DNA of 64,000 nucleotides from positions 12,634,632-12,698,631 of the forward strand of contig NC_087377.1 in assembly GCF_963675165.1 (NCBI RefSeq), given 5' to 3'. Made by a program: the position numbers and the translations under genes. This stretch comes from Halichondria panicea. Lineage: Eukaryota > Porifera > Demospongiae > Suberitida > Halichondriidae. Shown here piece after piece: positions 1 through 64,000 of the stretch. The stretch's first letter is position 1; each line of letters starts with the position of its first letter. The notes under the pieces are model-generated. The model was not told the DNA's origin. It worked only from the letters and a program-made list of their open reading frames with translations, and did not search any database.

Positions 1-486
1 CGCCCACACGTTTATGAATCTAATTAGCGAGGTGCCGTATATGACACCTGATCCGCCAAGTGTTTCTCAGACTAAAGAGACTGCACTGCACTGGGCCAGT
101 ACAGTAGGCTTGTGGAATGATATTTTGGGGTACATTTGCACTCTTTGTAGACAAGTAGCACCAATGTACTTTCTTGAAGTGCCTTCTATAAAGATGCAGA
201 AACACAGCCTTCACAATTGCTTGCTTGAATCATAGACGCTTGCTTGAATCAGCCATCGCTTTTTAAAAAAATAGCAAATTCATTGCATAGCTATAGCAAC
301 AGTGACGTCAAACAGTAGTTATAAGCATATTCATTGAAGAAGCATGACAGGAAGTAGCTAAACATAGTAGTACAGTTCTAAACATAGTACAAGCCAGTTA
401 AACTATGTTTAACTATAACTTATAGCCAGTATACATGTACAGGATATAATTATTATACTTACTATAATTATACTAAAATTATACGT
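1..486. other. No gene seen
   Basis: AT-rich sequence with only short, overlapping open frames on both strands. None has a recognisable domain or a supporting splice pattern. It lies downstream of the minus-strand fragment that ends at 487. Confidence 0.5.
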
Positions 487-1174
487 TCATGTAGAGTTCA
501 GTTTCTTCCTCAGTGCCTTGCTCTTTTGAAGGCTTGTTTTCGTTGAAGACTTGTAATTCTCTACCCAAACACTTGCAAAAGAGAAACCTCTTATTGTGAT
601 ATATAAATCAGTAGCTAGTTTTAGTAATTGTTGGCTCTCTTCTTGTTCCCAATCTCCTCCCACAATCGACCAATAAAACAAAACGTCGTCATTACCTACA
701 ACAAACTTGCATATCTGCTCCAGATCAAAACATCGTTTTACTGTTAAATGCTTTCGTAACTCCAATTCCATGGCAAGAAATACCTGAAAAACGTCATTTC
801 ATTTACACGGGTCAATCCCCCACGATCAATGGCATCAACCCAATCATTTGCTGTGCCACCTTCTTTTTCATCATCAAGGAGGTCCCAGATACAAAGTTGT
901 AGTTCTTCTTTGAGCAGATTAGCAGATTTCTTTAATTTTTTTCTTGACTTCTGACTGGAGACTTTGGTGAACATGTCATCATTAACAACTCTTTGAACAG
1001 CAGACAGAACAAGAGAAACAGCTGCAAAAAGTACAAGGAAATGGGGTTAAGGCTACTATACTACCATACACTTGAGCTTTATAGTCTAAGGAATTATAAT
1101 AGCTAGGTGACTTTGTAGAATAATAAAAACTTACACGGAGAGACACTCATACTCGTATGCAAAGTAGTAGCCAT
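487..1174 (-). pseudogene. Transposon-associated protein, C-terminal fragment (frameshifted)
   Basis: Minus strand. Exon 1 (1135-1174) starts MATTLHTSM and ends in a GTAAGT donor in phase 1. Exon 2 begins at 1021 after TTTTTGCAG and continues in phase. It encodes a lysine-rich helix, then DWVDAIDRGGLTRVNEMTF, then, after a break, MELELRKHL, FDLEQICKFV, NDDVLFYWSIV and RGFSFASVWVENYK before the stop at 487. The wording (IDRGGL..VNEMTF..FxxAMELxLR, and FSFASxWxExYK) resembles C-terminal regions I associate with multi-copy mobile-element proteins of sponges and cnidarians; no catalytic motif is visible. The frame breaks in a T-run near 797, where the sequence is two T longer than needed. Either a dead copy or an error in a homopolymer. 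The family assignment is from memory and uncertain. Confidence 0.45.
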
Positions 1175-2114
1175 TCTCTTGCAAAGATTTCCAATAAAAA
1201 AGCATCAAGCTGTACTTCCTGTCAATTTCCGGTGCGACACGCATGGGCCGCGCGAAATCCATGTGTTTCCAATCCCTTCCCTTTACTATCTATGCTTGAA
1301 CTTGCTGCATGTTAGCAGCTAGCTAACACTATACACGCGGCCTTTATTCGAGGCACCCTCCATATTTACAGCTGAAGTGATCCCGTACCAAAAACAGTGG
1401 AAAAGGGTCACTACAATAGAAAGCTAGAATTGTGACTTGTTTGTTGCTCTGTTAGCTGACTCTGGGATCCTACTCCATCCAAGAGTCATACTTCTCTGAG
1501 ATTCTTTGCTGTGATCCTAGACTAGGACCTAGTTCACCTCATGTACCACTAAAACTCTGTTCTCAATGTTTCAGCATGTCTCCAGTCTGGTTTAGTTTTA
1601 TTGCTCCTGAGTTGCTGTGCTAGACAGCTCAGTCATACATCACTACATGCACTGCATTATATCACTCTTTTGGTTTCTTGTCACCAGCCGAGGGTTTGCA
1701 CTTCAGTGCTCTAGTTATATGTATGGATAAAATTACTTCAATTCAAAATCCTTCTTCACCAAGAAGTTGTGTGGCTATCCATGCTGTAAACGCAGTGCTG
1801 TGGCATCCATGCAGGTGAATAGAAAAGCTCATCACAAACAAACAAACAAACAGACCAACAGACTACTATGCCCGTGGTGGGTAATAATAATAATTAAAAA
1901 CAAAAGTTCAGCCTCTAATTAGTCAATCTTAAACGATGTTCGACAGCTATATAGGACCTCACAGACAATATTACTTCCTGCATAAAAAAAACATCAGCAA
2001 CTCAAGTAACAACAAACAGGTGATTCTATTTACGTAACAGTGCAATATTTGAGTGGATATATATATATATAAAGTTAAGAGCTTACCTGCAAATTTTGAC
2101 GAATAGGCATACAC
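1175..2114. other. No gene seen
   Basis: Intergenic. Nothing is seen beyond short AT repeats (TATATATATA near 2060) and an AAACAAACAAAC run near 1840. It separates the frameshifted fragment on the left from the 3' end of the short Ig gene A. Confidence 0.45.
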
Positions 2115-4068
2115 CTAGATTATTGTTAGGACAATTGTTGCAGCTGAAAGAAGTACCCAGAACACGTATGCTGTTTTTATACCTGCAAGAATAGAATTGA
2201 TAGATGGTTCAACACTTTTTAGAAAAGCTTGAGAATGCGCCCTGGCAAATCTGGAAAAACCGTCAGGAGATTATTTACAATAAAAATTTGAGTAGCAATC
2301 AGGAAAAGTGAATAGTGTTTGCTAACCGCTCAATGTTAACAAGCCAGGATTTTGAGGAAGGGGTTATCATAGATGAAAGAGGGTATTAAGTGCCCGATTT
2401 TTAGCTGCGCAGTGTCGAAATTAATGGAAGCCATATATCTTATTAATGATGTCATAATCAACTTATCTACCTAGTTGGGCGTCGCCCATATAGAGCTAGC
2501 CTATTATTTTAGTAGATGTAAGCCAGAATAGCAAAGTTTAGAGTTTTGCTTGCCTACTAGCTAGCTAACTGCAGCGAAAGAGAAGGGGTGATCAGCCGGA
2601 TAATCAGATACATTTTCTTTGTGTTTGTAGGTGCTCGAGCACCCCTATTAGGCCATGATAAATTCTGCTCGTAGCATAATAGGTGTCAAAGGAAATAATA
2701 GGCTCAATGTTCATTTTTGGTAAAGATCATTACAGCAAGTTTTGCATAACGATGTTCTCATGGCAAAAAATGGCTGTAAGGTGGATCAGTTCAGTCAGCA
2801 AGAGATAACACTGAGAACCATGATAATTAATTATATTGTGTGTAAGCTGTGTGCTGTGTTTATGTCTACGTCTTAATTTTGTCTATAATTATTATGTCGC
2901 ATTTTTGGGAATAATCAGAGAATATTCGGATTTTTTCTGAGGCACAGAAAGAATAGGGTGAAAAAAAGCAGAGCCTAACCCCTATAGCACTCCCCCTGAA
3001 TGTATGCCATGTGAATGGAATTGTACAAGTAATCTGTTAATTGCCGGGGAAATTAATGAAATATTGGGCTACTTTAAATAGGAATTATTGCCCTAAATGC
3101 ATGGTTTTCGACCTTATTACTGTATATTAGCCACTAACTTTTATTTATCCGAATTGTGTCCGTCAAAACTCCATCGGTTGTCTGGTTACACTTGGATGTC
3201 ACTGTTATACGTGCGTAGACATCTATGGGAGCACTGATTGGTTCAGTAAGTATTGCTTCGTAACTATTCCTTTCTGCAGAAATATCGATGGATTTAATTA
3301 AAGTGTTATTCTCAAACACCTGGACCGTGAAGTGCCTACAGTCATAATTTCCATCATTATGTGTCCAGTTTATTCGCACACCAGCCATGTTATCTTTGTT
3401 AAAAGATCCTACCATAGGAGCCATCACATCTAAAGGAGGACCTATGGTAAAGAAATTAATGATTATGTTAATAGCTTGGTATATGCACCACACTTATCAA
3501 TCATCTCCAAGAGGATGATGAGTACACTTTAAATGCTTTGTTTACTGACTGAGTCTATCATAATTAATAGTACCTGAAGGTTTGTACCGAGCTACAGCTT
3601 GACCGGAAGTTGGGAGAACAGTGCATTGAACAACAAACTCTGGCAATGAAGAATTCACTGTCAAGTTTGCTACCATCAAAGGTGAATCAGTTGATATAAG
3701 AGTTATTACAATAGGGCCTCTTTGACGTGCTACTCCCGGAGAGTCCAATTCACGCACATACAACACAGGAGTGTTTGAGTTAACGTATGGTGGTGCTGAT
3801 AGCCTCATTTGATCTCCAGTTCCATTGCAGACATAGGTAACCTTCTCTCCTGGACAAACATACATTCTGTTTTGCAGAGAAGATGTAATGGTCATCTGAC
3901 CAGACACATTTACAATCAGATATCCTCCTAGAAGTAGAACTGACCAAATCACTGATCCCTATTAAAACGGCAGACAGTTGGGAAACAAGACAGATAGTAT
4001 TAGTATATAGCTAGTATGCTAGGACTCATTTATAGCTTCTATAATCGACTTACCATTGACATTGCCAT
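2115..4068 (-). CDS. Gene A: short Ig + FN3-like surface protein, possibly GPI-anchored
   Basis: Four exons on the minus strand: 4054-4068, 3574-3958, 3139-3441 and 2115-2182 (771 nt, 256 aa). All introns have GT..AG borders; the first is phase 0 and the rest phase 1. A signal peptide ends near VNVSGQ. The first domain is Ig-like (cysteines in MYVCPGE, VTYVCNG and EFVVQCTV). The second is FN3-like, starting PPLDVMAPMVG, with INWTHND and many N-glycosylation sites. The last exon encodes TAYVFWVLLSAATIVLTII and then the stop. With no basic residues after it, this could be a GPI-attachment signal or a tailless membrane helix. Gene B at 27174-28617 is a close paralogue with the same exon layout. 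The start at 4068 lies 330 bp from the divergent start of R1. Ligand unknown. Confidence 0.65.
2652..2986. mobile_element. MITE of the 'TAGGCCCTGATAAATT' family, inside an intron of gene A
   Basis: The ends resemble TAGGCC.TGATAAATT on the left and the reverse complement (degenerate, AGCAGAGCCTA) on the right. The interior words TTTTTGGTAAAGATCATTAC, GTTTTGCATAACGA and GTGAAAAAAAGCA recur at 12970, 23870 and 25528. No coding capacity. It sits between exons 3 and 4 of gene A. Confidence 0.5.
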
Positions 4069-4397
4069 TGGAGTTTTAAGGATCTCTATGAAATATATCC
4101 AGCCTAGTCTAGTCTATGTCTACGCGCGCTCAGCTAGCTAGCTAGCTCTAGGTACGTTAATGGTTTGTGTACGTCATTAGTCTACTAGTCAGGTGCTCTG
4201 ACAACATGGGTATTGAACCTGAATAATATTTGTACATGTAACTAGGGGTAGTACACTGGTGCAAGCAGAGTGCAAGGTCCTAGAATTTGCTTGGCTTATG
4301 ACGTAATGTAATGATCGGGCATATAAGAAGCTAGGTTTCAGAACAGAGGAGGTCGGACATCACTTGCAGTAGAGCTCACTGCACTAGATATGCGAGT

Positions 4398-7300
4398 ATG
4401 AGTCCACAGTCTCTCAGGTTCTACATCGATCTTGTGGTCATATTCTATGTATCTTCTCAGCTTGCCGTCACTGGTACATGGTATCTTGTATAGATAACAA
4501 GCTAGCTAGCTATAAGCTAGGTCGATTTATTCATTGATATGTGTGATTTATTTTCCTTTACAGAAGAATATTCAGTAAATGTGGAGAGACCATGTCCAAT
4601 GGAAACAGTCACTTTCACCTGCATTGCTGCTGGAAATCTCTTGAGATGGGAAGTGTCAGATAGTGATGATACTATCGAGATCCTCTCTACCTCTGATCTC
4701 AATGTACCCATCGGTGTATCAGGTTACACTGTGACACTAATTGCATTCAATGACACTACTTTAACATCTACTCTGTCAAGAACAGCAGAGAGTGTGATCA
4801 CTGTGTCCTGTGTGGGGCTTATGCCTGTAGGTACTATAGGGTCTATAACGATTCGTTTGGTTGGTGAGTTGCCGTTTATATATAAAGTATCTTTGTTGAG
4901 TCACGTTAACTATAGATCCACCGGGACCACCCTCCACCACAAGACACTCCACTTCAAGCAACTCGGCAGATGAAGTCAGTGTGACTGTTGATTGGAACCC
5001 TCCTACTGAGACTGGTGGTAGAGATGACCTCACCTACACAGTGACCATCTCACCTCTGGCCCAGCTCTCTGCAACTGTCCTCACATCCACCTCTGTCAAT
5101 GTGACTGCTCAATACAATGTGGACTACACTGTCAGTGTTGTGGCTACCAACTGTGCTGGGAACAGTACAACTGCTGACTACAACTTTACGATTGGTGAGT
5201 CGACATCGTCTTTAAACACCATACTATACCGTAATTACCGTATTTGATGTAATTACAGCGCCACCATAATTTAAGCGCCATGTCAGCATCAGTATAATTT
5301 TTTAGAAGCACCAACTGTTGCTGGAATTATTTTTTTCTGGCGCTTATAAAAAGGTTCGTTTGAGACATCAAGAGAACCATCCTGCACTTTTACCCTTCAC
5401 ACTTCGTCTTTAACCATTAATCAGGCTAGAAGAACACTACAACCAGCCCTTTGGGCTTCTAAATTATCCTAAACAGTGTCTAACTATTATGTAGAACATA
5501 AGCGCCACCATAATTTGCTGGGCTGAACGCAAGTTTTTTATGTTCTAAAAGATGCGCCACTCAGAAGTGGAATTAATTTTTTCTGGCACTGTAATTTCAT
5601 CAATTACGGTATTGACTCCCTCTCATGCAGGCAGCTGTCCTGTGTTGATCAACCCCATGAATGGAGCGTTTGGACCAACCACCAACAGTTTGCCAGGATC
5701 CACGGTAACCATCCAGTGCGACGCTGGGTATGTATCTGCTGTTACAATGGTGACATGTGAGGGTACACTGATGTGGAGTCCAGACCCTGAGGCTATTGAG
5801 TGTACATTACTAACCACACCTACTCCCACAATTCGTGAGTTAAGCTCTTGATTGTACAAATTATTATTTTTCACCTCACAGCTCCAATGAGCTGCACAAC
5901 TTCACTATCCCCACCACAGAATGGCACTATCAGTAATCGTTCAGCACCAGCTATTCCCGGTACACAAGTGACCTTCCAGTGTGATGATGGACTGTTCCCT
6001 GAGGGCATACTGACTGCCACCTGTCTAGTTACAGGAATGTGGGACAAGAACCCGGGGGAGATTATCTGCAGAAATGAGTCTAGTAAGTTTCCTGATTTAT
6101 GGTAGTTTGTCAATTATTTTGAATAACTAAAATTGAGCGTAACTTTTCAATTAACCTGTACCCAGTTTCATGTGCCCTGCCTGCCCCTCTACTCTATGGA
6201 GCTTTACTCAACACTAACTTTCAGAACACTAACCTAATGGAGGGCTCAGTCATTACCTTCCAATGTGATCCTGGGTTCTCACTGGTGGGTGCAGTGACTG
6301 CCACTTGTAACAACTCTGGTCTCTGGGATCCTGACCCGGCTGTATTGAGGTGTAAGTTCATTTTTGTTCTGTATGTGCATGTACATGTAACAGTGATGCA
6401 TAATGGCCTATTATATATAGGTGTGGCAGCGCCAACTGGTGGGAATGTTGCTGCTATAGCTGGAGGTGTTGCTGGTGGTATAATGGTCGCGTTACTTCTC
6501 ATTTTGTTGATAATAATTATCTTATTGGTGGTTCTCAGAAAGAGAAAAGGTGAGTTGACTAATTTTCTGGTACAAAAACTGATTACTTGTTTTCTCAGAG
6601 AGTGTGAGGCATAAATCAAATGACAGTATAGAAATGGATCATAGGTTTGATGTAAACGTAATGTGTGTAGTCTCTGTGTATTGTTATGAGCCATGCCTTT
6701 CATTACAGGGGGAATACAGTGCACTACAACACAATGGGCCGGTAAAGAACTCAAAGAAGGTTAGTTTTCTTGACTCGTTTTATACTCACTAACTCTTTAA
6801 TGCAGTGCCAGCCTCCAGCAGCGGATGAAGAAGGCTACAATAGAATCACTCATAATGTGGTGAGTATCAACGTATTGTGTGCATTAGCTTAATTATTGCA
6901 TCACCTCACAGAATCCTGCTTCACAGAATCCTGCTTCCCTCACCTATGATGAGGTTATCCTCAACAGTGATAAGGTGTATAGTATAACCTCATCAATACA
7001 CACCATTATGATGCTGCAATGATGACCATTCTTATAATTAACACAGAAAATAGCGGTCAATGAAGAGGGATACAGTGTGATGGACACTGGACAGGTATAT
7101 GAAACTCGTCTTGATCGACTCAATCATTTAACTCCACTGTTTGTATAGGGTGCTCAGAGGATGCCCGGCTATGGCCAGCTCGGCAATGTGGTGAGTGTGT
7201 GTGTGTACAGCCGTTAGTGAGAGTATTGTGACTAATGAGTGTTCGTTCTGTGGCATTATAACTAAAAGTTAAACAAATCATCAAAGTAAGTAAAGTAACT

Positions 7301-8484
7301 GTTTGTGTATAGTGTTAATTAGATGTGTCCTGTGTGGTGCATTAATTATACATTGCTTCACCGCAATATCCTAGCTGCTTTGCATTGTACAGATAGTCAT
7401 ACTAAATTGTTAATTTATATTGTAGGTACACTCTATAATTACAAGTAAGGCTATTCTTGTTCCCGACACCCCAGGCTACAGTGGAGCCGGTAATCTATGC
7501 TGCCCTTAGCACTAGCCAGCCTCGCAAGAAAGGGACTGCCACTGTGGATCATCATCAGGTGACCTACGCCACTGTGGATAGTGATGCTACCATACAACAG
7601 GAAGCTAAGGCAGCCATCCTCCCAACAGGTGAGTATGCTTGCGTAATTTTAAGATTCATTGTTCCATCATTGCACAAGCGCACAGCGGCATAATTATTGC
7701 TGGTATGTGTTTCACTTTGTGTGTCTGTCTGTATAGACTGCTATTATTATAATTATGATAGTCAATGAAGTGCGGTGGAAATTAGGTACCGTTCTAAAAA
7801 AGGAATAAACATAGCATGTTTACTCTAATAGCTTCAGGCCAGGCATCAGCACCCGTGGTGCTTTCGTTTTGATTATTGCATGTTTATTGTGTGTACTATG
7901 GTGCGTCCGTTCCGGGTAGTTTTGATTTAGAAATATCTATAGCGATCGAGTTGTGAGTTTTTCCCATTTTGAAATCTAGTGTTGTCTGTTCCTGGTAGTG
8001 AGGTCCCTAGCGAGTTATGAGTTTTTCCCATATTGTATGATTAAGAAGAAGTGTGCTTATAATGTTGTCTGTTCCTGGTAGTTTTGATTAGGAAGTTTCT
8101 ATCTTGTCTTCCCTAGTGTTTGTTTTGTCTGTCTGTTTCCTGGGTGTGTACAGCATGTCATTTCATCAGCTGATTAGGAGACAATGGGAAAACACAGAGT
8201 GCATCCCTGATAAGCTGTCAGCTTTATGGCTTCTGGTTTTACCCTTACCTTTTAAGGCACATAACCTTGTTATTGTTCATGAGTTACAAGCTGGTACTCA
8301 CTACTGCTATAGAGTCCCCAAGGCCATGATAGTGTTCATGGTTTGAGTGTTGTGAGTTGTAGCTTTCATTGCTTCCTCTAGTACTGGCTTGTAGTGCTGC
8401 CCTGAAGCTGTAGCATTGCCTACTGCAGTTTTAATAGTTAGTGCAGATGTTATCATCATTAGTGTTCAGCTTATGAGTTTTTGT

Positions 8485-8515
<31 letters not shown>

Positions 8516-8594
8516 AACACACACACACACACACACACGCACGCACGCACGCACACACACACACACACACACCACACACACACCACACACACAC

Positions 8595-8680
<86 letters not shown>

Positions 8681-8740
8681 ACACACACACCACACACACA
8701 CACCACACACACACACACACACACACCACACACACACACA

Positions 8741-8810
<70 letters not shown>

Positions 8811-9592
8811 CCTCAGCCCCAGCCCTGCCTGATGTTGACAAGCTCCTGGACATTGACCAGGCCTTGGTCCAGATCAGGTCAATGCAGCACAAATGGAGGG
8901 AGCTGGCTGAGACTATGAGGGTGCCAGAAACAATGATTGAACAGGTATGTAGTTGAATCTATCAAGGGTCAAGCATTGATAGTCATCAGGAGTACATGAC
9001 ATTTACATGTACAGTACATGTAGTGTACATACATACATGTACTTAGTGGTGTGAAGGAATGTGTTGTTTACATAGATAAAGTAGAAGTGCACTCTATTGT
9101 TGATCAGCTACTCACTCAAATATCTCATTTTAGATCGAGGATTCATGTGGAATCAACCATGGTGGCTGTCTAACGGAGGTGATCGACCAGTGGATGAGGA
9201 GTTGCTCTGGGCGACCAACCTGGAGAGAGCTGGCTGGTCATCTCCATAATATTGGAGAGGAGCAATTGTCACAAGAACTCATGACTATCTACGATACTGG
9301 TGAATAGAATAGTGGTTTCACGTGTGTTGCTTGAAGTGTGGCCCTGCTACATGTATATGAAGTCATAATGATTATTGTTTGCTGTCCGATAGATTATGGT
9401 TTGCTCCTGACAGTAACGTATAACTTTCACTAATAAAATAATGTTATTGTATTAATTAGAGAGCTGTATATGGTGTGTGTATGGTGTGCTTAGAACAGAG
9501 ATCTTTGCTAAAAGGATTACTTCTACAACAAGGTTTATTTACTCCATGCATATTTAAAATTCCACATGTAGTGACACACACACACACTCACA

Positions 9593-9651
<59 letters not shown>

Positions 9652-9719
9652 ACACACACACTCACACACACACTCACACTCACACTCACACACACACTCA
9701 CACACACACACACACACAT

Positions 9720-9813
<94 letters not shown>

Positions 9814-9818
9814 ACACA

Positions 9819-9877
<59 letters not shown>

Positions 9878-10379
9878 CGTCTCCCAGTGGAGTTGAACAT
9901 GAAGGCAGTACCAAGTACCGTGTACAAGTACGACCGAGCCCCTCCCCCTCCCCTCCCCTCTCGATCACCCACAACGACAGATGACGACCCCGGACTACCA
10001 AAGCTTCCCTCACGTCCCCCTAAAGCGTAAGTTGATTGAATGCACGAACATGCTCCCATGCATGTAACTAATTACCACTATAATAATGTTTACAAAGTTG
10101 TTAATTGTGGGCAAACGTTAATCCAACGAAGGGATGGTGGTGTCAGTAGGTTGGGTTAATATCATTGTGCATCAAGTACACTCCCGTGTCCGAGTGCTAG
10201 CTACAACTATATAATGTGCATCAAACAACACACTTTTAATTAGCTTAGCTACTTAAACATTATTCCTTCCCCTATACAGAGCTGGTGCGGCAATGGTTCC
10301 AGCCCGTCCCCCTAAATCAGCCCATAACAATGAACCTCCAGTACCTGCACGCCCGTCCAAGCAATATGCGAAGCATTAG
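4398..10379 (+). CDS. R1: Ig-FN3-CCP(x3)-TM receptor with ITIM-like tail, Death domain and proline-rich C-terminus
   Basis: Eighteen exons: 4398-4473, 4564-4863, 4916-5194, 5631-5834, 5882-6082, 6166-6351, 6421-6549, 6599-6651, 6709-6759, 6806-6859, 6912-6974, 7047-7094, 7149-7190, 7475-7628, 8811-8944, 9134-9299, 9876-10026, 10280-10379. The sum is 2391 nt, an open frame of 796 codons, with every junction in phase. Order: signal peptide (1-25), Ig-like (26-125), FN3 (to 218), three CCPs (to about 415, each ending in a WxPDP-type Trp and Cys), membrane helix near 425-450 followed by RKRK, tyrosine tail (459-613), Death domain (614-713: LLDIDQAL, KWRELAETM, PTWRELAGHL), then SH3-ligand motifs (PPPLPSR, PKLPSR, PARPPK, PPVPAR). 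Ectodomain junctions are all phase 1, tail mini-exons all phase 0. VIYAAL, VTYATV and LTYDEV fit the ITIM consensus. Probable role: membrane receptor coupling SH2, SH3 and death-fold partners (inferred). Exons 1-14 could also stop early if exon 16 is retained through TGA/TAG at 9301-9305. Confidence 0.82.
5226..5613. mobile_element. MITE in R1 intron 3
   Basis: The left end reads ACCGTATTTGATGTAATTAC and the right end is its imperfect reverse complement (GTAATTTCATCAATTACGGT). Inside, GCGCCACCATAATTT occurs twice in direct orientation. It fills almost the whole intron between the FN3 and first CCP exons. Confidence 0.55.
8489..8810. repeat. (CT)n then (CA)n microsatellite ending at the R1 exon 15 acceptor
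   Basis: A short CT run (8489-8514) is followed by about 295 bp of CA repeat with scattered CC and CG interruptions. The final CACACAG is the 3' splice site of the first Death-domain exon, so the repeat takes the place of a normal polypyrimidine tract. Open frames across it (Thr-His or Cys-Val repeats) are artefacts. Confidence 0.9.
9573..9875. repeat. (CA)n microsatellite ending at the R1 exon 17 acceptor
   Basis: About 300 bp of CA repeat with CT interruptions. As at exon 15, the terminal CACACAG is the acceptor of the next coding exon (GTCGTCTCCC..), here the proline-rich exon. Confidence 0.9.
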
Positions 10380-10962
10380 GTACTGGAGGTACTGGGTCAT
10401 AACTTGTTAGTGCAAGAATCAACTCATATCCTTTAGGTGACATATTTTCATAGGTAGTAGCTAAGTGTGTGGTAGAATACAACAAACATTTTAGTGTTAG
10501 TACAAGAATCAACTCAATACATGAACTCAAGCTTATTATCCCCCGTAGTTCAGTCACAATCACTTAATTGTCAGCTTACATGTTTAACATGTTAAGAAAG
10601 TTTTAGGTTATTTCTCTCAATTCACTTTTACTCAAACATTTTTTATCGATCACTGCTTGTATCAAGAACATTATTTTGTGCACATACAATTATAGTGTAC
10701 TGTACATGTCTGCTGTCTGTTGGTTGATGGACATAATAATGCTAAACAGTCAACATACCCTATCAGGGTTTCATCTAGTATAACCTGTGTTTCATACGCC
10801 TCCATAAGTGTCCTCTGTTCTTGTGTGATGCATGTGTGTAGATGTGTATCCACTCACTATACATGTATGGCGTACTGTTTATGATCATGGCGTTATGATA
10901 TTATTATTTCTAACTCTGGTTTGTTTCTATAGATATAAATTGTATAGGAATTCCTGTTTTGG
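10380..10962. other. Downstream of R1, no gene seen
   Basis: Presumed 3' flank of R1. A degenerate direct repeat (TAGTGCAAGAATCAACTCATA, then TAGTACAAGAATCAACTCAATA) lies at about 10408-10520. No open frame has domain support. Confidence 0.45.
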
Positions 10963-11795
10963 TACTGTATACTCTGTTTGCTATACTGTATACTCTGTTT
11001 GCTATACTGTATACTCTGTTTGCTATACTGTATACCCTGTTTGCTATACTGTATACCCTGTTTGCTACTGTATACCCTGTTTGCTATACTGTATACCCTG
11101 TTTGCTATACTGTATACCCTGTTTGCTACTGTATACCCTGTTTGCTACTGTATACTCTGTTTGCTATACTGTATACCCTGTTTGCTATACTGTATACCCT
11201 GTTTGCTACTGTATACTCTGTTTGCTACTGTATACCCTGTTTGCTACTGTATACCCTGTTTGCTATACTGTATACCCTGTTTGCTACTGTATACCCTAAT
11301 TGCTATACTGTATACCCTGTTTGCTATACTGTATACTCTGTTTGCTATACTGTATACCCTGTTTGCTATACTGTATCCCCTGTTTGCTACTGTATACCCT
11401 GTTTGCTATACTGTATACCCTGTTTGCTATACTGTATACCCTGTTTGCTACTGTATACCCTGTTTGCTATACTGTATACCCTGTTTGCTACTGTATACTC
11501 TGTTTGCTACTGTATACCCTGTTTGCTATACTGTATACCCTGTTTGCTACTGTATACTCTGTTTGCTATACTGTATCCCCTGTTTGCTATACTGTATACC
11601 CTGTTTGCTACTGTATACCCTGTTTGCTACTGTATACTCTGTTTGCTATACTGTATCCCCTGTTTGCTACTGTACACCCTGTTTGCTACTGTATACCCTG
11701 TTTGCTATACTGTATACCCTGTTTGCTATACTGTTTGCTATACTGTAACCCTGTTTGCTATACTGTATACCCTGTTTGCTACTGTATACCCAGTT
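10963..11795. repeat. Minisatellite of alternating 21-bp and 19-bp units
   Basis: About 40 tandem copies of TATACCCTGTTTGCTA plus TACTG (21 bp) or TG (19 bp: the TA of the linker is missing). Point variants are CCC/CTC, TATCCCC and one AATTGCT. The 21-bp unit is a multiple of three and free of stops in three frames, which explains the long YTVYPVC-type open frames; they are not genes. Confidence 0.92.
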
Positions 11796-14089
11796 TAATA
11801 TAATTGTGTAGCCAATATCGGCCTGAGATTTGCCTGTCATTTCCTGTCTGCTTATGTCACTTCCTCTTATTATTGGGTGTGTCTGGAATTCACTGGGGAG
11901 CCCCTGTGATTATGGTCTACTCACTGATTGGTGTTTCCATAGCAAAGCTTGTGTATCTGAATTAAAATTGTGTACTCAGACTTTGAACATTGGTGGGAAG
12001 CTTGAGTGCTTTTATGGCATGTACTTTTAATGTTTCCGTAATGCATCGTTGGACTCTACACAGAATCTTATAATAGAATGCTATATATAACCTCTAATTG
12101 TTCTTTATATGTACACGTACATGACAAGGCTTTCAGCACATGACAATCAACACACTTGACACAATGCCGATTGTTCTCTACATTAAGTGCTGTACATAGC
12201 ATGTATCTATAGGTGGGCAGGCATGCACTAATGCATGTTGGTTTTTCCTGCTATGAAAGCAGTTAGTATGACCATGTTAGGTTATAAAGTGAACGTAAAG
12301 TCCGTTTACTTTCCTGCATGGTTGTTTATGTATGCATGTGATGCCAGCAGCTGTGTATGGGTGTGTATATAATAATGTATTGCACATGTTCACACGTACA
12401 TTATCGCTAGGAAATGTTGATGTTCAATACAATTAATAGTTGTTGTCATTCTCATGGGATAGTTATTATAGGAAGATTATTGTCTGTTTGGGGTAGTTGG
12501 CGTATACTTATTTCACTGAAAATAGTTTCTATAATAACATTAATTTTAATGGCTGGTGGTTTACCCTCTTTGAATGCTGTAAACGCATTCATTTGCCTAG
12601 TAACTATTGAAGGGGGGAGTAACTGCATCTAAGGACATTCATTAGTCTTCCTCCTTTCCAAGTAATGCTATGAATTTTCATATTTCTAGGGCAGCTCTCC
12701 AGATGTCCAGCCACAAAATCTTTCAAATGCCTAGGGGCCAACGGTGCCTAAAAATTAAAAGGGTCATTTAGCAAAGTGAGAGACTGTGATAACAAAGCTA
12801 TAGGGAGGGACGGGAAATAATAATAAACACACGCTTTGTTTTGACTACCACTATGACTATGGAGCAATAACACATTGTGCACAGTATGCTCATGCATGGC
12901 TGTATGCATGTTGACCTATATTTGCCTGTGGTAAGAGTCACTATAGTAGTTAAGTGAGAGTTTAGGCCCTGATAAATTATGCTGGGAATAATTTTAGCAT
13001 AATAATTATGTCCAAAGAATAAAATAGTCATCAATTTTGACTCTTGGTAAAGATCATTTCATTAAGTTTTGCATAACGACGTCCTAATTCTGAAGGTGCA
13101 TGATCAATTCAGCAAGACAATAATTGTGTCAGTTGTGTGCTGGGTTTACGTTACCTCTTAATAATAGACGTAAGATAGGTGTCACTCTTTACCTAAGCAG
13201 CTCAATAGTGTCTAAAGTATATGTAGTATATATTCACTCGTGAACATACACAAGATGAATAGCTATGCTCATACCGGTACCATCATTATTTTGAACTTTA
13301 CAGCAATTGTACAAAAAATAATTTAAGTGATACAATTGGCATGGTGCAAGACTACAATAAAAAAATGAAGTACAATTAACCGTCTCTTTAGGTGAAACTG
13401 GTGCATCAGATGGAAGTGATTTTTTTATCATATCATACTCAAATTTTGTTGAGGTGATCTTTCCATGATTATTATTGTCACTTGTGATGATAGAACTCCT
13501 ATAGATCTCCCTGAGAGTTGGTATGATATAGGTATGTACCAATTATTTATTATGACTTGGTGCCATCAATAATAATTATTGATACAAACGTGATATCTGT
13601 TCGATATTTAGTAAGCCAGTACCACAAAGAGAGTGTAATTCCCATGTTCCACTGCAATAGCTTTAGGATCATGTACAACAGTGTTAAAAGCTTTCTTAAA
13701 ATCTAGAAGTTCTCTAGCCTCATTTCCAAGCTGCAATACATCAGTACACTAACTTGAAATCGAGACTAGAGGACAGTTAGCCTCATGCAGGTTCCCTGCA
13801 TGAGACATTTTTCGTTTGTAACTCCTCTCGATCCGGTTCCTTTCCAATTATCAGCCTTCGTGGTTACGAGAGATCGAGTTCCTGGTCCACCTCCCCACAG
13901 AGGAGAGACAACCACATCCATATACCCGACAAAAAATTGCATGACCCTTTATCATCTCCATCAAATGATGGTTGTAATTGCATGACCCTTTATCATCTAA
14001 TAATTATGTCCATCAAATGATGGTTATAGATTGCATGACCCTTTATCAGACCTTGTCTCACTTGATGTTTATTGTGTAGTGGGTCTTTA
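11796..14089. other. No intact gene; one MITE fragment and short direct repeats
   Basis: 12974-13190 matches the TAGGCCCTGATAAATTATGC MITE family on its left side only. At 13930-14050 a unit reading GCATGACCCTTTATCATCT occurs three times with TCCATCAAATGATGGTT between copies. The rest is AT-rich with no supported coding sequence. Confidence 0.45.
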
Positions 14090-14097
14090 CCTGCTGT

Positions 14098-14152
14098 TTT
14101 TGTCGATGCGTGCCCCCACGTGGAGGGAGTTGGGAGATCATCTCATGCTCAG
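14098..14152 (+). pseudogene. Relic of a Death-domain exon
   Basis: The translation PTWRELGDHLML matches R1 exon 16 (PTWRELAGHLHN) and then runs into a TAAG. No partner exon is seen nearby. The flank (GACCCTTTATCAGA..CTTGATGTTTATTGTGTAGTGG) is shared with the second relic at 61357, so both come from the same ancestral copy. Confidence 0.45.
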
Positions 14153-14668
14153 TAAGATTCTCTAAATAAGCGACACTTGAACATTTCTCCCATAATTATA
14201 GCACAAAGCTTATATTCATTTTGTTGTGTACATTAAAACTCACTTTTGCAAAATGTAATTATTATTTTAAAAGTGTCGCTTTAAATTAAATCGAGGTTTT
14301 ACGGTGCATGCATGTATACATACGTGTACCTACATCGCAACCACAGTATGCATGAATCATCCTTAATTGGTTCTCATTTTAGTTGTTCCTACACCCCCCT
14401 CCCCTACACACTGTACAGTTATTAGAGCTACGATTGATGATTCATGCTTAGTGTAGTGGGTCTTTACCGTCTGTTATGGCTCTGTGTGATTATTGCTTAT
14501 CCATTCAAAAGTCTTTACCAAATCTACCCACCCTAGCAGAATGTGCATATTGGTTGACAGATGCTTACCGTTTACAAACCTTTCAAATGGACTGCTTTAA
14601 GATTAAGATACATGCATGTGCATATCCTAATAATTTTAGCAGTCTCAATCTTGCTGTGATGTTGATGT

Positions 14669-14711
14669 GTGTGTGTGTGTGTGTGTGTGCGTGTGTGTGT
14701 GTGTGTGTGTA
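14669..14711. repeat. (GT)n microsatellite
   Basis: A run of GT dinucleotides with one GC interruption, ending TGTAG before GTGGACTTC. Confidence 0.85.
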
Positions 14712-15159
14712 GGTGGACTTCTACATCTCCCATGCAGAGCTAGGCAGCCAACCATGCAGTGAGAGAGGCATGCAGTCTGCATCTGTACTGCAGAGCTGGG
14801 CACTAAGATTGATGAATGGTCATGTGATAATAGTGCCTGTGTAACCTATATCCTCTAAACTCCTTTTTGGAGCATCATAATTTTTGGGGTCTCATAACTT
14901 TTTCTAGCTTAGTGGCTGCGTTGCTTAATCGACCTTTTAGAGCTAGATTCTCTTTACTTTTTAGAATAATCAACATTAAAAGTGATCAATTTCACCATTT
15001 CTATGTACAGCACATTGTATGGCAGCAAGACAGGTAATGAGCATGCTGACTATAAATATAATCCTTTGTAGTTTTAGCCACACCCTATAACGCGGAGTGT
15101 TTCAGGCAAACATTTTCGTTTCCAATCCCTCTTACTGTTCTATCCATGGTATGATGTAT

Positions 15160-15540
<381 letters not shown>

Positions 15541-15629
15541 GGTGCATTAATACAATGCTTTACCGCTTCACATTGTACAGATATGTAACGGAAAGATATA
15601 TTCTTGACACTGTTTGTAACTGCATGCCT

Positions 15630-15675
15630 CTGTCAGCTGCTGGGGAGATATCCTCAGAGGGAGAATAGAGAGTGG
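15630..15675 (+). pseudogene. Short relic of the helical-repeat gene
   Basis: TGTCAGCTGCTGGGGAGATA and CCTCAGAGGGAGAATAGA match the exon at 21185-21294. Too short to be functional. Confidence 0.5.
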
Positions 15676-15797
15676 GTGGTCATGCAATAATAACCTACAT
15701 GTATATCCCCTAAAGTCTGATATCATGTTTTCAGTAGCACACATAATAATAAATTTATTATGTTCACACATTACAGCTCAACAATTCAACCCACCCC

Positions 15798-15798
15798 C

Positions 15799-15848
<50 letters not shown>
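15798..15848. repeat. (CA)n microsatellite
   Basis: About 50 bp of CA ending CACACAG before GTGAAGGATTG. The same repeat-then-AG arrangement is seen at two R1 acceptors. Confidence 0.85.
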
Positions 15849-15850
<2 letters not shown>

Positions 15851-16428
15851 AAGGATTGTCTGAAACCGTACGTGGGGACGGGTGAGCGTGCTGTTGTTGT
15901 TTTAGTGTTTCTATGACGATGTGTGCATGGAGCTTTATGGTGTATAGTGGGATAAAGGTAACAAAGGTGTAATAGCATCAATATGCCCCACATTGACGTC
16001 CTTTTTCAGCAATAGTAGTAGCAAAAAATTATCTCATTGTTGTATTGTATATTGTACATAACTGAAGATTCAACATATCTTCTAGATGTATGTGAAAGAG
16101 TCATTTAAAAGAGAAAAAACACATTCAGCAGCAGCAGAGGACCGTCCTATTTGTACCGAATTGACCAAATTCAAAATTTTAACCCTATTATGCCCTAAAT
16201 AAATGCCGGCATAATTTGCCAGGGCCTGATGTAAATAGAGCTATAATAATTATGCGCAATAACAATTTAAACCAAATCTAATCTTATGTTTCATTCTCCT
16301 GCTTGCTGAATGTTGTACTATCGATTGCGTGGGGTTGAAATTTCTTGGACAGCTAGATCACCTAAATTTCCTCAAAAGCTAACGTAAGAAACTTCTTGTA
16401 TTTTTGTAATTTACTCTGACTATACATT

Positions 16429-16474
16429 AATGTAGGAAACACACTCAAATAAATTTGAGTGTGTTTCCTACATT
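16429..16474. repeat. Perfect 46-bp inverted repeat
   Basis: Two 22-bp arms (AATGTAGGAAACACACTC..) with a 2-nt centre. It can form a tight hairpin or cruciform. No flanking element is recognised. Confidence 0.85.
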
Positions 16475-16544
16475 ATTTTAAGCTATTTCAAGATTTGAAA
16501 TCTGAATACTCCGCTTATTACAAGTACTCCCCCTCCACAAACAG

Positions 16545-16650
16545 AGCAGTGACAATGCCTTGGTGCAGTCTGCTGGAGTGGACTGTCTCACCTCACTCTG
16601 TCAGCTGCTGGGGAGGATGATCCTCAGAGGAAGAATAGAACAACACAAAC
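16545..16650 (+). pseudogene. Relic exon of the helical-repeat gene
   Basis: Near-identical to 21185-21294, encoding SDNALVQSAGVDCL..LCQLLG with an intact acceptor and GTGAGT donor. It lacks neighbouring exons and is missing the final CCA-AC codons of the parent. Duplicated and isolated. Confidence 0.6.
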
Positions 16651-17555
16651 GTGAGTCTTTGAATAATATCTACGTAGCTGCATGACTTAGGCCAACAACT
16701 CACGGCCTATAGAATGACTGTCAAATCATAATATTATGTCATTCATTCAGGATTCCTTTGTACATGCAAAATGCATGTAATATATATATTAGACGTTAGA
16801 CACTTTCTCCACATACCATTCTGAAGTGCCTCAGAGGTAGTAAGTTGATAATTAATTGTTAAGTACATGGGAAAATGCCTCAGAGGTATACTATGGGACT
16901 TAGTGCACCTACAACGTACTTAGTATCCTGTTGATAGTCAAGCCTCGAGGCAAGCTAGGTTTGTGCATGCATGCATACTGTAGTGTCTAAATGAGTTAGA
17001 CTTGGTGTCCGTGTGATTTAGAAGCCTTCAGCCACTTGTAGTACCCTCGCTACGATCGGGATACTAAAACAGTGCCTTTGGGCATCTTTCTAAATCCCAT
17101 AGACACCTCCAAAATTTGAGTGTATAACTTTTATATGATGTACATGTCACCATTGTGAGAAATGCCTTAGAGGTGGTAATCGTGTACTGCATATAGAGAG
17201 TAGGAGTGGCTGTTTTAATAGTTGCATGTTGCTAAACTGGAAGAAACCTAAGGGTGAATTTTCTTCCAAACAAAAGTTGAAGGTTTAAAACAGCGTACGT
17301 TCACAACTTTTTCAATTAGACATGTTTTGTGTGAACATTTTTTCATCTGCCAAACCATACCTGCAACCAATATTAAAAATGACAAATAATTGTTATAGCT
17401 TCTTTTAGTTGATACAAAACATGTATGGTGGCTTTTACTGAAAATGCAGAAATAATGATGTTGCTGTTTACATTGTTCTCTATAATGAACATGCAGACGC
17501 AGTAACTATTTACATATATAATTGAGCATGCAGTTGATGCACATCAACAGAAGTT

Positions 17556-18210
17556 TTACAGTCCGACTGGTCCATACGCCTGGTTAGTGTTCAGCTCAAT
17601 CTCCTCTTTGGGTGACACCTCTTCATAAACAGGGCCAGCTGGTACAGTGGGTCTTAAGTTAGTTTGTCCTTCAGCTGCTGGGAAGTACACTGCTTTCTTA
17701 CGAGAGCAAAGGTGCATCACTAAGAGTCCAGTGAGGAATCCAATGACTGTGAAAGCAACTGCAGTGACAACCACACTGATAGAAAGAATCTCTCTGGTAA
17801 ATAGGGTGGGTGATTGAACTGTGCATGGGAGGAGGCAACATTTTTAGAGTGAAAAATATCAGTATAGAGAGTTCCAATAGACAATGGGAGGGTGTGCATC
17901 ACAAGAGTAAACTATATAAGACTATGATTATAGCTATTCATTTAGTTATAATCATAAAAGGTTCTTTCTTGCATCAGCTTATAATTATATAATTATAGTG
18001 TATACGTACAACTTCTAGATACACAATCCAATAGAGCCGGGTCAGGATACCAAAGACCAGAGTTGTTACAAGTGACAGTCACTGCACCCACCAGTGAGAA
18101 CCCAGGATCACATTGGAAGGTAATGACAGAGCCCTCAATTAGGTCAGTGTTCTGATTGTTGGTGTTGAGTAAAGCTCCATTGAGTGGAGGGGCAGACAGG
18201 GCACAGGAAA
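17556..18210 (-). pseudogene. Gene C: 3' fragment of a CCP-TM receptor with a YEEV/YGPV tail
   Basis: Two minus-strand exons are visible: a CCP exon (18010-18210) and a membrane/tail exon (17556-17818), joined in phase 1. The CCP (SCALSAPPLNGALL, FQCDPGFSLVGAVTVTC) matches the third CCP of R1. The membrane helix (VVVTAVAFTVIGFLTGLLVM) and tail (GPVYEEVSPKEEIELNT, NQAYGPVGL) match D and E. The donor that keeps the terminal CCP cysteine is GTACGT at 18009. No upstream Ig, FN3 or CCP exons are seen; beyond the acceptor at 18211 lies Crypton-like and repetitive sequence, so the gene is 5'-truncated here. It could still serve as an alternative tail only if transcribed from elsewhere. Confidence 0.65.
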
Positions 18211-18370
18211 CTGAGACCCAGCCCACATCCTTCCCTGCTTCCTTCCAAACCAGCCACACCTCCAGCTCTGTCTTTGCAGCAACCAGCCCCACCTCCATAT
18301 CTGCTGCAGTAACCAGCCCCACCTTCCTATCTGCTCTCTCTGACCTGCAAGACAAGAGTTCGTAGACTAT

Positions 18371-18530
18371 TTGCTCTCCTCCACAGCCAGTGAGAACCTA
18401 CTTACTGCTCCAGTGGCAAAGAAAACAAGAAAATTCGCTCCCCCAAAGTCAAGTAAAGAAGTAGAACAAGCAAAAAAGGAAACAACACCAAAGAAAACAC
18501 TCATTAACATCAAGTATTGCTTATTATTAT
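18371..18530 (+). mobile_element. Crypton-like (tyrosine recombinase element) N-terminal fragment
   Basis: After a TCCTCCACAG acceptor, the plus strand reads SENLLTAPVAKKTRKFAPPK, then SSKEVEQAKKETTPKKT, then stops shortly after. This resembles the region just before the recombinase domain in Crypton/DUF3504 proteins. A Ser/Thr-rich frame precedes it (about 18212-18365). No recombinase catalytic residues are present, so it is a stub. Family call from memory. Confidence 0.4.
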
Positions 18531-18554
18531 GTACTTGGGTTATTATTTTATCTT

Positions 18555-18780
18555 GATCAGCTACATGATTTTCTATTGAAGTACATGATTTTCTAAATTG
18601 GATAGAACATTTCCTCTAACCAATCAGATTGCAGTATTTATGACAAACATGATCTAAATTATACTTAGATCATGTTTGCCATTAAATACTGCAATCTGAT
18701 TGGCTAACGGAAGTGTTCTATCCAACTTATGTACTTAATTTAGAAAATCACGTACTTACTTAGAAAATCATGTACTTCAC
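18555..18780. mobile_element. Foldback MITE
   Basis: Long imperfect inverted repeat. GGATAGAACATTTCCTCTAA, CCAATCAGATTGCAGTATTT and ACAAACATGATCTAA in the left arm reappear reversed in the right arm around a 5-bp centre near 18660. Outer repeats of GTACATGATTTTCTA extend both ends. Confidence 0.75.
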
Positions 18781-18902
18781 TTAGAATATCATGTTGCAAA
18801 GATTAGATAAGAACATTCAAATCTAATTGGCTAGATACTTATGGTTGCTATGATCTAAAATGTTTAGACACTCTGAGGATATTATAGGGTGTCATATACA
18901 GG

Positions 18903-19356
18903 CAGTGGAGTAGGAACAGGGGGGGCCAGGGGGCCAGTGGCCCCCCCAACTTCAGAGCAGGGGGGGCTGGCCCCCCCCCAACAATGAGAGTCACATGAAT
19001 TGGCCACACCCTTCCTGATAATTGATCTTGTCAGGAGTGCATGCACTCTAATTGACAAGATCAGGAAGTGCTAATTGACAAGATCAGGAGTGCTAATTGA
19101 CACTTTTTTTGGACGTTTCTAAATGATTATATTTTTGTGAGGAATTTTTATGAATGCAATTCTGCTGTATAATTATAATTATTATCAGAGCTAATAAGCT
19201 TGTAGCTAGGCCGTAGCTAATTATGATGTCATAATGAGGAGGTATGGCTTCCTGTCTAAAAAATTCCGGCGCTCTGCGCCGGGGTGGTGCCACTTGGGTG
19301 GTGCAAAGCACCACCCAAGTGGCCCCCCCAACTTTTGAACTGTTCCTACTCCACTG
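18903..19356. mobile_element. Non-autonomous DNA transposon with CAGTGGAGTAGGAACAG ends
   Basis: Terminal inverted repeats CAGTGGAGTAGGAACAG and CTGTTCCTACTCCACTG. The interior has G/C-runs and three copies of an AATTGACAAGATCAGGA-type unit. The CAGTGG-type end resembles hAT elements, but no clear 8-bp target duplication was found. Confidence 0.6.
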
Positions 19357-20535
19357 ACAGGGAGGGGGGGGGGTGACTGGGGGGGTGACTGAGTGTCCAT
19401 AGCTGGCAATGTTACATTCTAAGTTCACCCTCTGTTTTTAGCAACATTTTCTGGTTACTTGCCTATTTCCCCCTTTACATGTACTTCAAAATTTTGTATG
19501 ACACTCTGTTAATAAACTTGTACATGTAGGTTTTGTGTACATCAGGATGTACAGTACACGTGTATTTAGTAAGGTCACCTCTCTACAAGCACTTGTACAA
19601 CCCATGCAGTAGGTTGTGACTTCTGAGTCTACATCTGGATGCCATATAGTGGTGTACTGCGCTAAAAAGTTGCACGTTGGGTATCAGTAGAGCTAACTAG
19701 ATATAAAATTAATGGCTGCAACAGCAGAGCCTTGCAGCTCTCTTCTCACTCTTGCAGCTACCAATAGCTAGCGTTCTGGTGAAGAGTTAACTACATGTAG
19801 TACATGTAAGTAGAGTATATATAGCAACACTCCATGCATGGACACATTTTTCTACACACACAAAACTATAGGCATAACTCGAGAATCCAGCATTATTTTG
19901 CAAATCCACAAATTAAAAACATGACTAGAAGCTATAGCCTATATAGAAACTCTTACTTGCACTTCATTGATCATTGAGCAGCTGTAGTAGTCTACACACA
20001 AACACGCACTTAATAGTTACGGTGTATTATAGCTTCATTTCACTGAGGCATCAGCAACTCTCGTGGTGCTTTCATTTTCACATCATTTGTATAACACTCT
20101 GCATGGTCGTGAGATCGAGGGTTTACAGCACTTCACTTAGTTAGAATTTGCGAAGCGTTGTTAATCGATATATTAACGAAGACATGTACACGAACATTTC
20201 TTTTGAGGGCTCTGCAATGAAGCCAAATAGCGAAAATTTGCACCCGCGAAAATTTCCCGCTATACGGTTACATGTAGATTGTGTTTGTGTTCCTGATCAA
20301 TCTAACAGCTAATTTAATCAAAGTTGTATTTTATACATGTGTAATAATGTTGTAACGGATTGACGTATGCCTCTCTTCTTTTGCTCTTTTCGTGCTTCCC
20401 CAGCCAATCCTAATAATTTTTCACGTTGCAAAATTAATGTGGCTTTGAAAAAGTCCTTCAATAATTAATGGTTGTGGTGTGTAAAAATAATTATATAGAC
20501 AAACTACACTCTAGTCTTGCCCCCCTTCCCTCCAG
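19357..20535. other. No gene; MITE half near the end
   Basis: 20205-20269 carries one end of the TACCGTATAGCGGG family (CGCGAAAATTTCCCGCTATA). 20345-20450 resembles one arm of the 43826-44383 element (TGTAACGGATTGACGTATGC, CAATCCTAATAATTTTTCAC). Otherwise nothing is supported. Confidence 0.4.
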
Positions 20536-21939
20536 TGCCCTTCTCCTGCTTGGAGAGCTGAGTGGTGTGAGTGGGTGTGGTGACCGAGTGTCCTCCCTCC
20601 TCCCCCTCTGTGCCGAGACTCTACGACACAAACACTACCCTCAACACATCAACTTCCTGGAGACACTGCTCAAACTGGTGAGATGAGTAATGGCATGATC
20701 AAGGTGGTATGAAAGTACCAGTATTATCGGTATAATACATGTGTACATGTATATACGTTGGTTGTGATCGCATTGTGTAGTTAGTTACAGTATATACATA
20801 GGTCAACTGAAAGTTATAACATTTAACTTTCAGCAATTTTCAAAAGTAGAGATTCCACAGTGTTGTACAAATGTATATACTAAGCTGTGACTGCGCTATC
20901 TTGAGGGTGTTGAATGCTCTCTCTGTCCACAGTTGCCAGTGTTTGCCAAGTCTCTGGGTAAGAGAGTGTTCAAGAGACACCTCGAGCTATTTCTGGACTC
21001 CATCTTCTATGGACTGGTGAGTTAGTGGGACTGCCATTCTTTATCATAACGGAGTGTTTGCTTCAAAAGACTTGATCATTTTTTACCCAGATAGGCAAGA
21101 GTAGATAAGAGTACGGGTATATACATGTATACTATTGTAACATTAATTGTTAATTACATGTACATGTATACCCCCATCCCACAGAGCAGTGACAATGCCC
21201 TGGTGCAGTCTGCTGGAGTGGACTGTCTCACCTCACTCTGTCAGCTGCTGGGGAGAATGATCCTTAGAGGGAGAATAGAACAACACAATCCAACGTGAGT
21301 CTGGCATTGTGTAAATGTCTATAGTTTCTGTCTAAACTTGTGTGGCCATTATCAAACCCATTTTGCCGAGCTGCTGTGTGTCACTTCATCACTCGTTTAT
21401 AATATGAGTCCTATATAATTATAGTCAATGACTCCATTATAGGGAACAGCTGTTATACTGTAGGTCTTCGTTCAAGGGTTTGGATTACCCACCACATGCA
21501 TGTATATGCTCTGAGACAAGTCCTGCTGTGATCTGGGAGCTTTGCTACTACTTCTCTAGCTCACGAGCTACAGTTATAGGCTTCACGATTGTGCTATCTC
21601 AGCAAATACAATATTTGTCTGATAATTCTGAGCTTGGTTGTTCGTTTTGGGAGGTTAATTTCAATTGCTAAAGCTGATTGGGGACTAGAAAGCTGCTCGT
21701 TATGCAGAGTAGAGAGGTGGTCGCTCCTGAGAGGTTGCTTTACATTGAAGATATTTTAGTTTCAATGCGGACCTGAGCTCTTGGCCGTTATATAGCGTGT
21801 GGTTGCTCTTCGGAAGTGGTCGTTAATGGAGGTTCCGCTATAATTATGATGCTTTCATCATTTTAAATGCTGTGATGTATTTCCTTTTATTGGTTGCAGG
21901 TATCTGGACAAGTTTGACAGAACAGTAACTGTTGTATAG
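20536..21939 (+). CDS. 3' end of an unrecognised helical-repeat-like protein gene
   Basis: Four exons join in frame: 20536-20677, 20933-21016, 21185-21294 and 21900-21939 (stop TAG). All have consensus acceptors and GTGAG-type donors. The translation is leucine-rich and looks all-helical: LLLLGELSGVSGCGDRVSSL, HINFLETLLKL, LPVFAKSLGKRVFKRHLEL, SDNALVQSAGVDCLTSLCQL, ending YLDKFDRTVTVV. The pattern suggests HEAT/ARM-type repeats, but I do not recognise the family. The first exon begins in phase 2, so upstream exons must exist; none could be located within the repeat-rich 18-20 kb stretch. Relics of the same exons at 15630, 16545 and 59136 show that the gene has been duplicated piecemeal. Confidence 0.55.
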
Positions 21940-23446
21940 CTGCTCTTAATATTATTGTTTAGCTAATATAAATGAACAGATGCGCTATTAATTCTTATTA
22001 TTATAAATCATGATGAATAGATCATAATTCGTCAGTACATTCTTCAGTGCATGCATGTATGTATATATTTAGCACAGAAATATATGAGTTGTACTAGAAT
22101 ACTTCCCATGCATGCATAATAATTATAATCACCGTATATATAGGGGGTAATTTTCGTGGCGTTATTGTTGTGGGCAAACTGACCTCCTTTGTGACAACTA
22201 AATTCCATCAGTTGTAATTGGATTAGGCGCTTGGCTCTCACTCCCTGATCTGTTTACAGGCGGCATTTTCTGAAACCACCAACAAATAATTATTTCATAG
22301 TGAAAACTGACTATGTGATGACGTTGTAGCGGATTGGAATTATGCTCTCGCCAGATTCCATAATTGTTTCCACGCTTTTTGTTGTTTTCCCGCAATTTTT
22401 CACATTGTATTCTATAGCTCATTCCAAATCAGCAGAGTGTTGTACGAATGATGTGAAACCGCCAAGGGTTTAGTATTTCAGTGCATGCTCTATATATTTA
22501 AAATTTATAGAGCGTATAATATTATTATGTTGCAGCTATAGCTATGTGAATCATCATGTGTCCAAACTCTAGCTCTGCAGGGAAATATCAGATCAGCTTC
22601 ACAGCAAGTCTGTTTGTGTATATACAGCTGCAAACTATAGCAGTATAATTATAATATGTACTCTTGCTAACCCGGGACCAGACTCCATCCGAAATTCCTG
22701 ACGGTGGTTGGGCGTTGCCTATCCCTCTCTTTCGTATATGCCCCAATATCAAGAATAGCATGCAATAATTATCACGTAAAAAGACCAAGCTATTATAATT
22801 ATAACACTACCAAATCATCTGTAATTATTACACCTAGCTATATATATTTTATGCAAGCTATAATAAAATTTTTGTTCTTCAGCGCTATACAACTATAATT
22901 ATAATATATGCATGCAGTAGTTGTTCACTGTACGTGTCTACAGGACAGCAATTAACTAGTGCTAGGAACAGTGACATCATAACGGCCAGAGGCATGGCAA
23001 TGATCAGGGAAGCTCTTCAATCTTTACTCTATTGTGCAGCTGATTGCCGAACTCTGGAGGCACCTACGAAAAGAAAACAGCAATCAGCAATCAGCTGCAC
23101 AATAGAGTAAAATTAATAAATTATTATAGACTAAAAGTACTTACAATTTCCTTGTTCCCAAGAAAGGGGAACTTTTCCAATATGGTAGAAATGTGCATCG
23201 GATGCTCGGATATTTCCTTTTGCCTCTGTGCGATGATTATAATACATCAGCATAGTGTTTAGTTGACTGGCACAACTGCTTGTTGGTGAGCAAAAAGTCT
23301 GCAGGTATCAAGATTGAAGGTCCCATCACGTTGCTGGAAAAATAATGGGACAAAAGTTATCTTCTATAATTGCACACAGTATAATAGAAGCTTAATGCAA
23401 TAGGTCTAGCTAGCTATATGCAGTGTGACTCACCAGGAGGACATCA
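21940..23446. other. No gene seen; short inverted repeats
   Basis: An inverted pair TTTACTCTATTGTGCAGCTG / CAGCTGCACAATAGAGTAAA lies at 23020-23110. 22130-22160 carries part of the GGGTAATTTTCGTGG MITE end, and 22310-22400 part of an arm related to 43826-44383. Otherwise AT-rich. Confidence 0.4.
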
Positions 23447-23581
23447 CTAGCTGAAGTCCTGCCTACAGGCCTCTGTGAGGGAGCTAAATCCGACGTTGGT
23501 CAAGAAACATGTGAACTGGGACTGAGACATAGCACCTGCCAAGCACAGGCCCAGGGTGAGAACAATTCCAATCACCTTCAT
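23447..23581 (-). CDS. Possible 44-aa secreted peptide
   Basis: Minus-strand frame of 44 codons. It starts with a convincing signal peptide (MKVIGIVLTLGLCLAGAMS), followed by about 26 residues with two cysteines (FTCFLTNVGF, EACRQDFS). A GTGAGT donor follows 17 nt after the stop, and a further frame with acceptor TTTTTCCAG lies downstream, so the transcript may be spliced in its 3' UTR or the true protein may read on through another start. No family recognised. Confidence 0.35.
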   Translation of the reverse strand: MKVIGIVLTLGLCLAGAMSQSQFTCFLTNVGFSSLTEACRQDFS

Positions 23582-23869
23582 CTTGAAATTATTTTGCTTG
23601 TAAACTCAATTAAGATACAACTATAGCTATAGGACAAAATAATACACATGCAGAGCAGCTAAATAGTTTCCCGAGGCTAAATACAGGAATATTCCAACGA
23701 TTATTGCCTGCATGCAACTAGGAATAACCATGAATAACTTATAATTATTATAACGTATACTGCATGCATGATGTATAATATATATTATAGTGGGTGGTAA
23801 TTATATAGCTGTATACAATAGGTACATGCGTATAGTATTGTTAATTCTCACTATAATTATATAGGCGCT

Positions 23870-24182
23870 CATAAATATTCTCGGAATAATTTTAGCACAG
23901 TAGGTGTCTAAAGAATAATAAGCATCTATGTTCATATTTGGTAAATATCATTACATTAATAACGATCGATGTTCTCATGGCAAAAAATACCTGAAGGTGA
24001 ATATTATGGATCAGTTCAAGTCAGCAACATAACACTGAGAATCATATGTCGTGTGTCAGTTGCATGTGTGCTGTGTTTATGTCTATAATTATATACGTCT
24101 TAATTTTGTTATGTCACATTTTTGGGGAATAATCATCTGATTTTTTATAAGGTGAAAAAAAAGCAAAATTTATCAGGGCCTA
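23870..24182. mobile_element. MITE of the TAGGCCCTGATAAATT family
   Basis: Shares CGGAATAATTTTAGCA, TCATATTTGGTAAA, GTGTGCTGTGTTTATGTCTA and the right end AAATTTATCAGGGCCTATA with the copies at 2652 and 25528. Confidence 0.6.
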
Positions 24183-24184
24183 TA

Positions 24185-24399
24185 TACCGTATAGCGGGTA
24201 ATTTTCGGGGGACAAAATATTTGTGGTTCAACAATAATTATTGAGACATTTCGTGGGTAATATTTTCGTGGTTGCTGCTTGGATTGTAGGTAAAGGTAGG
24301 CAAGGTCGCTTCATTCGTGGGTAAAATATTTGTGGTCAGACCCAACCACGAAAACCACGAATATTTTGCCCACGAAAATTACCCGCTATATATACGGTA
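24185..24399. mobile_element. MITE with TACCGTATAGCGGG ends
   Basis: Left end TACCGTATAGCGGGTAATTT, right end AAATTACCCGCTATATATAC-GGTA. Inner words TTTCGTGGGTAA and CACGAAAA alternate. Related copies lie at 34091, 45742 and, as halves, at 20205 and 22135. Confidence 0.75.
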
Positions 24400-24838
24400 T
24401 AGTTCTCATTGAAAAAGCTTTTGTATACTCAGTCTGGTGCAGTATGATTATAGTCTATACGTACTTATAATAAACACTGCAGGTATATAGAATGTCTACT
24501 GCAGTATATATATTAAGGTATTATAGTCATCAAGAAAGAGGTATAGTGACTACTCGAGTTAATTCATAGGCCAGTTTATTGGGTGCACGCACATGTGACA
24601 GATTTACATACTCCCCATGCCGGCTGTCCTCGCACGCTGCAAAGTAGCTATATAATAAGCTAGCTTTTTGGTGTTTGCCCCGGCCAATTGTAGCAACTTT
24701 CACATTGCTTGAGCATGCAAGTGCTGCCTTTTAACAACTCGTATATTGCAAATGTTTACATGTGTGGTGTAGCAAGCAAGGGACTTCCGCCTATAGCTGA
24801 CCTCCCATCTTTGTGTTTACACATCATGTCATGTATGG

Positions 24839-24974
24839 CAGTGGCGTAGGAAGGGGGGCTCCAGGGGCTGGAGCTTTCTAGGCTATTAAGTAGAGCTGGC
24901 TGCACTATGTAGAATAGCCTTACTCTAAAAAAACTAGAGCCCCCCCCATTGAGAAATTGCTTCCTATGCCACTG
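24839..24974. mobile_element. 136-bp hAT-like MITE
   Basis: Ends CAGTGGCGTAGGAAG and CTTCCTATGCCACTG are near-perfect inverted repeats. The interior has G- and C-runs. The flanking 8 bp do not match convincingly. Confidence 0.65.
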
Positions 24975-25527
24975 CATATATAAATATAGTATACATGCAG
25001 CAGCACAGTCAGCAAGCAAGGGACTCTCCTAGATCATGGTACACACACAGAGTCACTGGCTCAAAGAAAAGAGCTCGTATTGATTATCAAGCACCCTCAT
25101 CATAAAATTACAATGTATGAAAACACACCTTCATGCAATGATCATTAGCACAATATTATTTGTCGAGTTTACTGTTGAATGGAAAGCTTGGAGTCAGTAG
25201 ATGAAAAAAGGGCTTAGCTTGCTTAGCATAATTATAGTAGTTTACATGCTGTCCCATAAAAATTTCGTAATTATGCGTTTTATTATTCATAATTAGCACT
25301 TAAAAGCGCTTAAAAATGTGCTAAAATGTGCTGAAATTATTAGTACCCGTTTAATATTCAGGTATACATGCATGTAATTGTGACATATTCAGCATGCAGT
25401 CACTGTCCTATAACTATATAATTATAATTATGCACTGCGCAGTTGTGCCTCGGTGCATGCATGTACAAGCAAGGTATACAGTATAATTATTTTAATATAA
25501 TTATAGCGTGTGTGTATATATGCAGTA

Positions 25528-26135
25528 GGTCCTGATAAATTATGCTCGGAATAATTTTAGCATATAATTATAGGTGTCTAAAGGTATCAATGTCCATTTT
25601 TGGTAAAATCATTACATTAAGTTTTGGATAGCGACGTTTTCATGACAAAAAATGCACCAGTTCAAGCCAGCAAGATAACACTGAGAGAATCAGTTGTGTG
25701 CTGTGTTTATGTCTATACGTCTTAAATAATAATATTACAGTAGAACCTCGATTATCCCACCTTGGTTCCAGAAGCAGGCCGGATAAGTGAATATGCCGGA
25801 TAATCGAATAGATAAACCACGCCTTGATCCACCCACTTTATTGATAAACAGCAGTGCCGCATGGTTGTCTGCGCATGCGCAGAAGATAAGCAGGCATGTC
25901 TCCATGGTAACTGCTGCAACGCGCATGCGCATTTTAGGGACACGCCCATTTTCTGAATTATTTAATCTGATAAAAAGAAAACTGCCAAGCCGGATAATCG
26001 AGGTTCCGGATAATGGAGGGCCGGATAATCGAGGTTCTACTGTATGTCATTTTGGCACTTTTTATGAGAATAATAGGCACATTTTCAAGAATAGAATAAT
26101 GGGTGAAAAAAAGCATAATTTATCAGGGCCTAATG
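25528..26135. mobile_element. MITE of the TAGGCCCTGATAAATT family, split by a nested insertion
   Basis: Left end TAGGTCCTGATAAATTATGC, right end GCATAATTTATCAGGGCCTA. The interior matches the other copies on both sides of the insertion at 25738-26042. Confidence 0.75.
25738..26042. mobile_element. Pogo/Tigger-like MITE nested in another MITE
   Basis: 305 bp bounded by CAGTAGAACCTCGATTATCC and its reverse complement, flanked by TA on both sides as expected of Tc1/mariner/pogo elements. Contains GCCGGATAATCGA repeats and two GCGCATGCGC palindromes. No transposase. Confidence 0.8.
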
Positions 26136-27173
26136 TGCAGGTATATATAGACAGAAATATCAGCTAGTGCAGTCTTGCAGTATACACATAGATTGATTTT
26201 AATGGTCAAGAGTGGGAAATCACTATCACAATTAACACTATACACTCATATGGGGAGTACTGATCCTATACTGAACTTGGCATCAAACACGAAGGGCAGC
26301 GTCTGGAAGCAGATTGAGTGTTCATAATTTAATGTAAAGACTGTATAATCTCAACTCCCCGGATTCATGGTGGTATATAATTATATATAATGACCGACGC
26401 ATGCACAGATTGAGTGCATTGCAGGCCGTTTAATTCTTTGCGGCCAGCTCCTGAGCTCAAACCTATGTACTTCATTACAATCATAGTGTTTTCAAGAATC
26501 ATGCAGTGCTGGTTGCATGTGACATAGCCTAATTATACTATATGAATGTCATTACATATAGAAGTTACTCCCACCCAGTCTCACGGGCCAATAAATATGC
26601 TTAAAGTGTTTACAGCTGCGCCCTTTTGCGGTTGCACTGTTGATTCACTAAAAGACACCATAATTATACACACACAATAATTATCTTCCCATCTTCCTAA
26701 TAACTCTTGCAGAGAAACAAAAACAACTAGACATGAACATTTCAATGTACTATAGAGATCAGGGGTCACTTATGCAACAAGTTTCTCGGGTTTTCATTGG
26801 TCTGGAGCAAAACATGGCCGATATGGATGGCTTCGGAGCCACTATATACGTATAATTATAGACTTCAATGTAAACCGATGTCTTGAGATACCTATTATTA
26901 TGGTTATCACTTAATTGTTAGTCTTGCAAGCCACGCCCCTTCATATTGCGAGATTATAATAATTATGATTGTATATATACAAGATTCATAGACACTCACA
27001 CTACTCTCTAGAGAGTTTAAAAAACGTTACGTCATCGATCTAAATGTACATGTATAGCCAACTGTTGTCCAGACAAAATTATTGCCCCTGTTTATAAAAA
27101 GTACATTTGCAAGGCTATTTTGTAGTGCATGCAGTATAGAAAGACACTATTTCACAGATCTTCTATAAACCAA

Positions 27174-28617
27174 ATGACTCCAATACCAATTCCAGTGGTA
27201 CTGCTGGTAAGTACTTATACTAATGTAATTATAGTCCTATAGTTATAATATAATTATTAGTTATTATAATAATTATAGTATAATTATAATTATAATTATA
27301 CTTATAATTATACTTGTTTTCAACTCTCTGTATGCATGAATGCATGGTACAGGGTGCAGTTATACTTCTAGGAATGGATGTGTCTGGTCAGACGACCATT
27401 ATGTCTTAATTCTTTGCAAGCAACAAACAGAATGTATGTATGTCCTGGAGAGATTGTTACCTATGTCTGCAATGGAACTGGAGATCAAATTAGGCTATCA
27501 GCACCACCATACGTTACTGTGGGCCTTCCTTTGTCGTATGCGCGTGGAGACCTTCCTGGATTAGGAAGAATAAGAAATGGCTCTATTGTATCAAATCTTA
27601 TATCAACTGATTCACCTTTGATGGTAGCAGACTTGATAGTGCAAAATCCTTCATTGCCGGAGTTTTCTGTTCGTTGTACTGTTCCACCTTCTGATGAAGC
27701 TGTAGCTCAGCACAAACCTTCAGGTACTCTAAGACTCATGCATGCAGTCAGTAAACAAAGCCTTTGGAGTGTAATCTGCTCCTGGTATAATTACTCACCA
27801 TCCACTCAGTCACGGGATATGACGTACGTCTACATTGATAAGTGTGGTACATGTGGTCGGTCACACATAATATTTATTATTTATAGGTCCTCCTTTAGAT
27901 GTGATTTCTCCTATGATTGGATATTTTCCCCCACCAAACGAACTTAACACTGCTGGTGTGCGAGTTAATTGGACGCATAATGATTCAAATTCAAATTATG
28001 ACCCTAGTCACTTCACGATCCAGGTGTTTGAGAGTAACACTAGCACTGCAATTAAATCCATCGCTATTTCTGCAGAAAGCAATAGTTTCGAAGCAATACT
28101 TGCTGTACCCTTCAGTGCTCCCATGAAAGTCTATGCACGTATAACAGTGACGTCCAAGTGTAGCCAGACAACCAATGGAGTTATGACCAACACTATTCAG
28201 ATAAATGAAAGTTAGTGGCTATATATAATAGAGTAATAACTAATTTTTCTGTCGAATATACCATGCATTCAGACACGAATTCCTATAGGAAGTGTTTAGG
28301 CAAACCCTCGCAACTAAAGTCCAACGGTGTAATAATAAATTATTACCCGGAAATCAATATACATAATAATGTAACTTGTACAATTCCATGCAGTTACATG
28401 GCAATGATGGCATGCATTCTTCGTTTTCATCAATTTCTTGATTTCTAGTCAAGATTATCCTAAAATTTTCCAAGGAACATTCGTATCTTTTTTCTAAAAA
28501 CCTTGAACCGTAATAATTATTATTAATGCTATCAATTCTATTTTTGCAGGTATAAAGACAGCATACGTGTTCTGGGTACTCCTTTCAGCTGCAACAATTG
28601 TCCTAACAATAATCTAG
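27174..28617 (+). pseudogene. Gene B: paralogue of gene A with a frameshift after the signal peptide
   Basis: Exons 27174-27206, 27353-27723, 27887-28210 and 28550-28617 mirror gene A in order, phase and sequence: MYVCPGE, VTYVCNGTGDQ, LISTDSPLMVA, NWTHND, and the same C-terminal hydrophobic tail (TAYVFWVLLSAATIVLTII). The signal peptide starts MTPIPIPVVLL and runs to MDVSGQTTIMS, then meets TAA. The Ig frame resumes as LNSLQATNRMYVCPGE in another frame. Compared with A, this copy is 10 nt longer here, so exon 2 breaks the frame. Everything downstream is open, so loss is either recent, allelic, or a sequence error. A short internal start at 27378 would lack a signal peptide. Gene B is tail-to-tail with receptor F. 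Confidence 0.6.
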
Positions 28618-28865
28618 GTGTATTATTATGCCTGCACTTTGCTGTGAACCAAAATTTGAATGTATGCTATTAAGAGACTATAATACTTTTAGTGTAGAAA
28701 AATTATTGTACTATAGCTGTTAATAAATTCACTGATGTTTTTATACAGGAACTAAATTTCTGTGATTCTAATAATTAGCTATTATGATGAAACGCAATAC
28801 ACTCAAATGTTACAGTTTGCTACATTGCAGTTCTTTGGGGAATGTCTTGTGATGAACTCGTTATA

Positions 28866-31354
28866 CTAGGGGTCCACGTATATATAGTCGTACTCGTGCA
28901 GTGGTTCACATCCTCCTATCTGACCCACAGCACCTGTTAGCTGACAATACGATTGATTAGACTTCAACTCAATCTGCTCTTGCTCAATTGTATTTAGTCA
29001 GGATGCTCGTTCTTTGGTGTCATTTTGATCTCGCTGTACTGATGACTTAATGACAAATGTTGCTGGATTTTGCTGCCTGGAGACAAACATAGTGAACAAG
29101 TAGCCACGTTGCTCTTGGCAGTTGAACACCTCTTGTCTGTGTGCCCGTAAGACTCGTTAGCTTTCAACTCAACTTCTGTCATATCCGAGACATTGCCTTT
29201 TATTTTCGCTAAACCAACCTCATCGTACAAAACGGTGTTGGAATGCTGACCTGACTTTCTTTCTTTGGGAAGTGTAGAGGGTGGACATTTCCTACTATAG
29301 GTGTTGTGTCACTAGCTAGCTGTCATTCGAAAGCTTCTTCTGCATTGGAACCATTTCCTCAACGCCATCAGGATGCGTATCTTCCAAATGCTGGCACTCT
29401 TGAGAATCGGGTGGTTTCTGAATAGCAAATGCAAATGTATAATTCTATCACCTTAGATGACTCTTGAGCGTCATATTGAACTGTTTAGCTTATTTTTGGT
29501 TCCTATGCAAAATAAGAAAGTTTGAAAAAGAAAAACCTTATTTGTTCACTCTCCAAATTACCTTTAGTGCACTGTTTATATACTTTATATGTTATGAAGA
29601 CCCAATAGAGGAGAAGGATTTATCCCAACACATGCAATTACTATTATTGCATCAAGCAAACTGTTGGGAACTTGTTGGTTTGTGAAACACACATCTGTAA
29701 TGAAATAAACACAGAAAGTATTGTAAATGACAGTTGAATCTTCCAATACGTACCATTTGAAGTAATGGCAAAGGCTGTCAACAGAGTGCTACATCCAATA
29801 AACAGCATGAAGAGGATCAGTATTATCGAGATTTGAATGCGTTTGTTAGTAATGATGAACACATTCAATTGGGATATTGTATGAACACCTGTATGTGCAT
29901 GAAGTGGGGTGGCCTTTGCTTCATGTAGTGACGATAATATACTCACCGTTAGCATTCCGAGCTATTAAAAGGCACATAATTGTAGTGTGCACAATAAAGC
30001 ATCCTAAGAATGATGATACAATAGTAAGGACAGCACCCTCTCTTACACCCAGCTGGAACAACTCTGCATAGGTGAGAATTCTCAATATAGTATTTGGAGT
30101 TTAGTATACAAATGTGTATGAGTTCATTATACGACTCTTGCTCACAAAAGCAGTTGTTACTTTATATTCTCATACCTCCCAATCTTGTAATCATGTACTC
30201 TATTCGTTCCACAATCAACAGGGTCTCATTCATCAACATGGAGAACTCAAAGTAGTATATGGTACCAGGAGTAAGTGAAAGTGAGACAGCTGGTGCTGTG
30301 CCAACTAGAGTTGTGACAGCATTTCCATAATCCGGATCTGCAGTGTATCTAATGGTACACATTTGATGTATATTAACATCTCCTCTCATGGGTAAACACT
30401 GCACATGAATTTGGCATCTAGACAACTGGTTAACAGCAGCTCTAAAGTAGCGATTATTGTAATCTGTAAAAAAAAGTCGATAAATCTAAAAACTACTAGA
30501 TTAGTGCTCTCACCTACAGATGTGGGAAAAACTACTTCTTCACTCTCAATGTCAGCGATCTTGGCTTTTAGGGTAATTTTATTCACGTTTTCTGTACAAT
30601 TACTGAAAACGGACGAGCAAAAGTATCTTGACAGGTACTGTGGTTGAGCCACGTCCACCCACATCCAGTGACATTGATGAGGTATTCTTGGGAATTTTCA
30701 TATTCAAGACAATCTGGTTGCTATAGCAGCAATGCAGTGTGCATTCAAACATTTTGTGTCTAAGTACAGTACTATATACTTACCTGAAATTTCCTCCATG
30801 ATTACAAGTCCAGACTCATAACGTACGATCACACTTGTATAAACTTGCGGGCTAACAGAAGGAAAAGTTGGCTGCAAAATGCTGATATTCACTGCTATCT
30901 TGTTCGTAAAAAAAGAACCGCAAGAAATAATTTCAATATTCTGTTTTTTCAGATCTGACAGATCAACAGTGAGAATCGTTGAAGCATTAATCAGAGTCCA
31001 ATTCATATGATTTTTGTATACATTAAAGTTTGTTAACTCGTAAAATGGAAATGCTGGGATTGGTTGGTAGCGTACTACACTATCCGAGGGAAGAGCAATA
31101 ATTATGGTATTGTACGTCCATCGCAAATAAGGAGCATTTGTAACATTGCAGATCAGTTTAACAGTAGTAGGACAGTATGAACCAGAAAGTGTATCTTTTC
31201 CATCATCTGTAATTACACTTACTGAGGTTCCTATCATTGTTCACAAATATAGTGTATAACGTCTCTAGAATAATTATCTCTATCACATACCTTGGCAGTA
31301 GTGTAACCAGCTTAGCAGAAAGAGTACAAAGCATCTTGCATAACGTTGCATCAT
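28866..31354 (-). CDS. Receptor F: Ig-type protein with two hydrophobic segments and a tyrosine-motif tail (partly broken)
   Basis: Minus-strand exons: 31291-31354 (signal peptide, MMQRYARCFVLFLLSWLHYC), 30784-31230 (Ig-like, cysteines in SYCPTTVKLICNV and IEIISCGS), 30514-30713, 30176-30463 (Cys-containing beta-rich domain), 29947-30063 and 29754-29888 (hydrophobic: VLTIVSSFLGCFIVHTTIMC and ISIILILFMLFIGCSTLLTA). Tail exons follow, not fully joined: 29313-29416 and 28994-29245, the latter with VLYDEV (ITIM consensus), TEVELKANESYG and HQYSEI. A further in-frame piece at 28866-28980 has EQIELKSNQSYCQL and EYDYIYVDP. Junctions are phase 1 except exon 3, which is 200 nt and so breaks frame between DCLEYENS and NCTENVNK. 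Two hydrophobic stretches separated by about 30 residues suggest a hairpin or re-entrant membrane topology. Confidence is good for the ectodomain, low for the tail joins. Confidence 0.5.
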
Positions 31355-31489
31355 ATCTCTTGTAAGTAATCCTCCTCTTTGGCAACAACTGTATGACTAT
31401 TATAGTCTCTCATGTTGTTATGCCTCGAGGCGTAGCCGCACGAGGGATACGGTAAAGCTGACTGTGTGTGTGTGTCTGTCTGTCTGTGC
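31355..31489. other. Upstream flank of F with a TGTG/TCTG run
   Basis: Contains GTTATGCCTCGAGGCGTAGC and a short TGTG/TCTG run at 31465-31488 abutting the next element. No gene. Confidence 0.4.
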
Positions 31490-33137
31490 AGGGGCGTACA
31501 CAGGGTGGTGCTTAGGGTGCTCCAGCACCCCCATCCAGGCTCTGGTGCTCCAGCACTCTATCCAGACTCAGAGAAGCTCAAGTAGATAGTTCAACCATCA
31601 CTGGCTGGCTAGAAGGAAGCTACACTTACTGCAGCTATCTACAGCTTAATAGTGATAGTTACAATAACTTTATACCAGTTAGATCTAGCTAGCTAGCCTA
31701 AAAAACTTACTTTTCTTCGATCGTTACTGGGATATCCATGGGAACTAATAAAGAGTGGGGAGGGGCTCAATAATAAGGCTAGGCAGCAGGAAGTGGTTTG
31801 CTGTATCAAACACTTGAGCTTGCCTCACAACATGCAGCACAACAAGGTTCTTGGATCCAGGTACATGAGGTACATGAATGTATAGTATAATTATATAATT
31901 AAGCCTACATGTATGTACAATAAATTATAATAATAATCAATGTTTGCAATGTAAACTACAAAGTCTCTTTTCCTCAACATCAAGGTACGTACTGGTGGTC
32001 ATACTTTGTACGCTGCCTGTCACCTCCTGGTAAGCTGATCAATCTTTTAGTGGCCTGAAAAGAAAAGAATCAAGACTGTCGTCAGATCAAGCAAAGGAAC
32101 AAACGTTTATCATCACTTAATAACTTCTACATTTACACAGAGACTAGACATGATTGCATTGACATTTGACATACCTTAAGAAGAGTTGGCTAGAGTTTGC
32201 CATCCCAGGCGAATTGAGCTTCTGGTCGTAAACATTCTTGACTTGCTGTAGACTGGAAACCACGCCCCTTTCTTTAGGGAAAGAGACTGGCCAGGTGACT
32301 ATCAACGACTCGTCTTCATTGCGTACTGAATTTTGCGGAAGTGGTTCAGGGAAAAGGGTGTGGTCACCAGTGTTGCGGTTTAGTATACTTTGGCTAGATC
32401 GAGCTAGATCTACTTGTACTCTAGCAAGCTAGCTAGCTCAGCCACCTACCAAACTTAATTTCAATCACAAGTCAACTGCTGCAAAACTATGTCCAAGTCT
32501 GGAGCTAGCTGTCACCTGGATGTACCTAGTTCTTGTCCTGTCTGTGGCAATGATACCGCTGTAATAGAAACTCAAATGTTGCTGGCAATAGGGCAAAGCA
32601 AAGGGACTTTCCATAAACCAGTTGGCAGAGAGACAAATATATCTGATCTCTGCTACTGACTTCTGTCTGTTATTTTTGCAGTGGCCTTGTAGCCAGCCAG
32701 GTTATAGCAACTTTAGAATTGCTTCATTGGAGAAGTACTGATAGACAACTTATATCCAAACAGCTAGCTAAGTAGACATAACATTTATACTGCAACTGTA
32801 CAGCTAAAAATATTAATACTCACATAATAATAAAATTTATGCAATATTGTGGTTTAGATATCTCCCACGCATTCATGCACACACTACATTCCAAGCATTC
32901 CGTTGGGACGAGTCGTTGATAGTCACCTGGCCAGTCTCTTTCCCTAAAGAAAGGGGCGTGGTTTCCAGTCTAGACTTGCTGATGGCGCTGTCAGTACTGT
33001 GGCTGTGCACCATCTAGAAAACAGTGGGCGTTGCCGACAAAAGGGGACGTGACCCCGGAAGTGGGCGTGGTCTAAATTTTGCGGCGCGCTTCGCGCGCAA
33101 TGAGTACCCCATTGACTGAATCCTAGGATCGCCCCTG
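31490..33137. mobile_element. Non-autonomous hAT-like element with CAGGGGCG ends and an internal inverted repeat
   Basis: Starts CAGGGGCGTACACAGG and ends with a reverse-complement-like GATCGCCCCTG. Contains a 63-bp inverted pair at 32251-32313 and 32907-32970 (GACTGGAAACCACGCCCC.., GGCCAGGTGACTATCAACGA). No transposase frame. Target duplication unclear because the left flank is a TCTG run. Confidence 0.5.
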
Positions 33138-34090
33138 CAGTGTGTGTGTATTCCAGCTATAACTGCTCAAAGGTTACAATGCGACAAAAACTAACAGCTT
33201 CTATAGGCTTCTAGCCACGTTCTCTTGGATTTTGATTCGTGGATTAGCAAACTAAAACTTCTTTCTCGAGTTATGGCTAGTTTGACTCACATTGAAGGCT
33301 GTTGCAGTCTCTTCAGGATCTTTCATAGCATCATCTGTCCGCACAAACTTTCTATTCAACATATGAGTTAGCCTTGCACTCAAGCGCTAGCTTTTTGTTA
33401 GCTACAATACTCACAAAATATCTGTTAAAACAGCTAGCTAGCTAGCAGTAGCCATTTGTGAAATTGATCTCTTTGGACACACCCTTTAATTATTCCTATA
33501 TGGATGTAATGCGCATGCGCGCTCATTCCCCATGTGTGAGAAAATAATATCCAGATCCAGATCCTCCTGGCAGAATCAAGCCACAAAACACTACCATAAT
33601 TATAACAATATAGATAACAATATGCATGTACACAGGTCTTTTCTTCTTAGATATTATATACACTGAACTACAGATCCTGGAAGAATCAATTTTCTTCTTT
33701 CTTGAGGTCCTGGTAAGCCACATAATACAATAAATAACAACAATAGATGCATGTAAATAAGTCTTTTCTTCTCAGTGATCTGACTTTATATAGATAAGCT
33801 AACTTTAATATAAAATTCATTATAGAAACTAATAACACTCTAATACTTTAGAGTGAAAGCAAAAACATGGCGAGAGGCATTAGCACAGCGCCAGCTTGAA
33901 CACTAGTTCATTAATTGTTGGTGCATGTTTATAAAGTACATGCTTCCTGTTGCAATAATAATTGGTAATGTTTATGACATGTGTAACCAACTCTATTCAG
34001 AATTTAGTACATGCGAATAGATCACTTACACAATTATTACACCAACATGCAGTGAGAATTCTGAAAAATAAAATTAAGCACATATCTATA
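33138..34090. other. No gene seen
   Basis: Short repeats only, including TAGCTAGCTAGC near 33432, an NRF-1-like GCGCATGCGC at 33511, and two related stretches containing TCTTTTCTTCTTAGAT and TCTTTTCTTCTCAGTG. No supported open frame. Confidence 0.4.
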
Positions 34091-34307
34091 TACCGAGGGG
34101 CTTAATTTTCGCGGATTTCGTGGGTTAGAATTCTACACGAAAATTAAGTCCACAAAAAGTGTTCTTTAATTAGAATTACCTGCTATCATGCAAGATTTAA
34201 AGGCGTGGCTTCCGGTAAGCAGTCATTCCGCGAACATTGTGCAACGAAATGGTTTTTAGAGGCCAATCCACGAAATATAAGTGCCTCGAAATTTCGCGCT
34301 ATACGGT
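34091..34307. mobile_element. MITE related to the TACCGTATAGCGGG family
   Basis: Ends TACCGAGGGGCTTAATTTTC and CGAAATTTCGCGCTATACGG-TA. Interior AAATTAAGTCC and CACGAAAAT words. More diverged than the copy at 24185. Confidence 0.6.
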
Positions 34308-34458
34308 AGTCTACATTTTCGTTAGACCTCAATCACAATCAAATTATGCACACAAATAATTTACTCTATCAGAACAAAAACACATGCAGGGAGTTTAGTA
34401 ACTTGGTGATGAGGCAAATAATTATGAGAAACCAGCAAAAGCTACTCAAGTGAATTAA

Positions 34459-34969
34459 GGACTGGGTCCTTCAATTATTGCTGATTCAGCTAAAACGAAG
34501 CTCCGCCCACGCTTTTTACCAGCAATTGTGCATAAAAATGGATCTCAAACTGCTTAAATCTTTAGCTCTAATTCCGGAGTCCTAAACGCTCCTTGAAGCA
34601 CTTACTTTTTAGTGTAGTAGTTAGTTCTAAGGCTAGTACACACAGTAATATTCGGAAGGAGCCGTCTGCACTACGTAGAGTAAGTTATTAGCTTTTACAT
34701 GTAAAAAATTAATTAAGCTAGAAAACTATGTTTTACAGAATATCTCACCTTTAGTTGAAGGAACAGCTCCTTCCGAATATTACTGTGTGTACTAGCCTTA
34801 CAACTAGCTACTACACTAAAAAGTAAGTGCTTCAAGGAGCGTTTAGGACTCCGGAATTAGAGCTAAAGATTTAAGCAGTTTGAGATCCATTTTTATGCAC
34901 AATTGCTGGTAAAAAGCGTGGGCGGAGCTTTGTTTTAGCTGAATCAGCAATAATTGAAGGACCCAGTCC
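34459..34969. mobile_element. 511-bp TTAA-flanked foldback element (piggyBac-like MITE)
   Basis: Arms of about 205 bp are near-perfect reverse complements (GGACTGGGTCCTTCAATTAT.. to GTACACACAGTAATATTCGG..) around a roughly 75-bp centre. TTAA flanks both ends (34455-34458 and 34970-34973), the target signature of piggyBac-type elements. It lies just outside the left end of the 34981-36521 element, apparently inside that element's terminal repeat. Confidence 0.8.
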
Positions 34970-34980
34970 TTAATTCACCC

Positions 34981-36521
34981 ATAGATGATACAGTACTGAC
35001 GTGGATGTGAAACGGCCTAGTATCCGGAGGGGTCCACGGGAATTGTCTGAAGCTATCATCGTAACGAGCAGATTATGTTAGAAACCCTGTAACTGTCATG
35101 TTTATATAGCAACCAGAGCGTAGTAAACAGTGTTCCGTGTCTGAAAACTTGTGAAAGTGACCGGCACACATTGATACTTGCAGTAGGCTTGTAGGTAAGA
35201 CTAGTTTCTCTAAGCTCATGGGAGAATATCATATTTTAGCATAAATTTTCCTGTAAAAATACTTTGTGTGAGATTTTTGGCTTGGACAGTAAATATTCAG
35301 GTTACCATTCAGTAGTAATACTTGAAGTACACTGTAAACTACGAGGAGAATCTATGTTTGACAACTGTTATGAAAGTTTAAGTGCTATAGAAAGGGCTAA
35401 AGCATGAGTTAGTTTCACTTTTTGCGTGAGATTATTTCTAAACCTGTTGAGCCTACTTTTTGCATATTTAGCTGATGAAAACCTTCGTGTATTGATGCAG
35501 CAGGAGAATCTATTAACTAAGCATACAGTAAAGTTATTGGAAAAATACAGCCTCAAGAAAAATATGTAAAATCCATGTACATGTACTGTTAAACAAAAAT
35601 TAATGCTACGTTCTTATTACAACTACAATTATGATTTCTATCAATAAGTTCACACGTACATGTACATGTCATTAACTTTCCAAATTGCAGTGTTGTCTTT
35701 CGCTGAGCTAAGATATCAATTGCCAAATGTTAGCTAATTATACTATCAAGTGAAATTTATCCCAGGACCTACTGGAGTGCTACTTCTCTAGGCAACACCA
35801 TCGGTGAAGACAGCATTAACGTCCAACCTCTTTTCAAGTGCCGTGTATCTACACTTGTATAGGAATTTCGAACCGGCAAGTTGGAATGTGTCTCTCTCAC
35901 AGCCACTTCGTAAACGATCAAGAAACAGTTTATCGTGTACTATAAATTAATAGTCTCAAGACTATTATAATATTAGCACGTACACGTACACGTACAGATC
36001 ATCAACAATTTCACCCGTTTGCTTATCTCATGCTAGTGTTATGAGTCAGCCACACTTCTTTTGATCTACATGCATGCTACCAACATTGAGTGGCTTGCTT
36101 TTTGGATATAATTACATGGGTACAGGGGTAGATCTACTATAAAATAATAATTATAGACTATTAAATTTTACTAGACTAATTATAGAATAGTTAATATCAT
36201 CTTGCACTGGACTGTACTTCCTCTACTCATTCTACCTCCTCACAGTCACTACTACTGTCTTCGCTTAATACACTTGCAGCATCAATATCCTTTCTGTTAA
36301 TACATAGATTCTCTTTTATCTGTCTCTGGCCAGTTCTGCCAACTCACTTACATAGCTGCTTGGTATAACTTCGATAATTTCCTCGGCGTTTATTTGGATC
36401 AAATTGCCTAATTTACGGAAACTAGTAAATTACCTCGGATATGCCCGTTACTATGATAGCTTCAAGCAGAATACCGGAATCTGGAAACGTTTCACATCCA
36501 CGTCAGTACTGTATCATCTAT
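34981..36521 (-). mobile_element. 1.5-kb element with roughly 70-95-bp imperfect terminal inverted repeats and coding remnants
   Basis: The left end ATAGATGATACAGTACTGAC-GTGGATGTGAAAC is exactly reversed at 36488-36521, and the repeat continues imperfectly inward (GAAGCTATCATCGTAACG / CGTTACTATGATAGCTTC). On the minus strand three pieces look like coding exons: RLRSGCERDTFQLAGSKF and KRLDVNAVFTDGVA before a stop near 35787; AEEIIEVIPSSY before a GTAAGT donor near 36353; and INRKDIDAAS, LSEDSSSDCEEVE before a stop near 36225. No transposase motif is recognised. Confidence 0.5.
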
Positions 36522-38398
36522 GATTCACCTGAGTATAATTATTGTGGTGTATATATAGAAATGCTCATTGTCCCGTGTTTAGATGTCAGGGTTAGCTGTA
36601 GCAATAAACTCGGAGTCAATTTCTCAGTGATGATTCTGATAAATGATAGGGAATCTTTTACCTTATAGAGTAAATCATTATGTGTGATATGTTAGATATG
36701 CAGGATGACATTGCCAAAATTGTGAAGTTAACACTGAAGTAATTTGAGAAAATCTGGCAGAGACAATAACATGACTGTTATTGTCAATTTAAGACCTCTG
36801 CCACATGCTTTGGAGGATGATGATTAGAACTGAAAAGCAGATCACGAGATTGGATTTTTGCTCTTTCCAATCATGCTCATGCACTTGGAAGTGACCATGG
36901 ATGGACAGCTTTCTTTGCTTCACATTCTTCCTCAATCCTCACACATGCAGTTTGACGATGCATGAGTTTCCATTGCTCCCAGGTTGTTCGACTGTACGTT
37001 TACTCAAATTAATTTGGGATCCTTGGACCTTGATAAAGGTTTAACCTTTCGAGAGGCAGAGTTTGTTATTAATTGGTTAACTTTGGGCCCGCAGTATGTA
37101 CTGAGTCATGGTCTCGGACAGGTGATCTATACTTCAAGTATATATACCATCGAGTTTGGAAAATGGTCGGAGAAATTCAGTTCATGGTAGTCGTGGACTG
37201 TTTGTGAGGGGGGAAACTTGATTTATTTGAAGCGATTTCTTCCAGATCACATGCATGCACTAACACCACCACAACTTGTGACCACAGGTTTGATTCCTCA
37301 ATTTATTCTGTTATCAGAAACACCGTACCCCTGATAGTTTAATAATGTTTGTAGAAAGGCCAAAGCCAGTGCTCATTGATGTCGGAGAAAAGTGCACGGG
37401 CGGTGTATTTCGTATCGAGGCGATGTTTGCTTTTGTGGTACGTACTTTCTCTTTCAGAGATGTTGAGATGAGAGCTGGAAAAGTCTGAACTCAATGTAGC
37501 TGACTAAGCTGAGTTTAGTTAATTAGTTCCAATTATTGACAAATTTATTCTCTTCGTAATTTTTTCAACATTCAGTTCTCAATGTTTATTTATTACTTCC
37601 AGTAAAAAGAGGCGTGCGATTCCACTGCATAGTATCAGGAGTACATAAAGGGAAGGAGCATCTACGGTAGTTGTGAAATATGTGAATATCATTACCATGT
37701 ACTAGTACTTGTAAGAGAAATGTTGCTGTGTTGTGGTTTTGTCAGCTTGTACTTATACTATATACACCACTTAGACAACAGCTATTCTGAGTAACTGTAT
37801 ATAGGGAGTTAGATGCTCCTTCCCTTTATGTGCTCCTGATAGTATATACTCTTTTTGTGTGCAAATTATATAATATAGTTTCTGGCCCTGTCCGTTTTGC
37901 TTTTGCTAGCCGTCGCGTGCTAAATCGTTTGAAAATTCATGTTGCTTGAAATTCCATAAGAACATTATCAGAAGTTTGAAATTCCATACTCTGGAGAACA
38001 TCATCACAAAAATACATGTGAATGATTTGTAAGCCCAAGTTTTCGTTTCACCGTTTTTGGTGTTTCCCCCAATTCTACCAATTTCTCACATTGCAAATAC
38101 CTTGTGGCCTGATTACTACACCATACACTTTTCCTATCTGCTATGCAATTAGACCATGGTTCAATTAGTTTTAGTTCATGGCTTCCAATTATTTAATAAT
38201 ATCAAGAGTTCACTAGAACTCTTGATAATATCTATAGATATACCACAAAACACGTGCTGGTTTTTCTAATGACCAGATGTTTCCAATGCTGCATGTTCTA
38301 TTGCTTGTAATAATTATTTATTCTCAAAATAACTGCAGCGAATAGCAATTAATGCACAGTTATAGCTATACCTTAAGTCACATGATCAAACTGACTGT
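36522..38398. other. No gene seen; one foldback repeat
   Basis: An inverted repeat at 37629-37665 / 37811-37847 (ATAGTATCAGGAGTACATAA-AGGG.., with CTCCTTCCCTTTATGTGCTC) forms a roughly 220-bp foldback. Otherwise nothing is supported. D ends at its right edge. Confidence 0.5.
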
Positions 38399-40212
38399 TC
38401 ACAGTCCCACTGGTCCATATGCTTGATTAGAGTTCAGTTTAATCTCCTCTTTGGGTAACACCTCCTCATAAATAGGACCAGCTGGTACAGTGGGTCCAAC
38501 GTTAGTTTGCTTCTTAGCTAGGAGATACACAATTTTCTTCCGCATGAACAAATACATTATCAGGAGACCAAGACCAAATCCAATGATCGTGAACAGAGCT
38601 GTCGTGACAACCACACTAACGGAAACAGCAGTACCAAGGTCAGTACGAGTGAATAAGGTGAGAGGTTGAGCTGTATAAGTGGATCCATCAATGTAGATAC
38701 ATGAATACAAGTGATGAATGAATATACACAGTAAAAACAGATACGTTATAATAACATAAAACATCTCAAATAAAATGCATCATTTGAAATTTAATGTAGA
38801 AATGACATAAATTTCTGTCATTTTAACACTAAAATACGATGATGCATCCCATATAACATATGTGTTTTTGCTGTGTACACTTGCCTCCGCAGATAATCTC
38901 CCCCGGATTCTTGTCCCACTCTCCTGTAGCTAGACAGGTGGCAGTCATTATCCCCTCAGGGAACAGTCCATTGTCACACTGGAATGTAACTTGTGTAGCG
39001 GGAACAGCTGGTACAGAATGATCACTAATGGTACCGTTCTGTGGTGGGCCTAGTTGAACAGTGCACCTCATTGGAGGACCTGCATGGAATTATAAGCGAA
39101 GAGAGAGCTAGCTAGATTAGCTTCTTAGAAGATTCTTATAACTCACGAGTTGAAGGAGGAGGCTGGATTATTGGTGAACACACAATAGCTTCAGGGTCAG
39201 GACTCCACATCAGTGTTTGACCATTACATGTCACCATAGTATTAGGAGACCCAAACCCAGCATCACATTGGACAATTACTTCAGATCCTGGCAATCTGCT
39301 AGTGACTGTTTCAAAGGCTCCGTTCATGGGGTCAGTAGTCAACACAGGACAGATTTCTGAGAGAAAAAATGGTACGTACTAATTGATAGGGAAAAGATTA
39401 CATTATAATAGTACCAATCCTGAAGTTGTACTCAACAGTTGTACTGTTCCCAGCACAATTGATAGCCATAAAACTGACAGTGTAGTCCACATTGTATTGA
39501 GAAGTCATAGTGACAGAGGTGGATGTGAGGACAGTAGTAGAGAGCTGGGCCGGAGGTGAGACAGTCACTATGTAGGTGAGGTCATCTCTACCACCAGTCT
39601 CAGTAGGAGGGTCCCACTGTACAGGTACACTAACTTTATTGGCTGAGCTGCTCAGAGTGAAGTGTCTTACGGTGGAAGGTGGTGCTGGAAAATCTATAAT
39701 GGGATGAACCCATTGTGCAAAGACCTCCAGACTAAAGTGCTCAGACGCTCTCCTGATAAAGTGCGACCGATTCATTATTTTATAGCTGCATGTATGCATG
39801 CAACTCACCAACCAAATTAATTGTTGAAGATCCTATAGTATTTAAAGTAGGCACAAACCCCACACAGGACACAGTGATCCCATTCTTTGCTGTTCTTGAC
39901 AGATTAGATGTTAATATAGTATCATTGGCTGCGATCAGTGTCACAGTGTAACCTGATACACCGATGGGTACATTGAGATCAGAGGTGGAGAGGATAGTGA
40001 TGCTAGTAACATCTGACGGCTCCCATCTCAAGGCATCTCCAAGAGCAGTGCAGGTGAAAGTGACTGTATCCATTGGACATGGTCTCTCCACACTCACTGA
40101 ATATTGGGCTTTACAAAGCATTCAATGCGGACATTCTAATGATGGAGTCGTTCTTACCAGTGGCACTGGCAGTGCTAAAGCCAGCCAGGAGGAGAACTCT
40201 AACCAAGTTCAT
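38399..40212 (-). CDS. D: Ig-FN3-CCP(x2)-TM receptor with YEEV-like and YGPV tail motifs
   Basis: Six minus-strand exons: 40158-40212 (signal peptide MNLVRVLLLAGFSTASAT), 39809-40108 (Ig), 39415-39693 (FN3), 39147-39356 (CCP1), 38885-39079 (CCP2), 38399-38670 (membrane helix and tail). They total 1311 nt, 436 aa, all phase 1. Ig and FN3 exons have exactly the same lengths as in R1 (300 and 279 nt) and share long stretches (STSDLNVPIGVSGYTVTLIA, PPTETGGRDDLTY, QYNVDYTVS). The tail differs completely from R1: GPIYEEVLPKEEIKLNSNQA then YGPVGL. The intron between CCP2 and the membrane exon starts GCAAGT rather than GT; reading on instead would give a short tail-less product (38829). YEEV resembles the pYEEI ligand of Src-family SH2 domains. 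Probable role: surface receptor paired with R1. Confidence 0.8.
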
Positions 40213-43200
40213 CTGGGACTAGATATTCTATGATAGTTATTAATGCACCTTTGCAAGTTAGCTATTAACTCTCATGCACTGTCAACATCCTGTGAAATTG
40301 AGTGGGCTATAGTGATGTCTTGCCTCGATTCCAGGCTGCCCTCGAAAATATAAATCCTGCCAAATATCAGATTTGGAGCTGATTGCATGCCAATGCATGG
40401 GAAGGAGTATACGGGAAAAATAATCTGAATTTCCACTTAATTGTCACTTGCTGTTATGGTGGATCAGTATGCTTCTTTTCCTTCATTCCTTAGTGGGAAT
40501 GCGTGAGACAAGAAACCCAATACACACCCTATAGATTCTTATCAAGGTAGAGTTCATAAAGAGGAGTACACCAACTCCTACCCACATTCCATTCTACTAA
40601 AAACGTCACTAGCACTAGTTGTGCACTGTTATATAGGTATCAGTACAAACCACAACTCATGCTGTGTCAGTGTGTGCTAATAGCATAATTGACCACTACA
40701 CCTATGCACCCACTTAAAATGTGATGTAGTATGACATAATTATACTTGTATCGAAACATGGTTTATACTACAACTATATACGGTTATTATAGTCAGTCAA
40801 ATAACCAGTATGTTACATTTACTCCACTTCAGGGTACTATTATATTAATGCAGCTGCTATAAATTATAGACACAACCTCCGGACACAGAAATTCTTTCTC
40901 GGAAATTATTATCTCAGATCATTGTGATCCATCCTCTGGTTCTAGTTGTTTGCCTAACCGTTATAAAAGCGAAAACTCGGCCTGGGATCGAGGCTATGCA
41001 TGGATATGCTACTAGACCTAAACATCAGTAGCTTGTAGGTGTCTTTCTGCGGACTGGAAAAAAATGGGCTCATGGAGTGCTCCGTGTTTAATGGACCTGG
41101 CCCACCTGATCGCCAAGATGGTGGATCTTAACAGAGAGAACTTAGCTTACATCTTATTAACGTTTTGCTGTAGGGGTGTCTTTCTTTTTGCATATCATTC
41201 CTGCTAATCGCTTGTAGAAGGTATAGTAGCCGATCTTCCCATTCCTCCCGAGACTGATAATACCAGGGGACCGCCGGAGTGAATGTTGAGTGTTCAATTT
41301 CTTTCATTCTCTGGTCATATTATTCCCGTTCTCCTGTTCGTGGCGCCTGTAGGTTGCTTGCAGAGTGGCCTGTTTGATTGAGCGCATGGGTTGAAAACCC
41401 TTACATAAAAAAATGCGCTTTCAAATCGACCACCCCAAAAACCATTGGCCGCAACATCAAGTTTCGAGTTGCATTCTGTGCAAAGCGAAGTCATTACCTC
41501 CTTAGAAAGGGGCTGTAAGTGTGATTTAGAATCAACATGCAGTTATAGTATGTTAGTAAATTGTCAAAACTGAAGCAAACATTGGCTGAAAAAACTTATT
41601 GAGAAGAAGTCGATGGCACTGACGAAATCAATAGAGCTGACAAAATAATTATGCTGCCGAAGGCCTCCCAATTCCCTGTATTCTCCACCAGTGAAAGACT
41701 TGCATTTGAGACAGACTCTGAAGTCAATATGTTCTTTCACCATGCACGCCTATGCTTGGAGTTGCTCAGGTTCCATTTAAATCACCTGATCCAATAAGCA
41801 AGCTGCAGGTGAGGCATTATTAGTAAAACCAGTACGTTTTACATAGGATTGGCAGTGGGTTTGCCCGTATTTAGCAAAATTTCACTTATTTTGACTCATG
41901 TTCAAACTGTTCATAGATTAAGGAGGGAGAGGGATTGGAAACGCAATAGAACCCGATGAAACCATCCGTGTTACGGCCTCGAAAAACCAGGCCTCCCGGC
42001 TTGAATCGAGGCTATACCAAAGGTGGCTGGCTATGAGTAGCAAAAAGACAGAAGACAGGGTTGATGAGCAGCAAATGTGATCGTTCCTGCATACATGCTG
42101 TAGGGGAGAGCTTGTAGCATCAGCCAGATTGAGCAAAACTCTCCTCTGGATCTCACCTAAGACACTATAGGCTCTATAAAGACAAAATTATATATTATTA
42201 TGCCTGTTGGCCATTTGGAAATAACAACTGTCTATTGGCCATTATTATTGTGATATTTATGACATCTTTGTGAAATATAAACTGAAATGAAGCTTGTATG
42301 GAAAAGTTTAAAAACAAAAAAACTACGAAAAAAACTTTCTTGTTCTTTTATGACTTTTTAACTTATATAGGGATCCCATAATCTTTCTGAAGTTATTTCT
42401 TTCTTGTATTTGCCTGATGATGTTGGAATTTGGGTCTTCAAGGCATATCTGCATACACAAACGATCGACATGTTAAACGTTTACCTACTAAATTGAGCAA
42501 GGTGTAACTTCTCACAAGAATGCATTCAGGTCATAGAAATAAGACATTACGATGAACCTATTCCTATGCTTGGCCTATAACTAAAAATTGTGAAATTATA
42601 ACCTCTTCACCTCTGCATAGAGGTACAAATAAACACATATATTAATTAGCGTAGTTGATACTTGAAATCAGCAACATATGTTTTTCAATCAACACCATTG
42701 TGGCTCATTACAATCACTAATGGAATACTTTGAAACACTATATACTTTTTCTAGGTTAAAGATTATTTAAACTCTGGTTCTAGGGAGAAAAAGCATATAA
42801 AAACTCACAAAAGTGTTGTAGGGTCGTCTTGAAACTCAAATTTGGACAAATTCACAGCTAATGTGGTTCCAAATGATGAACACTAGAGATTTATAGGCTG
42901 GGTTGTACTCAGCCTAACTTTAGAAGCTGGAGAAGAGGAGTTTTAGCATGGTTTTAGTTGCTGCTGGAGGTTAACGCCCACTGCCTATTGCACTCTGAAC
43001 CGTAACACTGGTTTCAAGAGGCAACGTTGGAGTCATTGTCGCACATGATCCCGTTTCCAATCCCTGTTAACTACTCAATCTATGAACTGTTCTATCTCTG
43101 CAGGGAAAGGCCACATCAAGAAACTGAATGGACAGATAGTTTATTTAGCCTTTTCTCTCTTTGTATCTCTCATTTCATAATCCATGAACGTTTTAAATGT

Positions 43201-43825
43201 ATGAATATTGTAATTTTAAAAATTGCACTATTTCGATGTTTCACCGCTCTTTGTCTGACTGACTAAGTACTAGTAAGTAAGTGAGTAAGTGAGTAAGTGA
43301 GTAAGTTTCTTGCCCAGCATTTGCTCCAAGTACAGCCCTCTCCAGGACATTCTGCACAGGGTTTCCAAACGACTACAACCTGGATTACAAAGCGCTTCTT
43401 CAGATTTGCGATTGCTTCCACGAGGCAGATGACCTCTCAGTCTCTATTTCTCTTACCTAGACAATTCCGCCATCTTTAATGACTCAGCAATTGCAGATAG
43501 GCGTGGCTAAGAAACCGTGCGCCTAAAATCAGTGCAGTGCTTTTCCAGAGCCTGGAGGTGTTGCTTTTCTTCACACTGTTCAGTTCTAGCTCCCTTTCTC
43601 TGACAAGCATGCTATATGCACTGGCTATATATATATCATGCTCTTAAAATGGCTGTCATTAATTTTAATACTGATTCACAAATTCAACATATCAAGCAAT
43701 AATTATTACTCAGTATAATTATTAGTCCAGAGATATTCGAGAAGATATTTGATTAGTCCTGTCTTCTCTTCTTGAACTTCTGTACTGCCTCTTGACGTTC
43801 CACTTGTATTGAAAAAGAAAGGGAA
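40213..43825. other. Intergenic, no gene seen
   Basis: No frame with domain or splice support. There is a GTGAGTAA tandem run at 43268-43306 and a few copies of the TCGAGGCTA-type motif (40988, 42005). Sequence around 41050-42180 is less AT-rich and may hold an old repeat that I cannot classify. Confidence 0.4.
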
Positions 43826-44383
43826 TCCGACTAGAAAAACATTTGCAATGTGAAAAATTGCTAGGATTGGCCAGGGGAACCACAAAAAAGCGTGGAAACA
43901 AGAAATCCGACGAGAGCATAACTCCAATCCGTTACAACGTCATGAACATGTACAATACATAGTATATAGCTGATTGTGTTCCAGATCCATCTCTACCAGC
44001 TTTATCCACCACATCATTCCATGCAGGTCACCAGTACGGTCCGTGCATGTTACTACGCATGGATGGACTGTGTGTACCTGTGCTCAACACTGCATGTATT
44101 AGGAACATCAATTCATCACAAATCATCATGATTATAATTATGCCCGCACAAAATGGGTGTATAATAAATATATATAGGGATTGGTCATCACCCCACCAGT
44201 AAAAATTGCGTGGTATTATTATATTGGCCATGCAGGAAAAAATGGAAAACTACAAGTACATGTGATTGACGTTGTAACGGATTGGAGTTATGCTCTCGTC
44301 GGATTTCTTGTTTCCACGCTTTTTTGTGGTTCCCCTGGCCAATCCTAGCAATTTTTCACATTGCAAATGTTTTTCTAGTCGGA
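43826..44383. mobile_element. 558-bp foldback element with roughly 118-bp terminal inverted repeats
   Basis: The left arm begins TCCGACTAGAAAAACATTTG and contains CAATGTGAAAAATTGCTAGG; the right arm is its near-perfect reverse complement ending ATGTTTTTCTAGTCGGA. The arm's inner end is CATAACTCCAATCCGTTACAACGTCA. Single arms of the same family occur near 20345, 22320 and 38040. No coding capacity. Confidence 0.75.
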
Positions 44384-45364
44384 TAATTATACCATCTAAT
44401 GTTTTGTCTTATTATCCGGATCATGATCAAACCAGCCTTCCGCAATTCTAAATTCACAGGGAAAATTTTTAAAGTCGGCTGATGCAGGTTGCGTTCTAAC
44501 TAACAATAACAAAACAGGGTTTGGAATGGAAGCCATGTAAGTTATGCTGGAATTTCTTTGTGATAATTATTAGATCCTCATCAGGCTGCACATCTTGGGA
44601 TGACTTTTTTGTATGACAATAATTATCGAAGGGAGTGTGCCCAATTGCAAGCCCTGGAGATACGAAGGTCATTGCAAATGCTTGTGAGTCAGCAACTTTA
44701 ACATCACATATACAGTTCAACGTGAAAATTGATCAAAGTCCTACTCAATGCTTGCTAACAATTCACTTGTCGGCAGTTTGTCGGTAGGAGGTCTACCAAG
44801 CATTTTTTAAGCGCCCTCAGCTACCATCTATGGTACAGCCATGCACGTATACCAAACGAATCATTCAGTTTGATCATAATATCTGCTCTCCTGGTCGTCT
44901 CAGCTTCTAATAGGCTTTTTTCGACAAAAACATTTCTATTTTCTATTTTTAGGGTCTGATGCACTCTTTTTTTGTTTTAGACAAAGCCCTGCATGGGTGG
45001 ATACCATGGACAGCATACAGAATATAGAACGATCCAGAATAGGTCTTCTTTATCTATATTTTATCCGTCATCTCCATTTCAAGCTGCATGTGGCTGACAC
45101 CAGTATAATGGTACTCGTATTATATACCTCCACCGTTACCACCATCACTGAGGTTCCCTTTGAATGGCAGTGTTGTCACCTATTCCAGCAGAAGAAAAAT
45201 AGCAGCCACACAATCAATCACATGCAGTTGCTGATGGGTGAGTGAGCCAAAACAAAATTAATAATGCTGTATAATATAGAGTCTCCAATTTTACCTTCTC
45301 CATCAACTCCGATAATGGCTTAATTCACAGCACTCTATATACGTAGTGTTTCTATCAGCAAGCT
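44384..45364. other. Intergenic, no gene seen
   Basis: Short AT-rich frames only, none with domain support. It ends at the left border of the duplicated receptor relic. Confidence 0.35.
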
Positions 45365-46560
45365 ATGTCACTATTAAATTTTACCAACACTTCTCTCCAA
45401 GTTACTGTCCCTGTGGAAGCTGACTACCTCGGCAGCGATATAATTATAACCATCCCCTATACAACACTCTCTACAATGAATGTGACTATCAGAGCTGACA
45501 TCCGTGCTCGAATGATGAAGCAAATTTTGTATCGAGTAAGACAACATAATTATACATGTATTCCTCCTCTTTATTGCTGTTGTGTGCTTCACACAATCTA
45601 CTGCTGCCGGTGTTATCATCACCATGCAACCTGTATCTACTAATGGATCCAAGCTCAGTCCCTGGGACGTTTGATTCACTACTACATCTACAGACTACTG
45701 TATATAGGTAGCAGGTGCTGCTGGTTTTGTACCTATAATTATACCGTGTAGCGGGAAATTTTCGCGGGTGCAAATTTTCGCTATTATTTTGGCTCCAGAG
45801 CCCTCAGCAGAAATGTTTGTGGGTTCTAATATTCGCGTTTCAATGCCAGGAAACCACACCCACCAATAGCTTTGCATGTGAAATACCCGTGCGTGGGAGT
45901 TTATCCCAGTTTTAATTTTCGCGTTAACTACTTTGCCCTCGAAAAACGCGAAATTTTGCATCCCACGAAAATTTCCCACTATATACGGTAGCTGAAAGTT
46001 TTGTTGGCAGTCTGTTTGTGGTGACACTGATTTGTCGTAGTTTATAGTGTTAAAATAATTATATCCAAAAAGAAAAAGTGAACGACTTAAAATTATATAC
46101 CTTGAATTTTGTCACATTAATTTTGGCTTATGGACAACTGATCATGAATCAAGATGATTAAATGACTTTCATAATTATCTTAGAGGCCAAGACATGAGTA
46201 CTATATTGAAGTGTTTGTTTGTTTATCAAAATGGTTACGATTGCTTTCAATTCCTTTATGCATGATCACAGCAACTGGCTAAAAACAAACACCAACACTC
46301 ATTAAAAGACAAGATAGTGTGTTTCCAAGCACATCTTATTTCCAGACATGCTTCTACTTCCACTCTTTACCACATGCATAATTATGTTAGTAATGACATT
46401 ATGCTCATTGTAGCAATTTAGCAACTGTTTCATTAACGATCTTTACACGTACTAGCTTCCTACCACGCAAACTGGCTGGTGGTATATATCACGAGACTAT
46501 AAGGCGATAATAATTGGCTTGCGAGTCCATTAGCTCATGATTAGCTCTATCTGCAACTAG
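45365..46560 (+). pseudogene. Relic of a receptor gene (FN3 and CCP exon traces), left copy of a segmental duplication
   Basis: 45400-45530 retains an FN3 C-terminal pattern (PVEADYLGSDIIITIPY, MNVTIRADI) aligning with AQIIISYNTPYNVNIRAVNC of E. 45565-45640 resembles the CCP opening of G in other frames. The following 900 bp match the segment after 49895 (TGGCAGTCTGTTTGTGGTGACAC, CTGGCTAAA.CAAACACC, TTTCCAGACATGCTT), interrupted here by a MITE at 45742-45990. Confidence 0.55.
45742..45990. mobile_element. MITE with TACCGTATAGCGGG-type ends
   Basis: Left end TACCGTGTAGCGGGAAATTT, right end AAATTTCCCACTATATACGG-TA. Absent from the otherwise matching copy at 49895-50960, so it inserted after that duplication. 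Confidence 0.75.
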
Positions 46561-46811
46561 ATATCTAGATCTACACAAGACAATACATTTTGCTTTTGGG
46601 CTTTATAAAAAAAAGTGGTGAACTTCATGGTGGTAACAATAGAGAGAGCGATGCTGAGAGACACACTGATGTGAATTTTCTTCTTACACAATTCAATTCA
46701 GATCAAGTATCTTCTGTTAATAGCATTTATGATTAACTCTCAGACAGGAGGTATAAAATGAGAGTAATAAGGATTGTGCTGCATGTGTGATTGAATGTTC
46801 CATTTCAACAG

Positions 46812-48374
46812 AAGCCTCTTTAGTGTCCAACACAAGTGTGGCGTGTCCTGGAGAGGCAGTTCTGTTCACATGCTCTAAGCCTGCCACTGCATTAAGATGG
46901 CAAGTGGATCCTCCAGCGGAGTCTGGGTTGATGTCAGTACAAAGTACAATCTTCCTTGGTTCTAATGTCGGTCGAAGGGACACATTTGGATCAGGAGTGA
47001 TCACGTTTGAGGCTGTTCTTGTGAGCAATGATGGTAGAACTGTGACGTCCACCCTCATCAACCTCAGTGAAGTGTCTGTACTGGATGGTAGCAATGTCAC
47101 CTGTACTAGTACTGTTACTAATGGTGGTGTAATAGAGTTACAACAGACAGTCATAGTTGCTGGTAAGTATACTTACCCAATATTCTGTTGAGACAAATCT
47201 TGAACTTGCAGTTGCTCCAACTGCTCCACTCAACCCAAGACTGTCTGCCGCTCAAAATCAAATCAGTTCATCCATTGTCACTGTATTATGGGATTCTCCC
47301 TTCTTTACTGGTGGTGTGTCTGTCAGCTATATCCTCATCATCTCCCCAACACCTCTCTCCGGGTCACCAGTCACCGTGGAGACCACCTCGGCACAGATAA
47401 TCATCTCCTATAACACTCCCTACAATGTGAACATCAGAGCTGTCAACTGTGCTGGATCGAGCAGTGATGTGATGCCAATGATTCCTGCTATTGGTATAAT
47501 TATTTTGTACTAACCTTAACCCTAACTTTTGTCTACTGCAGTTACCTGCCCCTCCAACCCAACACCTGCCAACCGAGTGACCATCAATGGTGCTCCTCCA
47601 CTGCCTGCACTAGTAGGATCAACTCTTAGTTTCACTTGCAATGGACAGATGGTACTAGCAACCTGTGAGAGTGATGGACGATGGTCACCTGACCCCACCA
47701 CATATGACTGTCTCTCAGGTAAGGTGCATGTATATTATCATGACATCACTAGTTTTCCCCTTCCACGATTCGGTAGCTGATTAGTTGAATGCTTGTGCAT
47801 GTGCAGCTGATTGAGATGGTACTTTTTGGCCTTCCATATAATTATTACAGTGCACTGCTCTCTTCCTCTTGAGCTGTGCAACGGTGGTATAGTGGACTAT
47901 GATAGGTTGAACAAGACAGTGTTGGAGGGAACAGTGCTGACTTACCAGTGTGACAATGAATTCTCATTGACTGGACCCAACAACATCAATTGTACTAATG
48001 CTGGACTCTGGAGTATTGAGCCTGAGGCAATCAAGTGTGTACTTAGGACTAAAGGTTTAGGAGTTATTTATTCCATAATGAATAATTATGACTATCTGTT
48101 TTACAGGTTCTACAGTCGCCATCCTATCTACTGGTGAAGCTATCGCTATAAGTTTTGTCATAACTTTCATTGTTGCTGCAATTCTTGGATTCCTTGCTGG
48201 ACTCCTAGTGATGCACCTTTGTTCTCGTAAGAAGGCAGTATATACTCTCCAGCAACTAAAGAACAAGCTAATATAGGACCCACTGCACCAGTTGGTCCTG
48301 TTTATGAGGAGGTGTCACCCAAAGAGGAGATTGAACTGAATACTAACCAGGCGTACGGACCTGTTGCACTATAA
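46812..48374 (+). CDS. E: Ig-FN3-CCP(x2)-TM receptor with a frameshifted tail
   Basis: Exons 46812-47162 (Ig: VACPGEAVLFTCS, LRWQVDPPAESG), 47212-47493 (FN3: SVSYILIISPTPLSGSPVTV, AVNCAGSS), 47542-47718 (CCP), 47851-48054 (CCP) and 48107-48374 (membrane helix GEAIAISFVITFIVAAILGF.. and tail). All junctions are phase 1. After CSRKKAVY the frame ends early at 48276. The reading two bases over still encodes GPVYEEVSPKEEIELNTNQA and YGPVAL to a stop at 48374. Compared with C, the copy has two extra bases in TATATAC. The protein as written keeps its membrane helix but loses both tyrosine motifs. The first exon with the signal peptide was not found with confidence; 46600-46800 is the likely place. 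Ig and FN3 are closest to G, not to R1/D. Confidence 0.65.
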
Positions 48375-49569
48375 CTATATGTATACGTTCCAGCCAGTAT
48401 TATATTATCAGTTATAGCTGGAGTACATGCATGTTTTACCTTGTATACCATTTATAATTTAGTCAAAATTGGTGTAAACAGCGAAGATTATGATGAATGT
48501 TCTGGCGAAGTTTTCCATACATGGAGATATATACCTGTAGTAAAATACGTTAGGTATAAACAAGTCATTTATAATTATAATGATAATAGTGTGTGCGTGG
48601 GATGATGTTCTAAGTAATATGGAAAGTGACACATAAATCAGAAACGCCTGCATGCATGACTTGTGTATTCACGGAAATATGGCCTTTCCACATGCAGGCT
48701 TCCCTTAACAAAATGTCACTGATTTGAGAGGAGGTATAATTATATTATAGTTTTATTTGATGTGGTATACATTATTGAAGTAAAAGGACCTATAGTGGTC
48801 TACTATACTATATAGATCTACGTACACAGGTTAGTTTGTGAGCCTCACCTCTGAGAGGCTGAGCTGCTGGAAACAGTCTCTCCTTGATCACCACAAAATG
48901 CTCTCTCCGAGCTTGATGGGGCACATTGAGATGGGGGAGTAGAGTGTATACACAGGTAAAATCTGCTTACTGTCATTGTGTGGGTATTGATAAGACAAGG
49001 AATGCATGCATAATAATTATTATAGTGGTGATTCATGCACATCTATATATAAATTATACAAAAACAAAATCAGTCTGTATACTCTATATATACATTATAC
49101 CACACTTACGTCACCACATGCAAATTGATCTCATTGGTCAACAGCTGTAGGATATATAGAATATTAGCATACAGCCCCAGGCATGCACAGTTTTCAAGTT
49201 GTTTTTTAGTTTTTTCATTTGTTCAAGAAAGTAAGCAAAGAGAAAAGAGCCATGCTTGACGGTACTAAGACTCAAAGCGACGGCAGAAACACGGAAGGTG
49301 CTCTCCAACAAGATGGCTCAGCTTCCATGGGTCCATGGGCGCGGTTTAGATACAAGAAGAGCTTGCAACTCCAGTAAGGGACGTCGAATGGTCAACGCTT
49401 GGACCAAGGAAGCTCTTGAGCATCTGTAGGAGTCAACATGTTGCTCAACTAGCTCTTTGACGGCTGCAAAATCCGGCATAGTCTTGTTCTTTTTTGCAAT
49501 CTACATCGTGATTGAATTGTTGCTAGGGGGAGGTCCTTTTATAGTGCTGCGGTCACGTGGTATAAGTCA
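48375..49569. other. No gene seen
   Basis: Includes a minus-strand Ser-rich frame near 48845-48960 (SSSERAFCGDQGETVSSSSA) of unknown meaning, and at 49230-49480 a less AT-rich stretch without a supported frame. Confidence 0.35.
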
Positions 49570-49709
49570 GATATGCCACACCTACTCGGAGGATATGCAC
49601 CCTATATATCCTCCGCTACCGTGGTTACATACCCCTCGGCTCCGCCTCGGAGTAACCATGGTAGCGGAGGATATATGGGTGCATATCCTCCTCTTAGGTG
49701 TGGTATATC
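49570..49709. repeat. 140-bp inverted repeat (hairpin)
   Basis: Arms of about 58 bp (GATATGCCACACCTACTCGG.., ATATCCTCCGCTACCGTGGT) are reversed with a few mismatches around a roughly 24-bp loop that itself contains CGGCTCCGCCTCGGAG. Confidence 0.75.
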
Positions 49710-49894
49710 CTATACTTCTCTCACCAGACCTTGATGACGCTAGTGAGAGCAGTAGCTGCCCCTTGTCTAACGGCAGGGAACAGTGGGAACAGTTCTAATA
49801 GGCCTGTCTTTTTGTTTTTTGACCTATAGCCATACTTTGCATAATTTCTACATGCATGTATAATTATTTTACTCCACACTCTATATATATATAC

Positions 49895-50960
49895 TCAGTC
49901 TGGTGGTGTGTGTCACCTAGCTATGTCCTTACCGTCTGTCCCCAACACCTCTCTCAGGGTCACCAGTCCCTGTCAGTATGGAGACACCTCGGCACAGATA
50001 ACCATCTCCTACAACGTTGCCTACAATACGACTATCGATATCAGAGCTATTAACTGTGCTGGAATGATGGAAGCAAATTTTGGATCTGATTAAGCCATTT
50101 TACAACATACATGTATTTCTCCTCTTTATAATGCTGCTGTGTGCCTCACACCATCTATACTGCTGCCGGTGTTACCATCACCATGCAATATACATCTCCT
50201 GTATACGTATCTATACTAATCGATCTAGGCTCACTGAGCCTGACAGGAATTATGTAGCAGTAGCAAGTGGTCCCCTAACCCTGGGACCTTTGATTCACTA
50301 CTACATCTATACTGTTAGGTGGCAGGTGCTGCTGCTTTTGTGCCTATATAGTTGACGTTTTTTGGTGGCAGTCTGTTTGTGGTGACACTTCATATCCTGC
50401 ATTTTGTCACTTAATGGATAACCGAGAAAATGAAGGTGCATGATCATACCCTATAGAGGCCAAAAAAACGTTGAGTTACAGTCGAAACTGGTTGAGAATT
50501 AAAATAACACTGAGATGTTTGTTTGCTTTTCATAATGGTTCTGAAATGTTCATCATCGCTTTCAATGCATGATCAACAGCAGCTGGCTAAACAAACACCC
50601 ACACTCATTAAAAGACAATAAGACAATGACCAAGTGTGTGTTTTCAAGCACATTTCATTTCCAGACATGCTTTTACTTCCATTTGCATTCTCCTTGCACA
50701 TGCAAATTATGTTAGGATAGGTATAAAGTATAATTAAATGTAGCAATCAACTATTTCACGATCTTTACATGCACACGTGCACTTCAATGAGAACCGGCTG
50801 GTATTATTATGTAAGGTGATAATAATGACAGCGTGATGGTAGATGATATCAGATCCTTCGGGAACAGGCGAGCTTTCTGGACTGATTATATCCACTGTCC
50901 TAATTGGCTTGAGATTCCATTATAATGATTAGCTCTATTTGCAGCTAGATGTTACTTAGC
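49895..50960 (+). pseudogene. Relic of a receptor gene (FN3 and CCP exon traces), right copy of a segmental duplication
   Basis: FN3 remnant SLPSVPNTSLRV.., DTSAQITISYNVAYNTTIDI, RAINCAGM, aligning with E and G, with frame breaks. 50105-50200 matches the CCP opening of G in shifted frames. It then follows the left copy through to about 50960. It lies just left of the gypsy insertion; the Ig/CCP exons that follow the left copy (gene E) are missing here. Confidence 0.55.
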
Positions 50961-51229
50961 CTCCTTCACTAGCCTCCCCTGAAGAGCGGCCTGGAATCGA
51001 GGCTATACCTTACTATGATACAGCAATATCCCACAAAATCATATGGTTATCTGTGGTCAACCATAAAGTGAAGATCTATAGACAGCATCATGTCAAAAAT
51101 TGATTGCACTATTCTATACAAACACTTTAGGGTCAATTTGAAGATTCTCGGCAACACTTTGATAAGACAGTCCAAACAGCTCTGTCTTATATCCTCAGAA
51201 TATAATCCCAAATGTGTAAACATTAGATC
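50961..51229. other. Left flank of the gypsy element, no gene
   Basis: Contains GGCCTGGAATCGAGGCTATA at 50990. Nothing else is supported. Confidence 0.4.
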
Positions 51230-51473
51230 TGAGATAACTTCAATAATTCATTAAATCAGAACTCTGATACATACAAAATACACAGGCTATTTATACAAAA
51301 ACAATACTAGAAAGAACCTTCTAGAACAATAGTACAGAAATGACTAAATAAGAACATGAAACCACTAGAACTAACACAACACAGTATTTACGGAATCACA
51401 GGTTTACAGTACAGTATTTACGGAATCACAAGTCTTTATCTTAATGTTAGTTCCATGTCGTAAGGATACCACA
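51230..51473 (-). repeat. 3' LTR of the gypsy element
   Basis: 244 bp, TG..CA ends, same as 55467-55710 by eye at every position compared. Contains a direct repeat of ACAGTATTTACGGAATCACA. Confidence 0.92.
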
Positions 51474-51485
51474 TTTCCTCCCCTG

Positions 51486-52499
51486 TTAAATGTTAGTGTA
51501 CCCACCATATTGATCAGGCCTGTTGCGATTTCTTTGCGGATATTGTCGAGCTGTTAATGCACCAGTCGAGGGTGACTCATCAGGTGGGGTCGGAGACGGA
51601 TCAGTTGACTGATCAGGGGAAACTTCAAAATCTTGCAAATCCTTGTGAGCTGCCGTATCGTCGAAATCGTTTGGATTTGTTATATCGTCTTGTGACGACT
51701 CGGTGGTGGAAAGAGAATGAGTTCTATCACGTATGTGGTCGATATGTCGACGTAGTATCCTGCCATCACCAATTTCCACTTTGTAAGATACTGGTCCTGT
51801 CTGTTGTACAATGCTTCCTGGAAGCCATGTACCGTTTGTTCGGAAATCTTTGAGCATTACTTGTTGACCAACAGAGAACGTCCTTGGTTTAGCATGTTTG
51901 TTATGTTGCTGTTTCTGTTTCATCTGCTTGTCAGATACGTTTCCCTCTGTGTTTGGTTTGAGGAGATCGAATCGTGTACGTACTTTTCTTTGAAGGAACA
52001 GTTCACTCGGTGAGACGTTAGTGGTAGCATGTGGAGTTGAGCGGTATGACAGTAAAAACTGAGCCAATCTTGTTTTCAAACTCAGTCCTTCTCTCTCTCC
52101 AGCTTTCATGGCTCTTTTGAACGTTTGTACAAATCGTTCAGCTTGGCCGTTCGTGGAGGGATGGTATGGAGCACTTCGTATGTGTCTTATGCCATTGGCT
52201 TGAACAAAATCGCTAAATTCTTGGGATGTGAATTGTGCACCATTGTCGGAAACAATCTGTTCTGGTAGTCCATACCGAGCAAATAGTGCTTGCAGTGCCT
52301 CGATCGTGTTTTGAGACGTAGTGGAAGACATCTGAATCACTTCTGGCCACTTGGAATGGGCGTCTACAACCACTAGAAACATTTTGTTCAAGAATGGACC
52401 AGCGTAGTCAATATGGATCCTTTTCCATGGGCTGTTTGGCCAAACCCAAGGATGGAGTGGTGCTACTGCAGGTTTAGAGGCTTGTTCCTGGCACGATAG
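51486..52499 (-). CDS. Gypsy integrase core and C-terminal region (downstream of the in-frame TGA)
   Basis: Continues the pol frame after the stop at 52500. Shows the integrase DDE core: VVVDAHSKWPEV (D), VSDNGAQFTS (D) and YHPSTNGQAERFVQ (E), then a chromatin-binding-like C-terminal part with KDFRTNGTWLPGSI and VEIGDGRILRRHIDHIR. The segment from 52499 to 52392 is open but has no Met until 52391. Ends next to the purine tract. Confidence 0.85.
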   Translation of the reverse strand, partial: LSCQEQASKPAVAPLHPWVWPNSPWKRIHIDYAGPFLNKMFLVVVDAHSKWPEVIQMSSTTSQNTIEALQALFARYGLPEQIVSDNGAQFTSQEFSDFVQANGIRHIRSAPYHPSTNGQAERFVQTFKRAMKAGEREGLSLKTRLAQFLLSYRSTPHATTNVSPSELFLQRKVRTRFDLLKPNTEGNVSDKQMKQKQQHNKHAKPRTFSVGQQVMLKDFRTNGTWLPGSIVQQTGPVSYKVEIGDGRILRRHIDHIRDRTHSLSTTESSQDDITNPNDFDDTAAHKDLQDFEVSPDQSTDPSPTPPDESPSTGALTARQYPQRNRNRPDQYGGYTNI

Positions 52500-55007
52500 T
52501 CACGCTTTTGCTTGGTTTTCGATGTCTTTATCGAGTCCACTCCACCACACGTAACTGCGGGCAATAGCCTTCATTCGGGACATTCCAGGGTGGTTCTCAT
52601 GGAGAGCACGAAGGGTCTTTGCATGCAGGTTCTGTGGAATGATTGTGCGAATTCCCCACATCAAGCAACCACTTTCGATGCCAATTTCAAGACGGCGGTT
52701 GAAATATGGTTGTAGATCCGGTGTCACTTTCTGTGGCCATCCTGATTTGACATACTTTAACACCTTGCTTAAGGTTGGGTCACGTCGGGTAGCCGTCTGC
52801 ACCTGCTGAGATGTTACAGGAAGAGCTTCGATTTGAGCCACATTGAAAGTGTGAATAGCATTAATGTCAGCCGTTTCGTACGAATCTTGTACTGGCAAGG
52901 GGAGACGTGATAATGCATCAGCATTGCTGTGTGCTTGAGTGGGCTTGAATTGGATATTGTAATCATAACCTGAGAGAAAAATTGCCCAACGTTGGAGACG
53001 AGCAGCTGCTAGGGACGGTATTCCTTTCTTTGGGCCAAATATAGCTGTCAGAGGTTTGTGATCAGTGATTAACGTGAATTTCCTGCCATACAAATACTGG
53101 TGAAACTTCTTGGTACCAAATACCAATGCCAGTGCTTCTTTCTCGAGTTGAGCATAGTTTTGTTCGCTTGTCGTTAGCGTGCGTGAAGCAAAACAGATTG
53201 GTCTCTCAGCCCCGTCTGGTAGTACATGAGAAATAACGGCTCCAATGCCGTAGGCTGACGCGTCCGCAGCCATGTTGATTGGTAGGTCCGGGTCATAGTG
53301 GGTGAGCACATCAGATGATGTAAGTTGTTTCTTTGCTTCTGTAAAAGCTTCCTGACATTCCTGTGTCCATTCCCACTTATGACTCGCTTGCAGAAGTTGG
53401 TTGATTGGGTAAAGGATGCTAGAGAGATTCTTGATGAACTTTCCGTAGTAGTTCAGCAACCCGAGGAAGGAGCGAAGTTCTTGAACATTCTTTGGTTCTG
53501 GAGCCTGTGCAATAGCATCAACTTTACTTGGAAGAGCTTGGATTCCCTCTTTGCTGATCTGATGACCAAGATATTCTACCGACTTGGCCAAAAAGATACA
53601 TTTTTCCTTCTTCAATCGCAACCCGTGTTCCGTAAAAAGTTTGAGGACTTGCTCCAGATTGTGTAGGTGGTCTTCTTCATCCACTCCTGTTATCAACAGA
53701 TCGTCTAAGTAGCAGATAACGTGAGGCACTCCACGTAGGATGGTGTCCATCAGTCTTTGGAATATTGCTGGGGCTGACGCCACGCCAAAAGGAAGTCGGC
53801 TGAACTGGTATAACCCTTGATGGGTGTTGATAGTCACGTATTTGGTAGAGTCCTTATCGAGTTCGACCTGTAGATACGCTTGTGACAAATCAAGCTTAGT
53901 GAAAAGGGAGCCATTTGCTAGTGTTGCGAATAGGTCTTCGGGTTTAGGCAAGGGGTACTGATCAACTTCAAGGTCTTGGTTGATAGTCACTTTATAGTCG
54001 CCGCAGAGTCGAAAACGTCCGTCTTTCTTGGGAACTGCGACCAACGGTGCTGCCCAGTCACTGCTAGGTATTTTCTGGATGATACCTTGTTGCTCCATGC
54101 GGTCCAATTCATCTCCAATAGCCTCTTTGGTTGCATAAGGAACAGGACGTGGTTTGAAAAACCGAGGAGTAGCATCTGGCCGTACTCTGAGAGTGGCTTT
54201 GTGTGAGGTCACAGTACCTAACTCGTCCTTGAACAATGAATCGTATTCGTGTAACAAATTCTTTAGTGTACCTGCAGGGGGAGATTTGACAGTTGCAATA
54301 CATTTCCAGTCCAACTGGAGGTACTTCAGCCAATTGCGTCCAAAAAGACTTGGTCCACTTCCAGCAACCACCACCAGCACCAGCCGAGCCACCTGTTCTC
54401 CATAATTAACACACACATTAATCTGACCCGTTACCATCATAGCCTCATCTGTATATGTCTTTAGCAAAATATTTGACTTACGCAGCTTGAATTTAGAGAA
54501 CTTGGCCTTTCTGGTGGCCTCAGAGATAATAGATATTGCAGCTCCGGTATCGATTTCCATCTTGAGTGGAGTATCCTCGATCTTGACTGTAACTGTGATC
54601 GGCTGTGTAGAAGGCTCGGTCAATCGGTATAGGTGGTAAGTGTCAGCTTCTGAGTCGGTCGAGCTGTTCCCATCTGGTTCCACTAGGTGAGTTTTGAATC
54701 GTCTCTTCTCTGTCTTCTTGAACTGAGAGGGTGGGTTGGAGCGGCAGGCTGGTGCTATGTGTCCCTGCTTTCCACATGAGTGACACTCTGCATCCTTGAA
54801 ACGGCAATCAGCTGCAGAGTGATTCGACTTTCCACAGCGGTAACAAGGTTGGTTTGGCTGCGGTCTCCTTTTGCTTTGTATGCTCTTGATGGAGGGGTTG
54901 CTGGCCTTGAGTGCTCTGGTGTTGCTTTCTGCTGCTTCCATTCCCTGTGCGATTTCCATTGCTCTCTTCAAAGTAAGTTCTGTTTCGGCTAATAGTCTTC
55001 TTTGCAT
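52500..55007 (-). CDS. Gypsy gag C-terminus and pol (protease, RT, RNase H, integrase zinc-binding part)
   Basis: 835 codons from the first Met. Two zinc knuckles (CYRCGKSNHSAADC at 55-68, CHSCGKQGHIAPAC at 75-88), protease active site EIDTGAA (153), RT with PKKDGRFRLCGDY, LPFGVASAPAIFQ and the catalytic YLDD (433-436), RNase H with AADASAYGIG and ITDHKPL, then the integrase HHCC zinc site (HENHPG). The frame is open upstream of this Met to about 55125, so the real translation starts in gag. It ends at a TGA placed where the third zinc ligand (the first Cys of the pair) is expected, followed directly by LSCQE. Probably a nonsense change. Confidence 0.9.
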   Translation of the reverse strand: MQRRLLAETELTLKRAMEIAQGMEAAESNTRALKASNPSIKSIQSKRRPQPNQPCYRCGKSNHSAADCRFKDAECHSCGKQGHIAPACRSNPPSQFKKTEKRRFKTHLVEPDGNSSTDSEADTYHLYRLTEPSTQPITVTVKIEDTPLKMEIDTGAAISIISEATRKAKFSKFKLRKSNILLKTYTDEAMMVTGQINVCVNYGEQVARLVLVVVAGSGPSLFGRNWLKYLQLDWKCIATVKSPPAGTLKNLLHEYDSLFKDELGTVTSHKATLRVRPDATPRFFKPRPVPYATKEAIGDELDRMEQQGIIQKIPSSDWAAPLVAVPKKDGRFRLCGDYKVTINQDLEVDQYPLPKPEDLFATLANGSLFTKLDLSQAYLQVELDKDSTKYVTINTHQGLYQFSRLPFGVASAPAIFQRLMDTILRGVPHVICYLDDLLITGVDEEDHLHNLEQVLKLFTEHGLRLKKEKCIFLAKSVEYLGHQISKEGIQALPSKVDAIAQAPEPKNVQELRSFLGLLNYYGKFIKNLSSILYPINQLLQASHKWEWTQECQEAFTEAKKQLTSSDVLTHYDPDLPINMAADASAYGIGAVISHVLPDGAERPICFASRTLTTSEQNYAQLEKEALALVFGTKKFHQYLYGRKFTLITDHKPLTAIFGPKKGIPSLAAARLQRWAIFLSGYDYNIQFKPTQAHSNADALSRLPLPVQDSYETADINAIHTFNVAQIEALPVTSQQVQTATRRDPTLSKVLKYVKSGWPQKVTPDLQPYFNRRLEIGIESGCLMWGIRTIIPQNLHAKTLRALHENHPGMSRMKAIARSYVWWSGLDKDIENQAKA

Positions 55008-55114
55008 TGCTTCGCTTCGGAGTCCTGCAACGAAACGGTCACGTAGGGCTTCAGTGAGATACGCCCCAAAATTGCAGTGTGTTGCCAGCTTGCGTAGAGC
55101 TGCATCGTATTCTG

Positions 55115-55429
55115 CTAAAGATTCGTCAGGGACTTGATCCCTTTTTGAAAATGAAAACGTTCTGCGATCACCGCTCGTGTCGGTTCGTAGTGCTTCCGTA
55201 GTGCAGCAAATATTTCTCCCTTTGTCTTCGATTTGGGAGCCTCAGGTGCAAGCAAGTCACATAGAAGACTGTACGTCGTTGCACCAATGGAGCTGAGGAG
55301 AATAGGTGCTTGCTTATCATCAGGGACTGTATTCGCCGTGAAGTAGAGGTCTACCTGATCCAGGTAGGTCTTGATAGACTCTTGGTCTGGTCTGTAATTG
55401 TTGAGAGTTCCATAGTGTGTGGCTGCCAT
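55115..55429 (-). CDS. Gypsy gag N-terminal part
   Basis: 104 codons starting MAATHYGTLNNYRPDQESI, a capsid-like region with SSIGATTYSLLCDLLAP and FHFQKG. The frame is lost in the A-run CAAAAAGGG near 55140. The gag sequence resumes in the frame of the long pol-containing frame (DQVPDESLAEYDAALRKLA), so one base is gained or lost. This may be a defect, a homopolymer error, or, less likely, a programmed slip site. Confidence 0.8.
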   Translation of the reverse strand: MAATHYGTLNNYRPDQESIKTYLDQVDLYFTANTVPDDKQAPILLSSIGATTYSLLCDLLAPEAPKSKTKGEIFAALRKHYEPTRAVIAERFHFQKGIKSLTNL

Positions 55430-55466
55430 TGCTGTAGGCTACTTGATCCACAATCCTCGTCGCCAG

Positions 55467-55710
55467 TGAGATAACTTCAATAATTCATTAAATCAGAACT
55501 CTGATACATACAAAATACACAGGCTATTTATACAAAAACAATACTAGAAAGAACCTTCTAGAACAATAGTACAGAAATGACTAAATAAGAACATGAAACC
55601 ACTAGAACTAACACAACACAGTATTTACGGAATCACAGGTTTACAGTACAGTATTTACGGAATCACAAGTCTTTATCTTAATGTTAGTTCCATGTCGTAA
55701 GGATACCACA
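55467..55710 (-). repeat. 5' LTR of the gypsy element
   Basis: Identical in length (244 bp) and apparently in sequence to 51230-51473. Confidence 0.92.
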
Positions 55711-55776
55711 ATTTGGATACTGTTTGTAAATGTACTATAGGTCCGTATAAAAAGTGCTTAGTAGACAAAAAATATA

Positions 55777-57240
55777 ATGGCAGTTTCGAGTCCACCATCG
55801 TTCCAAGATTTAGTTACTTACGCCCTTGAGTCCTTAGATAGAGTTACATTCAAGTTAAGATCTCAACAGTTAGATAGTATTACTATTAAGTATATAGTGG
55901 AAGGTAATGATGTGTTTGTGTGGCTGCCTACTGGTTTTGGAAAATCGATTATTTATGAGAGCTTGCCCTTTGTGTTTGACCGACTAAAGAATGTTTCTAA
56001 TAGTGTGGTGTTGGTAGTTTCTCCCCTGATTTCGCTAATGTTGGACCAAGCGAAGAGTCTGGCAAAGAGAGGAGTGTGTTGTGCCATAATGAGTGACCGC
56101 AGTGTTGTCGATAAGAGCTTCCTCTTCTCTGAGAAGGACATTGATAAATATAAAATAGTATTTACTTCTCCTGAAGCTGTCATTGGAGTTGAAAGATGGA
56201 GAAGTCTATTGAGTACACCTACATTTTCTGACCGTATAGTGACCGTTGCCGTGAATGAAGCACACTGTGTGTCAAAATGGTATGCTTAACTTGTATCAGT
56301 ATCATATACCATGGTGTAATAAATGTTGTTTGTCCATGCAGATGGTATTATCTTTACCAAAAATTAATAATGTTTATTGTACAGGAGTCCGACATTTCGA
56401 CCTTCATACGCTCGTCTCAATGACATCAGAGCCTTAATCCCTCCTGGTGTCCCTATGGTTGCCCTTACTGCTACTGCTACTAGGTCAGTCAAGGCTGATG
56501 TTATAGCAAAGTTGGAACTTTGTGGATGCAAGGAAGTGTCAGTTTCTCCAAATTGTGATAACATATATTATGAAGTATAAGAAGGCGCAACACTATTGAG
56601 TCTGATTTTGCCTCCATTGTCTCATTACTAAAAACTCCCAAAATCAAAGCAACTTGAACTATTGTATATTGCCGTACAAAGAAGGTGTGTGCTGATTTAT
56701 ACCAGTATTTTCATAGAACACTTGGGGACAATAGTTATTACCCCCCTGATGCTCCCAAAATTAGTATGAATCGACTGTTATGTATGTTCCATGCTCAAAC
56801 TACTGATCACATCAAGGATCATATAATATCAAGTATGTCGCAAGCTTGTGGTACTGTTCGAGTTGTATTTGCCACTGTTGCTTTAGGCATGGGAGTGAAC
56901 TTTGTGAACTTGAACCATTATATTGTACACTATGGAGCACCAAGTAGTATTGACGATTACTTTCAAGAAAGTGGCCGCTCAGGACGTTCAGGTGATCATG
57001 CTACATCTGTTATCTACTGGAAGCCAATAGATGCTCCTTCAAGAAAGGACTTGAGTAATCCTTGCCATGTGTTGAGACATTGGCTGTTCGATCCTATCTC
57101 GAAAATGACAAGAATTGCAGGCGTTCTCAACTTGTCGGTTACTTTGGTATGAGCTCAATCCCAAAATCTGTAGACCCGCTACTCTGTTGCGATGTGTGTG
57201 CGCAATTAATTCTAGTTCTAGCACAAGATTGACCCTGTAG
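55777..57240 (+). pseudogene. RecQ-type DNA helicase pseudogene
   Basis: Exon 1 (55777-56279) and exon 2 (from 56385) are separated by a GT..AG intron in phase 2. Motif I is LPTGFGKSIIYE (codons 50-61), motif Ia VVSPLISLMLDQ, motif II VNEAHCVSKW, where the usual DEAH Asp is Asn. In exon 2, VALTATAT (motif III), VYCRTKK (motif IV), ATVALGMGVN (motif V) and ESGRSGRSG (motif VI) are all recognisable, then zinc-domain traces CRRSQLVGYFG and CCDVCA. Breaks: a one-base shift before AGAAGG near 56577, a TGA near 56660, and a further one-base shift near 57105. Not functional as written. It starts only 66 bp after the gypsy LTR. Such RecQ genes are often multicopy in sponge genomes (from memory). Confidence 0.75.
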
Positions 57241-58727
57241 GATTTGATGTTGAATGGTGAAGACATTGTGAACAGTTGGTGTGTTGAATTGTTAATAGAA
57301 AATTTAATGGTCTGTGATTACAAATACACGAGTTAATAATTATGTGTCATTATCGTTATCTTCTTCTTCTACATTTTCTCCTAAAGGAGTAAACAAACCA
57401 AATAAATACTTCCTAGATGTAGTTGAGGAACAAAGTCTGTAAGTAGAACTTCTGCCAGAAGCCATTCTGTGAGCTAGCTCCAGTTTTCATCTAGCCTCGA
57501 GACCAGGCCGATAATGGGCCTGGTCTCGAGGCTAGTTTTCACCACGTATTATCAGCTGAACACTTACTCCGGAGATTTAACCGCTAAGAATATTTGACGC
57601 ATGCGCATGCAATCCCTTCCAGGCCCAATTTTACGTTGGGCTTGGTTCGAGGCTAGTATAGATGTAGTACTAGTAGGAGACATCCTTGAAGCTAATTATC
57701 TACAACTCAGCTCTTGCTTCTGTACAACTAGTTACCCATGGAACTTCTCTCTCTTTGTGATCTTCTGGGATAGTCTTAGGGCATAAATAAGCCATTATTG
57801 TCAGTTGCATTTAGCTAGAAACTGTAGCAAGTTGGGCAACAAGAGGCTGCTTTGCATAACTATCTTTCCTTCTTTTTGCCTCCAGTTGACCGCAGCGGTT
57901 AACACGCCGAGAAATCTTCGGCGTGTCGGACACAACTTGTACATAGGAAGTTCACCAGACCCAGTTATCGACCTAGCGTTCAAATAGAAAACATCCGGGG
58001 CTGGCTGTGCGAGACTACCAGCTAGGCATAACGAATATTTTGCAAAAAATAATGCTGATCAGCAATAATTATGCACATAATCTTCAGTGCGGCCTGGAAT
58101 CGAGGCTAATCCTTTAATTATTGCTGACTGTGCACAATTGTTGCTGAATCAGCATTATATGTTGTGTCATGCCTAGCTGGGTGGGGCTCAGTGCTTCGTG
58201 GCACAGCTCTAACTAGTGAGCACTACTTGCAGGCAAAGCAGCGTTAGCTGCAGATCGAGCCCCACCCAGCTAGGCACGTCAGTACTTAGTAAGCGTGCAA
58301 AGACAGAGATAGATGTCTCACTGACAACAATTGATGAATTCGGCAGCTCACTTCTCATGACCACCACTCCGTCCGCAAGCGAGTTATTCTTTCCAAATTT
58401 TTGGGAGCAGTTACTTTCTTACTCATCTGTAGGTCCATGTAGTTAGTTTTGTGCAAAATCGTCTTGTGCTTCGAGCAATAGCCGCCGATTATAGGTATCT
58501 GGCGAAGATCGGTTAGTTACTCTACATCACTCAAAGTTTCTCTGTCTCTTTCTCTAACCTTGTGAGCTGCTGCTTGGCTTTCAATATTGTTGTACATTGA
58601 GCGCTGAAAGCTCTTTCGACTGTGTTACTACCTCAACAGCTTTCTGAAAGATGTAATACGCTTAGCTATTGATGATTGTGTTTACGATTGAATTGTTTTA
58701 CTATTGTTCATCCTCCCCCTTCCTCAG
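57241..58727. other. No gene seen; two hairpins
   Basis: 57491-57535 is a perfect 19-bp-arm hairpin (CTAGCCTCGAGACCAGGCC). 58171-58275 has an inverted pair GCCTAGCTGGGTGGGGCT / AGCCCCACCCAGCTAGGC with a roughly 70-bp spacer. The plus-strand frame at 58216-58446 (KRAKTEIDVSLTTIDEFGSS) is unassigned. Confidence 0.45.
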
Positions 58728-58885
58728 CTCCTGTGGTATTGATCCTGGACCGTCTGTATTTGGGATGGTACATCGTATCCCGACTCATACAGACCAGCAG
58801 ATGTACTCGTGTGGTTCACTGGCTCCCAAATGAGGAGGGGAGGATATATACACTCACACTATCACGAGCCGTGGGAGAAGAGTGA
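58728..58885 (+). other. Possible exon of unknown gene
   Basis: After TTCCTCAG the frame reads PVVLILDRLYLGWYIVSRLI, CTRVVHWLPNEEGRIYTLTL, SRAVGEE and stops. It is amphipathic and gene-like and lies just upstream of a relic of the helical-repeat gene (59136), so it may derive from that gene's missing upstream exons. No family recognised. Confidence 0.25.
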
Positions 58886-59135
58886 GGGGTGAGAGTGTGT
58901 GCATGTTGTGTGTGGAGATGAGATTGAGTGTGGTATGGGGTATGTTGATGTGACATGTGGATTAGGTGCACTTTTGTAGATGTGCTGTATAGTAGGTAGA
59001 TAAATGTGGTGTGGTCACTGTATCAGCCAGTGACACAAGTGTTGTGTACAGCTTGTGAATATGTTGTGTATTGTTCATTGAGGTAGAGTACGTATAGTAA
59101 TAATGGTAGTTTTAACCCATTGTACACCCCCTCCA

Positions 59136-59275
59136 GTTCCTTCTCCTGCTGGAGAGCTAAGTAGTGTAAGTGGGTGTGGTGACCGAATGTCCTCCCTCCC
59201 CCCCTCTGTGCTGAGACACTACAACACAGACACTACCCTAAACACATCAACCTTCTGGAGACACTGCTCAAACTG
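59136..59275 (+). pseudogene. Relic exon of the helical-repeat gene
   Basis: Matches 20536-20677 throughout (TTCTCCTGCTGGAGAGCTAA.., TTCTGGAGACACTGCTCAAA) with a retained CTG|GTGAGA donor. It carries small deletions that break the frame. Confidence 0.6.
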
Positions 59276-59676
59276 GTGAGATGAGTAGATGTATGAAAGT
59301 AGCTAGCTCTCCAGTTGTTTTATAGTGATAGTGTGTGGGTTGAAATTTCTTAGACTTCACTGAAACAGAGTAGTGGATTCCACAGTACATTTAATTGCTT
59401 GTATTTGTGTTGCACTGTGACTACGCTACATTTATTGAGTGCATGCATGTGTTCAATGTTGTTCTAATACTCTCTTTCTGTTTCGTTATCCATTTTCTTT
59501 GAGTGTGTTCAATAATGTTGCTCCAACGCTGTATAGAAGACATTATTTACAATAGCACAGGTTAACGTTTGCTCCAAAACACTTTTGTGTCCATTGTTTA
59601 ATAGGTAATATTATTACATATATATATACAGACAGAAATTATTTTTTCGCAGGAAAATTTTGTTCTGATCAACTAC

Positions 59677-60878
59677 ATTTCACCTGGTCTCTCCCTGCAC
59701 ATCAAGCTCCCAGGATTCTCCACCCACTCTCCCCTACCCCACACATCAGTGCATGTGCTGGTCTTCACATCAAAGGGGAACAGTCCCTCGTCACAGCGAT
59801 AGGTGACCTCTGAACCCAGTGAGAAGAGTGGTGTCCCACCACTGATGTCCACACTACCTCTGGATGGTGCATTAGGAGAGCCACAGGTGACTGGGGGATC
59901 TAATAAGGACACCAATGAAAAGAAGCATGTACAAATTTATGATTAAGATTATATACCTGTAATCGGACTGCTGCAGTCAAAGGTCCCAGGGTCAGGAGAC
60001 CATCCACTACTGCCACATGTTGAGGTTCTCACTTCATTGTCTCCACTGTAAGTGAAGGTGAGCATAGATCCACCAATAGTGACAGGAGGTGTGTTGGTGA
60101 TGGTCACACCAGCAGCAGTAGACGGTGTGGGGCACACAACTGTAAGAGAAGGAGCACAGATATATAATGTACATGACGTTTAATGAGCTTATACTCAGAT
60201 TTACAATTCTAGTTTCATTCATTCCAGCACAGTTGTCAGCTCTGATAGTCACATTGTATATAATGTTGTGTAGGAGACAGTGATTTGTGCTAAGGTGGTG
60301 TCCACAGTGACTGGTGACCCGGAGAGAGATGTTGGGGAGATGATGAGGGCATACCTGATAGACACACCACTAGTAGAGGAGGGAGCCTCCCAGTCCAGAG
60401 TGATATCAGAGGAACTGGGTTGATTTAGAGTGGAGGGTATTCTTGGGTTTAGTGGAGAGGTTGGATTACCTGTGTGTGACATCAATAAGAGACTGTGCTA
60501 GATTAGTAAAGATAGCTCCTCATCAGCAACCAATATTGTCTGCTGTAGTTCAACAACTGTAATACCATTTAAAGTGCAGGTCACAATGCTTCCATCCAGT
60601 ACAGACACTTCACTGAGGTTGATGAGAGTAGAAGTCAGGTTTACTCCGTCACTGCTCACAAGAACAGCCTCAAACATGATCACTCTAAACCCAAATGTGT
60701 CCCTTCGACCAACTAGAGAGGCCAATGAAGGGTGTACTTTGCATAGTCATTAACCCAGACTCTGCTGGAGGTTCGACTTGCCATCTCAGTACACTAGACA
60801 TATCACCAGGCACAGAGCATGTGAACAGAACTGCCTCTCCAGGACATGCAGCACTGCTGTTGGACACCAGAGAGGCCT
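59677..60878 (-). pseudogene. G: decayed Ig-FN3-CCP(x2) receptor
   Basis: Minus strand. The Ig exon starts at 60878 (AACPGEAVLFTC, LRWQVEPPAESG), followed by FN3 (about 60210-60475), CCP1 (59957-60140) and CCP2 (59677-59900). The order and sequence match E. Defects: one extra base near 60716 in the Ig exon, the Ig exon donor changed from GGTAAG-type to GATGAG, one base missing near 60255 in FN3, and in CCP1 the second cysteine replaced (TFTYSG). CCP2 runs to a stop (CRERPGEM) and no membrane exon follows before unrelated sequence at about 59640. A GTGAGT donor at 60955 may mark the old first exon. Not functional as written. Confidence 0.7.
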
Positions 60879-60959
60879 CTGTTGAAGTTAACGGTATGGA
60901 GATCTAGTATAATTATATATTTTAGATGCTGTATTGGACTCACCTGTAGCTGTGTGTCT

Positions 60960-61356
60960 ATAAAGCAAAAGTAAAAAATAGGAAATTAGGCCAAGACATT
61001 ATCACAGAGCTACATCTAGCTCTATGATTTAACTAAGCTAAGTTCCAACTGTAAACAATGTCATATCATATGATATGACATAATTATTATATTTAGTTAA
61101 CACTCTTTACCAATCAACTAGATCTAGACAAGATTAGAGAAGTTGATTTAACTTGGTACGAGTGTTAACTAAACATCATGCTGGAGTGAAAAAAGCAGTA
61201 GACTATACTCTAGCTGCAAGCTATGTCTTTTTCTACTGTGACCCTTAAATTAATACTAATAATTACTTCAAATAATAGTTGTAGATTGCATGACCCTTTA
61301 TCAGAGCTAGTACCCTTGTCTCACTTGATGTTTATTGTGTAGTGGATCTTTACCGT
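60960..61356. other. No gene seen
   Basis: AT-rich. Contains a TGTCATATCATATGATATGACA palindrome near 61060 and, at 61280, the GCATGACCCTTTATCAGA flank also seen at 14035. Confidence 0.4.
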
Positions 61357-61441
61357 CTGTTTTGTGAAGGATGAAGAGTTGCTGGAGCTGGCGGATCATC
61401 TCAATGAGATCTCTCAGAAACTCTTGACTATTTGTGAGGCT
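61357..61441 (+). pseudogene. Relic of a Death-domain exon
   Basis: The frame VKDEELLELADHLNEISQ and LLTICEAG ends in a phase-1 GTGAGT donor, exactly like R1 exon 16 (ELAGHLHNIG.., LMTIYDTG, donor in phase 1). No first Death-domain exon is nearby. Confidence 0.45.
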
Positions 61442-62442
61442 GGTGAGTATGCAGTCACTGTTAGAAGCATAGATTATTAAAGGGATTAGAAACAGAAGCG
61501 GATCACGTGCTAACATACATAGACTTGATGCTTGTGATTAGAATGCCCTTGATCTCATCTGTGTTTCACTTTTTAATTAGTGGAAACGATAGCGTTGACT
61601 TAAAACTCTGCTATAAGAGACGATCATTCAGGCATTCAGGCAGGTATTGTACCAGTGCTTTGTGCTGTTATTGGGAGGTAAGTGCGTCTTATAACAGCAT
61701 CAGGTTTTAAGCACTACATCTCCTTTAGCTGGATTAAGATTGGCTGGCAGAAAATTGCCCCCTCTGGATCTCACCCAAGACACAAAACATGGTATTTGGG
61801 GTTTTACTCTGACTTGCATCCAAAGGTCCTCTATATAACATCAATACAGCACCTCTAACAACGCTACTCGCCCTCACAGACACTATATAGTGACTGGTTC
61901 TAGTCTGTTGCAATTAATTTTCTTCATGTCAGTGGGGTAGGCAGAGGGGACTGACGGGGCTAGCTTGAAACTGTAATCTGTCGATCTATTCTGCAGTACT
62001 GTATGCGCATAGTTACTAGAATGATGTCATGTAATGGATATGTGGGCAGGGCCATCTGATGCGCATGCTTACTGCTGAGGAAAAGTGATGACCTTTTTTT
62101 AGTGAATAAGTTTCAGCGTCTATGCTTCAATAATTTGAGCCCTGCCCTTCCCAATCCAAAATTCAAAATCCTGGCTACACCACTGCATGTAAAATAACAG
62201 CCTCGGTTAAACCACGGGGAAACATGGATTGTACCGCTTCCATTTCCAATCCCTTTCCTTTATCTATGTTGGAAGTGATTGGCATGTTAGTGGTAATGAG
62301 TATACTAAAAGTGAGACGGTGTACAATCCATTCATTCTAACATACATGTACTTTGGTACATACTTCTTCGATATACAAAAGACCTGCATGGAAGTTCCCT
62401 TTATCAAGCATGAGACATTTTATTCTCTGAATCCCTTCCAGT
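61442..62442. other. No gene seen
   Basis: No supported frame. TTTCCAATCCCTTTCCTTTATCTATG-type words at 62237 recur at 1270 and, in part, at 15119 and 43048, suggesting a short dispersed repeat. Confidence 0.35.
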
Positions 62443-62776
62443 TGTGTATGTCCACAGAGGAGAGACAACCACACCTATACCTACAGTGACACTTGTGTGA
62501 TTGTTGCTTATCTGGTCTGAAGTCTTTACCAAATCTACCCACCCTAGCACAGTTAACTGATGCATATACATGATTGTACCATTTGTATTTCATTTTACGT
62601 GTATTCTTGTTGTGTATGTTCACAGAGGAGAGACAACCACACCTATACCTACAGTGACACTTGTGTGATTGTTGCTTATCTGGTCTGAAGTCTTTACCAA
62701 ATCTACCCACCCTAGCACAGTTAACTGATGCATATACATGATGTACCATTTGTATTTCATTTTACGTGTATTCTTT
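62443..62776. repeat. Two tandem copies of a roughly 168-bp unit
   Basis: Units 62443-62609 and 62610-62776 share CACAGAGGAGAGACAACCAC, ACTTGTGTGATTGTTGCTTA, GTCTTTACCAAATCTACCCA and CATTTTACGTGTATTCTT almost without change. Parts of the unit also occur at 13895 and 14460-14560. The second copy ends at the TTTACAG acceptor of the next exon. Confidence 0.85.
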
Positions 62777-62780
62777 ACAG

Positions 62781-64000
62781 AACGATGTGGAGTGACACAC
62801 TGGAAGACGACAACCCAAGTGTGGAAAAGGAAATCAGACAAGGGGAACTCATACCACAGAATGTTGATCCAAAAATGTTCCATGACATCCAAGTAATACT
62901 AGCAAGGCTTGCAGGAAAGGCACATCAACTAATAGGAAATGCAACGACTAACCTAGCTGAGTGCTGGATGCAGTAAATTTGATGGCGGGAAGGTCATAAA
63001 CCGATCACAAAGTGGATCGTGGGACCATCGATGTATGGGGGCTGGTTTACGCCAAAACCTTGGTCCAGAGTGGGGACCTGATGTCTGGAGAAGGGTTACC
63101 CAGGCTTCTCCAAACAAAGTTTTTACTGACGTGACAGCATCTATTACTAACAGTTTGGCAAAAGATAAAAAACGAAAGGCAACAGGCCCAGCCAAAGAGC
63201 AACGAAGGAAAAGTAAATATTTAAAACTAGATGACACACCAGCAGCTCGAAAGGCATATGACCGACATGACGACGGCATTTCACCTGATGATACTACAGT
63301 AGATGTTTCTCCTGCCCAGCTGCAGATCATGGTTGAGAGTTACTACGAATGAAGAGTCAAAGTTTCTGAGAAAAGAGTCAAAGAAATTGAAGGGAGTACT
63401 AGAGAACAATCTGATAGTGATCAATGGAGACAGGAACGAAGACAACGAATTACAGTAGGAAGTATTGCAAAAATGAGAGAGACTACAAAAAAAAGCAAAA
63501 AAGTTGAAGAAATATTGTACACTACTTTCAGAGGCAATGAGGCCACACGGTACGGATCACTAAATGAGTCAACAGCTACATCTCAGTACATAACTCACCA
63601 ACATGGCAATTGTCATCCTGGCCTTACAGTACAGCAGTGTGGACTGTTTGTATTTCATGTAAATCCCTGGCTAGCTGCCACTCCTGATGGCCTAGTAACT
63701 GATCCGAGCAGTGAGAATCCCTCAGGGTTACTAGAACTGTTTTTCAGTGTACGCGATGAAACTATCGATGATGCTTGCTCCAACAAAACATTCTGGTTGG
63801 AAAAGAAAGGGAGCAAATATCAACTAAAACGAAAACATGGGTATTATTATCAGGTGCAATGTCAGCTATACTGTACAAATACAAGCTGGTGTGACTTTGT
63901 AGTTAGAACAACGAAGGACATACATGTAGAACGAATCTACAGAGACCCTAAGTGGTGGGGACTACAGCTTACAAAATTGAGGAAGTTTTACTTTTCTGCT
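62781..64000 (+). pseudogene. YqaJ-like (PD-(D/E)XK) nuclease of a mobile-element family, decayed and cut by the window edge
   Basis: From the TTTACAG acceptor the plus strand reads ATTNLAECWM, then, one frame over, SKFDGGKVINRSQSG, MGAGLRQNLGPEWGPDVW and a basic stretch to SYYE with a TGA at 63350. In the same frame after the TGA come RQRITVGSIAKM, FRGNEATRYGS, NPWLAATPDGLV, FSVRDETIDDAC, YYYQVQCQLYCTNTSWCDFV and RTTKDIHVERIYRD. This matches YqaJ/lambda-exonuclease-like proteins common in invertebrate mobile elements. The ExK part expected after the PDG reads LLELFFSVRD: the lysine and a neighbouring residue are missing. The frame loss near 62973, the TGA and the missing lysine indicate a dead copy. 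Confidence 0.65.

Follow-up and report, generated by a model that had tools for sequence, protein, structure and literature searches.

A sponge receptor with ITIM-like motifs and a Death domain as the probable long-tailed arm of a clustered, two-tailed receptor family in Halichondria panicea

Tandem ITIM-type motifs are known from the vertebrate families of PECAM-1, SIRP-alpha and LILRB, which have no Death domain, and death receptors of the CD95/Fas kind carry a TNFR cysteine-rich ectodomain. Tyrosine/SHP docking and a Death domain on one chain are already known from two systems. According to the available portions of the respective papers, UNC5C, itself a Death-domain protein, recruits SHP2 (PMC6080411), and CD95 holds an ITAM/ITIM-like motif around Tyr291, within its Death domain (PMC4572867). 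Since SHP docking or an ITIM-like motif already occurs alongside a Death domain in UNC5 and CD95, the general combination is not new here, and the sponge receptor described below is a further variant of it. Regarding recognition systems, a review available in part describes the unrelated allorecognition receptors of Botryllus and Hydractinia as converging on ITIM/ITAM signalling (PMC12065747). The Botryllus schlosseri FcoR/fester genes resemble the sponge receptor in forming a clustered multigene family with Ig and Sushi domains, a transmembrane (TM) segment and a long tail, which bears ITIM, hemITAM or YxxI/L/V motifs, while the available text mentions neither Death nor FN3 and says that many FcoR loci encode SH2 domains (PMC12065747). 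The Hydractinia Alr family, comprising 41 genes (PMC11999971, partial text), is likewise a clustered Ig-superfamily family with ITIM and hemITAM on candidate genes, but its ectodomain is different and no Sushi or Death is reported in the portion available (PMC12065747). Both systems, the former of which belongs to a tunicate, are likened to the sponge receptor by description, not by homology.

The receptor gene lies at positions 4398-10379 on the forward strand of the window, the 64,000-nt stretch of Halichondria panicea contig NC_087377.1 (12,634,632-12,698,631) analysed here. Its likeness to UNC5 consists of an Ig-type ectodomain and an SHP2-recruiting phosphotyrosine (both presumed for the sponge receptor) and a Death domain on one chain (PMC6080411, partial text); UNC5, however, has TSP1 and ZU5, to neither of which the sponge receptor has a Pfam match at E<=1. 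With CD95/Fas and other death receptors it shares the TM receptor form, a FADD-type Death domain and an ITAM/ITIM-like motif, which in CD95 is placed inside the Death domain (PMC4572867, partial text), and Pfam matches to a TNFR cysteine-rich ectodomain were zero at E<=1 in the sponge receptor, Sushi and fn3 being found instead. The earlier note knew of no described animal receptor with this order of domains. A literature search, conducted mostly outside subscription papers and partly on incomplete texts, found no description of this receptor, of its cluster or of its domain order. For the pairing of SHP docking with Death, UNC5C and CD95 are precedents.

The gene comprises 18 exons (4398-4473 to 10280-10379) with GT/AG intron borders, whose in-phase joins yield 796 codons closed by a single stop, as previously claimed and now borne out by the splice phases and a closely matching NCBI model. 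Its features, in window coordinates, are as follows.

4398-4473, + strand: exon 1, start and signal-peptide-like segment read from the sequence; start identical in NCBI protein P0001
4564-4863, + strand: exon 2, N-terminal domain of Ig-like pattern, without an Ig profile match in the window copy
4916-5194, + strand: exon 3, FN3-like domain, 20.6 bits (cut-off 25)
5631-5834, + strand: exon 4, Sushi/CCP domain 1, by profile
5882-6082, + strand: exon 5, Sushi/CCP domain 2, by profile
6166-6351, + strand: exon 6, Sushi/CCP domain 3, by profile
6421-6549, + strand: exon 7, TM segment and basic stop-transfer, read from the sequence
6599-6759, + strand: juxtamembrane tail with Y479 (EYSAL), exons 8-9 (6599-6651 and 6709-6759) or one exon in isoform X5
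6806-6859, + strand: exon 10, Y504 (GYNRI); 6812-6856 in isoform X5
6912-6974, + strand: exon 11, Y523 (LTYDEV), ITIM-like or Nck-type
7047-7094, + strand: exon 12, Y541 (GYSVM), YxxM
7149-7190, + strand: exon 13, Y556 (GYGQL)
7475-7628, + strand: exon 14, tandem ITIM-like pair VIYAAL (Y570) and VTYATV (Y593), 23 residues apart
8811-8944, + strand: exon 15, first half of the Death domain
9134-9299, + strand: exon 16, second half of the Death domain
9876-10026, + strand: exon 17, proline-rich SH3-ligand tail (PPLPSR, PKLPSR, SRPPK)
10280-10379, + strand: exon 18, proline-rich tail (PARPPK, PPVPAR) and stop

The NCBI protein P0001 (LOC135347907 isoform X5, 812 aa, H. panicea) is identical to a 17-exon join of the window sequence. 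It differs from the 18-exon model in reading through intron 8 (a single exon 6599-6759, adding 19 aa) and in the borders of exon 10, which starts at 6812 instead of 6806 and ends at 6856 instead of 6859. Both models agree on how exon 14 is joined to 15 and exon 16 to 17, support for the joins being that of gene prediction (the NCBI model); the first of them (7628 to 8811), set as a test beforehand, is thus present in the predicted transcript. That a single chain runs from the Sushi/FN3-like ectodomain and the TM segment through the ITIM-like pair and the Death domain to an SH3-ligand tail agrees with the NCBI model and with paralogous loci. Two transcription units fused by prediction alone, namely a receptor ending after exon 14 and a separate Death/PxxP gene, might be suspected from the 1.2-kb intron, containing a 293-bp CA repeat, that parts exons 14 and 15, and from the stop and AATAAA found downstream when the Death exon is read on. 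We regard this as very improbable: the splice phases fit, the other nine family proteins have the same join as the NCBI model (with one prediction pipeline throughout), and ITIM, Death and PxxP exons are grouped at 13 loci, the window's own counted, and stand in order at paralogues L039 and L041. At L039, exons 2-18 were all located in the same order, TM exon excepted. Mis-joined genes were therefore set aside on splice phase, NCBI joins and the co-occurrence at 13 loci.

All three ITIM-like motifs claimed for the tail are present as matches to [ILVS]xYxx[ILV], namely LTYDEV (521), VIYAAL (568) and VTYATV (591), against a mean of 0.25 for residues 456-613 in 20,000 shuffles (P 0.0007). Moreover, L, I, V or M occupies position +3 of all seven tail tyrosines, where the shuffle mean is 1.2 and none of the 20,000 shuffles reaches seven. 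A chance origin of the motifs, considered as well, is opposed by the shuffles and by conservation in paralogues. The VxYAxL and VTYATV pair occurs in 10/10 family proteins (the window's included), 23-26 residues apart in nine of them; of 18 exon-14 loci read, the 15 that are complete and free of stops all have it too. Divergent genes at C1 14.43 and 14.51 Mb have two Death domains with YxxV motifs beside them; VDYTTV and PVYSEV occur in both genes, and VSYAMV was seen at 14.51 Mb only. The spacing of 23 residues in the window pair presumably recalls that of Y663/Y686 in PECAM-1. Within exon 14, invariant columns make up 10/12 of the motif positions versus 11/39 of the others, with a Fisher P of 0.001, which is nominal, the rows being paralogues. 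The remaining tyrosines are less constant among the ten proteins, with Y479 present in five, Y504 in seven, Y523 in eight, Y541 in seven and Y556 in eight, and all five missing from P0009 and P0010. Where the tyrosine is present, Y523 is YDEV in 7/8 proteins, and at Y541 all 7/7 have YSVM or YSTM. The Pfam profile SIT (SHP2-interacting transmembrane adaptor) matches 4/10 members, with a best E of 6.9e-4 and E 0.19 in P0001; TM and tail composition may explain this match.

Such a set of tyrosines could also belong to a positive multi-adaptor scaffold, with YDEV binding Nck, YSVM binding PI3K, YAxL/YATV engaging SHP2 as a Ras/ERK activator, RxxK/PxxP binding Grb2-type SH3 domains and Death leading to an NF-kB-type complex. 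SHP2 is sometimes a positive regulator, and we assume that LTYDEV may suit a Nck-type SH2 domain instead of SHP docking and that YSVM may serve a PI3K-type one; these partners, Grb2-type SH3 included, are assigned from presumed binding preferences. Seven of seven tyrosines with L, I, V or M at +3 exceed the number of docking sites that a simple ITIM receptor would require, YDEV and YSVM/YSTM are kept wherever their tyrosine is present in all but one case, and each of the nine tails examined (P0001-P0009) contains two or more RxxK. However, what is common to all ten proteins is the VxYAxL/VTYATV pair, while YDEV and YxxM are missing in P0009 and P0010, and we find the scaffold reading somewhat unlikely.

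The Death domain matched its profile with 16.7 bits when the whole chain was searched, under the cut-off of 22.6. The profile test proposed for residues 614-713 barely succeeded with this piece alone (22.7 bits; 22.4 bits for a piece seven residues longer), and the claim became clear with the family, as 11/11 family pieces matched at E<=0.1, the best at 4.5e-7. Among solved relatives FADD stands nearest, with a Death-FADD profile match at E 7e-6. The exons of this domain change little, with dN of 0.010 and 0.008 against L039 and 0.030 and 0.008 against L011. Downstream, PxxPx[RK] has six overlapping matches (starting at 738, 755, 758, 771, 783 and 786), and the four such ligands claimed earlier are recovered when overlaps are excluded. 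The low dN and the FADD relationship would suit a receptor whose principal role is in death or dependence signalling, in the manner of UNC5 or Fas, with Death as its output and tyrosines that only tune it. UNC5C, combining SHP2 recruitment and Death, offers a precedent (PMC6080411, partial text), and FADD is reported from the H. panicea proteome (PMC12345144, partial text). Against this, the motif pair is kept in 10/10 proteins, whereas P0010 lacks the second half of Death, and a mainly death-receptor role seems unlikely to us. Reading exon 16 on past its donor leads to a stop at 9305-9307 and an AATAAA at 9432-9437, a possible short isoform.

As for the ectodomain, previously described as Ig/FN3/CCP, only its Sushi part is clear, with three stretches in the window protein (E 3.9e-21, Pfam profile search). 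The fn3 match of 20.6 bits in the same search stays under the cut-off of 25, and the Ig assignment follows a residue pattern unproven by profile. Ig profiles gave zero matches for the first domain of the window copy, and one of eight family pieces of this domain (the window's among them) matched Ig_2, at E 0.028. Against PDB profiles the first domain had 42 matches at E<=10, none of them significant; the top three rows were non-Ig and the rest mostly antibody chains, several from one antibody. An outright Ig label was dropped as unsupported by profiles. Residues C10, C19, W28, L70 and C82 are invariant across 19 aligned rows, and in an eight-row alignment with a more distant copy invariance is left only at the first C, W and L. 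Most of the variation in this domain falls into its BC, C'-D and FG-like stretches.

Paralogue comparisons gave dN/dS of 0.22 for the tail and 0.68 for the ectodomain against L039, and of 0.26 and 0.69 against L041, where an exon 6 cross-match overlapping the exon 5 hit was excluded (ectodomain 0.59 if counted). Among 2,000 codon bootstraps each, the ectodomain was not above the tail in five (L039) and in none (L041). Judged by these coding-sequence rates, a slow-changing tail lies under a faster-changing ectodomain (Ig-like, FN3-like and three Sushi domains) and a TM segment. In the L041 pair, dS is 0.23 for the ectodomain versus 0.55 for the tail. This difference suggests that paralogues have exchanged exons, and it complicates the dN/dS contrast. 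L040 showed little contrast, with a saturated ectodomain dS.

The earlier note missed the setting of the gene, which is not a lone receptor but belongs to a large clustered family whose tails are of two types. A different short tail (YEEV...NQAYGPLGL), borne by related ectodomains, is encoded by no fewer than 149 exon matches, all located at 11.25-14.93 Mb on a single chromosome. In the window itself, the following relatives were found.

17559-18289, - strand: fragment of a related short-tail receptor, comprising a Sushi exon and the tail
38402-40109, - strand: related receptor gene with an Ig-like exon (39810-40109), FN3, Sushi and a short tail of YEEV type (38402-38593)
46820-48371, + strand: related receptor with a P0004-like ectodomain and short-tail similarity at its end
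59685-60873, - strand: related P0004-like ectodomain

Eleven short-tailed sister proteins are 52-81% identical over Ig-FN3, and YEEV is present in 11/11. An ITAM receptor label was rejected for the family: 13 residues separate YEEV from the next YxxL/V in the common short tail, a gap outside ITAM spacing. TM runs are uncharged in 10/11 of these proteins (P0011 has none), so they are unlike classical adaptor-pairing activating partners. Out of 115 Ig-exon anchors, eight have the ITIM/Death tail and 28 have no assigned tail. As in paired receptors, the genes are clustered, the ectodomains alike and the tails, with their presumed signalling, different; for UNC5 we know of neither a tandem ITIM pair nor a two-tailed cluster. 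Outside H. panicea, searches that depend on shared 5-residue words, in a database possibly poor in sponges, returned no Ig-FN3 relatives at E<=0.01 and no tail relatives at E<=0.001, nor any of the latter at E<=10 among the 7994 candidates sharing most words.

With moderate probability, the gene represents the arm bearing the long ITIM/Death tail in a large clustered family of H. panicea that has two kinds of tail and resembles paired receptors; a brake and a death output would be coupled in this arm. Ligand binding would cluster the receptor, a Src-type kinase would phosphorylate the tail tyrosines, and the paired motifs would dock the tandem SH2 domains of a sponge SHP2-type phosphatase, which would restrain signalling, possibly that of the short-tailed sisters. 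The Death domain could nucleate a death-fold complex with a FADD-type partner, and SH3 adaptors could be held by the proline tail. One recognition event would in this way couple the brake (pY/SHP2) to a death-fold output, as UNC5 does in part. Candidate partners are present in the genome. An SHP2-type gene has SH2-SH2-PTP exons at C3:8.404-8.406 Mb, with E 5e-50 (C-SH2) and 2e-33 (N-SH2 part) against PTPN11 and the PTP exons next on the same strand; its first PTP piece, taken alone, is closer to LAR-type enzymes. A DED-Death candidate has DED and then Death exons at C7:1.623 Mb.

Tentatively, the 3.7-Mb cluster could be a sponge recognition complex of the allorecognition/NK-receptor kind, opposing an ITIM-SHP2 braking arm with Death to a far more numerous YEEV-tailed arm whose ectodomains are related, a possibility to which we give limited credence. 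If true, a diversified recognition family under tandem-ITIM/SHP2 braking would exist at the sponge level, in a receptor type with brake and death output on a single chain. The sponge family would also extend the logic of ITIM/ITAM convergence to another early animal phylum, and with its genes, motifs and chromosome interval named it is a concrete candidate for self/non-self or microbe recognition in sponges. Divergent genes at C1 14.43 and 14.51 Mb have two Death domains with YxxV motifs beside them; VDYTTV and PVYSEV occur in both genes, and VSYAMV was seen at 14.51 Mb only.

The gene LOC135347907 (4398..10379, forward strand), proposed by the earlier note as 18 exons of 796 codons, was re-derived as the same model from the window sequence, on contig C1 (18,138,809 bases; window at C1:12,634,632-12,698,631) of an assembly of 131 Mb in 39 contigs. 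The exon joins that had been put in question are kept in the NCBI protein P0001 (isoform X5, 812 aa), which equals 17 window exons joined, identical letter for letter, and whose cluster represents 17 member sequences; exons 8-10 are the only place where the 18-exon model departs from it. Among the domains claimed for the chain, Sushi was recovered clearly by Pfam profiles (three stretches, E 3.9e-21), while FN3 stayed under its cut-off (20.6 bits vs 25), Ig gave no match in the first domain of this gene, and Death reached 16.7 bits on the whole chain and 22.7 bits on residues 614-713 alone, against a cut-off of 22.6. Further features were observed in and around the gene, and elsewhere in the window:

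8517-8809 and 9574-9874: CA repeats, each tract ~300 bases long and running right up to a splice acceptor, that of exon 15 and that of exon 17 respectively
9300-9437: possible short isoform stopping past the Death domain (stop 9305-9307, AATAAA 9432-9437); TAG stops likewise lie inside many paralogous Death-exon matches
10953-11796: 61-base unit repeated in tandem over a long stretch, downstream of the gene
2100-4075, reverse strand: head-to-head neighbour ~330 bases upstream of the gene, its open pieces comprising an exon of Ig-like type (CPGEKVTYVC; no match in a Pfam search), another of FN3-like type and, before a stop, a short hydrophobic end; the receptor possibly lacks any cytoplasmic tail
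51486-55241, reverse strand: two adjacent long open frames (337 and 913 aa), a possible transposable element

The ITIM-like tail claimed for this receptor is borne out by shuffles of residues 456-613, as three matches to [ILVS]xYxx[ILV] exceed chance (shuffle mean 0.25, P 0.0007). All seven tyrosines of this stretch have L, I, V or M at +3; shuffled tails average 1.2 such tyrosines, and none of 20,000 reaches seven. The pair VxYAxL and VTYATV is kept in 10/10 family proteins, the window protein counted, with a spacing of 23 to 26 residues in nine of them, and the five membrane-proximal tyrosines are found in 5, 7, 8, 7 and 8 of the ten. Within exon 14, which holds the pair, 10/12 motif columns and 11/39 others are invariant (Fisher P 0.001, a nominal value because the rows are related paralogues). 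Nineteen exon-14 loci were counted on C1 at the DNA level and 18 were read: both motifs are kept in 15/15 complete stop-free loci, two carry a stop (VIYVSL, VTYATV) and one is partial (IYISL, VTYASV). Of the other tail motifs, we take LTYDEV to resemble an Nck SH2 site, YSVM presumably resembles a PI3K site, and RPPK, by our assumption, a Grb2/Gads-type SH3 site.

In regard to the Death domain (exons 15-16), a profile of 11 family sequences matches FADD chains in PDB (E 7e-6), and Pfam Death is found at E<=0.1 in 11/11 family pieces (best 4.5e-7). The window piece in this set scores 22.4 bits, just below the cut-off; whole P0004 (16.1) and whole P0005 (19.7 bits), both family proteins, also stay under it, while two pieces from divergent genes (25.2 and 30.3 bits) and whole P0008 (23.6) lie above it. 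Death matches number at least 148 in the whole genome, where the domain is thus common in its own right. On C11, C2, C14 and C7, five Death-exon-like matches that are short and near-equal in extent (query residues 94-133 or 96-133; 58-61% identity) are perhaps carried by a mobile element.

The first domain is read as Ig-like, an assignment that is unproven and draws on the pattern of its residues. One of eight family first-domain pieces matches Ig_2 at 0.028, and a nine-sequence profile gave 42 matches in PDB at E<=10, none significant, the top three rows not being Ig and most others being antibody chains. C, W, L and C are invariant across 19 aligned rows and fit the Ig pattern; adding a more distant copy leaves the last C no longer invariant. 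Among 15 close Ig-like domains, with borders set by eye and without a structure, variation gathers in the BC, C'-D and FG-like stretches (mean entropy 0.64, 1.10 and 1.24 bits); two stretches of framework gave 0.20-0.29 bits and the last strand gave 0.56.

Selection was estimated as dN/dS (Nei-Gojobori, own script) between the window gene and single paralogues. Against paralogue L039, the tail gave 0.22 (320 codons) and the ectodomain 0.68 (382 codons); against L041, compared without exon 6, since this exon is a cross-match, the values were 0.26 (208) and 0.69 (321), and in codon bootstraps the ectodomain was not above the tail in 5 (L039) and 0 (L041) of 2,000. L042, which has no ectodomain, gave 0.31 for the tail (210 codons), and L040 gave 0.18 for the tail and 0.25 for an ectodomain saturated at dS 2.4. 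Purifying selection acts on the tail, its Death and PxxP exons included; this is also evidence for these exons being coding. In L041, dS is 0.23 for the ectodomain and higher, 0.55, for the tail, so that their histories differ; the cause could perhaps be exon exchange, as if ectodomains had been swapped between tails.

Matches to the tail exons number 124, with 111 on C1 (11.4-14.5 Mb) and 13 on C2, C5, C7, C8, C11, C12 and C14. For grouping, 77 of the 124 rows were typed as anchors (40 Death, 19 ITIM, 18 PxxP). The Ig exon contributed 115 anchors from 128 rows, after removal of a C32 row and of 12 rows that were second pieces of split exons; the short tail of sister genes contributed 149 from 150, after removal of a C7 row. 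The short-tail count is a lower bound, because 150 of 292 candidates were scored, all matching; stops occur in 3 of the 149 anchors. ITIM, Death and PxxP exons stand together, on one strand with <=6 kb between neighbours, at 13 loci, the window's counted, and a fourteenth group spans ~7.4 kb; twenty groups hold Death only (two divergent genes not counted) and may be relics. A short tail follows 79 of the 115 Ig anchors within 8 kb downstream, an ITIM/Death tail follows 8 and neither follows 28, in a search whose Ig query finds the P0004-like ectodomain, carried by several long-tailed genes, poorly. Eleven proteins combine a related Ig-FN3-Sushi ectodomain (52-81% identity over Ig-FN3) with the short tail (YEEV in 11/11), and four further relatives lie inside the window. 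Some lone Death-exon matches at C1 11.7-13.6 Mb lie a short way upstream of a short-tailed gene's Ig exon, in opposite orientation to it (11738859- / 11739543+; 11820016- / 11820696+), as if spread as one duplicated unit.

Two divergent genes, at 14.43 and 14.51 Mb of C1, have a tail with Death twice and a proline-rich end; their Sushi, transmembrane and Ig-like stretches were read by eye. Between the Death domains both carry PVYSEV (YxxV, outside the ITIM pattern) and VDYTTV, which fits it; VSYAMV precedes the first Death at 14.51 Mb and is absent from the open frames listed at 14.43 Mb. Identity between their Death pieces and that of the window gene is 42-54%, so the arrangement predates the recent duplicates.

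The tyrosine pair, Death domain, proline tail, transmembrane segment, two-tailed family and a SHP2-type gene can all be read from the genome sequence. In the mechanism we propose, the ectodomain would recognise a ligand, the tyrosines would be phosphorylated and SHP2 would dock on the tail, the receptor thereby inhibiting; the Death domain could assemble a death-fold complex and SH3 adaptors may bind the proline tail. Parts of the receptor have precedents in the available portions of three sources: ITIM-type motifs on Ig/Sushi receptors in the allorecognition locus of Botryllus (FcoR; PMC12065747), SHP2 docking together with Death in UNC5C (PMC6080411), and an ITIM-like motif inside the Death domain of CD95 (PMC4572867). 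In sponges, the accessible text describes transcriptome responders of two other species that include Sushi, FN3, Ig and Death genes (PMC6208332) and an expressed receptor repertoire differing between H. panicea individuals (PMC8242945); the window receptor's architecture was not found in those portions. In the literature searched, we found no description of the order Ig-like/FN3/Sushi, transmembrane, ITIM pair, Death and PxxP, or of the two-tailed cluster. We file the receptor with the ITIM-type paired receptors, as one with precedents for its parts and with an apparently new order and two-tailed cluster.

As for partner genes, locus L044 on C3 holds, on one strand and in order, a partial N-SH2 (PTPN11, E 2e-33), a C-SH2 (PTPN11, E 5e-50) and PTP exons; it is classed as SHP2-type from its SH2 pair and the order of the parts, because the first PTP piece by itself is nearest LAR-type enzymes, then SHP-1/SHP-2. 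At C7:1.623 Mb, a DED exon followed by a Death exon marks a candidate FADD-type gene. FADD is reported in published H. panicea data (PMC12345144), and a second source lists one partial FADD-like gene as well as several unknown proteins with a Death domain that change in explants (PMC9798719), as far as the available parts of both sources go. PTP domains are strongly expanded on C4, which holds most listed rows of 176 matches.
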